A stretch of DNA of 64,000 bases from Halichondria panicea (Eukaryota; Porifera; Demospongiae; Suberitida; Halichondriidae). Both the position numbers and the translations under genes were made by a program. Numbering within the stretch: the stretch's first letter is position 1; every line of letters starts with the position of its first letter. The stretch is from positions 842,501 to 906,500 of the forward strand of contig NC_087377.1 in the NCBI RefSeq assembly GCF_963675165.1, read 5' to 3'. The notes beneath the pieces are model-generated. The model saw only the letters and a list, made by a program, of their open reading frames with translations, searched no databases and was not told the origin of the DNA. Below are positions 1 to 64,000 of this stretch, piece by piece.

Positions 1-39
1 ATCTAATGAAACAGTACCCACTATACAGAAATCACTCAC

Positions 40-1230
40 CCACATCACACTTTAGTTCCTCAACTAGGTATTTCACTAGTTGTATATGTCCCATCGAACA
101 AGTCTCGTGCAGTGGTGTTTGGCCCCACTTGTCCCTCACATCTGTGTGTGGTGATCCTCAATATACTCAATAATTAAGTGAGATATGTTATTATAGACTA
201 TAGACTCAAAATTGCGGAAAAATAAAACAAGCCTATACAAATAGAAATAGTTGGTCTTATTAATATTGGTATACAAAGTTTGAACGTGATACACGACTGT
301 GTGCGGAAGTTAGGTATGGGATTTCTAGTGGCGAGTTTAACTTCAGCCATGTACGTAAGTGTATAGTGGTCAAGATGGACCAAACATGTCATTGTACCAC
401 AACCACTTGTCGTACAGAGAAAGTAAAGGTAGCATAGGAAAGGGCATGCCTTGTTCTATTGGTGCACCAAATTCGAGCTTGATACACCACTGTTTGTGGA
501 AATTAGGTATGGGATTTCTAAAGCGCATACAGAAATGCCTGAGTCCTGTTACTATTATCCCTCACATCTGTTGTGGAACAAAGTTCAACTATCACATATA
601 TTTTAACAGATATTACTATGGCAACCGTATAGCAAATGTTTATGTATTTCAAACAAGTGTACGTACATTGCAAATAATTATTCGAAATTGAAATGTAACA
701 CTATTAAACTTTCCGCTGTATGCATGGTATGAAAACTTCACATACACAACGACTACTTACCAGTGCTACGACTACTACATCGCAAATAATTATTATACTA
801 CGCGAAATTACTGACACAATTGATATTGCTACACAGTACATGTATATAATTCAGATACCATAATGATATGGAGAAACAATTACAATACACAAATAATTAT
901 AATGACTACTTACCAGTGCTGCACCCGACCTCCTCTTTCAAGTACTGCACCACCTCTTTATCACCTCCCCCGCATGCCCAGTGAAGTGGAGTCATGTTGT
1001 GCACCCCATCACCTTTATCAGTATGAGCTCCATGAGTAACAAGTGTCTTCACAATCTCAAGGTAGCCCTTCCTGCAAGCCCTGTGTAATGGAGGCCGCTT
1101 ACCCGCCCACTCATCACTCCAGTAGAGCTGGTGGTTGGGGTCTGCCCCCTGTCCCAACAGGGACCTAACTTTGGTGACGTCATTATTGCGTACAGCCGAG
1201 TATAAGTCCTCGGCTAGTTTCTTTTGAGCA
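40..1230 (-). CDS. Ankyrin-repeat protein gene, copy 1 (partial, two exons seen)
   Basis: Two exons are visible: 914-1230 and 40-141. The first carries a helical N-terminal segment (AQKKLAEDLYSAVRNND) followed by about two and a half ankyrin repeats with the hallmarks PLHRACRKGYLEIVK and TPLHWAC. The second carries another repeat, TPLHETCSMGHIQLVKYL. The donor after GCST (phase 1) joins in frame to the acceptor before DVRD. The 40-141 exon also ends at a good donor (GTGAGT), so the gene continues left of the window. In the copy at 36 kb that next exon is present. Ankyrin repeats are protein-binding scaffolds; nothing here shows the partner. The conserved introns contain short repeated segments. 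It may be expressed, since no frame break is visible in these exons, or it may be a partial duplicate. Exon joins are by eye. Confidence 0.7.
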
Positions 1231-1740
1231 CTGTACAAAATAGATGGTTGGGGGGTCAGTCATACAGAGAATTACTTGATATGTGTATATAGTTTATACA
1301 AGTGACACCATGCACATATCCAGCTGTCACTTTGCTGTACAGTGTTCCACCTCTGATCATAGCCTGCTCTGACTCTACTAATGGAATGAGCCTCCCTCCA
1401 TGCAATCACAAGGTGCTACCATGAGTAGTAATTATAGTCTACATGTTCACTCACTCTGAATCTTGTTCAGTAGCCATTCAGAAGCTTTGTTCAAACTCTG
1501 TCAAATTCTCCCCTTGAATTGTTTCTCAGTAAGCAAAGTGCATGCCACATGCATGCACCCTCTTCTGTATTTCAAGGGCCCTTCCGGCCACAAAAACCCA
1601 CATTATTAATTGCAATTGCAAAAGCATAAAAATCCATTTATAATTGTACAGTCAATAGTGGAGTCATGTGATCCTACTACACACAACACTTATAATAACT
1701 TATAATAATACTAAACACACAGAAAAATAAATATTAAAAT

Positions 1741-1875
1741 TCAGCTAAAAGGAACTGCTCCAAATTGATCTACAGTTGTCATTGTCGTCGTAATCTTTGA
1801 ACTCTCTCCAAGGGGGGGTCCTCCAAACAAATTTCGTCTTGCATTGTCAGCAGTATTATGAGTGGGCGGGGTAGA
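1741..1875 (-). pseudogene. Truncated copy of the AAK1-like kinase tail exon
   Basis: In the frame ending at the TGA at 1741-1743 the minus strand reads a stretch similar to the tail exon at 2254-2445, including TADNARRNLFGGPPLGE and VDQFGAVPFS. The copy loses homology upstream of about 1875, where it runs into a dispersed repeat (the 'TTCGCCCC...GTGTCACATTCC' family also found near 4150, 5175, 9070 and 38030). It has no acceptor of its own, so it is best called a truncated duplicate exon rather than a working one. Confidence 0.55.
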
Positions 1876-2253
1876 GGAGCATTCGGAAGCTTTGTTCCAA
1901 CTCTGTCAAAATCGCCCCTTGTTTCTCGAACACACGTATCCTCTGGCTCTGTCACTAATTTCGCCCCTTTTATAAACATAATCATTGCTCAGATCCTCCC
2001 CTTTTTCAGAGGTGTCACATTCCCGCTCGGGATTTCAAAGCAAAGCTAATTAAGCACTACACAAATCCATTTATTTTTGACCTTCTTTCAACAAGATATT
2101 GCAATTGCATATGAAGTAAAAGCACTGAACATAAAAATCCATTTATAATAATTATAATTATGCACACAAACAATAGTGGAGTCATGTGATCCTACTACAC
2201 ACAAAACAACACTTATAATAATACTAAACACACGGAAAAATAAATATTAAAAT

Positions 2254-2445
2254 TCAGCTAAAAGGAACTGCTACAAATTGATCTACAGTTGTCATTGTCT
2301 TCGTAACCTTTGAACCCTCTCCAAAGGGGGGTGCTCTAAACAAATCTCGTCTTGCATTGTCAGCAGTTTTATGAGTGGGTGGGGTAGAGGAACGTTCGTC
2401 AAATGAAATGCTATCAAAGTCATCCGTAGGAAATGGACTGCCAGT
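2254..2445 (-). CDS. Putative C-terminal tail exon of an AAK1/BIKE-like (NAK-family) kinase, left copy
   Basis: The exon has an acceptor (CCTCACAG) at its right edge and ends in TGA. It encodes about 63 residues including FPTDDFDSISFDERSS, RRDLFRAPPFGE and VDQFVAVPFS. The repeated 'D-x-F-G-A-x-P-F' type motif recalls the DPFGAAPF-like motifs in the long tails of AAK1 and BMP2K. That is family knowledge; the link to the kinase here is inferred from order and strand, because the kinase C-lobe lies just upstream at 4533-4937. The paralogous exon at 38321-38512 keeps the frame and has the more typical KRDLFGAPPF and DQFGAVPFS. The left copy has two substitutions in these motifs (FRAPPF, FVAVPFS). 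Identity of the gene is moderately supported, function not. Confidence 0.45.
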   Translation of the reverse strand, partial: TGSPFPTDDFDSISFDERSSTPPTHKTADNARRDLFRAPPFGEGSKVTKTMTTVDQFVAVPFS

Positions 2446-2448
2446 CTG

Positions 2449-2665
2449 TGAGGTGTGTGTGTGTGTGAGGTGTGTGTCTGTGAGGGTGTGTGAGGTGTGT
2501 GTCTGTGTGGGGGTGAGTGTGTGTGTGTGGGGGGGGTGTGTGTGAGTGTGTGGGGGTGAGTGTGTGTGTGTGTGTGTGTGTCTGTGAGGGTGTGTGAGGT
2601 GTGTGTGTGTGTGTGGGGGTGAGTGTGTGTGTGTGTGTGTGTGGGGTGTGTGTGAGTGTGTGGGG

Positions 2666-2723
<58 letters not shown>

Positions 2724-2748
2724 GTGTGTGTGTGTGAGGGGTGGGAGG
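2449..2748. repeat. TG-rich expanded microsatellite tract
   Basis: About 300 bp of (TG)n interspersed with GAGGTGTG and GGGGTGAG variants lie directly upstream of the tail-exon acceptor on the minus strand, where they read as (CA)n with pyrimidine-rich interruptions. The paralogous site at 38516-38580 is only about 60 bp, so the tract has expanded in this copy or contracted in the other. Long histidine/threonine reading frames through it are artefacts. Confidence 0.9.
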
Positions 2749-2861
2749 TTCAATAAGCAGTATATAGAGTGGAGTGTGCATGTCTATTGTGGTCACCCTC
2801 TATAATACAGCCAGGTTTAATAAGGGACCCAGAGTCAGCCTCTGCTCAGCCTAGGGGCAAG

Positions 2862-3035
2862 TACCGTATTACTAGAATATTAATTTTGGTGAAAAACTTT
2901 GCGAATGAGCAGAAAATTTGACCTTTTGCTATCTAACTATTGCGTTCTGGCAAGGATCGTGTATTTACTAGTAGGTTTTGCAATTTTAATGTAGCAAATT
3001 GATCAACCCTCGTAAAACATTCTAGTAATATGGTA
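2862..3035. mobile_element. Small MITE, 174 bp
   Basis: The ends are near-perfect inverted repeats: the left begins TACCGTATTACTAGAAT and the right, reverse-complemented, begins TACCATATTACTAGAAT. The interior has no coding potential. Size and structure fit a non-autonomous DNA transposon. A TA dinucleotide at each end may be the target duplication. Confidence 0.6.
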
Positions 3036-3061
3036 GCTAGTAGAAAGTCTATTAAGGAAAA

Positions 3062-3063
3062 CA

Positions 3064-3103
<40 letters not shown>
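3062..3103. repeat. (CA)n microsatellite
   Basis: A simple CA dinucleotide run of about 40 bp ends in CCCACTCACCAC. Confidence 0.95.
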
Positions 3104-3105
<2 letters not shown>

Positions 3106-3129
3106 ACTCACCACTGTGGTCGTCTGATC

Positions 3130-3435
3130 CTATTCTTTGTGGAGTGAACGGGACATGACCAAAAGCCCACAGTCCACTGTCTTATAGAATCGTGCATTCT
3201 GATTGGTTTCAGGTTTGATACTCGATGGTTTCAGGTTTGATACTCGTTGTTGCCGTGGCGACTTAGACCCGTTACCTCTTCCGCGAGGTCGATCTCGAGA
3301 TGAAATGATTGTCGTGGTAACCGCTGTGGCAATAACCCTCGTAGCGTTGATGGTCACGGAGGGTTTTGATTGGCTGGTTGGTTTTTTAGCAACAGGACGA
3401 GTTTTTTTCGGAGAAGGGAGTGGACCAGGGGAACG
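3130..3435 (-). CDS. Basic, Ser/Pro-rich exon of unknown gene (possibly kinase tail)
   Basis: An open frame of about 100 residues follows an acceptor-like CCACACAG on the minus strand. It is rich in Lys, Arg, Ser, Pro and Thr, with RSPGPLPSPKKTRP, SRDRPRGRGNGSKSPRQQ and KPSSIKPETNQNARF. It lies between the kinase C-lobe (4533-4937) and the tail exon (2254-2445), all on the same strand, so a place in the disordered tail of that kinase is plausible. The right-hand duplicate lacks this segment: 74-bp repeats follow 38627 directly. I see no clear donor at its left end. The alternative is a chance frame. Confidence 0.3.
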   Translation of the reverse strand, partial: RSPGPLPSPKKTRPVAKKPTSQSKPSVTINATRVIATAVTTTIISSRDRPRGRGNGSKSPRQQRVSNLKPSSIKPETNQNARFYKTVDCGLLVMSRSLHKE

Positions 3436-3499
3436 CTGTGTGGACATGTATAATTATATAAAATTTAAACACTCAAGGTCACCAATGTATAATCAATAA

Positions 3500-4480
3500 G
3501 CACCCTCTATAATACAGCCAGGTTAATGGGTCCCAAAGTCTCTCCATAGCATGTGTTTGGTCTCCATAGCATGTGTTTGGACCTAATGGGCCCCAAAGTC
3601 TCCATAGCATGTGTTTGGACCTGTGTTAGCAGGCCACCCTCTATAATACAGCCAGGTTAATGGGTCCCAATGTCTCTTCATAGCATGTATTTGGACCTAA
3701 TGGGCTCCATAGCATGTGTTTGGACCTGTGTTAGCAGGCCACCCTCTATAATACAGCCAGATTAATGGGTCCCAAAGTCTCCATAGCATGTGTTTGGACC
3801 TGTGTTAGCAGGCCACCCTCTATAATACAGCCAGGTTAATGGGCCCCAAAGTCTCCATAGCATGTATTTGGACCTGTGTTAGCAGGCCACCCTCTATAAT
3901 ACAGCCAGGTTAATGGGTCCCAAAGTCTCCATAGCATGTGTTTGTACCTGTGTTAGCAGGCCACCCTCTATAATACAGCCAGGTCCATAGCATGTATTTG
4001 GACCTGTGTTAGCAGGCCACCCACTATAATACAGCCACTGTTGGTCTGACTAGACAGACCACATTCACAAAATGCAAACCTTATTAGAGGAAACATAAGT
4101 CAACCACTTAGCTACAATGTACACAGTGGGACCACACATAAAGAGGAAATTTCGCCCCCTTCAGCCTTGTTTCCCAGTAAACATAATCATTGTTCAGATC
4201 CTCCCCCTTTTCAGAGAGGTGTCACATTCCACCCCTTTCACAGTAAACAAAGCAAGTTGATGGGCCCCAAAGTCTCCATAGCATGTGTTTGGACCTGTGT
4301 TAGCAGGCCACCCTCTATAATACAGCCAGGTTAATGGGCCCAAAGTCTCTATAGCATGTGTTTGGACCTGTGTTAGCAGACCACCCTCTATAATACAGAC
4401 AGGTTAATGGGCCCCAAAGTCAGCATAGCATGTGTTTGGACCTGTGTTAGCAGACCACCCTCTATAATACAGCCACTGTT
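3500..4480. repeat. 74-bp tandem minisatellite (CTCTATAATACAGCC family)
   Basis: Tandem copies of a unit that I count as 74 bp run from about 3500 to 4040 and again from about 4259 to 4480. Recognisable blocks are CACCCTCTATAATACAGCC, GTCTCCATAGCATGTG and GGACCTGTGTTAGCAGGC. Some units are shortened. The same family occurs at 8635-9400 and 38627-39003, always next to the kinase C-lobe exon. The 8.6 kb copy lacks exactly one unit relative to the 3.6 kb copy, which shifts the alignment offset between them from 4997 to 4923. Confidence 0.95.
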
Positions 4481-4532
4481 GGTCTACCCACCACTATACA
4501 TACACAGGGTATACTAATAGTAAGGTACTCAC

Positions 4533-4937
4533 AAAGACATTAGTGACATGGTTGGTGGTTCCTGTGATCCTGGACACCACCTCACACACTTGCCAGATAC
4601 TGGGACGCAGCTCAGGGTCAGAGGTCAACAGGTAGCCTACAAGGGAGGGGGAGAATACACGTACCATTAGAGCAATATACTTAAGACTGGCAGAATAAGC
4701 ATTATTATAATAGTCTTTAGGGAAATTTATACGTATACCCTGTGTGTGTGTGTGCGTGTGTATGTGTGTGTGTGTGTGTGGGCGTGGTCTCACCTATCAA
4801 GTTGTGCAGGTCTTGTGTGTAAGGAGAGTCTAAGGAGAGTCTTCAGGAATGCTGTACTGAGCACTGACTATGGCTAGAGGGTTGTCACCAAATGGAGTAT
4901 CCATGAAGCACAGCTTGAACAGTAGTACACCCAGTGC
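4533..4937 (-). pseudogene. AAK1/BIKE-like kinase C-lobe exons, copy 1 (broken)
   Basis: Two exons are seen. Exon 4794-4937 begins at acceptor CACACAG and reads ALGVLLFKLCFMDTPFGDNP, then LAIVSAQYSIPEDSP. Exon 4533-4636 reads YLLTSDPELRPSIWQV then CEVVSRITG. Together they match kinase subdomains IX-XI of the NAK family (AAK1, BMP2K, GAK), with the conserved W-A-L-G, PFG and R-P arrangement. An 11-bp tandem duplication (GACTCTCCTTA twice) in exon 4794-4937 adds an in-frame TAG and shifts the frame. Without it the frame would run DLHNLIG into YLLTSDP across a phase-1 intron, as in AAK1. No catalytic loop or DFG exon was found upstream within the block. The intron between the exons holds a TG microsatellite. 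It is probably not functional. Confidence 0.75.
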
Positions 4938-6044
4938 CTGTGTGTGGGTGGGTGTGTCTTGTGTGAGGGTGTGAGGGTGTGATGATATGGGTATTATTAG
5001 ATTCGTCTCATTGAGAGCTTAAGCCTACCACCACTCATCCCCCCACATTCCACAGTCTTGATGACTAGACAGCCCACATTCACTTCAATTAAAATGCAAA
5101 CCATATTAGAGAAAACATAAGTCACCCACTTAGCTACAGTGTACATAGTGGGACCACACATAAAAGAGGATATTTCGCCCCTTTCAGCCTTATTTTTCAG
5201 TAAACATAATCATTGCTCAGATCCTCCCCTTTTCAGAGAGGTGTCACATTCCACCCAAAGCAATTTGGTAGAATGTCATTGAAAGGTCATAATTAGTGAA
5301 AGGTCACCTCCAATAGTACTGCCACATGTCGTACATGCATGGATAAACAATTACACCATACTGTAGTTTAAAATACCACGACAAATGAAATCTCTGAGCC
5401 CATGCCAACTCAGCTAGCGTATGGTTGCTCAATATTGACCTCCCTCCACCAATAAGGTCTAACACAAGGGCAAGCAATACTATCAGGAAATATGAACAAA
5501 ACAATGAACCTCGTGATTATTATCAGTAGCCTACAACAGGTGCCGTCTCTACAAAGCATCTCCTCTCACCTCCATCCTTTCATGCATTCATCCATTCTTA
5601 TCCTATAGCACAGCCACTGGACTGGCACATGCTGGCAGCAGATCACATTCACGCTGAGTAGGTAATGGCATATGCTAGGCCTCGTCATAGATAGTGGTAT
5701 GGCCTCATCAACCTCATCTTCAGTGCGGCCTGAGATCGAGGCTAAAAGATCCCCTTCCTCCCACGTTTGTGACTTGTTGCAGTTTGCGTGTCGTGCACAG
5801 AGTCATGGAGTATGTTCTCAATCTGAATCAAAATCAATGGAAATAATTATAATTATGTGAGCATGCTTTGTAATTTTGAATAACCGTGATTTCAATGGAT
5901 TGTACAGGCCTTGAAATACAAAAATACGCTCGCAAAAATAGCATTAATCATCATTTATTTCTAGCTCTACGGTATCATCAACTATTGGATAGAGCTATTG
6001 GATGATACTTTATACTCTAAAATGAGTATAATAAATTATGTAAC
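4938..6044. other. Non-coding part of block A
   Basis: This stretch holds dispersed repeats ('TTCGCCCC...' at about 5173-5260) and open frames with no recognisable domain. One minus-strand stretch near 5580-5840 (GDLLASISGRTEDEVDEAI) is conserved in all three duplicates (10.5 and 39.9 kb). Because the copies are recent, conservation alone is not evidence for coding. Confidence 0.5.
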
Positions 6045-6054
6045 CGAATAGCCG

Positions 6055-6125
6055 CGGTTGACGCTTTGAAGCGTCAATACGTGAATAGCTGGTAGCCGCG
6101 GTTGACGCTTTGAAGCGTCAACCGC
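6055..6125. repeat. Two adjacent near-perfect hairpins
   Basis: GCGGTTGACGCTT and its reverse complement are separated by only TG at 6098-6125 (13-bp arms, 2-nt loop). A related hairpin with 9-bp arms (TTGACGCTT/AAGCGTCAA) lies at 6058-6077. The pair sits immediately after the breakpoint of block A. Confidence 0.85.
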
Positions 6126-6354
6126 ACATTACTCTACTCTTAATTAATTTGTGGTGAGCTACAACCTTCCAGAGCTCCACAGCTTTGCAAGGCTTCTCTC
6201 GAAGGTCAACAGAAGCCGTACTGAGTCCGATCACCATAGGTTAGCAATCAAAAATTTGCTGAAATTTTCATGTGAAATTTGTATTTAAATATCAATCTCA
6301 AAAGTGAACATACATTATAATAAATACAATTACAATTAATTCTATAGTACAACA

Positions 6355-6645
6355 ATGACTAAGAGGCCTCTGCACACAGGGGATGAGGTACTCCTAGGTA
6401 TCCTGGATAGTAGTCACAGTGAGTAGACCTTCTCAGACCCATAAGATGGTGGTGGTTCCATGGCAGATAGCAGTGACGATAGTTTCACAGACCTGCATGA
6501 GGAAGAAGGAGTATTACCAACCAAGCAGATCACCTCTAGAATCAATGGTTTTTACACACAAGTAGCACAGAACCTGACAAACACCAGCCAACAAGCCAGC
6601 CATAAAGAATTGAATTTTAAATGTAACCTTTGGGGTGGTGCCTAA
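6355..6645 (+). pseudogene. Possible relic of a piggyBac-type transposase N-terminus
   Basis: At 6355 the plus strand reads MTKRPLHTGDEVLLGILD, then reaches a stop. This lines up with the start of the piggyBac-like gene at 48032 (MAKRPHWTTEEVLQDILN): M-x-KRP-x2-T-x2-EVL-x2-IL. About 80 bp on, another frame from 6460 to 6645 begins MADSSDDSFTDLHEEEG, acidic like the N-termini of piggyBac transposases. No DDE core follows. It is best read as a 5' fragment, and the second frame may be unrelated. Confidence 0.35.
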
Positions 6646-7419
6646 AAGATCAAAAGATTATCATGCAATCAATACACACACTAAATTGAATAATAACATT
6701 CAGCCACATAATTATAATTGAATTGCTATAACAGACAGCAGACTAAAAATTGGGTAGATACATGTAACACAGCACTAACTCACAAGCCAACAAACCTAAA
6801 GAAGTATACTGAGAACAGCCATACACAAAGTACAGTACATATCATACAAGGGTGACAAAAAATAATTATGAATCATGCAACCTTAGACATAATTATGTAT
6901 AGGCTCCCACAAGCAAACTTACATGCAATGGCACTCATAGGCACATATAAAGCAATTGTGATCCTACAACAAACTGGGAGTTCATAAAAGATTCAACTTT
7001 GGGCACAGAAGAATTACAATGCATATCACAGGCAAACACACAAGCCAACTAATCACACAAGCCAACTAATGACAAATTATGACCTAATCCTAGCTGGGGA
7101 GCATAACACAACCAACAAGCCTATTATGTTGGGAATAAAATGTCCTTACACAAGTAAACAGTACACTCATAAGCCCAACAAGCCTTTGCTTTCCCCTGAA
7201 AAGGTCAGAACATTATTATGCAATCAACCACCATACATGTACACAGTGAGCCTAATGAGTAGTGAGCCTAATTGAGTAGTGGCCTAATTGAATTGTAACC
7301 TTGGAAGCAAGCAGAAACTTCACACAAGCCTAGGCATAAGAATTAACTTTGGCAGCACTGATAATATGTAAATTGTTAGCACATATAAAGTATCATGCCA
7401 CAGGAACACACAGGGGGCA

Positions 7420-7476
7420 CACACGGCACGGGTGGGCACGCACACACACACACACGCACGCACACACGCGGGCATC
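7420..7476. repeat. CA/CG-rich microsatellite
   Basis: A run of CACACACACGCACGCACAC lies in otherwise unique A+T-rich sequence. Confidence 0.85.
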
Positions 7477-7599
7477 AATAGTGAATACACATTCAGCTAT
7501 TAACAGAATACATTGTGGATGAGACCAACAGATAGCTAAGCATAACACCTTTACATTGCAACACTGCTGAACTGCTGAGCGTACATATATAGGCTTCTG

Positions 7600-8590
7600 T
7601 ATTTTAAACTCGGGCTTCAACACACTGCTGGAGCAAGTATACTTTACAAGCTACGTAGGTAAGCGTATAGTATTATCAGCTATATAGCTAATAATCATAC
7701 ACACACAAAGCTTACCTCTAAAGTAATCTCTCGCTCTGTCCTTGGCTGGTTGACTCTTCGACTGTTCAGATAGAACTACAAGGTAGCTTGAAGAGAATTG
7801 TTACTGTTACTAAGGGGTGCATCTTTCTTTGCCACACTGAAACAAATAAATTGAATATCAAACACTGTACACTACACTCTAAAAACAGGCTCTAAACTAA
7901 CTCAGCTTCTACACAAGTATACTTTACACACTCATAAGCTATCTAGGCAAGTGCATAAGCATATTAAATCAGCTCAGAGGCTTCTGAAGGCTTTATACTA
8001 GCTACATAATGCTTGCTATATACACACACAAAGCTTACCTCTGAAGTGATCCCTTGCTCTGGCCCTTGGCTGGTTGACTGTTTCGTTGGAAACTAGGAGA
8101 TCCTGACACAGTAACTACTGTAGACTACTTTGCTAAGAAGTTGAATAAAGAAAACTGTCACTGTTTCCAAGTTATGCATCTTTCTTTGCTAGAGGCCAAT
8201 GCTGAAAAAGAGAAAATAATTTGAATATCAAACGTTGTAGACTACACTCTAAAAACAGGCTCTAAACTCACGAAGCTACTCTTCCAGTATATTTCACACA
8301 CTCAGAGGCTATCTAGGTAGGTGGACAAGCATATTACATCAGCTCAAAAGGCTTCTAAAGGCTGAACTAGGAAAATGATGATCGCTATACACACACAGAG
8401 CTTACTTGTGAAATGATCCTTCGCTGGGGCCTTGGCTGGTATACTCCTCCGTTCAAAACTTAGAGATCCTGGCAGAGTAGCTATTCTAGACTAGTTTGCA
8501 ACAAAGTTGCCTGCAGAAAACTACTACTGCTTCTTAGCTACGCATCTTTCTTTGCTAAGAGCTGATAATGAAAGTAATTTAAAATTAATT
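7600..8590 (-). repeat. Tandem array of about 325-365 bp exon-like units
   Basis: Three full units, anchored at AGCTTAC at about 7709, 8032 and 8399, and one partial unit at about 7600-7700 repeat blocks such as GCATCTTTCTTTGC and CACTCTAAAAACAGGCTCTA. On the minus strand each unit ends in a frame resembling PAKDRARDYFRG, RARARDHFRG or PAKAPAKDHFTS, and the first two are followed by a good GTAAG donor. That motif resembles ASSKDHFEG in the exon at 51853-52069. This could be a multiplied small exon or simply a repeat. Units have diverged and carry different indels, and I cannot join them in frame. Confidence 0.5.
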
Positions 8591-8634
8591 AGATTTTGGT
8601 TCCGCGGTGGGCGGTACTACGTATGAAATCATAA

Positions 8635-10967
8635 CCTCTATAATACAGCCAGGTTAATGGGTCCCAATGTCTCTTCATAGCATGTATTTGGACCTAATGG
8701 GCTCCATAGCATGTGTTTGGACCTGTGTTAGCAGGCCACCCTCTATAATACAGCCAGATTAATGGGTCCCAAAGTCTCCATAGCATGTGTTTGGACCTGT
8801 GTTAGCAGGCCACCCTCTATAATACAGCCAGGTTAATGGGTCCCAAAGTCTCCATAGCATGTGTTTGTACCTGTGTTAGCAGGCCACCCTCTATAATACA
8901 GCCAGGTCCATAGCATGTATTTGGACCTGTGTTAGCAGGCCACCCACTATAATACAGCCACTGTTGGTCTGACTAGACAGACCACATTCACAAAATGCAA
9001 ACCTTATTAGAGGAAACATAAGTCAACCACTTAGCTACAATGTACACAGTGGGACCACACATAAAGAGGAAATTTCGCCCCCTTCAGCCTTGTTTCCCAG
9101 TAAACATAATCATTGTTCAGATCCTCCCCCTTTTCAGAGAGGTGTCACATTCCACCCCTTTCACAGTAAACAAAGCAAGTTGATGGGCCCCAAAGTCTCC
9201 ATAGCATGTGTTTGGACCTGTGTTAGCAGGCCACCCTCTATAATACAGCCAGGTTAATGGGCCCAAAGTCTCTATAGCATGTGTTTGGACCTGTGTTAGC
9301 AGACCACCCTCTATAATACAGACAGGTTAATGGGCCCCAAAGTCAGCATAGCATGTGTTTGGACCTGTGTTAGCAGACCACCCTCTATAATACAGCCACT
9401 GTTGGTCTACCCACCACTATACATACACAGGGTATACTAATAGTAAGGTACTCACAAAGACATTAGTGACATGGTTGGTGGTTCCTGTGATCCTGGACAC
9501 CACCTCACACACTTGCCAGATACTGGGACGCAGCTCAGGGTCAGAGGTCAACAGGTAGCCTACAAGGGAGGGGGAGAATACACGTACCATTAGAGCAATA
9601 TACTTAAGACTGGCAGAATAAGCATTATTATAATAGTCTTTAGGGAAATTTATACGTATACCCTGTGTGTGTGTGTGCGTGTGTATGTGTGTGTGTGTGT
9701 GTGGGCGTGGTCTCACCTATCAAGTTGTGCAGGTCTTGTGTGTAAGGAGAGTCTAAGGAGAGTCTTCAGGAATGCTGTACTGAGCACTGACTATGGCTAG
9801 AGGGTTGTCACCAAATGGAGTATCCATGAAGCACAGCTTGAACAGTAGTACACCCAGTGCCTGTGTGTGGGTGGGTGTGTCTTGTGTGAGGGTGTGAGGG
9901 TGTGATGATATGGGTATTATTAGATTCGTCTCATTGAGAGCTTAAGCCTACCACCACTCATCCCCCCACATTCCACAGTCTTGATGACTAGACAGCCCAC
10001 ATTCACTTCAATTAAAATGCAAACCATATTAGAGAAAACATAAGTCACCCACTTAGCTACAGTGTACATAGTGGGACCACACATAAAAGAGGATATTTCG
10101 CCCCTTTCAGCCTTATTTTTCAGTAAACATAATCATTGCTCAGATCCTCCCCTTTTCAGAGAGGTGTCACATTCCACCCAAAGCAATTTGGTAGAATGTC
10201 ATTGAAAGGTCATAATTAGTGAAAGGTCACCTCCAATAGTACTGCCACATGTCGTACATGCATGGATAAACAATTACACCATACTGTAGTTTAAAATACC
10301 ACGACAAATGAAATCTCTGAGCCCATGCCAACTCAGCTAGCGTATGGTTGCTCAATATTGACCTCCCTCCACCAATAAGGTCTAACACAAGGGCAAGCAA
10401 TACTATCAGGAAATATGAACAAAACAATGAACCTCGTGATTATTATCAGTAGCCTACAACAGGTGCCGTCTCTACAAAGCATCTCCTCTCACCTCCATCC
10501 TTTCATGCATTCATCCATTCTTATCCTATAGCACAGCCACTGGACTGGCACATGCTGGCAGCAGATCACATTCACGCTGAGTAGGTAATGGCATATGCTA
10601 GGCCTCGTCATAGATAGTGGTATGGCCTCATCAACCTCATCTTCAGTGCGGCCTGAGATCGAGGCTAAAAGATCCCCTTCCTCCCACGTTTGTGACTTGT
10701 TGCAGTTTGCGTGTCGTGCACAGAGTCATGGAGTATGTTCTCAATCTGAATCAAAATCAATGGAAATAATTATAATTATGTGAGCATGCTTTGTAATTTT
10801 GAATAACCGTGATTTCAATGGATTGTACAGGCCTTGAAATACAAAAATACGCTCGCAAAAATAGCATTAATCATCATTTATTTCTAGCTCTACGGTATCA
10901 TCAACTATTGGATAGAGCTATTGGATGATACTTTATACTCTAAAATGAGTATAATAAATTATGTAAC
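8635..10967. repeat. Duplicated block A' (pairs with 3638-6044)
   Basis: This is the second copy of block A at an offset of 4923 bp (4997 bp before the missing minisatellite unit). Unlike block A it runs on into the flank also found at 40387, so A' occupies the ancestral junction. Confidence 0.95.
9456..9860 (-). pseudogene. AAK1/BIKE-like kinase C-lobe exons, copy 2 (broken)
   Basis: Exons 9717-9860 and 9456-9559 are identical, as far as compared, to copy 1 at 4533-4937. They include the same 11-bp GACTCTCCTTA tandem duplication that creates a stop before the DLH-x-LI segment. The lesion therefore predates the A/A' duplication. The kinase segments recognised are the PFGDNP region and the DPELRPS region of subdomains IX-XI. 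Confidence 0.75.
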
Positions 10968-11039
10968 TAGTGAAGGGAGGGGGGCAACACATTGAGAGGC
11001 ATTATCACCTAATCATGATTATACAGTATAGGTAGTTGT

Positions 11040-11405
11040 CACCTGAGCTGAAACGGTACTTGCTGACACAGCAGACACTGGACTGAGTGACATCAGAGTT
11101 ACACAATTCGTTGAGGTGTCCCTGTACCTGGGGGATAGCAAACACAGGGGTCAAAGTGCACAGAATTGCAGGAGAGTTTGTAGCCATTTCAGCTTGTTGA
11201 GATTCAGTAGCAGTATGCAGTATGCAGTAAGCTGTGCAAATTAATGATAGGCTTTTCAAAGAATTGCATGAAGTTCTACTGAAAATTAATAAGTCATCAA
11301 TTATTATTGTCTAGTAATATTAAAGGTAGCGCTCACCTTTCCCCTGAGTTAGAGTGTTGGTCCATTGTGTCCAGTGCACCGTGCTAGCTAGTAGGACCAC
11401 TCCAA
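11040..11405 (-). CDS. Putative small Ser/Thr-rich protein or first exons, copy 1 of 3
   Basis: A first exon could start with MDQHSNSGE and end at a strong donor (GGGGAAAG/GTGAGC, about 11338). The next acceptor (CCCCAG at about 11137) leads in frame to RYRDTSTNCVTLM and TVSAQVTTTYTV, then stop. Copies lie at 40387-40803 and 52860-53330 with small indels, and in the third the acceptor AG has changed. A second frame through the same exon (GHLNELCNSD) is open in places, so the frame choice is uncertain. I do not recognise the product. Three-fold conservation partly reflects recent duplication. Confidence 0.25.
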
Positions 11406-11444
11406 TGGATGTGCTCCAGGGGCGTAGCCAGGATTTGAGATAGG

Positions 11445-11501
11445 AGCCTCGATTCCAGGCCGATTAAAATACGTATTTTAATGCGGCCTGGAATCGAGGC
11501 T
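11445..11501. repeat. 57-bp palindrome
   Basis: AGCCTCGATTCCAGGCCG and its reverse complement flank ATTAAAATACGTATTTTAAT, giving a 57-bp inverted repeat with a single bulged base. It is close to the start of the insertion at 11417 and may be a fold-back MITE core. Confidence 0.85.
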
Positions 11502-11810
11502 AGGGGGGTGCTTGATGAAAGAATTACCAATGGGGGTGGGGCACTCCCCCAGACAATTTTTGTTGTTATATGCTCTGAGATTGATTCTAACGCAATCTGG
11601 CTAAAGAAATGAGGGTACTGCTGCTTTCAGGGTACTGGTGGTTAAGCCACATCTTCATTTGAAGATGTCCTATAAAACAAATGCTCGCCACGACTCAACA
11701 GCAAATGCTTATAACACGACTGTTCCCTGTCTCTCGGGAAGGTAAACTAATTATTTCATTATCTACAAGTGTGCTGCTGTCGTTTATCATATGAAAATAT
11801 CTTTTTCTAG

Positions 11811-12975
11811 TACGAAAAGAATTGTTGGGTGTTCGACTGTTTCCAGGCATCTGTGCTCAGACTCGAGAAGTAGCGTGTACTAAGATAGTTCTTCCGGAAG
11901 TCATAGATAAAGGTATGTTCAAGCATCAACATTATGAGGTTGTGTTTATTTTTTGTGGATATTATGTCTCAGGTCTCAATATTGTTGAAGTAGCACATGA
12001 TAATTAGCCAGTAGTCAAGAAATTTGTCACTGATGATCTCAACCTTACAAACTCGTACGACACATGGCATGGTAAGTGTGTAGAATCTCAAATCTCAATT
12101 ATTACCGTGTCCGTGTATTTTCAGGCACTAAGAATGTAGCGAAGAAGATGAAGAAAGTAGCAATTGGGACCAAAAAGGCTCAAGGAAAGACGTGGTTTCC
12201 AGAGTTATCTGACAAACGTAAGCTTTGATTATAAAAGTGCTCAGTAACATAAAAATATTTGTCAATAGGTAAAAGTACGAAAGTTCACTTGTACTACTGT
12301 ATGAAGAACTGTGAGCAGTCAGCAGACAATCTAAGAAAGAACATTCTGAATATCGTTAAACATTATCAGGTGAGTGTGTATGATAACAAGTTGTCCGTAC
12401 TCTGTACACCAATAACATTTATAATCGTGTTCTCAGTGTCGAGACACATTCTGGGTGGAGTCTTTCAATCACCAGCTGCTCACATACATCTCGAAACGTG
12501 TACACTTTGGGGAAGCTACATTCAACATGAGAATGAACCTTGCTATTATGGACTGGGTACGTTATGCTGGCTAATAATGTATGTGTGACTGTACATTCAT
12601 TCATTTTGTTTACTTCAGAACGAGAATGTACGTAGAGGGTGTACAAGTGAACGACTGGTTCAGGACATGAGAAGACCGGATCGTAGGACTCCCGTAAGAG
12701 TGCTGAAGGAAAAATCGTTCAACTTTGCCGGAGAATATGGGAGAATTACGAGCAGCAGAGAAAAGTTGACCTCAGGTACTGCGTAATATATTTTATGTGC
12801 AATCTACATAATTTATTTTACATATAATTTTATAATTTTGCTACATGTATATATGTGCAGTGAGTTTGTAGAGGACGTGCAACCTGAGCAATCAGATGAG
12901 CCAGTAGATGAAAACGAGGACCTATTAAACGATGGTGTACATGTACTTGACGAAGATCTTTATGAAGACATATAA
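11811..12975 (+). pseudogene. Multi-exon transposase relic (Kolobok-like / THAP-associated type)
   Basis: Exons read about 11811-12071, 12125-12217, 12269-12369, 12437-12556, 12619-12775 and 12861-12975, with 50-80 bp GT-AG introns. Motifs in order: GVRLFPGICAQTRE, LNLTNSYDTWHG followed by TKNVAKKMKK (a D-x-W-H-x2-K-N signature), VHLYYCMKNC, CRDTFWVESFNHQLL and AIMDWNENV, then an acidic tail ending EDLYEDI. This matches a widespread family of metazoan transposase-like proteins that I associate with Kolobok-type elements; the superfamily call is from memory and uncertain. An in-frame TAG at 12005-12007 interrupts the first exon. The usual segment between the YYCMKNC exon and the CRDTFW exon appears missing, and the last junction does not keep phase, so the gene is dead. 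No THAP domain is visible. Confidence 0.6.
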
Positions 12976-13290
12976 AGTGAGTATGTATCCGTGCAAATTT
13001 TGACTAGCCAATCAGCATTTTATATTTGCATTTTACATAATTAAACAATAAAGGAAGTAGAAGACTGGAAGTCTGTGTATGGAACTCCATCTGGATTTGG
13101 GAATCGTTCACGCACCTCCTGGAAAAGGTATATAGCAATTGATCGTATACTTGCACTGTAAAGTGGGCATCATTTATAACGTACTCAATTATTGCAGCTC
13201 AAGTTGAAATAAAAATGTTTAAGATAATAATTTTTATGGTGGAATTATCTACTAGTGAGTGAGTGGTCTGATTGTTCTCTCACTTGTTAG

Positions 13291-13374
13291 ATTCGTGAGG
13301 GTCAGTTGTTCACTCTGTTGGATACTGATGATGATCGACCCATTGGACGTCAGATAAAAATACAATCGACCTAA
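13291..13374 (+). CDS. Repeated small 3' exon (EGQLFTLLD), copy 1 of 4
   Basis: After an acceptor-like CACTTGTTAG the frame reads IREGQLFTLLDTDDD then RPIGRQIKIQST and stops. Copies lie at 41627-41710, 41888-41965 (truncated) and 54316-54399, mostly differing by single residues (DADDDPAIG, DADDDPPIG). Downstream of each is GTACTGCCGCGTGCAGAG and then the satellite module. I do not recognise the protein. It may be the 3' exon of a host gene or of a repeat that carries the satellite. Confidence 0.35.
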   Translation: MREGQLFTLLDTDDDRPIGRQIKIQST

Positions 13375-13434
13375 GAAACAGTGAGTACTGCCGCGTGCAG
13401 AGTGTGACTCTTTCCCTTACCAAACGTTTTGTAG

Positions 13435-13642
13435 TTTGTGCTTTTTGCGCTGTACTCCCCCTTGCATGTGTGACTGTGTTTTGTAGTTTGTGCTTTTTAC
13501 GCTGTACTCCCCCCTTGCATGTGTGACTGTGTTTTGTAGTTTGTGCTTTTTACGTTGTACTCCCCCTTGCATGTGTGACTGTGTTTTGTAGTTTGTGCTT
13601 TTTTATGCGCTGTACTCCCCCCTGCATGTGTGACGGTGTTTA
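13435..13642. repeat. 53-57 bp minisatellite, array 1
   Basis: The unit contains GTTTTGTAGTTTGTGC, GCGCTGTACTCCCCC and TTGCATGTGTGACTGTG. Like the arrays at 14425, 54445 and 63631 it directly abuts a 40-bp satellite array. Confidence 0.95.
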
Positions 13643-14083
13643 GTCACTAGCAATAGTTTTGCGTTCCCGTGAGTGGGTTCAATTCACTAGCAATAGTTTT
13701 ACGTTCCCGTGAGTGGGTTCAATTCACTAGCAATAGTTTTACGTTCCCGTGAGTGGGTTCAATTCACTAGCAATATTTTTACGTTCCCATGAGTGGGTTC
13801 AATTCACTAGCAATAGTTTTAAGATCCCATGAGTGGGTTCAATTCACTAGCAATAGTTTTGCGTTCCCATGAGTGGGTTCAATTCACTAGCAATAGTTTT
13901 ACGTTCCCATGAGTGGGTTCAATTCACTAGCAATAGTTTTACGTTCCCATGAGTGGGTTCAATTCACTAGCAATAGTTTTACGTTCCCATGAGTGGGTTC
14001 AATTCACTAGCAATAGTTTTGCGTTCCCATGAGTGGGTTCAATTCACTAGCAATAGTTTTACGTTCCCATGAGTGGGTTCAAT
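13643..14083. repeat. 40-bp satellite, array 1 (about 11 units)
   Basis: Tandem 40-bp units read ACTAGCAATAGTTTTACGTT followed by CCCGTGAGTGGGTTCAATTC. Variation is almost confined to the stretch after GTTTT (ACGTTCCCG, GCGTTCCCA, AAGATCCCA). The array ends at GGGTTCAATAATTCACAACAG. Confidence 0.98.
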
Positions 14084-14424
14084 AATTCACAACAGCTGCA
14101 TTGTACCTCCTTGTTTTGTGTTTTTTATGCGAGTGCGCTGAATGCACCAGCGAAAGCTTGGGTTTTCTGAATGCTTAGAAACAGACCTTTCAAATGGTAC
14201 CATCAAAGTTCATATTTATTTGAAAGATAACATTCTTTGCCAATTTAGTCCCCATGGTCCGAGGTCTAAAAATAACAAATTAAGGGCCCGGATGAAATAT
14301 TGGATTGAAACACGTCATTTGAAAGTTATTTACCTAAGCTTTCGGAATATTATAAAATTTTTGACATTAGATCAACTGTTATGGCTGTTGAAAGACCCCC
14401 ACCCCTTCCGTTTAATTCGTGAAT
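14084..14424. repeat. Spacer module between satellite arrays
   Basis: This 340-bp stretch starts TTCACAACAGCTGCATTG and recurs at 42165-42480 and, partly, at 63893-64000. It contains an open frame (MHQRKLGFSECLETDLSNG...) without a recognisable domain. The copies differ by frameshifts, which argues against coding. One end resembles a monomer of the diverged satellite at 42730 (CAGCGAAAGCTT...). Confidence 0.8.
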
Positions 14425-14633
14425 CTTTTTTGCACTGTACTCCCCCCTTGCATGTGTGACTGTGTTTTGTAGTTTGTGCTATTTGCGCTGTACTCCCCCC
14501 TTGCATGTGTGACGGTGTTTGGTAGTTTGTGTGCTTTTTGCGCTGTACTCCCCCCTTGCATGTGTGACGGTGTTTGGTATAGTTTGTGTGCTTTTTGCGC
14601 TGTACTCCCCCCTTGCATGTGTGACAGTGTTTA
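14425..14633. repeat. 53-57 bp minisatellite, array 2
   Basis: About four units of the GCGCTGTACTCCCCC / TTGCATGTGTGAC family lie immediately before the 14634 satellite array. Minus-strand frames through it (MQGGSTAQK repeats) are artefacts of the repeat. Confidence 0.95.
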
Positions 14634-17435
14634 GTCACTAGCAATAGTTTTCCGTTCCCGTGAGTGGGTTCAATTCACTAGCAATAGTTTTGCGTTCCCG
14701 TGAGTGGGTTCAATTCACTAGCAATAGTTTTACGTTCCCGTGAGTGGGTTCAATTCACTAGCAATAGTTTTAAGTTGCCGTGAGTGGGTTCAATTCAGTA
14801 GCAATAGTTTTGCGTTCCCGTGAGTGGGTTCAATTCACTAGCAATAGTTTTACGTTCCCGTGAGTGGGTTCAATTCACTAGCAATAGTTTTACTTTCCCG
14901 TGAGTGGGTTCAATTCACTAGCAATAGTTTTACGTTCCCGTGAGTGGGTTCAATTCACTAGCAATAGTTTTACTTTCCTGTGAGTGGGTTCAATTCACTA
15001 GCAATAGTTTTGCGTTCTTGTGAGTGGGTTCAATTCACTAGCAATAGTTTTACGTTCCCGTGAGTGGGTTCAATTCACTAGCAATAGTTTTACTTTCCTG
15101 TGAGTGGGTTCAATTCACTAGCAATAGTTTTAAGTTGCCGTGAGTGCATGGGTTCACTTCACTAGCAATAGTTTTACGTTCCCGTGAGTGGGTTCAATTC
15201 ACTAGCAATAGTTTTACTTTCCCTTGAGTGGGTTCAATTCACTAGCAATAGTTTTAAGTTGCCGTGAGTGCATGGGTTCACTTCACTAGCAATAGTTTTA
15301 CGTTCCCGTGAGTGGGTTCAATTCACTAGCAATAGTTTTAAGTTGCCGTGAGTGGGTTCAATTCACTAGCAATAGTTTTGCGTTCCCGTGAGTGGGTTCA
15401 ATTCACTAGCAATAGTTTTGCGTTCCCGTGAGTGGGTTCAATTCACTAGCAATAGTTTTACGTTCCCGTGAGTGGGTTCAATTCACTAGCAATAGTTTTA
15501 CTTTCCCGTGAGTGGGTTCAATTCACTAGCAATAGTTTTACGTTCCCGTGAGTGGGTTCAATTCACTAGCAATAGTTTTACTTTCCTGTGAGTGGGTTCA
15601 ATTCACTAGCAATAGTTTTACGTTCCCGTGAATGGGTTCAATTCACTAGCAATAGTTTTGCGTTCTTGTGAGTGGGTTCAATTCACTAGCAATAGTTTTA
15701 CAATCCCGTGAGTGGGTTCAATTCACTAGCAATAGTTTTACTTTCCTGTGAGTGGGTTCAATTCACTAGCAATAGTTTTACGTTCCCGTGAATGGGTTCA
15801 ATTCACTAGCAATAGTTTTGCGTTCTTGTGAGTGGGTTCAATTCACTAGCAATAGTTTTACGTTCCCGTGAGTGGGTTCAATTCACTAGCAATAGTTTTA
15901 CGTTCCCTTGAGTGGGTTCAATTCACTAGCAATAGTTTTGCGTTCCCGTGAGTGGGTTCAATTCACTAGCAATAGTTTTGCGTTCCCGTGAGTGGGTTCA
16001 ATTCACTAGCAATAGTTTTACGTTCCCGTGAGTGGGTTCAATTCACTAGCAATAATTTTACGTTCCCGTGAGATCATGGGTTCAATTCACTAGCAATAGT
16101 TTTACTTTCCTGTGAATGGGTTCAATTCACTAGCAATAGTTTTGCGTTCTTGTGAGTGGGTTCAATTCACTAGCAATAGTTTTACGTTCCCGTGAGTGGG
16201 TTCAATTCACTAGCAATAGTTTTACTTTCCTGTGAGTTGGTTCAATTCACTAGCAATAGTTTTAAGTTGCCGTGAGTGCATGGGTTCACTTCACTAGCAA
16301 TAGTTTTACGTTCCCGTGAGTGGGTTCAATTCACTAGCAATAGTTTTACGTTCCCGTGAGTGGGTTCAATTCACTAGCAATAGTTTTACTTTCCCGTGAG
16401 TTGGTTCAATTCACTAGCAATAGTTTTACGTTCCCTTGAGTGGGTTCAATTAACTAGCAATAGTTTTACGTTCCCGTGAGTGGGTTCAATTCACTAGCAA
16501 TAGTTTTACTTTCCTGTGAGTGGGTTCAATTCACTAGCAATAGTTTTACGTTCCCGTGAGTGGGTTCAATTCACTAGCAATAGTTTTGCGTTCCCGTGAG
16601 TGGGTTCAATTCACTAGCAATAGTTTTACGTTCCCGTGAGTGGGTTCAATTCACTAGCAATAGTTTTAAGTTGCCGTGAGTGGGTTCAATTCACTAGCAA
16701 TAGTTTTAAGTTGCCGTGAGTGCAAGGGTTCACTTCACTAGCAATAGTTTTACGTTCCCGTGAGTGGGTTCAATTCACTAGCAATAGTTTTACGTTCCCT
16801 TGAGTGGGTTCAATTCACTAGCAATAGTTTTGCGTTCCCGTGAGTGGGTTCAATTCACTAGCAATAGTTTTGCGTTCCCGTGAGTGGGTTCAATTCACTA
16901 GCAATAGTTTTACGTTCCCGTGAGTGGGTTCAATTCACTAGCAATAATTTTACGTTCCCGTGAGATCATGGGTTCAATTCACTAGCAATAGTTTTACGTT
17001 CCCGTGAGTGGGTTCAATTCACTAGCAATAGTTTTACGTTCCCGTGAGTGGGTTCAATTCACTAGCAATAGTTTTGCGTTCCCGTGAGTGGGTTCAATTC
17101 ACTAGCAATAGTTTTGCGTTCCCGTGAGTGGGTTCAATTCACTAGCAATAGTTTTGCGTTCCCGTGAGTGGGTTCAATTCACTAGCAATAGTTTTGCGTT
17201 CCCGTGAGTGGGTTCAATTCACTAGCAATAGTTTTGCGTTCCCGTGAGTGGGTTCAATTCACTAGCAATAGTTTTACGTTCCCGTGAGTGGGTTCAATTC
17301 ACTAGCAATAGTTTTGCGTTCCCGTGAGTGGGTTCAATTCACTAGCAATAGTTTTGCGTTCCCGTGAGTGGGTTCAATTCACTAGCAATAGTTTTGCGTT
17401 CCCGTGAGTGGGTTCAATTCACTGACAATAGTTTT
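14634..17435. repeat. 40-bp satellite, array 2 (about 70 units)
   Basis: 2.8 kb of 40-bp units. Most are standard. A 44-bp variant (AAGTTGCCGTGAGTGCATGG then GTTCACTTC) recurs about five times, each time followed by similar neighbours, which suggests block duplication. Units towards the right end are nearly uniform GCGTTCCCG. Confidence 0.98.
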
Positions 17436-18310
17436 GGTTTTTGTGCTGTACTCCCCACACTCACACACACACACACACAGTGAAGGAGCCTCCATCACAA
17501 CGCCAGTGATATTTCCATAGTCATGATGAGGTACGCTAGGGGGTGTGGTCTCAGCTTGTGTGTGGGTGTGTGTGTAACTGTACATTATGCTGCATGTGAA
17601 ATTGTCATGTACTATAATTATATAAATACGACCACTTTTCCTCATCCCCCATTTCTCTGTAGACACGCTGTTTCTTATAATCATGGACACTGATGGGATA
17701 AGTTGAAGATAATTATTGTCAAGAAAGTAAACACAAGCCCGGCCCGTCCAAGGAAACATGACAACATTGATCATCATTGAAAATTTTTAGCCTATGCAGT
17801 CATAAAAATTAATATTGTTGTATTTTTTAATCTCTACTGCTAAAAATTAATTATGACCAAGAGTGCATGCGCTCTTGTTATGACATAATAATAATTATTA
17901 CAATAAAAGTGGTAAAGATCATTAACTATATAAGTAAGTAAGAATTATGTGTATTTTATAAACCTTACAGTCCCCATGAGAACCAGTGTCCTCTCACGAG
18001 ATCTGATCTACTAGCCACACCCTTAACCACTAGGCCACACCCATTCTTCACCAATCTGTGTATTATCAGGAGCTCATAAATAAGTTTAATTTTGATGACG
18101 GCTCTCTTCTGATGCTACACAGTTACAATACATTTATCATTGATAACATAGCTGGCATGTGCAATTGTGTGGACAGACATTGACTCAACAAAGCATTCAC
18201 ATCAGGTATAATTATGGTGGATAGAGTGCTAGTAGTCACCTCACAAACACTTATAAAGAACAAAAAATAAATGCCAGCAGCTAGTCACAGTTTATAATGG
18301 CTAGAGGATA
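17436..18310. other. Intergenic stretch, no recognisable gene
   Basis: It contains short CA tracts (17458-17480), A+T-rich sequence and a possible minus-strand exon near 17478-17555 (ETTPPSVPHHDYGNITG). That possible exon has no convincing donor. Nothing else can be supported. Confidence 0.5.
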
Positions 18311-18313
18311 TTG

Positions 18314-19631
18314 TCAGGCTAGAGTCACTTGCAGTCTTCCCTTGAGGTCCTCAGCAATGTCAGCTCTACTGATAACGAGAGACTCTAGAGCTGTCAACAA
18401 GTCCTCCAGTTGTGGACCACCTTGCAACCACTCTACGAGCATGTGTGTGAAACACTTGGTGACACTGTTGGGTCTTCTGGCATTCTCCTCAGCTATCACC
18501 TGCAGTGTACATTGTTATTATAATGACATCATTCTGCACTATCCAAGTTCTACGGTATATCGGCTGAAATTATGAATCATGTCAAGTTAATTGTTGAAAG
18601 GAGTTCAGTGGCCAACCAATTGCTACTAACATGCAATACAGCCACCCACACAACTAAAGAAACAAAACTACTAACAGGGTTTCATACAGAGGGGGGGGTC
18701 CTGGGATTTCCCACCCCTAGCCAAAATATCCCCCCCCCCTAGAAATCTGAATATTAATGATGTCATAATAAAAATGTATGACTTTTCTCCTTAAAAATGT
18801 CTACATCTCATTAGACTAGTGAAATTAATTTTATGCACACAAAAAACCCTGCACCTCAGATAACCATTCCTCAACAATTTTTCCGGGGAAGGACCCTAGA
18901 CCCCCTCAATTAAGCGTTTCCCCCTCCCAGCTAAAACTCCTGTATGAACCCCTGACTAAAGATAAGCACTTCAGGATACTCTCTTGTTATGTAAGGCCAT
19001 TAAAACATAAGCTTAGCAAAATTGAGAACGTGCAGTACTGCTTGCTGGCACATTCCTTAACTGATGATGCCTGACTGTATGAGCACAGGGCTATTAGTAC
19101 ACAGTCATCTACTGCTATACAGTGTTCAGTACACACACAGCAGAGCACTCACATCTACTGTCCCCTCATTGACACCCAACTGCTCTCCCAGAGGACGCCA
19201 TGTCCCCCTCACCTCCCAGGCAGCTGTCCTCACTACCCTCAAATGATGATCCACACTCAGTCCCTCGAGGAACACACAATCATGACAACAACATAACACT
19301 GTCATTATTCCTAAGCAATGCCTACTAACTAAAACACACATTACTGAAGGACACTCTGTATTGTACTGATAAGATCAGCTACATCATTATTCACTGCTGT
19401 TAATTAAATCAAGATAATGCATTATTATGCTACTAGATCAGCAGAATGTCAACACTTGATTAGAGGGAGCGGGATCACTACTAAGCTGATTGAAACATGT
19501 CAACAACGTGTACTTTCTGAAAGGATTTAATATTCCTAAGCAAACCTACTCACCCTAGCATTGTCCAGCTCCCTCTGCAGACTAGCCACCATATCCATTA
19601 ATACTGGACTGCGTGCTCCTCCAGCTCATGC
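18314..19631 (-). CDS. Compact Death-domain protein gene
   Basis: Three phase-0 exons fit together: 19554 to about 19631, 19153-19263 and 18314-18499. A Met in the first (MDMVASLQRELDNAR, short helical lead) would give about 113 residues. The rest is one Death-fold domain: LSVDHHLRVVRTAAWEVRGT, WRPLGEQLGVNEGTVD, then IAEENARR, CFTHMLVEWLQGG and LEDLLTALES, ending VISRADIAEDLKG. The conserved W, the LG-x2-LGV turn and the ML-x2-WL helix are Death-domain hallmarks. An in-frame TGA just upstream of the first exon makes the internal Met the likely start, unless a 5' exon is missed. A MITE (18675-18954) lies in the second intron. Death domains recruit partners in apoptosis and innate immunity; as a single-domain protein it could be an adaptor. 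The alternative is the 3' end of a longer gene. Confidence 0.6.
18675..18954. mobile_element. hAT-like MITE with 5-bp target duplication
   Basis: The left end is CAGGGTTTCATACAG and the right end, reverse-complemented, CAGGGGTTCATACAG. It is flanked by ACTAA on both sides (18670-18674 and 18955-18959). Runs of G near one end and C near the other extend the inverted repeat. It sits inside an intron of the Death-domain gene. Confidence 0.65.
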
Positions 19632-19672
19632 CTGCAGACACTCACTCTAGCTAGCTCTAGCTTAGCCTCTAC

Positions 19673-19816
19673 ACAGGCTCTCCTTTTTTTGTTCTTTATC
19701 ACATCCTTCAATAACATAAAATACTGTCTTAATATCGTTCAATGAGATAAAATACGGTATTAATTGGAGGAATAAACAAAGAAATAGCCGTAGAGTTAGG
19801 AAAAAGGAGAGCCTGT
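19673..19816. mobile_element. 144-bp inverted-repeat element
   Basis: ACAGGCTCTCCTTTTT at the left matches AAAAAGGAGAGCCTGT at the right. There is no coding content. It lies just upstream of the Death-domain gene and 36 bp before the transposon at 19853. Confidence 0.6.
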
Positions 19817-19852
19817 ATCGGGAAGTCGCGTGAGGGTAGAAGGTGGTAGAAG

Positions 19853-21437
19853 CATAGATAGTGTAGTAAGAGGGATTGGAAACGGACCGCGATTGTCGGC
19901 CAGTCCAGGCTGCGCAGGAAGTTAATTCACTGCACCGGAAGCTAATAATAGTTTCTTCACATCACCTTGGGATGGCAGCACAGATTACAGAGCAGACAGA
20001 CAGCACATGAGACCTTGATAAGAGCTAGAGCTAAAGCTAAGAGCAGTGATGAGCATCGAAGGTATAAGTCCAAAATACCAGTCTACATTTGTATAGCTAG
20101 CTTGCTTGTCCATTTTAATATTTGTCCCTTTTAATACAGAGAAACACTCTACTGAGATCGAGAAAAGCCACTAAGCCTCTGTTTGTGAAGACGAAGGATT
20201 CAAGATATTTAGCAGTGCCAGCATCATGTAACTGCACTGACTTTGAGCAACAAAGTTGTAGCTATGAATGGATGATTTACAAGGGAAATACAATTTAATA
20301 GCTATCACTTTAGCGTATTGTGTATTCACACTCTTATACTCTTAGTGTATATAGTTCATTCGATTCATAATTATAATTATGGTTGTTTGATCACACGTAA
20401 AAAAAATAATTATGTGCATCAAATAGAAATGTAGTTAAACAATTCGAGAGGGTTCTAGCCGATTTGCTCACTCAGAAAGGCACTTGCATCAGGGAGGATG
20501 AACAGGTCTCCTACCATGTCAATGAATGATTTGACTGCAAAGGGGCGAGGGGAGTTTTAGGTTTACAATACACGTTGTATATATACGTACCTGACTGTGA
20601 ACTTCAGTCCTTGTGGCATCACTACAGCATCTTGTTGCAGCCAGTGCACTTAGCTCCTTACGGCTAGAAACCGATTTTTCCCAGTGTCCCAGTCGTCCAG
20701 GTATTCATTCTCCAACCCTATAGTATATATCACCCATGGGCAAGTAAACAAGACGGTAGTAACATAATAACGTATGACCAGTATATACATGTACATACGT
20801 CAATTTGTAATTATACATGTAGACTAAACATCACAGCTACTGCCAAAATAAGGCTTTGTTTAGTCAAATGAAGGTGTCTATTGCACAATATACAGCACTC
20901 ACTATAATAATTATAAAGGCATTTAGAAATACTCACGACAAATTATATGCCAAAGAGAGGTACGGAAAAGTGGACATAAATTTAGGTCAATTTGTCATTT
21001 TATCACCATGTTGTGAACTTTTCTTAGTACTTAGCAGGGCCAACTCAACACCATTTCATTCCTTACCTAATTCTCTATCAACAACATCATCAATCTTTAA
21101 TATTGCTTGTATAACAAAAAAGATATAGGTACAGAAAGTCATTCCAGTGTGAAAATGCCGCCAATTTCTGATATAGGACTGGTAAATAAGGTCCCAATAA
21201 ATAATAAGTATCTACATGGTAAGAGAGGCTCTAATAAATACTGCTACTAGTTTTAGTGATTTACCTTTGTCCTAGAACAGGAGAAAACCTTGTCTTTGTA
21301 TCTCTGGACGGGCGTGATTTAGCGCTTATAGCTGCGTTACGCACAGCCTGGATTGTCCACAAGGCCCCAAGTTCATTACATTGCATTGATAAGCCCACGT
21401 GATCCCGTTTCCAATCCCTCTTACTACACTATCTATG
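19853..21437. mobile_element. DNA transposon E1, 1585 bp, 7-bp target duplication
   Basis: Terminal inverted repeats of about 33 bp begin CATAGATAGTGTAGTAAGAG and continue GGATTGGAAACGG. Exact 7-bp direct repeats GTAGAAG flank it (19846-19852 and 21438-21444). It shares ends with E2 (22947-24491) but I see no shared interior. Inside are two minus-strand exon-like pieces (20455-20534 and 20591-20717). No transposase domain is recognisable, so it is probably non-autonomous. The 7-bp duplication is unusual; Dada-type elements make 6-7 bp duplications, but I do not assign the superfamily. Confidence 0.8.
20455..20717 (-). pseudogene. Exon-like host fragment inside transposon E1
   Basis: Exon-like 20591-20717 (acceptor CTATAG, donor GTACG) reads LENEYLDDWDTGKNRFLAV, then an in-frame TAA, then VMPQGLKFTV. 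Exon-like 20455-20534 (acceptor TTTGCAG) reads KSFIDMVGDLFILPDASAFL and SEQIG, then stop. They share phase. I do not recognise the protein. The internal stop and the position inside a short transposon suggest a captured gene piece. Confidence 0.35.
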
Positions 21438-21909
21438 GTAGAAGGGTGAAAATGAGCGTGGGCATGCTGAGCTAGAGATGTTGGACTGCCCACACAGATA
21501 TCTATGACTAATAAAACTTTGCCTGCAGCATGCAAGCTGGACATGGACTTGGAACTGGAAGTTTGCAAGCTCTATAGCTAGCTATAATTATAGTCTAGAT
21601 TGTGTGTTCAGATTCTATCAGACTATTACCTTTTCTTGTGTCTTTCTACATGCTAGTATAGATCAAGAATAGCTTAGTCATCATTATCATATAGCAGGTA
21701 GCTACTGCCACCAGAGCTGGCCACGCTGGTTCTCTGATCTGACTTGCAGCACAGCTTGGGTGGTTGTCTCAGTACATGTACAGTCTTATTAACTCTGAAT
21801 GCGTGGGAGAATACCTTACGTCACGATTGTGGGCTACATATCTCCCACGTTCATAAAAATCCTTGTGGATCACGCGATTTCCCAAACCAGGCCTTACTTT
21901 TTCCATAGA

Positions 21910-22943
21910 GGGTTTTATAAAACAGGGAATGAGAAATGAGGAAATGAGAAATAAGAAATGAGGAAATGAGGAAATAAGAAATAGGAAATGAGGAAATGAA
22001 GAAATAAGAAATAGAATAATAATAATATATTTATGCATGGTTACGATCATCACCATGGCATTAATTTTCATCACAATAATTATGACATTATTATAATAAT
22101 AATTGCACAAAAGTAATGATTGATATCAGCCAAGAAGCTAGTAGGTGACTAAGTATTTAGTTATCAATAATATATAATTATAGTGGCACCTCCACACAGT
22201 ACAGGTTGTCGGACACATTGTAAGAATTAAATTTTACCATCGCTTCAGATGGTACAGTGAGCTTTCTTCCTTAAAGGTAGCATCAGCTTTCACTAGGCAT
22301 TGCTTGTGAGAATGGTAATGGGAATTGCTTTCTTCACCCTGTAGCGAGATTGGATATGATACCAGTACAGTGTACTAATGTCATTACTTCCTGCAGCTTT
22401 ACGACAGACTGGCAGATCATATATTAGAATTTGCTTGGTTTGACAAACAGTTTTGGAGGTTTCTTTGCTGTTACTTACATGTAGATGTTGACATTGAGTC
22501 CAGTCCATTGACTATCACTTGCCCACTGGATTGTGAAATCAGTGAATGTATTGCCAGTATAGCCACGCATAGGTAAATTGTTTGAGACTGTGGGACTGTA
22601 GGACAGTACATGTAAGTACCGTTACGTAGGTAGATCTGATGTCTGAACCATGCCAGTCGTACATGGCACACAAGTAGATAGAGGTAGGGAGTGTCACACC
22701 GTGTACCAGAGGAACATAAGTTCTGTATGGTGGCAGAGCACCAGGAGACTTGTCACCAGGAGGTACGTACCTGTAGCTCAGTAGATGTTAGCTTCGTCTT
22801 CAGACTTGCTCTGCCCATAGATATGCTCTGCCTAACAGCTCATTTCTATTTCTTATTTCTCATTTCCTATTTCTTATTTCCTCATTTCCTCATTTCCTCA
22901 TTTCTCATTTCCTCATTTCTCATTCCCTGTTTTATAACAACCC
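21910..22943. mobile_element. Nested MITE with 9-bp target duplication (Mutator-like)
   Basis: Ends are GGGTTTTATAAAACAGGG at the left and, reverse-complemented, GGGTTGTTATAAAACAGGG at the right. Both continue into GAAATGAG-type repeats that form long inverted arms (21930-22015 and 22838-22925). Exact 9-bp direct repeats TTCCATAGA lie at 21901-21909 and 22944-22952. The size of the duplication and ends starting GGG fit a Mutator-type element; that is inference. Confidence 0.75.
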
Positions 22944-23373
22944 TTCCATAGATGTAGGAGAGAGGGATTGGAAACGGAAGTGGGCCTCGGAAAACATCCG
23001 CGCCTCGCTTTCTTGTCTTCTTTTCTTGCCTCAAAATGAGGAAAATTCATTGCATAAGCGGTGAAAGAAGAGGGAAAGAAACACAATCAACACAACAGTG
23101 CATTGGTGGTACATAGTAATAGTAAGGAGAATGTGCAGAGCTAGTGGTATTGGATACTTGTTTCACAGTAGATATAAAATCATCAGAGGATGCTTAGTTC
23201 CCTGAAATTGTGAATATTTGTGACTGTCAGAGGCTTCTCTTTTGCTGCCAACTTAATTAAATGAAAAAGAAAACCATCAAGAAGTCCACTAGTTTGAGGC
23301 AATAACCATGATCATTCATACGACAAGATACATAATACACCATGTAACTTTCTTAATAATAATTTATTGTTTT

Positions 23374-23536
23374 CACTTTTGATGAATCAATTGTACTATA
23401 TAATATATATACTAGGCTGGTGAACGTACATTTCAATTTCCAATTCATTAAGTATAATTACATACACTTGGAGACAGCAAAAACACTCCACAGCACTGCC
23501 AGTTGCTTTCTAAGTGTAAAACGAGTGGGATCAAAC
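23374..23536 (-). pseudogene. Captured fragment of the Roc/COR-like GTPase gene inside E2
   Basis: Sequence here is clearly homologous to 26242-26396 in the coding exon of the GTPase gene, on the same strand. Long matched stretches include ACTCCACAGCACTGCCAGTT and GTGTAAAACGAGTGGGAT, with small indels and substitutions that break the frame. The parent segment encodes the part around HFKSNWQCCGVFCCLQVYL. It has no introns to lose in this interval, so a DNA or RNA route of capture cannot be told apart. Confidence 0.8.
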
Positions 23537-24960
23537 CGAACAACATTAACAAAAACTTACACAATAAAAATGATTATTATACAGCTATAATTATGATTAG
23601 TTTAGCACTCTAATCAGACAGTCTTAGATGGAGAGAAGCTGGTGAGGTATACAAGGGTGTATATATAGCCGGAACAGCCGATAACATTTACGAGGGCGGT
23701 GACGTGTAGGGGTGTAGAGAGGAGGGGTATGCTTCTGTCTTCTTTTCTTCAGCGTACTCAGTAAGTTTTGGCTTGCGAGGTATTGCTAATATAGATGAAA
23801 CAGCATTTGTAGTAGTTAAATATCTCGGGCCTACAGGCCCTTCTCCACAATCTACTACCGGGCCAATAACAATTATGAGCTCGAGGTAAAAATAGGTGAC
23901 TACACATTCATGCACACAAAAGCTATACATCCACCTGATCCAAAACTAATGCTCTTGGGGTGATCACCAATCATAAGGGAATGTATGCCTAAAATTAAAA
24001 TTTCTGTAACGCTTAGCGTATTCCCAAAAAAGGGATCTTTAGTGGTGCTCTTTAATTCAACTTTTTTCTAGCACTAAATTCTACCAGCTGATGTATGACT
24101 AATTTTCTTTGGCTTGGGGTGATACCACATGATTTACCAACAAGCATATTGAAGTATACGACCTAAACATTAATCATTTCAGAGAAAAAGGAATAAATGT
24201 GTACAATACAAGATTAAACTTACCTAAATTCAATGAAGAAGATAGTAAATAGAGCTTGAATAATGGTTATTCACTATCTATATAAAGCACAGTTGCACTC
24301 GATACTGGAAAACTTGACAGAATACTAGTGACAACTCATAAAATCCTAGATTTGCAATAATCTCAGTTACCCGCGAAGTTCCTGGGGAATAGATTAGCCC
24401 TCATTAAGCGAGGCGCGGATGTTTATCGAGGTCATATGTGAAGTACATTGAAATCTACTTCCGTTTCCAATCCCTCTCTCCTACATCTATGCTTTTTCTT
24501 AAACTGTACGCCCATTTCTTTCTTTGCTGCCTCACTATGTCTTTCTTATGATTTATGGATGAACAGTGACAACAGCAAGAAAAAGTAAGGCCTGGGAACG
24601 AGGCTAGCTCTAGCTCTAGCTCTGATCATGAAGAAGCTGCAACTGAAGTGATCCTGTACCCAACAACAATGGTAAAGGGTCACTAAACTAGAAAGCTGGA
24701 AATGAAATTTTATAAAAATAGAAGGTGGTAATAACTATAATCAAACACAGAACACAGAGCATTATAATAGTCAGTACTTATAGTCAACACAGAGTTCTTG
24801 CATGCTTCTTTACTTGACATCTTTATTCGTCCCTTTCAAGCAACTCCAGTATCTGTATGAAGCATGAGCACAGCATAATCAACCAAAGCTATAGAGAACA
24901 AAACATTAGATTAGACTACAATCAGATTACAAACACACGTACCTTGTCAGGTTATCATGA

Positions 24961-25340
24961 TCAATTGGTGGCACTATGAGCAACTGCAGTTGCTGTCCTC
25001 ACATACTTGTCTTCAATTTCCTCGGCTACATCGTTACGCTCAACAGTAGGCCTCCTTAGACATTCACATATGTAAGGCCATGTCATCGGTGGATGAGTGA
25101 CTTCAAGACGCTTGGCTACTATCATCGTTAGGCGGCACACATTATCTGTGCTACGATCTCGAATATTTTCCAACTCGTAAAACTTCACCCCGAGAGCCAG
25201 TCCCAAGTTGAACCAATCCTTGCTGGCACTTCTCAGATTCTCACAAATTGTTAGAATATCATCTCCAGTCAGAACCGACGACTGTTGTTGTGCAATTTCT
25301 ACTGTTTGGTTTCTGCTAGTAGGCTCCTCTTGTGACGATC
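24961..25340 (-). CDS. Death-domain C-terminal exon of the SH3/Roc-like gene
   Basis: The exon follows an acceptor made by a (TG)n tract ending GTGTAG and runs to a TGA at 24961-24963. It starts GSSQEEPTSRNQTVE and then has a clear Death domain: DDILTICENLRSA, KDWFNLGLALGVKFYELENI, LTMIVAKRLEV, TWPYICECLRRPTVERNDVA and EEIEDKY. The phase-1 donor at 25909 (CTGGAAG/GTAAG) joins it in frame to the GTPase exon, giving NKLE-GSSQ. After the stop there is another donor-like site (CTGACAAG/GTACGTG at about 24943), so the 3' UTR may be spliced. The role would be Death-fold recruitment downstream of the GTPase. Confidence 0.8.
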
Positions 25341-25375
25341 CTACACACACACACACACACACACACAAGTACATA
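25332..25375. repeat. (CA)n microsatellite at the splice acceptor
   Basis: On the minus strand this is (TG)n running directly into the acceptor TGTAG of the Death-domain exon. It acts as the polypyrimidine region, so its length could affect splicing. Confidence 0.85.
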
Positions 25376-25628
25376 TTGCATTGAAAATGGCCAGTTTTAT
25401 GACAAACTGCAATACAGTAAGCATCTGAAAATGCACAATAATTACGATAATTATAGCAAATTAATGGGGAATGCCAGGACTGTAGGAATCAAGATCATGT
25501 ATTTTCCAGACTGAAGGTTTCCGATTATGATAGATGGAATTATGATAAGAGCTTTGTTTAAGTAAGATAGACCTAGGAGCTAACATTATTGTCCGAAGCT
25601 GGCTTATATTCTGAACACCTTTTACTTG

Positions 25629-25865
25629 TGTAATGCTGAAATGGCTCACACTAAAATGTATGGTAAATAGAATTGGACAGTTGTAAGAGTTCTGTTGTCA
25701 TTGTGGGGCAGAGGAAGTAAACAATGTGTACATTGGTTACATGGTTACATGTATGTAAAGTTTTAATACATGTGTAAGTATAGATGATAAAAGTAATGGG
25801 AGTAATTACTTGTGTAATGCTGAAATGGCTCACACTAAAATGTAAAATGTATGGTAAATAGAATT
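25629..25865. repeat. Direct repeat in the intron between GTPase and Death-domain exons
   Basis: GTGTAATGCTGAAATGGCTC followed by ACACTAAAATG and TATGGTAAATAGAATTG occurs at about 25629-25677 and again at about 25810-25866, about 180 bp apart. Confidence 0.8.
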
Positions 25866-25908
25866 GAATTTTATAATTAAAAAGTAATGGGAGTAATTGA
25901 GATCTTAC

Positions 25909-28050
25909 CTTCCAGTTTATTACAAGCAGAGAGCCAATCTTTGTGACCGTCTTCTAGCTGATACGTCTTCTTGAATAGAGTACACCTCATAACATCGTCC
26001 TCAGCCAGCACACGAGCTGGGTGGTGGGGCACTTGGGGACTTGGACTAGAGATAGATTGAGATATGCAGGGACACAAAAACGCAACTTCAGGATCCTCAT
26101 ACGTGTATTTCAGGGCTTTGTAAGCAGATCGAAGACCAGAGTGAATATTTTCAAATATCAATGACAAAATTGTTTTTCGATTATTGGTGGAATGAATTTC
26201 GAGCATTGAAAACCCGTCAATTAGCGTGACAGTACAGTTTCGCTTTTGATGAATAAATTGTACAAAATTTCTACTCGGCTGGTGATCCTCCATTTCAATT
26301 TCCCATTCACATTCTTTAATCAAGTACACTTGTAGACAGCAAAACACTCCACAGCACTGCCAGTTGCTTTTGAAGTGTAAAACGAGTGGGATTAAATTAG
26401 TCTTCAGCAAATCAGCTCGTTTGTCATTGACTTGAGTTGGTGGGAGCAAGGATAGAAGTGATGGCATATAGAAACGCTTATCTTGCCCTCGTGAGAATAA
26501 ACGAAATGGGGTGGCTATCAGCAAGTGCTTGAATATTTCAATCAAATCGATGGGTGCAAAGAGTCCATCGATATAATGCTTTTCAAAATTCTTATCAGAT
26601 AAAAGTTCAATCGTAATAATTCCTTTATCGGTAAATTTTAACCAGTCTCCTAACCCGTGTATTGGAGTGTTACTTCCTCGCACGTATGCAGCATACTCGA
26701 CAAGCTCTGTTACTTTATCGAGAAGCACTTGAGTATCACAGAATACCACATTTGATAGAATGGCAGGATAATAGTGAAAGATGTGATGCTCATGGAAGAA
26801 TTTCAAAGCTTCACAAAGTGCATCTTCGTGAAAATTATGTAGCGTTTTTGCAATTTCTACACATTCGGTCTTGCTTAGAACTTTTCTGTTTTCATCGTTG
26901 GAAACCTTCTCGACAATAATTTCCAAAATAAACCACCAAAAAGGGACAAGGATTTCAATATTCAACTCTTGAGATAGTTTATGAACATATTCACGAATTG
27001 TCTTTGCCACTTCCTTACTGTCAGGATCGCAGTGTTTGCAATCTACAGGAAATATAATCTCTTTCGTTATACCCAAATTGAAAAACATAGTCAACTTCTT
27101 AATGCAGTCTTTCTCCGCAAAATTCAACAACGTTTTATTCTTGTCAGATAATGTTTCTTTGCATTCAGATTGATGGTCTTTGTGAGTACCAATGCATACC
27201 AGCTTGCAGTTTTCACTATGAGATTGAATTGACTGCACGAGATACTTGAAGTTATCCAAAACTGAGAGATGTGACTTGAAACCTTCACCAACTGGCTTAT
27301 TGTCCTTGTAGTATTCAACCAGTGGATGATCGTCAAGGCAGTCAGAGAGACGAAGAATGTACAAAGCTACAGAAATCTTGGGCATGAAGAGTGGCAGTAG
27401 ATTATGAAAGTGTGGTTGCCCACCGCTATCGATTATGTAGATCCAATGAGATCCAAACTTTTCTTGAACAGCAGTACGATCAGCATCAGAAAATCGCTGA
27501 ATATTCGCCATTACATTTGAAACAGTGCTAAGAAATTTACTCTTTTTTCCTTCTAGCTTACTAGTTAAATTTGCTCCAGCTACTGATGGTTCAGTCGCTC
27601 TTAAAGTCGGAGGAGTTGCATCAACTGGCATATCGAATTCGTTGCTAGGTTCAAGTTGCTTCAGAGCAATGCTGACTTCTTGTGGGATAGCAGATGCTTT
27701 AGAGTTAGGATCTGAGCTGGTTACATGAGATTTAATAGCATCAGCAACAATGCGTTGTAGGTCATCACTAGATACTGGTTTCCATGGTCTAGAGGGATCT
27801 TCTTGAGCTTCCATTTTTATCTTTGTAGTGTCACGAATTTGTCGAATACATATCCTCTCTGCTGTGCTAGCTAATGGAGTGCTATTTCGATCTACAGGAG
27901 GAGGCAGTCCCAGAAGGAGATGCTTAGTGGAGGTTTTACCAGTGCCCGCCATTCCAAAGAATAAGATATTGGTAGTGTTCACACGGACAAATCCAGCCTT
28001 CATGGCTTCATTAAGAGCTTGCTCAGACTTAGATGATTCATCATTGAGGG
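25909..28050 (-). CDS. Roc-like GTPase with COR-like region (large exon)
   Basis: One exon of 2142 bp encodes about 714 residues. Near the N-terminus is a P-loop (FFGMAGTGKTS). About 170 residues on is a Walker B/switch II-like IDSGGQPHFHNLLPLF, and then CIGTHKD in place of the usual NKxD. The spacing includes a long Ser/Pro-rich insertion between P-loop and DSGGQ, about 165 residues, far longer than in small GTPases. The following half (ILVPFWWFILEIIVEKV, IIFPVDCKHCD, a winged-helix-like region, GVFCCLQVYLI) resembles the COR-type module that follows Roc domains in ROCO proteins. The start is probably the acceptor TATTATTTCAG at 28051, giving ALNDESSKSEQ; an alternative acceptor lies at about 28079. 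The right neighbour is the SH3 exons, the left a Death-domain exon. Large metazoan ROCO/Death proteins act in stress and death signalling. It is intact, with no frame breaks. Confidence 0.8.
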
Positions 28051-29321
28051 CTGAAATAATAGGAATACAGACTGAAACCTGAAACACAGTATATACTCGA
28101 CTATGTACCCTTGTGTGAGTCACGTACTTCCCTTGAAAAGGTACCCACTACGTATGTACAGTAACAGTAACTTTCTCACAGTTCATATACAAAAACAAGT
28201 CATCTGTATACACAGCAGGAGCGCATGGATATTCATCATTTCTTTAATATTACTTTTTCATTTCCCTTGTTAGTATTATGATGATATCAAGTGATGAATG
28301 AAATGGTTCACTGTCAATAAAGTGAGCGTGTGTTGTAATACTCATGATATTAATGAATCATAAAACAAAGTATACACATGCATGAAGTCCATGCAGCAAT
28401 CTAACAATGACCACACGATAATTGAATACAATGTACACTAGTCTCACTTGCTTTACGCTATAATTATAGGCAAGCTATGAAGTTGCTTTGTTCTCAGATT
28501 CCTTGTGTCCTGATATTGCTGATTCAGTCACAGTTTCACCCGTTTATATGATCGTACAACAAATTTATGAATAAAACAAAATTAGAGTTTTTCTGTTAAT
28601 TGTGCAAAAACGCTAATGCAAACAGTACGGGGAACTTTATTCTGATGGCTACTGTATATATGTTATTATATACTCATGCAAGAGGCTAATACAACTAGAG
28701 CTAGAGGCATGCTGACGCTTTTGAGAATGGAATTTTAGTAGTGTATGAGAACATGCATTATGGACTAAGTCAGCAAAGAAGACTGGAGTCTTGGACATAA
28801 CTATGGCTCTTCTGGGGCTATAGGATCAGGATAAGCAAAGAAGCAACAATCACAATTATAATTATAGTGATCCTTTTTTCATTCTTCTTGGCACGGGATC
28901 ACTTAACAGTAAAAACGTACCTCGAATAAAGGACGCGTGTAGCTAGCTAGCCATGCAGCGGAAGTTCCGTTTTTGCTTGCTTATATTCAACAACAAAGCT
29001 TTAACGCCTTAACACAACTTGTTGTGTGAAGACTATCTATGCTGTTGACGCAGTGCCATGAAGCCTACTATATACATGACTATACAATGATTGATCATGC
29101 ATAAATATATAATATACATGCAATGCAATATTCAACACAGACGACATAATAATTATATAACTTTAATACAGCAACCCTAATCCGCACTATTATTATAAGA
29201 AGGTGAATGACATAAAGTAATCCAATATATCAGGAGAATATTGACTTGGGCACTACAAATGATATAGAAAACCTCCCATAGTACAGTGTGTGTGCGTGTG
29301 CGTGCAATGTCAAGTTCTTAC
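28051..29321. other. Intron or spacer between SH3 exons and the GTPase exon
   Basis: 1.27 kb without a recognisable exon. Part of it (about 28240-28640) is paralogous to 32570-33010: shared blocks include GTGATGAATGAAATGGTTCAC, CAATAAAGTGA and TTCTCAGATTC. Small exons here cannot be excluded. They decide whether the SH3 and GTPase parts are one gene. Confidence 0.6.
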
Positions 29322-30389
29322 CTGGTTCTGGTGGAGGCTCGGCTGGTACCGGGATGAATTCTATAAAGATACTTGGGAAGACCCCCTCCTTATTGTTGAG
29401 CCTCCCTCTAAACCATCCCTCCTCCTCTTCTGCTATCACCTCAACGATCTACACAACAAAGCAGAATACTCATTTATCATCTAAATACATGTACAATATA
29501 AATGTAAAACCTCGGACTTCCTAACAAGATGAGCAGTTATTACTCTGCCTAACACTTTATGATGGTACAGTGCACATAAGAAAGGAAAGCACATGACTCT
29601 AGTGTATAAGAGAATAATCTGCATGACAATAGACTGGTTTACACAGTTAATAAACATCAACAGCCCTGCACAGAACAGTCAAGTTTTAATTACCTGTCCA
29701 GCTTCAAGAGAAAGCTCGTTAGGACTTTCTGCAACAAAGCTGTACACCACCTTAGCACGTCGGCTCTTTATAGCTCCTCCACCATCTGAAATCACGCAGA
29801 CACGCACATGCATGTAACGTTAGCATAGTTTACAAACATCAGGATATTTTCCTTGTAGCTCTAACTAACTAACAAAGTCTGTTAAGTACCTCGCACAACC
29901 GGTGGCTCTGATGGTGGTTGTGCTGGAGGTGGGATCTTGGCTGGTCTCATTTTGATAAAATTGACAGGGAAGAGCCCTCTTTCTCCATTCAGAGTTCCTT
30001 CACACCAGCCTTCATCAACCTGTGTGTGTAAGTGGGTGGGCTTGTATTGATCCTGTAATGTTAATTTATGGGTGAAAACAGAAAAACGAAAGTCTAGGTG
30101 CACAGAGCTCCCTCTGAAACTAGAACCAACACCCTTTCAGAGGAGGTTATTGCTCCAAATACAGACTCCCCCACACAGGGAGATACCAGCCTGACCACTA
30201 CATACAATACCATTTACAAGACACACTACACACAAAACAAAACACTGTCACAATAGAGAAGAAGCCTGGATCCCTAAACAGTGAAGCAACACACATAACT
30301 CACTGTCACAACATCTTGAATGATATCCCCTACATTCAAAGACAGCTCACCATCTTGAGTTTTCGGAAACGCAAAAAGAACTTCTGCCG
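29322..30389 (-). CDS. Tandem SH3-domain exons (two SH3 domains)
   Basis: Four exons with matching phases: 30304-30389, 29890-30019, 29694-29785 and 29322-29448. The first pair forms SH3-[29 protein letters not shown], then [20 protein letters not shown] and FIKMRP. The second pair forms SH3-[21 protein letters not shown], then [20 protein letters not shown] and [18 protein letters not shown]-like strand, E-L-x-L, G-W and F-P-x-x-F motifs are all present, split by an intron at the same place in each domain. Pro-rich linkers follow both ([19 protein letters not shown]). Organisation is similar to CD2AP/CIN85 adaptors. The last exon ends at a strong phase-1 donor (CCAG/GTAAG) pointing to a further exon on the left, and the phase matches the GTPase exon acceptor at 28051. 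The N-terminus lies to the right of 30389 and was not found. Confidence 0.75.
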
Positions 30390-30886
30390 CTGTTTGGAAA
30401 AACAACATTAATGTGTATCAGGAAGAACAACATAATTATACAACACAAACAAATTCAATGATTTTCTGATTTTTTGAGAGGCTTATAGAAGGAGCTCTTT
30501 CAGATAGCTTGCTCAAATCTCAAATTTAAAACGGGCCATAATTTCTCTTTCAGAAAAATACCATGGGCTACTGTATAGCGGGTATATTTCGAGGGTATAA
30601 ATGTTCGCAGTTTTCGCCTGTACCGGGAAATTTTATACCCATGAAAATTTATGAATAGTACTATTAGTAGGCGTGTTCAGTATTATTGACCACACCTATC
30701 GACAATAAGAGGAAAGAAAAAAGGAATCAAGAGACAAGGACGCCGGTATAGGCCTGATTGTTTTGTACTGGTGCATGCATGCATGGTATCCCCTGATCAT
30801 GGCCTGCACAGCAAACGTTCTGCTAGAGGTGGAAGACATAGTGCCTCACCGATTCTATTATTTTATACAGGCATTCGAGCTCTGGG

Positions 30887-31575
30887 CAGTTAAGGCCTGG
30901 GTCAGGCACCGATAAGATTAATTTTATTCATTGCCTACATTTTATGTAGATCATGTAGATCATGTAGTGTTAATGAGATTCATAATGTTTATTAATGTTA
31001 TTCATTGCACATGACGTCATAAGGTCAATGTATTTGCTTAGCTAGCTGCTAAAACTATTATAGATTATCTTTGGCAACAAATACGGCGGACTTAAACAAG
31101 GTAAGAGTAGCTGTTTAGGCCCTCAAAAGATAGATTATGTTGTTATGATTATGTTTCCTTGATGGGAAGTAAAAATGTCCAAAACTTTCTTAGCTATGCT
31201 AGCTTCTTTAGCCCTGACAGCCACCCTAGAGGTAGGCTATTTTGTGTATCTCAAGAATACAATAACTCCTACTCTTCCCATCAAGGATACTAGTACCTAG
31301 CTATGAGATGTTCATCTAGCCTTGTTTTTGAAGCTTGATCTTGGCATCTTCAACGCCGTATTTGCACTTCTCTTTCTGAAAGTGGCATGACGTCATCATC
31401 ATTTATGGGACTAATTAGCATAATTGAATTAAGCTAATTAGTTTTTTGGAAAAAGAAAACATTGAGCTTCATTTTGGATCATTTTGATGCAGCATACACT
31501 GTATATTGCAAATAATACAGCAGTATGAACATAGTGTAAATTTTGGTGTTAAAATCTGGACCCGGGCCTTAAGTG
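30887..31575. mobile_element. Putative nested element with short inverted ends
   Basis: CAGTTAAGGCCTGGGTC at the left and, reverse-complemented, CACTTAAGGCCCGGGTC at the right are near-identical. I cannot see a convincing target duplication. The interior is non-coding. Confidence 0.45.
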
Positions 31576-31588
31576 CGCAGAGAGGCTA

Positions 31589-32013
31589 CAGTAGACTCTC
31601 GCTATTCCGGCTCTCTGAAGTACGGCCACCTCAATAATCGCTTGGCACGGAATGCTAGCTATATGTTTACTGCACAAAACTCACCATGAAGTACGGCCAC
31701 TCGCTATTCCGTTTACCGGCCAGTGCTGGCTGTCCCAAACAAGGTTTTCAATGTAATTTTATACGTGTATTACGGCCGGATATATGACGTTTTGGGTGTG
31801 GTTTAGCAAATAAATAAAATTGGATTACACTTAAATAGAGAACAGAATGATTCATTATCCTACATTATCCTCGAGACAAGAACCGCAAAAGTAGTCATTA
31901 GATTCGAGGTAAGGTCGTTTTTAAGCCGCGGCTATTTCCTGAGCTGCAGCCACCTCGCTATTCCGGCCAAGCTGCATAGTCCCAAAGGTGACCGGATTAA
32001 CGAGAGTCTACTG
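31589..32013. mobile_element. Tigger/pogo-type MITE, 425 bp
   Basis: The ends CAGTAGACTCTCGCTATTCC and, from the right, CAGTAGACTCTCGTTAATCC are the recognisable terminal repeats of pogo/Tigger elements. TA flanks both sides as expected of Tc1/mariner insertions. It has inner repeats (TACGGCCACTCGCTATTCCG) and is non-autonomous. Confidence 0.8.
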
Positions 32014-32229
32014 TATTACCGCTAAGGGTGTGGAGGTACAGCTGCATGTTGATGTGCGCAAGCGCCAGAAGGCTGGAACTCAGACCACGAAAATAAAATC
32101 CGCGAAATCCTTTGTAGAGGTCCACCCGCGAAAATTTATATCCTCGAAATAATACCTGCTATACGGTACATAGCTTTGAAAAAAAACGTTTGCTACTGCC
32201 TAATGAAAGGCAGTAGGGCTGCTACCTAA

Positions 32230-32494
32230 TGAAAGGCAGTATAGGGCAGGGATGGAGGAGATGCTCAAGTGATACTGGGATATACCCAGAGGAATGCAAG
32301 CAGGTACTAGGTGAGGGATGGAGGAGATACTCAAGTGATACTGGGAGACCCAGAGGAGAGCATAACTGCAAGCAGGTACTAGGTGAGGGGTGGAGGAGAT
32401 GCTCAAGTGATACTGGGAGACCCAGGGGAGAGCATGACTGCAAGCAGGTACTAGGTGAGGGGTGGAGGAGATGCTCAAGTGATACTGGGAGACT
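32230..32494. repeat. 72-bp minisatellite, about four units
   Basis: Units contain GGAGGAGATGCTCAAGTGAT, ACTGGGAGACCCAGGGGAGA and GCAAGCAGGTACTAGGTGAG. The first unit is shorter. Frames through it on both strands are repeat artefacts. Confidence 0.95.
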
Positions 32495-32569
32495 GCCACC
32501 ATCACAATAGGAGAGAGGAAGAGATCTATACACATGCACTGGATACTTTTCAATAATAATTATAATTAT

Positions 32570-33010
32570 TTCCATTTCACTTGTTATAATACATGATGAT
32601 ATCAAAGTGATGAATGAAATGGTTCACAGTCAATAAAGTGATCACGTGCAGTAATACTCAATTTCTTGATTTAGTCTGACAATGACACGATATTAAAATG
32701 AAATTAAGAATAACAAAGTACACAGTAAGTGAAGTGAGCATTCCATGATAGTAATAAACTATCTGCATATGATACTACAATGACAAGGTTAGCTGCCAAG
32801 TTGCTTCATTCTCAGATTCTTTGTGTCCAGTTAATTGTTGCTGACTCATCAACACTTTCACCCGTTTTAAAATTGTACAACAAATCGTAATTACGGTGCG
32901 TATACGAATAAAACATGTGCGTTCAATTCCAGTTGACAAGACATTTTCAGTTTGCGTAAAAACGACAACGTGACATGCCATGCAAACGGTACAGGAACTT
33001 TATTCTGACG
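32570..33010. repeat. Paralogue of the intron sequence at 28240-28640
   Basis: Shared blocks (GTGATGAATGAAATGGTTCAC-like, TTCTCAGATTCTTTGTGTCC, GTACAGGAACTTTATTCTGA) occur in the same order as in 28240-28640, but more diverged than other duplicates here. It could be a remnant of a duplicated upstream copy of the SH3/GTPase gene or a dispersed repeat. Confidence 0.65.
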
Positions 33011-33232
33011 GCTACTGTATGTTATTACTCATGCACGAGGGATGTACTGCTAATACAACTAGAGCACGAGAGCAAGAGTTGTATTAGCAGTACATCACGA
33101 GGGCATCACGTTATAATCAACTTAATGCTGATAGTGCGTAATAGTCTCGCATGCGTCATATACTGGGTTCCTAGTAGCAACCAATGACATTTGAGCATCT
33201 ATGCAGCATAACAGGTTGTCACGAAGCAATAA

Positions 33233-33595
33233 ATTCACAACCGAGGCAGCACTAATTCTCAGGAATTCATACCACAAAATAAGTCAAAAGTGAGAGCAAT
33301 GCTGGAGGTGGGTGGTGCTATAAGGTTACGCTAAAATACCTTACTACCCGACAGCACTGCTATTCACAACAGAGGCAGCACTAACCCTCAGGAATTCATA
33401 CCACAAAATACCACAAATAAGTCAAAAAGTGACAGCACTGCCATCAATAGAGAGGTGGGTGGTGCTATGCTAAAATACCACTACTTACTACTCGACAGCA
33501 CTGCTATTCACAACGGAGGCAGCACTAACTCACAAAACAGGTAAAAGTGAATTCATGCAATGCAATCAATAGGGAGGTGGGTGGTGCTTTAGCTA
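33233..33595. repeat. Three tandem units of about 120-130 bp
   Basis: Each unit contains GAGGCAGCACTAA, an AATTCAT...CACAAAA stretch and GGAGGTGGGTGGTGCT. The first two units are joined by GACAGCACTGCTATTCACAA. Confidence 0.9.
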
Positions 33596-33599
33596 TCCT

Positions 33600-34560
33600 C
33601 GTCCCCACGTCCACTTCACCTCCAAGGAAGAGGGTCTGGTATCAGTATAATGGACTGAAAAGCTGACACTAGCCTCCATCGATGGACTGACCATGCCCAT
33701 CTAACACTAACCTTGGTGACAGTCTACATGTAGGAAAGAGCTGTGAAGAGCAGCTGTAACAAACCTAACCTCTGTCTCAAGCTAGCTAGCTATAAATATA
33801 GCGTATAAAGAGAAGAGGGCTAATATGTACTGGGCAACATCTAAACGAGAGGCTGTATCAAATAAAATTGTTATGGCCTCAATGGAGGTTCAAGTTTGTG
33901 CTCAGGGAATGATGAGTAGGAAATGATCAACTTGCTAAAAGGATTCTAAAAGTTTAAAGTTAAAAACAACAACACGTGGTATAGACAGTACATTTGATGT
34001 AATTGTTGCTGGTGACAGCTCTTTTATCACTCTGGCTACTAAAAATATCTTTGCTCTATTGCAGGGACACTATTGCTATGCAAGAGTCTAAACTGAGACT
34101 AAAGATTCTACTCCAAGTAAGCAAAAAAACTAGCCATAAAACTCGAATATTTGCACTAGTCAAAATCTAATTAAAAAAAAGTGGTTAAGAGCCTAAAAAA
34201 GCATCGAGGCATGATCATAATAAGCACAATAAAATTAATGTATCTATAAACCCTAACTCCATATGGGGGTACAGTAAACCCTTTCAATCACAGGGTCATG
34301 AGTATTATTATATTGTTAACGTGTTTTCAGCATTACACAAAGCGTGTGTGTATAAAGAGAAGAGAGCATGCAACTCACTATGTATACTAGGGAACGTTTA
34401 AAAGTGTGAGGCTGTATCAATTTACACATGAACGGCAGCTCTAAAAAATAGCGACAGTATGAATTCTTTTGACTGAGTCTGAGCAGCACGCCCACTTCTC
34501 TTAATTTAAACGTACCACTGATTGATACTTTTTTTTAACGGCAAGCTGGCGTAACAACGG
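33600..34560. other. Stretch with no recognised gene
   Basis: A+T-rich sequence without a supported exon, domain or clear repeat, apart from short similarity between 33790 and 34350 (GTATAAAGAGAAGAG). Confidence 0.5.
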
Positions 34561-34574
34561 AACAGCAACGTACA

Positions 34575-35256
34575 GTAATAATGAAAGCACAGCGGGTGCT
34601 GATGCCTCGGTGGAGGTGTCAAACAACACAACAAATAAAGCTACTAGCAATAGCTTATACACACATTTATCATTTTTGAAATTTTACTGCAGGCAGAATA
34701 ATTATAGGGAAACTCAAAGAGTGGGTAATGATCGACCATGATTGTTGTTAAAAACGATCGATGCTATATAAAATTATAGTGGCAGCATCAGCAGAGCCTT
34801 GCAGCTCTCTTCTCACTCTTGTAGCTACCAATAGCTAGCGTTCTAGTGCAGAGCTAACTACTAAGTAGAGTAGCAACACTCCATGGACAAGTTTGGCTAC
34901 ATGCTCTTCTGAAAAGGCATTCCAAGTAAGGCATAACTCGAGAACCAAGCATTATTTTTAAAATCCACGAATTAAAATCCAAGTAAACATGACTAGAAGC
35001 CTATAGAAACTCTTACTTCATTGATCCTAGAGCAGCTGTAGCGGTCTACACACACACCCACCCACCCACCCACACCCACCCACACCCACACACACCCACA
35101 CACCCACACACACACACCCACACCCACACCTACACACACCCACACACACACCCAAAAACACACACCCACACACACCCACAAACACACACCCACACACACA
35201 CGCACGCACACACACACACACACACATACCACACCCACACACACACACACACCCCC

Positions 35257-35319
<63 letters not shown>

Positions 35320-35325
35320 GATGTG
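34575..35325. repeat. Dispersed repeat ending in a CA-rich tract, copy 1
   Basis: Starting at about ATGAAAGCACAGCGGGTGCT, this block includes AGCAGAGCCTTGCAGCTCTC and CTCGAGAACCAAGCATTATT and ends in a 280-bp CA/CCCA tract (35047-35318). Copies occur at 35525-35840 (right part only) and 50515-51085. All three place the CA run after GAAACTCTTACTT. Confidence 0.85.
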
Positions 35326-35524
35326 GTTTTTGCTAACAGTTTACACAGCTTGGTGTAGAATGGAATGTGCGTGGGACTTGGATAGCATATCTATTCCACA
35401 TTCTACCACATGTATTATTGGGGTCTACTTTGTCCTACAAAAACAACGAAGGTATCAATGGAACCGGCATAGCTTGCTCTATTGATGTGCAAAATTTGAC
35501 CTTGATACACCATATGAACTCGAA

Positions 35525-35704
35525 TATATGCACTAGCAAACAAGTTTAGCTACGTGCTCTTCTGAAAAGGCATTCCAAGTAAGCACAACTAGGCATAACT
35601 CGAGAACCAAGCGTTATTTTGCAAATTCAAAAATTAAATCCAAGAAAACATGACTAGAAGCCTATAGAAACTCTTACTTGCACACCTAGAGCAGCTGTAG
35701 CGAT

Positions 35705-35791
<87 letters not shown>

Positions 35792-35840
35792 GCTTGTGCA
35801 TGCGCACCGAGGCATAATAATTATGTCATGTAACACATAA
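35525..35840. repeat. Dispersed repeat ending in (CA)n, copy 2
   Basis: CTTCTGAAAAGGCATTCCAA through GAAACTCTTACTTGC matches 34905-35030 and 50820-50960. The (CA)n run spans about 35706-35790 and is followed by TGCATGCGCACCGAGGC, also seen after the 51-kb copy. Confidence 0.85.
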
Positions 35841-36149
35841 AGTACATTATAATATATTGCAATAGTGATTCAGAAAACTCTCTGATCTACATAACAGTAG
35901 ACACACCCACACAAGTGCTAGTGATGTATTTATAGGCCAAGTAGTAGAATGGAATGTGCGTGGGAGCTACTAACATTCCAGGTATTATTGGGGTCTACAA
36001 AACGTGTAATTTTACCACAACCAATTGTCCTACAAAAACAATGAAGGTATCAATGGAACCGGCATGGCTTGCTCTATTGGTGTGCCAAGTTTAAACTTGC
36101 TATACTAATATTTGTGGAAATTAGGTATGGGATTTCTAGTGACACATAC

Positions 36150-37687
36150 CTGATTCAGGAGTGGAGGGTTTTTGAGACTTCAGATAGTCAGCAACTTTAG
36201 TCTGACCATTCCGTACTGCCAGGTCAAGAGGAGTCCTGCCATCATCACTAGTCACATCTAGACAGGTGAGGGACAGAGATCTTGTAGTAGTACTGACAGC
36301 ATTGATGCAGGATGACTACATTATTTTATTATCATGTACCAACAGTGTATTGTATCACAGTTGCCATGACGATACAACGGCAGGTACACTGATTGTTTCA
36401 TTACATGCACATTGAACCACATTAATATATTCACGGGTTGTCTATCAGAGGATCTAATGAAACAGTACCCACTACGGAAATCACTCACCAACATCACACT
36501 TTAGTTCCTCAACTAGGTATTTCACTAGTTGTATATGTCCTTCCCTACAAGCCTCGTGCAGTGGTGTTAGGCCCCGCCTGTCCCTCACATCTGTGTGTGG
36601 TGACACCTCAATATACTCAATAATTAAGTGAGATATGTTATTATAGACTATAGACTCAAAATTGCGGAAAAATAAAACAAGCCTATACAAATAGAAATAG
36701 TTGGTCTTATTAATATTGGTATGCAAAGTTTGAACGTGATACACGACTGTGTGCGGAAGTTAGGTATGGGATTTCTAGTGACGAGTTTAACTTCAGCCAT
36801 GTACATAAGTGTATAGTGGTCAAGATGGAACAAACATGTCATTGTACCACAACCACTTGTCGTACAGAGAAAGTAAAGGTAGCAGAGGAAAGGGCATGCC
36901 TTGTTCTATTGGTGCACCAAATTCGAGCTTGATACACCACTGTTTGTGGAAATTAGGTATGGGATTTCTAAAGCGCATACAGAAATGCCTGAGTCCTGTT
37001 ACTATTATCCCTCACATCTGTTGTGGAACAAAGTTCAACTATCACATATATTTTTAACAGATATTACTATGGCAACCGTATAGCAAATGTTTATGTATTT
37101 CAAACAAGTGTACGTACATTGCAAATAATTATTCGAAATTTAAATGTAACACTATTAAACTTTCCGCTGTATGCATGGTATGAAAACTTCACATACACAA
37201 CGACTACTTACCAGTGCTACGACTATTACATCGCAAATAATTACTATACTACGCGAAATTACTGACACAATTGATATTGCTACACAGTACATGTATATAA
37301 TTCAGATACCATAATGATATGGAGAAACAATTACAATACACAAATAATTATAATGACTACTTACCAGTGCTACACCCGACCTCCTTCAAGTACTGCACCA
37401 TCTCTTTATGACCTCGCATGCATGCATGGTGAAGTGGAGTACTGTTGTTCGTCCTATCACCTTTATCAGTACGAGCTCCATGAGTAACAAGTGTCTTCAC
37501 AATCTCAAGGTAGCCCCTCCAGCAAGCCCAGTGTAATGGAGGAATACCCTCCCAATCATCCGCCCACTCGTTACTCCAGTAGAGCTGGTGGTTGGGGTCT
37601 GCTCCCTGTCCCAACAGGGACCTAACTTTGGTGACGTCATCCTTCTTTACAGCCCAATATAAGTCCATGGCTAGCTTCTTTTGAGCG
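36150..37687 (-). CDS. Ankyrin-repeat protein gene, copy 2 (three exons)
   Basis: Exons 37375-37687, 36489-36590 and 36150-36257 join in frame (phase 1 each). They encode an N-terminal helix (AQKKLAMDLYWAVKKDDVTK), then repeats with PLHWACWRGYLEIVKTLV, TPLHHACMRGHKEMVQYLK, TPLHEACREGHIQLVKYLV and TPLDLAVRNGQTKVADYLK, ending SQKPSTPESG at another donor (CAG/GTATGTG). So the gene continues left of 36150, where I find only repeats. The N-terminal side also starts at an acceptor (TTTTGTACAG), so a 5' exon is missing. Compared with copy 1 the first repeat has an in-frame insertion (ADDWEGI for AGKR), and residues such as CMRG versus CGGG differ. The frame is intact. Confidence 0.75.
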
Positions 37688-38320
37688 CTGTACAAAATAG
37701 ATGGTTGGGGGGTCAGTCATACAGAGAATTACTTGATATGTGTATATAGTTTATACAAGTGACACCATGCACATATCCAGCTGTCACTTTGCTGTACAGT
37801 GTTCCACCTCTGATCATAGCCTGCTCTGACTCTACTAATGGAATGAGCCTCCCTCCATGCAATCACAAGGTGCTACCATGAGTAGTAATTATAGTCTACA
37901 TGTTCACTCACTCTGAATCTTGTTCAGTAGCCATTCGGAAGCTTTGTTCAAACTCTGTCAAATTCACCCCTTATTTCTCGAACACACAAGTATTGCTCAA
38001 CCCGGTACCCTCTGGCTCTGTCACTAATTTCGCCCCTTTCCTATAAACATAATCATTGCTCAGATCCTCCCCTTTTTCAGAGGTGTCACATTCCGGCCTC
38101 CCCTTTCTCAGTAAACAAAGCAAAGTTAATTAAGCACTGCACAAATCCATTTATTTTTGACCTTCTTTCAACAAGATATTACAATTGCATATGAAGTAAA
38201 AGCACTGAACATAAAAATCCATTTATAATAATTATATGCAAACAGTCAATAGTCGAGTCATGTGATCCTACTACACACAAAACAACACTTATAAACACAC
38301 AGAAAAATAAATATTAAAAT

Positions 38321-38512
38321 TCAGCTAAAAGGAACTGCTCCAAATTGATCTACATTTGTCATTGTCTTCGTAACCTTTGAACCCTCTCCAAAGGGAGGTG
38401 CTCCAAACAAATCTCGTTTTGTATTGTCAGCAGTATTATGAGTGGGCGGGGTAGAGGAACGTCCGTCAAATGAAGTGCTACAAAAGTCATCCGTAGGAAA
38501 TGAACTGCCAGT
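38321..38512 (-). CDS. Putative kinase tail exon, right copy
   Basis: It has the same acceptor and stop as 2254-2445. It reads FPTDDFCSTSFDGRSS, TKRDLFGAPPFGEGSK and VDQFGAVPFS before TGA. Both Phe-Gly-Ala-x-Pro-Phe motifs are intact, as in AAK1/BMP2K tails. The kinase exons upstream (39062-39397) are frame-shifted, so whether this exon is still used is doubtful. Confidence 0.45.
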   Translation of the reverse strand, partial: TGSSFPTDDFCSTSFDGRSSTPPTHNTADNTKRDLFGAPPFGEGSKVTKTMTNVDQFGAVPFS

Positions 38513-38626
38513 CTGTGAGGTGTGTGTGGGTGTGTGTGTGTGAGGGGGGCAGGTATGTCTAGGTGTGTGAGGGGTGGGAGGTTCAATAAGCAGTATATAG
38601 AGTGGAGCATGTCTATTATGGTCACC

Positions 38627-39003
38627 CTCTATAATACAGCCAAGTTAATGGGTCCCAAAGTCTCCATAGCATGTGTTTGGACCTGTGTTAGCAGACCACC
38701 CTCTATAATACAGCCAAGTTAATGGGTCCCAAAGTCTCCATAGCATGTGTTTGGACCTGTGTTAGCAGACCACCCTCTATAATACAGCCAGGTTAATGGG
38801 TCCCAAAGTCTCCATAGCATGTGTTTGGACCAGGCCACCCTCTATAATACAGCCAGGTTAATGGGCTCCAAAGTCTCCATAGCATGTGTTTGGACCTGTG
38901 TTAGCAGGCCACCCTCTATAATACAGCCAGGTTAATGGGCCCCAAAGTCTCCATAGCATGTGTTTGGACCTGTGTTAGCAGGCCACCCTCTATAATACAG
39001 CCA
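38627..39003. repeat. 74-bp minisatellite, right copy (about five units)
   Basis: Same unit as at 3500-4480, including one shortened unit at about 38830. Confidence 0.95.
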
Positions 39004-39061
39004 CTGTTGGTCTACCCACCACTATACATACACAGGGTAATACTAATAGTAAGGTACTCAC

Positions 39062-39397
39062 AAAGACATTAGTGACATGGTTGGTGGTTCCTGTGATCCT
39101 GGACACCACCTCACACACTTGCCAGATACTGGGACGCAGCTCAGGGTCAGAGGTCAACAGATACGCTACAAAGAGGGGGAGAATCATTAGAGCAATACAC
39201 TTAGGACTTAAGGCTGGTGTGTGTGTGTGTGTGTGTAAGGGGGTGGGGTGTGGGTGTGTGTACATGTACCTCTCAAGTTGTGCATGCAGGTCTTGTGTGT
39301 AGGGGGAGTCTTCAGGAATGCTGTACTGAGCCCTGACTATGGCTAGAGGGTTGTCACCAAATGGAGTATCCATGAAGCACAGCTTGAACAGTAGTGC
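39062..39397 (-). pseudogene. AAK1/BIKE-like kinase C-lobe exons, copy 3 (broken differently)
   Basis: Exon 39270-39397 reads ALLFKLCFMDTPFGDNPLAI, VRAQYSIPEDSPYTQDLH, then loses phase. Exon 39062-39165 reads YLLTSDPELRPSIWQVCEVV. Compared with copies 1 and 2 it lacks their 11-bp duplication but has a 9-bp in-frame deletion (ALGVLLF to ALLF). A 4-bp insertion (TGCA) within the DLH codons puts the donor out of phase with the next exon. The NAK signature (PFG, IP-x2-SPY, DLH, DP-x2-RP) is clear. Confidence 0.75.
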
Positions 39398-39499
39398 CTA
39401 TGTGTGGGCGGGTGTGTGTTGTGTAAGAGTGTGATGATAATATGGGTACCATTACATTCGTCTCATTGAGAGCTTTCAAATGAGTATTACTAGCAAACG

Positions 39500-40382
39500 T
39501 GTTTCACACATAAAGAGGAAATTTCGCCCCTTTCCTTGTTTCTCAGTAAACATAATCATTGCACAGATCCTCCCCCTTTTCAGAGAGGTGTCACATTCCA
39601 CCCCTTTCACAGTAAACAAAGCAATTTGGTAGAATGTCATTGAAAGGTCATGATTAGTGAAAGGTCACCTCCAATAGTACTGCCACATGTCCATACATGG
39701 ATAAATAATTACACCATACTGTAGTGTAAAATACCACCACAAATGAAATCTCTGAGCCCATGCCAGCTATGGTTGCTCAATATTGACCTCCCTCCACCAA
39801 TAAGGTCTAACACATGGGCAAGCGAACAAAACAATGAACCTCGTGATTATTATCAGTAGCCTACAACAGGTGCCGTCTCTACAAAGCATCTCCCCTCACC
39901 TCCATCCTTTCATGCATTCATCCATTCTTATCCTATAGCACAGCCACTGGACTGGCACATGCTGGCAGCAGATCACATTCACGCTGAGTAGGTAATGGCA
40001 TATGCTAGGCCTCATCATAGATAGTGGTATGGCCTCATCAACCTCATCTTCAGTGCGGCCTGAGATCGAGGCTAAAAGATCCCCTTTCTCCCACGTTTGT
40101 GACTTGTTGCAGTTCACCCACGTAGCATGTCGTGCACAGAGTCATGGAGTATGTTCTCAATCTGAATCAAAATCAGTGGAAATAATTATAATCAGTGAGC
40201 TTAAATGCTTGGTAATATTGAATAACCGTGATTTCAATGGATTGTACAGGCCTTGAAATACAAAAATACGCTCGCAAAAATAGCATTAATCATCATTTAT
40301 TTCTAGCTCTACGGTATCATCAACTATTGGATAGAGCTATTGGATGATACTTTATACTCTAAAATGAGTATAATAAATTATG
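39500..40382. other. Non-coding continuation of the duplicated block
   Basis: This is the counterpart of 5160-6044 with several small deletions. It contains the 'TTCGCCCC...' dispersed repeat and the GDLLASISGRTEDEVDEAI frame (39990-40100, minus). I cannot assign a gene. Confidence 0.5.
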
Positions 40383-40803
40383 TAACTAGTGAAGGGAGGG
40401 GGGCAACACATTGAGAGGCATTATCACCTAATCATGATTATACAGTATAGGTAGTTGTCACCTGAGCTGAAACGGTACTAGACACTGGACTGAGTGACAT
40501 CAGAGTTACACAATTCGTTGAGGTGTCCCTGTACCTGGGGGATAGCAAACACAGGGGTCAAAGTGCACAGAATTGCAGGAGAGTTTGTAGCCATTTCAGC
40601 TTGTTGAGATTCAGTAGCAGTAAGCTGTGCAAATTAATGATAGGCTTTTCAAAGAATTGCATGAAGTTCTACTGAAAATTAATAAGTCATCAATTATTAT
40701 TGTCTAGTAATATTAAAGGTAGCGCTCACCTTTCCCCTGAGTCAGAGTGTTGGTCCATTGTGTCCAGTGCACCGTGCTAGCTAGTAGGACCACTCCAATG
40801 GAA
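40383..40803 (-). CDS. Putative small Ser/Thr-rich exons, copy 2 of 3
   Basis: Right-hand copy of 11040-11405. The second exon reads RYRDTSTNCVTLM, then SPVSSTVSAQVTTTYTV and stop, with a 12-bp in-frame deletion relative to copy 1. Acceptor and donor are kept. The product is not recognised. Confidence 0.25.
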
Positions 40804-41164
40804 GAGTATTAGAATGAAGAACATGGCCAGTGGGTAAAGGATCGTCAAACCATTAGACAAGATAATTATGTTTCATTTTGTACATTTTAAATCCTTTACC
40901 AGACACGCTCACACACAAGATAGAGACGGCTGGGGAGGAAAAGCGTTTACTTGTCCTTCCCTCTATGAGCTTCCACAAGGCTTTATATCGGGTGAATACT
41001 CCTCCAAGAGAACAGCAGCAATGGATCACGAGGCAAAGAGCATTGCAGTGAGTACAAGTGAGTGGCTAGTCATGATCAAAAGTGGACCACCTAGTATAGT
41101 GTATAGGCTGCTTTAGATGACTGGCATTCAATATCTGCTAATAGATATCATTACTAGTGATCAA

Positions 41165-41376
41165 ACTATACAACCTCTGTGACAAATGCATCCATTGCTA
41201 CACATTTGTTGACCCGTTACTTCATTGCGTACAGTGATGGAGAGCACGAGAGGGGCGGAGTCAGTGACAAGTTGCTATGACAACATATGATGGAGGAGTT
41301 ACAAGGTGACACTGTGGAGTTTGTGTACAACCCATTGGACGTCTTACACTGCAGATAAAGGAATACAATTAAGAAA
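41165..41376 (+). CDS. Repeated exon-like segment of unknown gene (pairs with 53710-53900)
   Basis: The plus strand reads SVTNASIATHLLTRYFIAYS, then ends at TGA after DKLL. A second frame has EELQGDTVEFVYNPLDVLH. The 53.7-kb copy is almost identical. Downstream is the GTACTGCCGCGTGCAGAG block that also follows the EGQLFTLLD exon, so the two may belong to one repeated gene. Stops in both copies suggest it is dead. Confidence 0.25.
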
Positions 41377-41626
41377 TAGTGAGTACTGCCGCGTGCAGAG
41401 TGTGACTCTTTCCTCCACCAGAACTGAGATCTGAGCATGTCATGTGATAGGCCTTGTCTAGAGCTACAGAATGCATCTTTTAGTTTTGATATTGATTGCT
41501 TTTTAGTGAAGTTATGACCTCCTGAAAGTTGCTTAAATTATACATTTTATGGGGAAAGTGTTGTGTTGCTTATGGTGGAATTATCTACTAGTGAGTGAGT
41601 GGTCTGATTGTTCTCTCACTTGTTAG

Positions 41627-41970
41627 ATTCGTGAGGGTCAGTTGTTCACTCTGTTGGATGCTGATGACGATCCAGCCATTGGACGTCAGATAAAAATACA
41701 GTCGACCTAAGGAACAGTGAGTACTGCCGCGTGCAGAGTGTGACTCTTTCCCTTACCAAACGTTTTGTAGTTTGTGCTTTTTGCGCTGTACTCCCCCTTG
41801 CATGATTAAAAATGTTTAAGATAATAATTGTTATGGTGGAATTATCTACTAGTGATTGAGTGGTCTGATTGTTCTCTCACTTGTTAGATTCTTGAGGGTC
41901 AGTTGTTCACTCTGTTGGATGCTGATGATGATCGACCCATTGGACGTCAATACAATCGACCTAAGGAACA
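41627..41970 (+). CDS. EGQLFTLLD exon, copies 2 and 3 in tandem
   Basis: 41627-41710 reads IREGQLFTLLDADDDPAIG, then RQIKIQST and stop. A second copy from 41888 reads ILEGQLFTLLDADDDRPIG, but a deletion replaces RQIKIQST, so the frame runs off. The two are about 260 bp apart and each is followed by a remnant of the satellite module. Confidence 0.35.
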
Positions 41971-42007
41971 GTGAGTTCTGCTGCGTGCAGAGTGTGACTC
42001 TTTCCGT

Positions 42008-42164
42008 TAGCAATAGTTTTACGTTCCCGTGAGTGGGTTTAATTCACTAGCAATAGTTTTGCGTTCCCGTGAGTGGGTTCAATTCACTAGCAATAGTTTT
42101 AAGATCCCATGAGTGGGTTCAATTCACTAGCAATAGTTTTACGTTCCCATGAGTGGGTTCAATA
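42008..42164. repeat. 40-bp satellite, array 3 (four units)
   Basis: Four units, including the AAGATCCCATGAG variant also seen at 13820. It ends at the same GGGTTCAATAATTCACAACAG junction as array 1. Confidence 0.97.
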
Positions 42165-42729
42165 ATTCACAACAGCTGCATTGTACCTCACTCCTTGTTT
42201 TGTGTTTTTTATGCGAGTGCGCTGAATGCGCCAGGGAAAGCTTAGGTTTTCTGAATGCTTAGAAACAGACCTTTCAAATGGTACCATCAAAGTTCATGAA
42301 AGATAACATTATTTGCCAATTTAGCCCCCATGGTCCGAGGTCAAAAAATAACAAATTAAAGGCCCGGATGAAATATTGGATTGAAACACGTCATTTGAAA
42401 TGTATTTTTCTAAGCTTTCGAAATAATTATATAAAATTGTTGCCATTGAATCAACTGTTATGGCTGTTGTAAGACCCCCACCCCTCGTGAATCTTTCAGC
42501 TGTTGAAAGACACCCCCCTTCCGTTTAATTCGTGAATCTTTCAGCTGCCATAACTTAAATTCTGTGGATCGAAAGTCAAACATTTTTTGAATGCTTAGAA
42601 ACACCTTTCAAATGGTATACGATAGTTGGATGTTTTTTATGCGTTGTACTCCCCCCTTGTGTGACAGTGTTTTTAGTGGAATAGTTATTGTTTTTTATGT
42701 GCTGTACTCCCCCCTTGTGTTGTATATTT
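42165..42729. repeat. Spacer module, copy 2
   Basis: Matches 14084-14424 with indels, then extra partial repeats of ACCCCC...CGTGAATCTTTCAGCTG. It includes two short remnants of the TGTACTCCCCCCTTG minisatellite at 42645 and 42700. Confidence 0.8.
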
Positions 42730-43050
42730 TATGCGAGTGCGCTGAATGCGCCAGCGAAAGTCTTAGGCTCTCTCTCGCGAGTTGGCTGAATGCGCTAGCG
42801 AACGTCTTAGGCTCCCGTGAGTTGGCTGAATGCACTAGCGAACGTCTTAGGCTCTCTCTCGCGAGTTGGCTGAATGCGCTAGCGAACGTCTTAGGCTCCC
42901 GCGAGTTGGCTGAATGCACTAGCGAACGTCTTAGGCTCCCGCGAGTTGGCTGAATGCACTAGCAAACGTCTTAGGCTCTCTCTCGCGAGTTGGCTGAATG
43001 CACTAGCGAACATCTTAGGCTCCTGTGAGAGGGCTGAATACGCCAGCAAA
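42730..43050. repeat. Diverged 40-44 bp satellite subfamily
   Basis: About seven tandem units of CTAGCGAACGTCTTAGGCTC followed by CCGTGAGTTGGCTGAATGCA. A 44-bp variant has TCTCTCTCGCGAG. Aligned without gaps to the main satellite unit it matches 30 of 40 positions, including CTAGC and CCCGTGAGT. Confidence 0.9.
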
Positions 43051-43099
43051 AATGACCCGCTATACGATAGTTGGAATAGTTAGTGTTTTTTATGCGCTG

Positions 43100-43670
43100 T
43101 ACTCCCCCCTTGCGTGTGTGACGGTGTTTTGGGTTAGTTAGTGTTCACTTCTCTATAATTACATACATGCATTAATTTGGGTGACAATTTGTGGGACATT
43201 ATGATCATTGACGTGTACAATAAATGATGTATATATACTGTGTGTGTGTGCAGGACTGAACACCGGCCCCCGGCATGTATCATGAGGGACGCTGTACAGA
43301 GATGTTAGGGCAAGTTCCTTTAATTAGATCGAGATATTGTAATTATTTCCTTCTTCCAGGTTGTCGGTGGCTAAACGTGCTTATAGTTGCCATGGAGATG
43401 GAGATGGTAATTGACTGAAGTCATGTACCTACCTCTTGATAGAAGGAAACAAGGATTTGTCAATAATTATAGTACTGTGATAAATAAATGTTTTGTCAAC
43501 TTCGATTCTCTAAGATCATAATTATTCATAACTATAATTATACTATTGTTCTTGTTCTTACAAAACTTTAAATTATGTTACGTTGTTTCATATTAATTAT
43601 GTATCGAGTACAGCAGCCATTCAGTGTTAGGTAGTGCCAGACCATCAAACCATCACCTTGTCCATCCATA
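43100..43670. other. Stretch with no recognised gene
   Basis: A+T-rich. A pair of plus-strand exon-like pieces near 43254-43310 and 43361-43407 have splice-like borders but no recognisable product. Confidence 0.4.
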
Positions 43671-43677
43671 TATACAC

Positions 43678-43935
43678 AACCATCAACCTACACAGAGAGC
43701 ATGAGAGACTTGTCACACAACATAGCTAGCTACTTATCTGTGTGTATGTGGCTCCTCCACAACCGTCAACCTACACAGAGAGCATGAGAGACATGCCACA
43801 CGACATAGCTAGCTACTCATCTGTGTGTATGCTGTTACAGTGGCTCCTCCACACAATCAACCTACACAGAGAGCATGAGAGATACTGTACACAATGGAAC
43901 TACTTATCTTTTGCTGTGAAGAGACATTGACCTAC
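43678..43935. repeat. Tandem units of about 90-105 bp
   Basis: Three units with AACCTACACAGAGAGCATGA, GACATAGCTAGCTACT and ATCTGTGTGTATG. A diverged block of the same family recurs at 45002-45225. Confidence 0.9.
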
Positions 43936-43989
43936 ACACCATAGAAGCCAGCCATACTTATCTTTATTGTCTCCATAGCTGCACACAAA

Positions 43990-45000
43990 ACAATCAAGAC
44001 ACACAATAAATGATAGTAGTGGGCGTTGAGATCTGAGCCCCTCCCCCACATCTCCAGTCAAGCCCCACCCCCTTCAGTACCTGCAATACATTATACAGTG
44101 ATGAGGTTAGTAATCCTCCCTGGGTCCCAGAGCAGCATGGCTTGTCTGTACCTGGAGGAGAGAGGAGACAAAAGCAGTGAGAGAATGGAACACTAGCTAT
44201 AGTACAGTAGCTAGTAGGAGGAGCTGTGTGTGTGCATTGTGGCTGCAAGAGAACAAGCAAATGCATGGTTACATTGAGAGGAGCAGTTCAAACAAAACCA
44301 TCCACTCCACACAATACAATACCAGCCAATCACCACCACAGCTGACAACCATCAGCCTAGTATTATCAATACACACACAATACATAATTATAACACCAGA
44401 CAACAAAATTACACCCATAGCTGTTTGTGCTGTGCAGAGAAGAGATGAGAAATTCCCACAACAACAAATCAATTCAACAGCGAAGACCACCAATTAATTC
44501 AGATCATTATTATCATCATAATACCAGACCAGGAATGAATGCACTCCTGACCAGACAAATCATTATAATCAAATCACACATCGTCACCAAACCAGACTGT
44601 GCAACAAAATTTCCCAACCCCACAACAATTAACCAATCAAATCAGCCACAAGAGAACCACCACCAGTAGTCCAGTAGTTTCCTTGCCCAAGGGACTAATA
44701 CAATAAGGGCATAACAAACTTTTTTACTTGTGCAGTAGGCACAGAGTTAAGATCCTAAAAAAGCTGTCATAACAGATTAGCATAAGCCAAGAAGCAGCAG
44801 TTGTCTAACTATAATATTATAGCTAGCTATTCTAATGATCCAAGCTAACTAACTATTGGAACTGATAACGAGATCTTACCACTCCCAATTATGGTAGGAT
44901 CCCTGTGCTGCTTTCCCTTTAGGCAGGTACTAACAGCAGAGTGCTCCCTCAAAAGACTGAAATGCCATAAGTAATCCATCATTGCACCCCGAAGGCTGGT
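43990..45000. other. Stretch with no recognised gene
   Basis: It contains GTTGAGATCTGAGCCCCTCC, a block shared with 47678-47740, and A+T-rich open frames without domains. A minus-strand piece near 44105-44160 (RQAMLLWDPGRITNLITV) has no recognisable family. Confidence 0.45.
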
Positions 45001-45001
45001 T

Positions 45002-45225
45002 CATGAGAGACTTGTCACACAACATAGCTAGCTACTACTCATCTGTGCGTATGCTGTTACAGTGGCTCCTCCACAACCATTAACCTACACAGAGAGCATG
45101 AGAGACACTGTACACAATGGAGCTACTATTATCTTTTGCTGTGGAGAGACATCGACCTACACACCATAGAAGCCAGCCATACTTATCTTTTATGTCTCCA
45201 TAGCTGCACACAAGACAATCTACAC
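45002..45225. repeat. Second block of the 43678 tandem family
   Basis: Shares CATGAGAGACTTGTCACACA, CAACATAGCTAGCTACT and ATCGACCTACACACCATAGA with 43690-43960. Confidence 0.9.
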
Positions 45226-45294
45226 ACACACATAGCAATTTTACTCCCCCGCATTTATTGCGGCGTATCTTTCATACATCCAGCTCCTCCCCTA

Positions 45295-45350
45295 GCTGGG
45301 CGGAGCCCGGCACCCGTTCTCCCGTCAGGGACGGTCGGGCTCCGCCCAAC
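45295..45350. repeat. GC-rich inverted repeat
   Basis: TGGGCGGAGCCCG at 45297 pairs with CGGGCTCCGCCCA at about 45337 across a loop of about 25 nt, with an inner GGAC/GTCC-like pairing. It stands out against low-GC surroundings and may be the end of a small element. Confidence 0.6.
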
Positions 45351-45413
45351 TACTCCTCCCCCATGCAGCCTTGCAGCAAAAAAGTACAGCACACTGCCCA
45401 AGAAAAGAGCGGC

Positions 45414-46543
45414 CAGGGGCAGATCCAGGATTTAAGGTAGGGGGGTTCTTATAGTACTTCTTGTCCGCAAAGCACGGGCAAGAAGTTCATTCGGCGCACA
45501 GCGCCAAAATTTTTGTGACCACGCCCCTTTTAAAGTACCACGCCCACTAATTAATCCTGATGTTTTCCCTCATGATTTATAAACACAGGAGATGGTTGTG
45601 ACTGGAGGAGAGATAGTAGTGGTCCCCAGTGGAAAGACAGACGGTGGTGGCTGGTGAAGAGGAGACTTCTATAGACTTGTAGAACTTGACCATCATTATA
45701 TTAATGATTATAGCAATTATACATGTAAGTATGCAGTGTCATCTTTGTCACGACAGTACAGCTATAATAATTATAGCTAGCTAGAGTAAAGTATCAATCA
45801 CCGGATGTCATCATATGTCGGACACCAATATCCTCAAAACTACAAAAGATACAGACACAATTCAAAGACCATTTTAAAGCTAATGTCTTATGCTATCTAT
45901 TCTCCAAATTGTGTAGCTATACTGTGAAAATTGTTTGTTTTATAGCTGAAAGAAAACGCTGTCCGATGGTAGCGATTGTCAGACAAAAACAAGGTAAGTT
46001 CGGACAGTGCTTATATTCTCACCAGTAAGGACTCCTGCGAAAATGTAAGAACTGAGCACTATAGCGGAATTCCACATAATTATAAGCATACGTTTTGTTT
46101 TATATTAATAGAGTCAGCAAGTTGCAGAAAAGTATAATATGCAAAGTCTGATAGTATTAGACATCATTTTGAGCCCAGCAGCACTGTAAAAGACAGTGTC
46201 CGGTTAATTGATCATAACCGCAATGTCCGATTTATTGATCGAGATACCTTTACCAGTTCAACTGAGTGTAGTGCAGAGCCTGCTAGGAGTTTGAGCTTCA
46301 TTTTTGGTCTGCAGCTAGCTAAAGAGTTCCGCTATAGTGCTCAGTTCTTACATTTTCGATAGTATAATACATTAGCTTCAAAATACTCTTTGAATTGTGC
46401 CTGTATCTTTTGTAGTTTTAATGATATCGGTGTCCGACATATGATGATGTCCGGTGATGATTGATACTTTACTCTAGCTAATATATACTAGCTGGAAGGG
46501 TAGTTTGTACGAACCCAACGAACTACCTCTGGATCCGCCCCTG
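45414..46543. mobile_element. hAT-like non-autonomous element with 5-bp target duplication
   Basis: The left end is CAGGGGCAGATCCAG and the right end, reverse-complemented, CAGGGGCGGATCCAG. GCGGC flanks both sides (45409-45413 and 46544-46548). No transposase is present; the interior is largely another inverted-repeat element (45784-46474). Ends of this type are characteristic of hAT elements. A 5-bp rather than 8-bp duplication is consistent with what I recall for the hAT5 group. Confidence 0.7.
45784..46474. mobile_element. Nested long-inverted-repeat element, 691 bp, TA-flanked
   Basis: Arms over 100 bp long begin GAGTAAAGTATCAATCA and contain CATCATATGTCGGACACC and AAAACTACAAAAGATACAG on both sides. 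TA lies outside each end (45782-45783 and 46475-46476). Inside is a second inverted pair (GAAAATGTAAGAACTGAGCA at about 46038 and its complement at about 46340). Transcripts would form a long hairpin. It has no coding content. Confidence 0.8.
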
Positions 46544-46702
46544 GCGGCTCCTACTATTCTCCTCTAGAGCTTCTCTCTTCCATTCTAGTTCTGTTACTAT
46601 GTTACTAGACAAAGCATCTAGCTACAATAATTTTTCTGTGTATCTTCTTGTAAATGACAATAATTATAATGTATAATGTTGTAGTTTGTAGCCCAGAGTA
46701 AT

Positions 46703-47236
46703 CTATAGTACCGGTGTCATAAATTTTAGGCCCCCCCATGAGATTGGGCCCCCCCCCGGCCTAGAATTTTAACATTTTAGGCCCCCCATTAACAGCGCAA
46801 CAGCGGTTAACATTATGTGACAGTGCATTCTCAAAATACACCAATACAGTCTTCTATATGGTCTTCACAGTCTATGCAGTGCCAGTTACTGAATGCAGCT
46901 GTCCTCACACACACACACATTTCATCATGTACAGTAGTATATACCACCATAGAATAATAATGCAAACATTATTGCTACTTTGATACAGAGTCTTTGCATG
47001 CATGCAGTCTCTTTGATGCTTTGTCAACTAATAGAGCTAACCTTACCATAATAATTATAATTATCTCTTTGACTTCGTTCTATCCTGCAGAAAAGGATAG
47101 CAGAAGAGGGGGGCCTAGAATGTTAACAGTTGGACACCCTGGGGGGCCTAAACTGTTAACATTCTAGGCCCGGGGTCCCACATTTTAAAATTCTAGGCCC
47201 GGGGGGGCTCAAAATTTTATGACACCGGTACTATAG
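46703..47236. mobile_element. MITE with C-run/G-run arms, 534 bp
   Basis: Both ends read CTATAGTACCGGTGTCATAA inwards, and arms continue with TTTTAGGCCCCCCC-type sequence and repeated GGCCTAGAATTTTAA. The interior has CA and A+T-rich sequence. A CTATAG palindrome at each tip obscures the exact target duplication. Confidence 0.8.
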
Positions 47237-47239
47237 CTC

Positions 47240-48030
47240 ATAGTTCCCTGCTAAATATATACACTCAAATGGGATCTAATGCATGCATAGCGTGATAATA
47301 AGACATAATTATGAGTCAGTCATCTTGTAGGATCTCCATCCACTATTCTTCTGGGGTACATCCTAGCAAACTGGTCAATCACAATGGGGATGTCCAGTCA
47401 TTCTAGTGTTAGTCATTGCTTCTCAGTATCTCTCAGTGGAGCAAGAGGTGACTGGGATAGTGCAGAGGATCTATTATGCATGTAATTAGCATTACATAAC
47501 AACATTGGAATGGCATACTGATTGTACATGCTCAATTGGGCGTGGTCATGACTTGTAATCTTTGTGTCAATGAGATAGAGCTGCACAGTTAGCTAGCTAC
47601 TGAGTGATACGATTAGTTTCATGGTTGTCTGGGAGGACAGGGGGGTGCTCAAGCCCCCCATTGTACACACCACTGGTGTTGAGATCTGAGCCCCTCCCCC
47701 ACATTTATTCAGTCAACCCCCGCCCCCTTCAGTTCATTATCCTATTATGTGCCTTGAGTTGCCTTTAACGCCAATAGGTGTCAGCTGCAGCAATCCGGCT
47801 TCTCTTGGCTACTAAAGAATCTGGGTGGAGCTGCTGCTGGACTGAAGCTAGGACGCCTTCTATCCACCTTCAAGGTACTCATTATATAAAGTAAAAAGCT
47901 TATAATTATCATACAGAATTTTTTTTTGATACAGACGCTTGAATACTACTGTTGTTTTTATACCACCCAACAAACACAAAATATTTATAACATGAACGAA
48001 CATTTTTTAATAATAATATAGAGCTGCAGG
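47240..48030. other. Stretch with no recognised gene
   Basis: Contains the GTTGAGATCTGAGCCCCTCC block (about 47678) shared with 44028. Near 47780-47880 is a possible short plus-strand exon (TCAGCTGCAGCAATCCGGCT...). No TTAA-flanked piggyBac terminus was found here. Confidence 0.45.
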
Positions 48031-48031
48031 C

Positions 48032-49451
48032 ATGGCCAAGAGGCCACACTGGACCACGGAGGAGGTTCTACAAGACATCTTGAATGATGAGGAACCTGCA
48101 GAGGAGTGGGAAGATGATATGACAGAGGAGTGGGAAGAGGATATGGAAGAGGATATGGAAGAGGTAACAGCGGACAGGGATGAGCCAGTCATGCAGGGCA
48201 AGAATTTTCTGATTGGGATGAAGGTGGGGTCTAAAACTAAACTGAATACCGATATAATTTATTACAACGTACATGTAGAAATGAATCCCCCGTCAACAGA
48301 CAGCAATCCTGCACAAGGTAAATATTAATAATTATAAGGTTAACAATTTGTACCAGCTATTGATAAATCCTTTCCTAGACGACACAAGTGACGACGACGC
48401 AAGAGACGACGACACAAGTGACGACGACGCAAGTGACGACGACACAAGTGGTTCAAGCAACTCGTCACACGGTTTGTGCAATGTTATGAAGTACAATTAC
48501 AATCAGTTAGACTACCACACAAAACTAATGTACAGGTAATTATTATTACCCTCACATTTATTTAGGCAATGAGCAACCTACCTGGAGGAGTGAATTGCAC
48601 ACCCTGACTATCAAGTCATTTGAGTCAGCAGTAGGACCAACAGTGGACATCTCAGAGACGCCAGAAGAAGTGTAACTGCTATTTTTTAACAATGGTCTGC
48701 AGGGACACATTGTGTGTGAGAGCAACAACTACGCTAGACATATAATGGGAGAGGAGGCATACCGAACGTGGACTCAACTCACAGTTGAAGAGCTCCGGGC
48801 CTTCTTTGGATTCTCCATCCTCATGGGACTCAATCACCTGCCATCAATCAATGACTATTGGAGCCGAGACCATCACTACCATGCACTATGCACCCATCGC
48901 CGATGTAATCTCAAGGCAGAGATTCCGTGATATCTCCCGGTATCTGCACTTTGTGGACAACGACCATCTTGTTCCACAAGGTGATCCCTCGTACGATCGG
49001 TTAGGGAAGATCCGCCCCCTCATTGAGCACCTGGGTGAGAGGTTGGAAGCTTTGTACAACCCTACACAGAATGTAGCAGTGGACGAAGCAATGATTAAGT
49101 TTCAGGGGCAGTCTTCCCTAAAGCAATATATGCCTATGAAACCGATCAAACGGGGGATCAAGGTGTGGGTATTGGCAGATAGTGCTAACGGCTATTTCCA
49201 CAAATTTGACATATACACGGGGAAGCAAAAGAAGAGACAGGTTGGACTTGGTGAGTATGTTGTCAAAACACTTACCGACGGGCTGAAGAAGAAAAATCAC
49301 CACGTTTTCTTTGACAACTTTTTTACGAGCCCCAAACTTCTTGAAGATATGGAGAAGGATGGGTGTGGTGTAGGTTTACCACCAGGACTGAAGAAACATG
49401 GTTTGAAGAAGAGGTACTATTGTGCGTGTGTGTGTATGTGTATGCTTTTGC

Positions 49452-49505
<54 letters not shown>

Positions 49506-50201
49506 TGTGCATGTGTGTGTGTGTGTGTGGTGTGTGGTGTGTGTGACTGTGCTAACTAAAATTATTTATCTCACCTTTGACAGAGGAGAATCCAAGATAT
49601 TCCAGAAGGGACCACTGGTGGCGTGTGCATGGCACGACAGCAAGGAGCTCACGGTCCTCTCAACGACGTCGCAACCAGTAGCAACGGGATCCGTTCTCAG
49701 GCGACAGAGAGACGGTTTAAGAATGCCTGTGAGTTGCCCTGATAGCATAATAATCTACAACAAGCACATGGAAGGTGTGGACAGAGGGGACCAAATACGT
49801 GGATATTATTCCTGTCGAACAAGAAGTCGGAAGTTCTACAAGTATATATTTTATTTCCTATTTGATGTTTCTATCATATTTTACACACTAATTATACCTC
49901 CAAGCCGAATCAAAACGTAAAAGACTTCCGCCTCCAACTGGCCAAGGAGCTGATTGGCACGTACTATTCAAGGAGACTCCCAGGCCGCTCAAGTAGAGTC
50001 CAGCGCCCTCTTCAGCTCCAACACTTTCCTCTCAAAATGTGCCTGCAACCACCTGCAAAGAGATGTAAACGGGGATGGTGTGCGTTCTGCTGGAAGGACT
50101 CCAACAAGAGGACTGACAGATGTAACGAGTGTGGTGTCTGGCTCTGCCATGGTGGAAACCCAACATCAGACTGTTTCTATTTGTGGCATAAGAACTTGTA
50201 A
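48032..50201 (+). pseudogene. piggyBac-type transposase gene (broken)
   Basis: The start MAKRPHWTTEEVLQDILNDE leads into an acidic N-terminus, then a short DDTSDDDARDDD exon (48380 onward). Next is the DDE_Tnp_1_7-type core: SNNYARHIMGEEAYRTW, FFGFSILMGL, RFRDISRYLHFVD, then AVDEAMIKFQG (first catalytic Asp), GIKVWVLADSANGYFHKFDI, HHVFFDNFFTS (second Asp), and later NKHMEGVDRGDQ (third Asp). The C-terminus is a Cys/His zinc-binding tail (CAFCWKDSN, CNECGVWLCHGG, CFYLWHKNL) and TAA. The catalytic triad is therefore present in the DNA. Breaks: in-frame TAA at 48673-48675, a one-base frame change near 48870-48890 and another near 49880-49905. A (TG)n tract sits in an intron (about 49409-49583). 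Terminal repeats with TTAA were not found. It is probably inactive. Confidence 0.85.
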
Positions 50202-50515
50202 ATATTATAATTATTATCTTATTTACTGTTTATGATAATTATTATTTATTAGTACGGCTTCATTATAGTCACATGATGTACGCTAATGATACACACTAAT
50301 CATTATAATTATTTAAAGCAACAAAGCTACGCGTACATATATACGTACTGCATCGCTCGGTAGATTAATAATACACAGCCTATCACTCACCTTGTGACAC
50401 GTACGTTTGGTTGACTGCTCCACCACCTGAGAATCACACGCATCTGTGATCCAGCAATACTCTGTACACACAAAGAAAGATGATGAAGGGTTCTTAGTAC
50501 TACAAATTCTAGATA
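50202..50515. other. A+T-rich stretch downstream of the transposase
   Basis: No gene or repeat recognised; runs of TAATTATTATTTATTAG. Confidence 0.5.
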
Positions 50516-50989
50516 CAATGAAAGCACCGCAGGTGCTGATGCCTCGGTGGAGATACCAAAGCTACATAACATAAAGCTACTAATAGCTACTAATTGCACA
50601 TGATAAACAATTTAATTTTGCTGAGTTGGTAATGATCGACCATGACTGTTGTTAAAAACGATTGATGCCCAAAAGTTCAAGTCTAAAGCTGCATTCAAGT
50701 AGCAGAGCCTTGCAGCTCTCTTCTCACTCTTGCAGCTACCAATAGCTAGCGTTCTATAGTGCAGAGCTAACTACTAAGTAGAGTAGCAACACTCGGTAAA
50801 CAAGTTTGGCTACGTGTTCTTCTGAAAAGGCTGCAATGGCATTCCAAGTAAGCAAAACTAGGCATAACTCGAGAACGAAGCATTATTTGGCAAATCCACG
50901 AATTTAAATCCATGACTAGAAGCCTATAGAAACTCTTACTTGCACTTGATTCATCCTTGAGCAGCAGTAGCAATCTACACGCACGCACG

Positions 50990-51050
<61 letters not shown>

Positions 51051-51085
51051 TACCGTATACCTCGCTTGCGCATGCGCACCGAGGC
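50515..51085. repeat. Dispersed repeat ending in (CA)n, copy 3
   Basis: Matches 34575-35325, including GGTGCTGATGCCTCGGTGGA, AGCAGAGCCTTGCAGCTCTC and the (CA)n run at 50976-51046, then TTGCGCATGCGCACCGAGGC. Confidence 0.85.
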
Positions 51086-51517
51086 TATCTGCCATTCAGG
51101 CTGTATTATTTTATCAAAGTGTATCATAGGCCCTAAAGAATACTCTAAACATCACTACAGTCAACATACAGCTTAGGAAGCTTGGTAGAGCTGGGCCACT
51201 GCAAGTGTTTCTTCGTTCACAGTCACACACGAAATCACATTTGTATATAAGCCACACCTAGTACATACAGTACCTGCACACAAAAAAAGGTGAAGCAAAG
51301 CTTCTTAGGAGTTTAAACTCTACAGCTATGTGCTATATACCAAGCACAATTAGTATTAGACTGTATGAAGCTTCTAGAGAATCAAAAAAGCCAAGTAACA
51401 AAGTGGAATTATACGCAACTACTACTTACCACTTGACAGAAGCAGATCACAGCCAAATTTTCGAGATAGTAAGCGATTCGGGCATCATCTTGTAGATCTT
51501 TGACTGATCAACTTGAG

Positions 51518-51580
51518 CTGCAATAATTGATCGTGTATGTACAGTCTTGTAGCACTACTAAATACACACATTATCTCGCG
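51518..51580. repeat. Inverted partner of 54160-54225
   Basis: AACTTGAGCTGCAATAATTG and TGTACAGTCTTGTAGCACTA here are the reverse complement of sequence at 54160-54225, upstream of the EGQLFTLLD exon copy 4. It is a short (about 60 bp) inverted repeat over 2.6 kb. Confidence 0.7.
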
Positions 51581-51852
51581 CTGTTTCTGCAACACAGTGG
51601 AAAGCTCGCGATGTTTTTATAACACAGCGGAAGGCTGCAAAAAAATCAAGTCAATCAATAAAACATGACCAAATAAACAACTACAATGCTCCACAAGGCT
51701 TCCTAGCCTAACATTCCTGCAAACATGCAAGCTACAAGCAAGCAAAGAAACTCACCTCTTCCAGCAAGACACTGAGCTTCTTCTTCAAACGGGTCAGGTG
51801 GCATATCCGGCACCTGATCCCTTCAAACTTCAAAGGAACTGAGCTTCTGGAA

Positions 51853-52069
51853 TTAACTGGCCATTGACGTCAGAGTCTCAGTTTCAGAGCTGGAGGTAAA
51901 GCCTTCGAAGTGATCCTTTGACGAGGCCTTGAATTCCAATTCATTTTCAGTCCCTCTAACTCTGGGTCTTCTCTTGCTCCACTCGAAGGAAAGGCTTTCG
52001 TCCCTCAACTCTCGACAAGAAGGAAAAGGACAGGGCAAGGAGGAACACATCATCTCCTTCGCTGACTTC
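51853..52069 (-). CDS. Possible 3' exon downstream of the kinase N-lobe exon
   Basis: An acceptor (ACACTGTCAG) opens a frame with KSAKEMMCSSLPCPFPS, RELRDESLSFEWSKRRP, ELEFKASSKDHFEGFTSSSE and TETLTSMAS before TAA. It does not keep phase with the exon at 52146-52419, so they are not simply adjacent exons. The SKDHFEG motif recalls the repeated units at 7600-8590. The function is unknown. Confidence 0.3.
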
Positions 52070-52145
52070 CTGACAGTGTAACGTGGGGTAATGGATGTTA
52101 GTAGATACTCTTGCACACATGCATAATTATAACAAAATTACTCAC

Positions 52146-52419
52146 TTCTGCAAACCAGCATTCTTGGTGATCGAGGACTGAGAGAGATTTCACTGGTGCA
52201 TGTATATAACTCCATTAGTATGAGGACCTCGTGTACATCACTGGATATCTGCTTAGTAATGGATGAAATGTATGTCACAGAATACGAGCAATCAGACAGA
52301 GCCTTGGTGACAGCAATCTCTTGTTTGGTGAGGTAGACGTCAGCATCATTGTTCACTGCCAGTCTCTTCAGAGCTAGCTTGCGTCCATCACTGGCTCTGA
52401 CCACAAAGACGACATGCAC
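52146..52419 (-). CDS. AAK1/BIKE-like (NAK-family) kinase N-lobe exon
   Basis: An acceptor (CACACACTAG) opens a frame VHVVFVVRASDGRKLALKRL with the VAIK-type lysine (LALKRL), AVNNDADVYLTKQEIAVTKA with the alpha-C glutamate (QEI), and SSDVHEVLILMELYT, the hinge. The F-V-x-R-x-S-x-G-x-K-x-ALKR and GDVWEVLILMDF-like strings are close to AAK1 and BMP2K. AAK1 phosphorylates AP2 and regulates clathrin endocytosis. After the hinge the sequence (CTSEISLSPRSPRMLVC) is not kinase-like, so the exon may end earlier or be decayed. The catalytic loop and DFG are not found nearby. The C-lobe exons of the same family lie at 39 kb on the same strand, 13 kb away beyond a transposase and repeats. Confidence 0.65.
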
Positions 52420-52536
52420 CTAGTGTGTGTGTGTGCGTGGGCGGGTGTGTGTGTGAGGGAGTGTAGGTACTGTATACAGTGGATTGGGCTTGCAACAGAA
52501 TTTCACAATAATAATTATGAAGATTATCGTTAATTT

Positions 52537-52622
52537 ATGTGTGTGTGTGTGTGTGTGTGGTGGGTGTGTGTGGTGTGTGTGTGTGTGGTGTGTGTGTGTG
52601 TGGTGGGGGGATGGTGTGGGAG
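52537..52622. repeat. TG-rich microsatellite
   Basis: (TG)n with GGTGTG interruptions. Confidence 0.9.
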
Positions 52623-52859
52623 GATAATGGCTGACAATACTTATATAGGACGGCTAGTACATTTTGCAAAAGAGCCGACTTGGCGTTTATTAATTTGGCA
52701 TCTCAGGCGTGTTTACTACAGCAATGAGGTTGTATCCTAAACAGGTTATGAGAAGTCTCACCCAGGCAAGGCTATATGCAAGGCCAGGTCTAATCCCCCA
52801 GTCAGTGTGAAGACAACACTTCAAGAGTCAAATTAGAGTCAAATTCCCCGTACCTCCTG

Positions 52860-53330
52860 TGGGGGGAGGGGGGGGGGCAACACATTGAGAGGCATTATCA
52901 CCTGATCATGATTATACAGTATAGGTAGTTGTCACCTGAGCTGAAACGGTACTAGACACTGGAGTGACACCAGAGTCACACAATTCGTTGAGGTGTCCCT
53001 GTACCGAGGGGATAGCAGCAAACACAGAGGTCAAAGCGCACAGAATTGCAGGAGAGTTGTAGCCATTCAGCTTGTTGAGATTCAGTAGCAGTAAGCTGTG
53101 CAAATTAATGATAGGCTTTCCAATATCTAAAGAATTGCATGGACAATCTCAACTATACATAAAACTCCTACTGAAAATTAATAAGTCATCAATTATTATT
53201 GTCTAGTAATAAGGTAGCGCTCACCTTTCCCCTGAGTCAGAGTGTTGGTCCATTGTGTCCAGTGCACCGTGCTAGCTAGTAGGACCACTCCAATGGATGT
53301 GCTCTCAGAGTATTAGAACTGTAATGAATG
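52860..53330 (-). CDS. Putative small Ser/Thr-rich exons, copy 3 of 3
   Basis: Third copy of 11040-11405. It ends PVSSTVSAQVTTTYTV in one frame, but a base change removes the acceptor AG (CCCCAG to CCTCGG) and small deletions shift the start, so this copy is probably not functional. The donor GGGGAAAG/GTGAGC is kept. Confidence 0.25.
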
Positions 53331-53990
53331 CACCACATGGCCAGTGGGTAAAAGCATCAATTTATTTAACCATTAGACAAAATAATATGTTTCATTTTGT
53401 AGATTTGATGACCTTTACCAGACACGCTCACACACAAGATGGAGACGGCCGGCTGGGGAGGAAAAGCGTTCACTTGTCCTTCCCTCTAGGAGCTCCCACA
53501 AGGTTGGATATCGGGTGGATACTCCTCCAAAATACCAGCAGCAATGGATTACAAGGCAAAGAGCAGCGCAGCGAGTACAAGTGAGTGGCTAGTCATGATC
53601 AAAAGTGGACCACCTAGTATAGTGTATAGGCTGCGCTGCTTTAGTTGACTGGCATTCAATATCTGCTAATAGATAATAGATATCATTACTAGTGATAAAA
53701 CTATACAGCCTCTGTGACAAATGCATCCATTGCTGCACATTTGTTGACCCGTTACTTCATTTCGTACAGTGATGGAGAGCACGAGAGGGGCGGAATCAGT
53801 GACAAGTTGCTATGACAACAGATGATGGAGGAGTTACAAGGTGACACTGTGGAGTTTGCGTACAACCCATTGGACGTCTTACACTGCAGATAAAGGAACA
53901 CAATTAAGAAATAGTGAGTACTGCCGCGTGCAGAGTGTGACTCTTTCCCCCACCAAAAATGTGATCTGAACATGTCATGTGATAGGCCTT
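53290..53990. repeat. Duplicate of 40790-41460
   Basis: Collinear with 40790-41460 (GTGGACCACCTAGTATAGTG, GAGAGCACGAGAGGGGCGGA and others), extending the three-copy 52.86-kb block. Both lead towards an EGQLFTLLD exon and a satellite array. Confidence 0.9.
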
Positions 53991-54315
53991 GTCTAGAGCT
54001 ACAGAATGCATCTCTTAGTTTTGATATTGATTGCTTTTTAGTTAAGTTATGACCTCCTGAAAGTTGCTTAAGTTATACATTAAAATTTTTATGGGGAAAG
54101 CGTTGTGTTAAATCAGGCCTAAGTTTGAGAGCCCCATAACTTGTGTCAGTCTCCAAGATAATGTGTGTATTTAGTAGTGCTACAAGACTGTACATACACG
54201 ATCAATTACTGCAGCTCAAGTTGATTTGAAGAAATAAAAATGTTTAAGATAATAATTGTTATGGTGGAATTATCTACTAGTGAGTGATTGGTCTGATTGT
54301 TCTCTCACTTGTTAG

Positions 54316-54399
54316 ATTCGTGAGGGTCAGTTGTTCACTCTGTTGGATGCTGATGATGATCCACCCATTGGACGTCAGATAAAAATACAGTCGACCTAA
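54316..54399 (+). CDS. EGQLFTLLD exon, copy 4
   Basis: IREGQLFTLLDADDDPPIG, then RQIKIQST and stop, after acceptor CACTTGTTAG. As with copy 1 it lies a few dozen bases upstream of the 53-57 bp minisatellite and a long satellite array. The product is not recognised. Confidence 0.35.
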   Translation: MREGQLFTLLDADDDPPIGRQIKIQST

Positions 54400-54444
54400 G
54401 GAACAGTGAGTACTGCCGCGTGCAGAGTGTGACTCTTTCCCTAA

Positions 54445-54667
54445 CCAAACGTTTTGTAGTTTGTGCTTTTTGCGCTGTACTCCCTGTGTTTTGTAGTTTG
54501 TGCTTTTTGCGCTGTACTCCCCCCTTGCATGTGTGACTGTGTTTTTTAATTTGCGCTTTTTGCACTGTACTCCCCCCTTGCATGTGTGACTGTGTTTTGT
54601 AGTTTGTGCTTTTTGCGCTGTACTCCCCCCTTGCATGTTTGACTGTGTTTTGTAGTTTGTGCTTTTT
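54445..54667. repeat. 53-57 bp minisatellite, array 3
   Basis: About four units, one shortened (TGTACTCCCTGTGTTTTG). The last unit runs directly into the 40-bp satellite (TGCTTTTTGCG/TTCCCATGAG). Confidence 0.95.
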
Positions 54668-57600
54668 GCGTTCCCATGAGTGGGTTCAATTCACTAGCAA
54701 TAGTTTTGCGTTCCCGTGAGTGGGTTCAATTCACTAGCAATAGTTTTAAGTTTCCGTGAGTGGGTTAAATTCACTAGCAATAGTTTTACGTTCCCATGAG
54801 TGGGTTCAATTCACTAGCAATAGTTTTGCGTTCCCGTGAGTGGGTTCAATTCACTAGCAATAGTTTTACGTTCCCATGAGTGGGTTCAATTCACTAGCAA
54901 TAGTTTTGCGTTCCCGTGAGTGGGTTCAATTCACTAGCAATAGTTTTACGTTCCCGTGAGTGGGTTCAATTCACTAGCAATAGTTTTAAGTTGCCGTGAG
55001 TGGGTTCAATTCACTAGCAATAGTTTTACGTTCCCATGAGTGGGTTCAATTCACTAGCAATAGTTTTGCGTTCCCGTGAGTGGGTTCAATTCACTAGCAA
55101 TAGTTTTGCGTTCCCGTGAGTGGGTTCAATTCACTAGCAATAGTTTTGCGTTCCCGTGAGTGGGTTCAATTCACTAGCAATAGTTTTGTGTTCCCTTGAG
55201 TGGGTTCAATTCAATAGCAATAGTTTTACTTTCCCTTGAGTGGGTTCAATTCACTAGCAATAGTTTTGCGTTCCCGTGAGTGGGTTCAATTCACTAGCAA
55301 TAGTTTTGCGTTCCCTTGAGTGGGTTCAATTCACTAGCAATAGTTTTACTTTCCCTTGAGTGGGTTCAATTCACTAGCAATAGTTTTACGTTCCCGTAAG
55401 TGGGTTCAATTCACTAGCAATAGTTTTACTTTCCCTTGAGTGGGTTCAATTCACTAGCAATAGTTTTAAGTTGCCGTGAGTGCATGGGTTCACTTCACTA
55501 GCAATAGTTTTACGTTCCCGTGAGTGGGTTCAATTCACTAGCAATAGTTTTACGTTCCCGTGAGTGGGTTCAATTCACTAGCAATAGTTTTGCGTTCCCT
55601 GAGTGGGTTCAATTCACTAGCAATAGTTTTGCGTTCCCGTGAGTGGGTTCAATTCACTAGCAATAGTTTTACGTTCCCGTATGTGGGTTCAATTCACTAG
55701 CAATAGTTTTACTTTCCCGTGAGTGGGTTCAATTCACTAGCAATAGTTTTACTTTCCTGTGAGTGGGTTCAATTCACTAGCAATAGTTTTGCGTTCCCGT
55801 GAGTGGGTTCAATTCACTAGCAATAGTTTTGCGTTCTTGTGAGTGGGTTCAATTCACTAGCAATAGTTTTGCGTTCCCGTGAGTGGGTTCAATTCACTAG
55901 CAATAGTTTTGCGTTCCCGTGAGTGGGTTCAATTCACTAGCAATAGTTTTAAGTTGCCGTGAGTGGGTTCAATTCACTAGCACTAGTTTTAAGTTGCCGT
56001 GAGTGGGTTCAATTCACTAGCAATAGTTTTACGTTCCCATGAGTGGGTTCAATTCACTAGCAATAGTTTTGCGTTCCCGTGAGTGGGTTCAATTCACTAG
56101 CAATAGTTTTGCGTTCCCGTGAGTGGGTTCAATTCACTAGCAATAGTTTTGCGTTCCCTTGAGTGGGTTCAATTCACTAGCAATAGTTTTACTTTCCCTT
56201 GAGTGGGTTCAATTCACTAGCAATAGTTTTACGTTCCCGTAAGTGGGTTCAATTCACTAGCAATAGTTTTACTTTCCCTTGAGTGGGTTCAATTCACTAG
56301 CAATAGTTTTAAGTTGCCGTGAGTGCATGGGTTCACTTCACTAGCAATAGTTTTACGTTCCCGTGAGTGGGTTCAATTCACTAGCAATAGTTTTACTTTC
56401 CCTTGAGTGGGTTCAATTCACTAGCAATAGTTTTACGTTCCCGTGAGTGGGTTCAATTCACTAGCAATAGTTTTACTTTCCCTTGAGTGGGTTCAATTCA
56501 CTAGCAATAGTTTTAAGTTGCCGTGAGTGCATGGGTTCACTTCACTAGCAATAGTTTTACGTTCCCGTGAGTGGGTTCAATTCACTAGCAATAGTTTTAC
56601 GTTCCCTTGAGTGGGTTCAATTCACTAGCAATAGTTTTAAGTTGCCGTGAGTGCATGGGTTCACTTCACTAGCAATAGTTTTACGTTCCCGTGAGTGGGT
56701 TCAATTCACTAGCAATAGTTTTACGTTCCCTTGAGTGGGTTCAATTCACTAGCAATAGTTTTGCGTTCCCTGAGTGGGTTCAATTCACTAGCAATAGTTT
56801 TGCGTTCCCGTGAGTGGGTTCAATTCACTAGCAATAGTTTTGCGTTCCCGTGAGTGGGTTCAATTCACTAGCAATAGTTTTACGTTCTCGTATGTGGGTT
56901 CAATTCACTAGCAATAGTTTTACTTTCCCGTGAGTGGGTTCAATTCACTAGCAATAGTTTTACTTTCCTGTGAGTGGGTTCAATTCACTAGCAATAGTTT
57001 TGCGTTCCCATGAGTGGGTTCAATTCACTAGCAATAGTTTTGCGTTCCCGTGAGTGGGTTCAATTCACTAGCAATAGTTTTACGTTCCCGTGAGTGGGTT
57101 CAATTCACTAGCAATAGTTTTACTTTCCCGTGAGTGGGTTCAATTCACTAGCAATAGTTTTACTTTCCCGTGAGTGGGTTCAATTCACTAGCAATAGTTT
57201 TACGTTCCCGTGAGTGGGTTGAATTCACTAGCAATAGTTTTACGTTCCCGTGAGTGGGTTCAATTCACTAGCAATAGTTTTACGTTCCCGTGAGTGGGTT
57301 CAATTCACTAGCAATAGTTTTGCGTTCCCGTGAGTGGGTTCAATTCACTAGCAATAGTTTTGCGTTCCCGTGGGTGGGTTCAATTCACGAGCAATAGTTT
57401 TGCGTTCCCGTGGGTGGGTTCAATTCACTAGCAATAGTTTTGCGTTCCCGTGAGTGGGTTCAATTCACTAGCAATAGTTTTGCGTTCCCGTGAGTGGTCA
57501 TTAGCAATAGTTTTGCTTTCCCGTGGGTGGGTTCAATTCACTAGCAATAGTTTTGCGTTCTCGTGAGTGGGTTCAATTCACTAGCAATAGTTTTGCATTC

Positions 57601-60600
57601 CCTTGAGTGGGTTCAATTCACTAGCAATAGTTTTACGTTCCCGTGAGTGGGTTCAATTCACTAGCAATAGTTTTAAGTTCCTGTGAGTGGTCACTAGCAA
57701 TAGTTTTGCGTTCCCGTGGGTGGGTTCAATTCACTAGCAATAGTTTTAAGTTCCCGTGAGTGGTCACTAGCAATAGTTTTGCGTTCCCGTGGGTGGGTTC
57801 AATTCACTAGCAATAGTTTTGCGTTCTCGTGAGTGGGTTCAATTCACTAGCAATAGTTTTAAGTTCCCGTGAGTGGTCACTAGCAATAGTTTTGCGTTAC
57901 CGTGGGTGGGTTCAATTCACTAGCAATAGTTTTGCGTTCTCGTGAGTGGATTCAATTCACTAGCAATAGTTTTGCATTCCCTTGAGTGGGTTCAATTCAC
58001 TAGCAATAGTTTTACGTTCCCATGAGTGGGTTCAATTCACTAGCAATAGTTTTACGTTCCCGTGAGTGGGTTCAATTCACTAGCAATAGTTTTAAGTTCC
58101 CGTGAGAGGGTTCAATTCACTAGCAATAGTTTTGCGTTCCCGTGAGTGGGTTCAATTTACTAGCAATAGTTTAGCGTTCCCGTGAGTGGGTTCAATTCAC
58201 TAGCAATAGTTTTGCGTTCCCGTACGTGGGTTCAATTCACTAGCAATAGTTTTGCGTTCCCGTGGGTAGGTTCAATTCACTAGCAATAGTTTTAAGTTCT
58301 CGTTAGTGGTCACTAGCAATAGTTTTGCGTTCCCGTGGGTGGGTTCAATTCACTAGCAATAGTTTTAAGTTCCTGTGAGTGGTCACTAGCAATAGTTTTG
58401 CGTTCCCGTGGGTAGGTTCAATTCACTAGCAATAGTTTTGCGTTCCCGTGAGTGGGTTCAATTCACTAGCAATAGTTTTACGTTCCCGTGAGTGGGTTCA
58501 ATTCACTAGCAATAGTTTTACGTTCCCGTGAGTGGGTTCAATTCACTAGCAATAGTTTTAAGTTCTCGTGAGTGGTCACTAGCAATAGTTTTGCGTTCCC
58601 GTGGGTGGGTTCAATTCACTAGCAATAGTTTTAAGTTCCCGTGAGTGGTCACTAGCAATAGTTTTGCGTTCCCGTGGGTGGGTTCAATTCACTAGCAATA
58701 GTTTTAAGTTCCTGTGACTGGTCACTAGCAATAGTTTTGCGTTCCCGTGGGTGGGTTCAATTCACTAGCAATAGTTTTGCGTTCCCGTGAGTTGGTTCAA
58801 TTCACTAGCAATAGTTTTACGTTCCCATGAGTGGGTTCAATTCACTAGCAATAGTTTTACGTTCCCGTGGGTGGGTTCAATTCACTAGCAATAGTTTTAA
58901 GTTCCCGTGAGTGGTCACTAGCAATAGTTTTGCGTTCCCGTGGGTGGGTTCAATTCACTAGCGATAGTTTTGCGTTCTCGTGAGTGGGTTCAATTCACTA
59001 GCAATAGTTTTAAGTTCCCGTGAGTGGTGACTAGCAATAGTTTTGCGTTCCCGTGGGTGGGTTCAATTCACTAGCAATAATTTTGCGTTCTCGTGAGTGG
59101 ATTCAATTCACTAGCAATAGTTTTGCATTCCCTTGAGTGGGTTCAATTCACTAGCAATAGTTTTACGTTCCCATGAGTGGGTTTAATTCACTAGCAATAG
59201 TTTTACGTTCCCGTGAGTGGGTTCAATTCACTAGCAATAGTTTTAAGTTCCCGTGAGTGGGTTTAATTCACTAGCAATAGTTTTATGTTCCCGTGAGTGG
59301 GTTCAATTCACTAGCAATAGTTTTACGTTCCGTGAGTGGGTTCAATTCACTAGCAATAGTTTTAAGTTCCCGTGAGTGGTCACCTGCAATAGTTTTGCGT
59401 TCCCATGAGTGGATTCAATTCACTAGCAATAGTTTTGGGTTCCCGTGGGTGGGTTCAATTCACTAGCAATAGTTTTAAGTTCTCGTGAGTGGTCACTAGC
59501 AATAGTTTTGCGTTCCCATGAGTGGGTTCAATTCACTAGCAATAGTTTTGCGTTCCCGTGGGTAGGTTCAATTCACTAGCAATGGTTTTGCGTTCCCGTG
59601 GGTGGGTTCAATTCACTAGCAATAGTTTTACGTTCCGTGAGTGGGTTCAATTCACTAGCAATAGTTTTGCGTTCCCGTGGGTGGGTTTAATTCACTAGCA
59701 ATAGTTTTACGTTCCCGTGAGTGGGTTCAATTCACTAGCAATAGTTTTAAGTTCCCGTTAGTGGTCACTAGCAATAGTTTTGCGTTCCCATGAGTGGATT
59801 AAATTCACTAGCAATAGTTTTGGGTTCCCGTGGGTGGGTTCAATTCACTAGCAATAGTTTTAAGTTCTCGTGAGTGGTCACTAGCAATAGTTTTGCGTTT
59901 CCGTGGGTGGGTTCAATTCACTAGCAATAATTTTAAGTTCCTGTGAGTGGTCACTAGCAATAGTTTTGCGTTCCCATGTGTGGGTTCAATTCACTAGCAA
60001 TAGTTTTGCGTTCTCGTGGGTGGGTTCAATTCACTAGCAATAGTTTTAAGTTCTCGTGAGTGGTCACTAGCAATAGTTTTGCGTTCCCGTGGGTGGGTTC
60101 AATTCACTAGCAATAGTTTTAAGTTCTTGTGAGTGGTCACTAGCAATAGTTTTGCGTTCCCGTGGGTGGGTTCAATTCACTAGCAATAGTTTTGCGTTCC
60201 CGTGGGTGGGTTCAATTCACTAGCAATAGTTTTAAGTTCCTGTGAGTGGTCACTAGCAATAGTTTTGCGTTCCCGTGGGTGGGTTCAATTCACTAGCAAT
60301 AGTTTTGCGTTCCCGTGAGTGGGTTCAATTCACTAGCAATAGTTTTACGTTCCCGTGAGTGGGTTCAATTCACTAGCAATAGTTTTACGTTCCCGTGAGT
60401 GGGTTCAATTCACTAGCAATAGTTTTAAGTTCTCGTGAGTTGTCACTAGCAATAGTTTTGCGTTCCCGTGGGTGGGTTCAATTCACTAGCAATAGTTTTA
60501 AGTTCCTGTGAGTGGTCACTAGCAATAGTTTTGCGTTCCCGTGGGTGGGTTCAATTCACTAGCAATAGTTTTGCGTTCCCGTGAGTGGGTTCAATTCACT

Positions 60601-61360
60601 AGCAATAGTTTTACGTTCCCGTCAGTGGGTTCAATTCACTAGCAATAGTTTTACGTTCCCGTGAGTGGGTTCAATTCACTAGCAATAGTTTTAAGTTCTC
60701 GTGAGTGGTCACTAGCAATAGTTTTGCGTTCCCGTGGGTGGGTTCAATTCACTAGCAATAGTTTTGCGTTCCCGTGGGTGGGTTCAATTCACTAGCAATA
60801 GTTTTAAGTTCCTGTGAGTGGTCACTAGCAATAGTTTTGCGTTCCCGTGGGTGGGTTCAATTCACTAGCAATAGTTTTGCGTTCCCGTGAGTGGGTTCAA
60901 TTCACTAGCAATAGTTTTACGTTCCCGTGAGTGGGTTCAATTCACTAGCAATAGTTTTACGTTCCCGTGAGTGGGTTCAATTCACTAGCAATAGTTTTAA
61001 GTTCTCGTGAGTTGTCACTAGCAATAGTTTTGCGTTCCCGTGGGTGGGTTCAATTCACTAGCAATAGTTTTAAGTTCCTGTGAGTGGTCACTAGCAATAG
61101 TTTTGCGTTCCCGTGGGTGGGTTCAATTCACTAGCAATAGTTTTGCGTTCCCGTGAGTGGGTTCAATTCACTAGCAATAGTTTTACGTTCCCGTCAGTGG
61201 GTTCAATTCACTAGCAATAGTTTTACGTTCCCGTGAGTGGGTTCAATTCACTAGCAATAGTTTTAAGTTCTCGTGAGTGGTCACTAGCAATAGTTTTGCG
61301 TTCCCGTGGGTGGGTTCAATTCACTAGCAATAGTTTTGCGTTCCCGTGGGTGGGTTCAAT
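54668..61360. repeat. 40-bp satellite, array 4 (6.7 kb) with higher-order structure
   Basis: About 170 units. From about 57480 onward a 33-bp variant lacking GGTTCAA (GTGAGTGGTCACTAGC) is interspersed with 40-bp units. Near the right end the arrangement repeats with a period of 572 bp: rare variants GAGTTGTCAC (60440 and 61012) and CCGTCAGTGG (60619 and 61191) recur at that spacing, consistent with 11 units of 40 plus 4 of 33. The array stops at GGGTTCAAT, where sequence starting CATAGATAG begins. Confidence 0.97.
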
Positions 61361-62356
61361 CATAGATAGTATAGAGGAGAGAGATTGGAAACGCATACGT
61401 AAATGCCCGGCCCATGCGTGTCACAGTTAAATTTCTTCCTTTCTCCTGCCTCCGTCACTAGAAATTGACCTTTGTCCTATGATAATTTTAGTATTTTAAT
61501 CTTTAACAGCCAAAAGACAGGCAGGAAGGCTACTACTGACTAGCCAGAAAGAGACGTGAGACAGGCAGGAAGGCTACTAGGATCAAGTTAGGCTACTAGC
61601 TTCCATTCGTGTTTCAGAAGTTAGTATTAGAGGAGTTTTCGCCATTGTATGAAATAGTTTACAGTGGGATCAGACAGTGTTAATAGAAGTTCAAGAACAT
61701 GTTAACTTCTCTTTTATAGATCTAGATCATAAACAATTCATTATACAAACAATTTAACATAATTATTGTATGTCTACTCGTGATGTAAAGACAGAAATAA
61801 TGATGCAATTTTCTTGAACGTCCTCTTTGGTAGTGGTTCAGTGAACGTGCTACAGTCTGCCGATGTAAACTCTGAAGAAGCATCATCAGATGCACACAAT
61901 CTGAGATTAAAAACAGTATCAGTTTGAGATAACAGTTACCTTGGGTCTTCCACAACTGACACTTCCGTCGTTTATTCTCTCATAACTCTTCCCCAAAAAA
62001 CTTGCCGATCCATTCGTATAACTACAAATAAAGTGTACAGTAGCATGTAGTAACATTAAAGGGTCACAATTTATAGTTCTGTTGTCACTGAGAGTGGAGT
62101 TGGTCGTTGAACATAGAAATAAACCACTTCAACACATTCATGACTAACAACACAGCTACCCAGTCAGGAGGAGACATCTATGGAGGTCTGTTGGATAGGT
62201 GTACAGCAATTCAAAATGCTGAATATAACAGTTCTTCAAACGGATTTGATTACACAAATAGTACCGTAAAATCCTCCACCGAATTAGCAATCTCATCTAG
62301 GCCTGTTCGAGTAATGTTTTGTAACAATTCGCAACATTTAACATATATACATTTGC
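61361..62356. mobile_element. Insertion in the satellite, starting with an E1/E2-type terminus
   Basis: The insertion begins CATAGATAGTATAG then GAGAGATTGGAAACG, clearly the terminal repeat of the E1/E2 family. No matching right end is found before the satellite resumes at about 62357, so it is truncated or rearranged. It holds a direct repeat (GACAGGCAGGAAGGCTACTA at about 61516 and 61560) and a host-gene fragment at 62107-62352. Confidence 0.6.
62107..62352 (+). pseudogene. Fragment of a sponge beta-helix/adhesin-like extracellular protein
   Basis: The frame reads NHFNTFMTNNTATQSGGDIY, GGLLDRCTA, TELAISSRPVRVMFCNN. The pattern F-x-N-N-x-A-x(4)-GG-x-IYGGLLDRCT, then IS-x-x-P-x-x-x-x-FC, is one I associate with a large family of repetitive, parallel-beta-helix-like secreted proteins in sponge genomes; this is from memory. 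The fragment is cut on the right by the satellite, which supplies the stop, and an in-frame stop lies just upstream. Confidence 0.5.
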
Positions 62357-63630
62357 TTAGTTTTACGTTCCCATGAGTGGGTTCAATTCACTAGCAATAG
62401 TTTTACATTCCCGTGAGTGGGTTCAATTCACTAGCAATACTTTTACGTTCCGTGAGTGGGTTCAATTCACTAGCAATAGTTTTAAGTTCCCGTGAGTGGT
62501 CACTAGCAATAGTTTTGCGTTCCCGTGGGTGGGTTCAATTCACTAGCAATAGTTTTGCGTTCTCGTGAGTGGATTCAATTCACTAGCAATAGTTTTGCAT
62601 TCCCTTGAGTGGGTTCAATTCACTAGCAATAGTTTTGCGTTCTCGTGAGTGGATTCAATTCACTAGCAATAGTTTTGCATTCCCTTGAGTGGGTTCAATT
62701 CACTAGCAATAGTTTTACGTTCCCATGAGTGGGTTCAATTCACTAGCAATAGTTTTACATTCCCGTGAGTGGGTTCAATTCACTAGCAATACTTTTACGT
62801 TCCGTGAGTGGGTTCAATTCACTAGCAATAGTTTTAAGTTCCCGTGAGTGGTCACTAGCAATAGTTTTGCGTTCCCATGAGTGGGTTCAATTCACTAGCA
62901 ATAGTTTTGCGTTCCCGTGGGTGGGTTCAATTCACTAGCAATAGTTTTAAGTTCTCGTGAGTGGTCATTAGCAATAGTTTTGTGTTCCCGTGGGTGGGTT
63001 CAATTCACTAGCAATAGTTTTAAATTCCTGTGAGTGGTCACTAGCAATAGTTTTGCGTTCCCGTGGGTGGGTTCAATTCACTAGCAATAGTTTTGCGTTC
63101 CCGTGGGTGGGTTCAATTCACTAGCAATAGTTTTGCGTTCCCGTGAGTGGGTTCAATTCACTAGCAATAGTTTTGCGTTCCCGTGAGTGGTCATTAGCAA
63201 TAGTTTTGCGTTCCCGTGGGTGGGTTCAATTCACTAGCAATAGTTTTGCGTTCTCGTGAGTGGGTTCAATTCACTAGCAATAGTTTTAAGTTCCTGTGAG
63301 TGGTCACTAGCAATAGTTTTGCGTTCCCATGAGTGGGTTCAATTCACTAGCAATAGTTTTACGTTCCCGTGAGTGGGTTCAATTCACTAGCAATAGTTTT
63401 AAGTTCCTGTGAGTGGTCACTAGCAATAGTTTTGCGTTCCCATGAGTGGGTTCAATTCACTAGCAATAGTTTTACGTTCCCGTGAGTGGGTTCAATTCAC
63501 TAGCAATAGTTTTAAGTTCCTGTGAGTGGTCACTAGCAATAGTTTTGCGTTCCCATGAGTGGGTTCAATTCACTAGCAATAGTTTTACGTTCCCGTGAGT
63601 GGGTTCAATTCACTAGCAATAGTTTTACGT
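62357..63630. repeat. 40-bp satellite, array 5
   Basis: Mixed 40- and 33-bp units sharing rare variants with array 4 (GCATTCCCTTGAG, GTGAGTGGATTCAATTC), so the two were probably one array split by the insertion at 61361. A block of about 113 bp (AAGTTCCTGTGAGTGGTCAC ... ACGTTCCCGTGAG) is repeated three times at 63280-63600. Confidence 0.97.
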
Positions 63631-63848
63631 GTTTTGTAGTTTGTGCTTTTTGCGCTGTACTCCCCCCTTGCTTGTGTGACTGTGTTTTGTAGTTTGTGGT
63701 TTTTGCGCTGTATTCCCCCCTTGCATGTGTGACTGTGTTTTGTAGTTTGTGCTTTTTGCGCTGTACTCCCCCCTTGCATGTGTGACTGTGTTTTGTAGTT
63801 TGTGTGCTTTTTGCGCTGTACTCCCCCCTTGCATGTGTGACTGTGTTT
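63631..63848. repeat. 53-57 bp minisatellite, array 4
   Basis: Four units of the TGTACTCCCCCCTTGCATG family directly abut array 5 at GTTTTACGTG/TTTTGTAG. Confidence 0.95.
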
Positions 63849-64000
63849 AGTCACTAGCAATAGTTTTACGTTCCCATGAGTGGAGGTTCAATAATTCACA
63901 ACAGCTGCATTGTACCTCCTTGTTTTGTGTTTTTTATGCAAGTGCACTGAATGCGCCAGCGAAAGCTTAGGTTTTCTGAATGCTTAGAAACAGACCTTTC
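63849..64000. repeat. Single satellite unit and start of a third spacer module
   Basis: One 40-bp unit, then AATAATTCACAACAGCTGCA and GCCAGCGAAAGCTTAGG, as at 14084 and 42165, running off the window. Confidence 0.9.

Follow-up and report, generated by a model that had tools for sequence, protein, structure and literature searches.

Exon structure of the locus

The DNA analysed here, referred to as the window, is a stretch of 64,000 nucleotides of the Halichondria panicea genome (contig NC_087377.1, positions 842,501 to 906,500). Six minus-strand exons with GT donors and AG acceptors follow one another in this stretch (Table 1), and when joined they form a single open frame that extends down to the stop codon at 24961. 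The first four exons constitute an SH3 block of 86 + 130 + 92 + 127 = 435 nt with phase 1-1, and the fifth, a GTPase exon of 2142 nt (714 codons), is likewise phase 1-1. An earlier note on this DNA had claimed six exons with mutually compatible phases, and the GT/AG boundaries together with the open joined frame confirm that claim.

Table 1. Features of the SH3–GTPase–Death-like locus (positions are those of the window)
Feature	Position	Strand	Remarks
Dispersed repeat bordering the SH3 block upstream	30569..30879	-	in all 7 derived copies keeping SH3-A
In-frame ATG directly 5' of SH3-A	30406..30408	-	in 2 of 8 copies compared (window, C1:452k)
SH3-A, first half exon	30304..30389	-	phase 1; lacks 1 nt, to be supplied by an upstream exon; aligned with the other copies and the C16 parent
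SH3-A, second half exon, and proline-rich linker	29890..30019	-	
SH3-B, first half exon	29694..29785	-	
SH3-B, second half exon, ending ...PEP; phase-1 donor GTAAGA from 29321	29322..29448	-	
Spacer of 1.27 kb, putative intron	28051..29321	-	splicing across it would join SH3-B to the GTPase exon
Candidate alternative last exon of an SH3-only transcript (A-PEEP-stop)	28801..28817	-	inside a dispersed repeat
Roc-like GTPase exon: P-loop GMAGTGKT, DSGGQPHFHNLLP, GTHKD, C-terminal region where COR would stand	25909..28050	-	
Death-like last exon, containing the stop codon; acceptor of phase 1	24961..25340	-	

Origin of the SH3 pair

The first four exons, when joined, encode two SH3 domains (Pfam SH3_1, PF00018, E 7e-27, in two stretches); taken singly, these exons correspond to half-domains. 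The whole genome (131 Mb, 39 contigs) was searched with SH3-B, and the second half exon was found to have nine close places (at least 84% identity), seven on C1, one on C15 and one on C16. The C16 gene contains a third SH3 domain at C16:2658577, and its sequence, as read, stays in frame beyond SH3-B, where it has the same phase-1 donor. Because of these two properties we take the C16 gene to be the parent, a CIN85/CD2AP-like adaptor with three SH3 domains, and the window SH3 pair to be a partial copy of it. The other eight places (seven on C1 and the one on C15) are taken as derived copies. A comparison with the PDB matched the parent SH3 pair to GRB2, SH3KBP1 and CD2AP chains, with GRB2 slightly higher as whole sequences. 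The earlier description of the tandem as CIN85-like is upheld by both the SH3_1 match and the matches of the parent pair to SH3KBP1 and CD2AP. SH3-A and SH3-B of the window resemble those of CIN85/SH3KBP1 and CD2AP; the window copy differs from these adaptors, which have three SH3 domains and a proline-rich/coiled-coil tail, in having two SH3 domains without the adaptor C-terminus.

Homology to the C16 parent begins only at 30453, and the likely first exon of the parent (MSQKQ, phase 1) appears to lie outside the copied stretch. An initiator exon for the window SH3 block was not found. The ATG directly 5' of SH3-A is a possible start if an upstream exon is absent. SH3-A is complete in seven of the eight derived copies, the copy at C1:4660k being degraded, and the SH3-B donor is GTAAGA in three of the nine copies and GTCAGA in six, the parent among them. 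The window differs from the parent in having AFP for DYE in SH3-A, VNF for DNF at the end of SH3-A and SIF for SNF at the end of SH3-B, at sites that we take to be SH3 ligand-contact positions. As the residues at these presumed contact positions differ from the parent, the binding of proline-rich ligands that had been suggested for the locus is doubtful for the window copy.

Identity of the GTPase and Death-like exons

The GTPase exon of the window carries motifs that we take to be the P-loop, DSGGQ and GTHKD motifs of a GTPase, and the P-loop, STPL, D-GGQP and GT--D columns were invariant over 14 relatives. The window exon had no match in Pfam, and the Pfam Roc profile (PF08477) was detected in 10 of the 14 relatives, all below cut-off (best E 0.0077). 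The COR-A profile (PF16095) matched none of these 14 relatives, and in a genome-wide COR-A search the window exon was not among the 64 matches, which included other ORFs on C1, two of which follow an SH3 copy. Thus, what had been described as a Roc/COR-like exon retains its GTPase motifs and its 714 codons, Roc is recognized at sub-threshold level in relatives and COR was not found by Pfam profile; on this basis the exon is called a Roc-like GTPase. A PDB search with a profile of the GTPase returned five matches, none convincing (best E 0.4), and an NCBIfam search gave nothing useful. For prokaryotic relatives, 26 pattern matches were obtained, none of which was confirmed by tblastn.

The last exon was similarly weak in profile searches. 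Pfam Death (PF00531) matched it with an E of 0.097, below cut-off, and matched four of its seven relatives without reaching cut-off (best 0.018), and a PDB profile search yielded one match, 2of5_H (LRR and death domain protein), with an E of 0.77. The Death-domain exon of the earlier note is accordingly better described as Death-like. At C1:551k and C1:452k the SH3 and GTPase exons are accompanied by another Death exon type, which scores better but narrowly misses the cut-off (E 2.2e-4 and 3.1e-4) and whose acceptor is also phase 1. A genome search with the window Death exon gave 463 candidates, of which 150 were scored, so that its relatives number at least 150. With this exon as query, 10 of the 29 GTPase loci were seen to have a matching Death-like exon within the 1.5 kb that follow them; L012 has a weak Death fragment only, L035 has its Death match upstream instead, and L010 and L017 have the other Death type downstream.

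Recurrence of the SH3 block upstream of GTPase exons

A Roc-like GTPase exon is present on the same strand 1243–1822 bp downstream of six of the eight derived SH3 copies. Three copies precede members of the window's GTPase family (window, 1275 bp; C1:551k, 1243 bp; C1:452k, 1822 bp), and three precede members of a second family (C1:278k, 1787 bp; C1:510k, 1444 bp; C15:1464k, 1778 bp) whose relationship to the first was detected by hhalign (probability 97.7, E 2.5e-12). All five acceptors read (window, C1:551k, C1:452k, C1:278k and C1:510k) are phase 1, spanning both families; the acceptor of C1:452k is TAG, and CAG is found in the other SH3-bearing copies of the window's family. The match between the phase-1 donor at 29321 and the acceptor at 28051, to which the earlier note had drawn attention, is real. 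Alone it is worth one in three by chance, and it gains weight because the same order recurs in these six copies with phase 1 at each acceptor read. Downstream of the remaining two derived copies are a COR-A match, at 4.1 kb (C1:13307306) and 10.5 kb (C1:4671043), and a Death exon, at 6.1 kb (C1:13309276) and 12.7 kb (C1:4673245), and no G domain was seen there.

A GTPase exon lies within 2 kb of five of the seven C1 copies, compared with at most three of seven in 20,000 random placements over the first 5.7 Mb with 44 GTPase starts, a test that overstates independence because the SH3 copies are duplicates of one another. Moreover, the spacer is common to six of the eight derived copies, the window included, down to about 28251–28266 or beyond, so the SH3–GTPase arrangements are related by duplication and are not independent. 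Homology of C1:278k, C1:510k and C15:1464k to the window stops at 28251–28266, short of the GTPase exon, and two different SH3–GTPase junctions exist among the copies. Part of the spacer (28693–29067) matches a dispersed repeat.

Two adjoining genes would be another explanation of this order. A truncated SH3-SH3 gene would end in the spacer, for example at the A-PEEP-stop exon, and a GTPase-Death gene would start alone, either at an ATG that lies in frame 16 codons ahead of the P-loop and would allow a separate GTPase gene, or in an unseen short exon. Promoter or poly(A) evidence was sought in the spacer, and only the terminal-exon candidate within the dispersed repeat emerged, which is not decisive. 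This candidate with its stop codon (TAG in two, TAA in three) and AATAAA (at 28641–28636 in the window) was present in all five spacer copies compared, and 21 of the 24 GTPase-exon places with at least 78% identity have no SH3 copy close upstream among the matches listed. Together with the usable Met before the P-loop, these findings speak for two genes. However, the candidate resides inside a dispersed repeat, 1.27 kb of such composition is estimated to contain one AATAAA or so by chance, and the SH3 block precedes two GTPase families whose acceptors, where read, are phase 1, for which chance allows one in three per family. We therefore regard two adjoining genes as rather doubtful.

Mosaic ancestry and N-terminal variety

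The three parts of the locus have different nearest relatives. The SH3 exons of the window share 100% identity with C1:452k and 95.4% with C1:551k. In contrast, the protein encoded by the GTPase exon is 98% identical to that of C1:551k and 88% identical to that of C1:452k, and the nearer relative along the DNA switches between approximately 28.5 and 27.7 kb. The Death exon is 98% identical to that of C1:700k and 97% identical to two others, yet the GTPase beside the C1:700k Death exon is only 88% like that of the window. The simplest reading of these identities is that all three parts were exchanged in or near the phase-1 introns. With same-phase boundaries and parts of different nearest relatives, the locus has the make-up of an exon-shuffled gene of phase 1-1 modules, its splicing being predicted.

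Upstream flanks of 1.5 kb were inspected at 28 of the 29 GTPase loci (the duplicate L014 was left out; L011, L015 and L025 were partly masked). A common 5' exon was not recognized across these flanks, the sequence of which was varied. Pfam was run on six pieces, one of them the second GTPase, and no module was recognized in the other flanks. L031 has an ankyrin exon upstream (E 2.2e-7) with a phase-1 donor. L026 (C15:4179087) contains a piece of NACHT (truncated domain, E 1.6e-9) in the same ORF upstream of the GTPase, giving two P-loop domains in one ORF. In the distant relatives L034 and L035 (40% identity), Death precedes the GTPase, in the same ORF in L034 (E 7.4e-7) and as a weaker upstream match in L035 (E 0.0025). 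From these four loci we conclude that N-terminal variety exists in the GTPase family.

As a separate observation, the expansion of GTPase and Death exons is very large and genome-wide but concentrated in C1 0–5.6 Mb. The matches listed number 65 for the first GTPase family and 146 for the second, and at least 150 and 102 for the two Death exon types. Dozens of GTPase and Death places on C1 are 75–98% identical to the query.

Selection on the GTPase and SH3 exons

The GTPase exon is under constraint. Mean dN over mean dS was 0.34 among 20 copies of the window's family (190 pairs; the set left out the duplicate L014, L028, L031 and L032, which have stops or are cut short, and the distant L033–L038). 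The ratio was about 0.2 near the G motifs and in the 400–500 stretch and about 0.6–0.95 in the insert before DSGGQ. For the SH3 exons, the ratio summed over 15 pairs of six distinct derived copies was about 0.97, with single pairs ranging from 0.51 to 4.0, in an alignment in which the parent row is misaligned at one SH3-A spot. These exons are 94–100% identical between derived copies, and their divergence is approximately equal to that of the introns.

All seven full derived SH3 copies (six distinct) are without a stop codon and have a length that is a multiple of three. A scripted count of gap runs among seven derived copies gave two in exons, both of 18 nt in the proline-rich linker, and 29 in introns, four of which were multiples of three; simple-repeat gap runs may count one event repeatedly, and the intron number may be high. 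At the intron rate, about 21 exon gap runs would be expected, a figure obtained from a hand-picked list of indels. Retention of the SH3 frame looks greater than chance. The few exon gaps together with a dN/dS of about 0.97 therefore indicate free change of residues within a preserved frame, a pattern that could reflect either diversification or a young block that is losing its old ligand.

The same data bear on whether the SH3 block is coding at all. It might be a non-coding passenger, that is, a young duplicated fragment of a gene that lies next to repeats, carried with the GTPase cluster and still unbroken. A dN/dS near 1 and the equal divergence of exons and introns would fit such a fragment, as would the missing first exon, the repeat at the upstream edge, the degradation of one of the eight derived copies (C1:4660k) and the altered residues at the presumed ligand-contact positions. 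However, a decaying fragment does not sit well with seven of seven full copies open and in multiples of three, with so few exon gaps or with the GT and AG dinucleotides kept at the exon ends of the full copies compared. We consider a non-coding passenger to be quite unlikely.

A predicted composite GTPase-Death protein

We somewhat favour a single gene that encodes a Roc-like GTPase-Death protein with captured SH3 exons. This preference is based on the in-phase recurrence of the SH3 block before two GTPase families, its kept frame, the symmetric phases and the other N-terminal fusions in the family; against it stand the SH3 dN/dS of about 1, the initiator exon that was not found, the duplicated nature of the copies, the possible SH3-only end and the usable Met before the P-loop. 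The predicted product is probably a composite signalling protein of new make. To generate it, the exons of two SH3 domains, introns included, would have been copied from the three-SH3 CIN85/CD2AP-like adaptor gene, and this phase 1-1 unit would have been placed before the phase 1-1 GTPase exon, which is followed by the phase-1 Death-like last exon. The family to which the gene would belong is large and of recent amplification, and recombination in or near introns would have swapped parts among its copies. The protein may work in the manner of intracellular receptors of immunity or cell death: a protein ligand would be sensed or tethered by the SH3 pair, assembly would be switched by the GTPase under nucleotide control, and a partner with a Death fold would be recruited through the Death exon.

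A more specific version is an animal counterpart of the integrated-decoy receptors of plants, in which shuffled intracellular GTPase-Death receptors would have taken as bait the ligand-binding SH3 pair of an endocytic adaptor of the host (CIN85/CD2AP-like) and would swap bait, switch and Death exon via phase-1 introns. We hold this version to be unlikely; if it is true, the kept SH3 frame and the dN/dS of about 1 would signify diversification, not decay. Transcription of the locus as one gene would mean that GTPase-Death signalling proteins arise through the exchange of entire phase 1-1 exon units, among them domains captured from an adaptor gene. The young copies would then allow the exon-shuffling origin of receptor diversity to be followed stepwise, and the integrated-decoy idea would become testable outside plants.

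Comparison with known systems

MACC1 and SH3BP4 combine SH3 and Death domains in one protein together with ZU5/UPA. The predicted protein shares the SH3 and Death combination with them, and it has a GTPase where they have ZU5/UPA. ROCO proteins of the DAPK1 type have the domain order kinase, ankyrin, Roc-COR and Death. As in that type, the window has a Roc-like GTPase followed by a C-terminal Death-like domain, and an ankyrin exon precedes the GTPase of the relative L031. It differs in that an SH3 pair is present in place of a visible kinase, Roc is sub-threshold and COR is not recognized by Pfam. In a review, DAPK1 is set apart from the other Roco proteins as a group distinguished by its death domain (PMC6337361).

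In Trichoplax, Roc-COR is reported together with CARD, Death and TIR domains: a survey of these proteins describes CARD and death domains, and the legend of its Figure 1 lists SH3 (PMC4104024). At the level of that legend, the likeness is that Roc-COR is combined with death-fold and other domains, SH3 among them. The SH3–GTPase arrangement had been called unfamiliar in the earlier note, a statement that this legend softens. Within the open-licence PMC papers covered by the search terms used, no description of an SH3-SH3-GTPase-Death protein was met. Brown algae are described as having an expanded LRR-ROCO family with single-phase exons and N-terminal exon shuffling, for which a role in immunity was proposed (PMC11378527). 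An expanded GTPase family, single-phase exons and exon shuffling are common to both systems, but the algal genes shuffle phase-2 LRR exons, whereas here unlike whole modules (the SH3 pair, the Death types) are shuffled in phase 1. In another sponge, Amphimedon, TRADD-N proteins that carry Death-like domains are reported to have expanded (PMC8195603).

Repeats and other features

In the C1:452k spacer (L017/L039, C1 approximately 451–452 kb), a few hundred bases have been inserted, and the ends of this insertion read by eye as an inverted repeat (MITE-like). At 32248–32493 the window contains a 72-bp tandem repeat; read on the opposite strand, it looks similar by eye to the sequence at which C15:1464k departs from the common spacer, and it is possibly linked to that breakpoint.

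Elsewhere in the window, plus-strand ORFs at 48746–49920 are transposase-like (DDE_Tnp_1_7, E 1.2e-41 and 1.7e-11) and presumably piggyBac-like; a TG-repeat stretch (49421–49545) lies where the two ORFs meet. Long tandem arrays of a single 40-bp repeat occupy 14635–17435 (about 69 copies), 54664–61360 (about 172) and 62358–63630 (about 33), and are adjoined by repeats of 53–57 bp. Arrays of a 73–74-bp repeat are located at 3705–4475, 8702–9398 and 38623–39003, the first two being laid out alike at a distance of about 5 kb.
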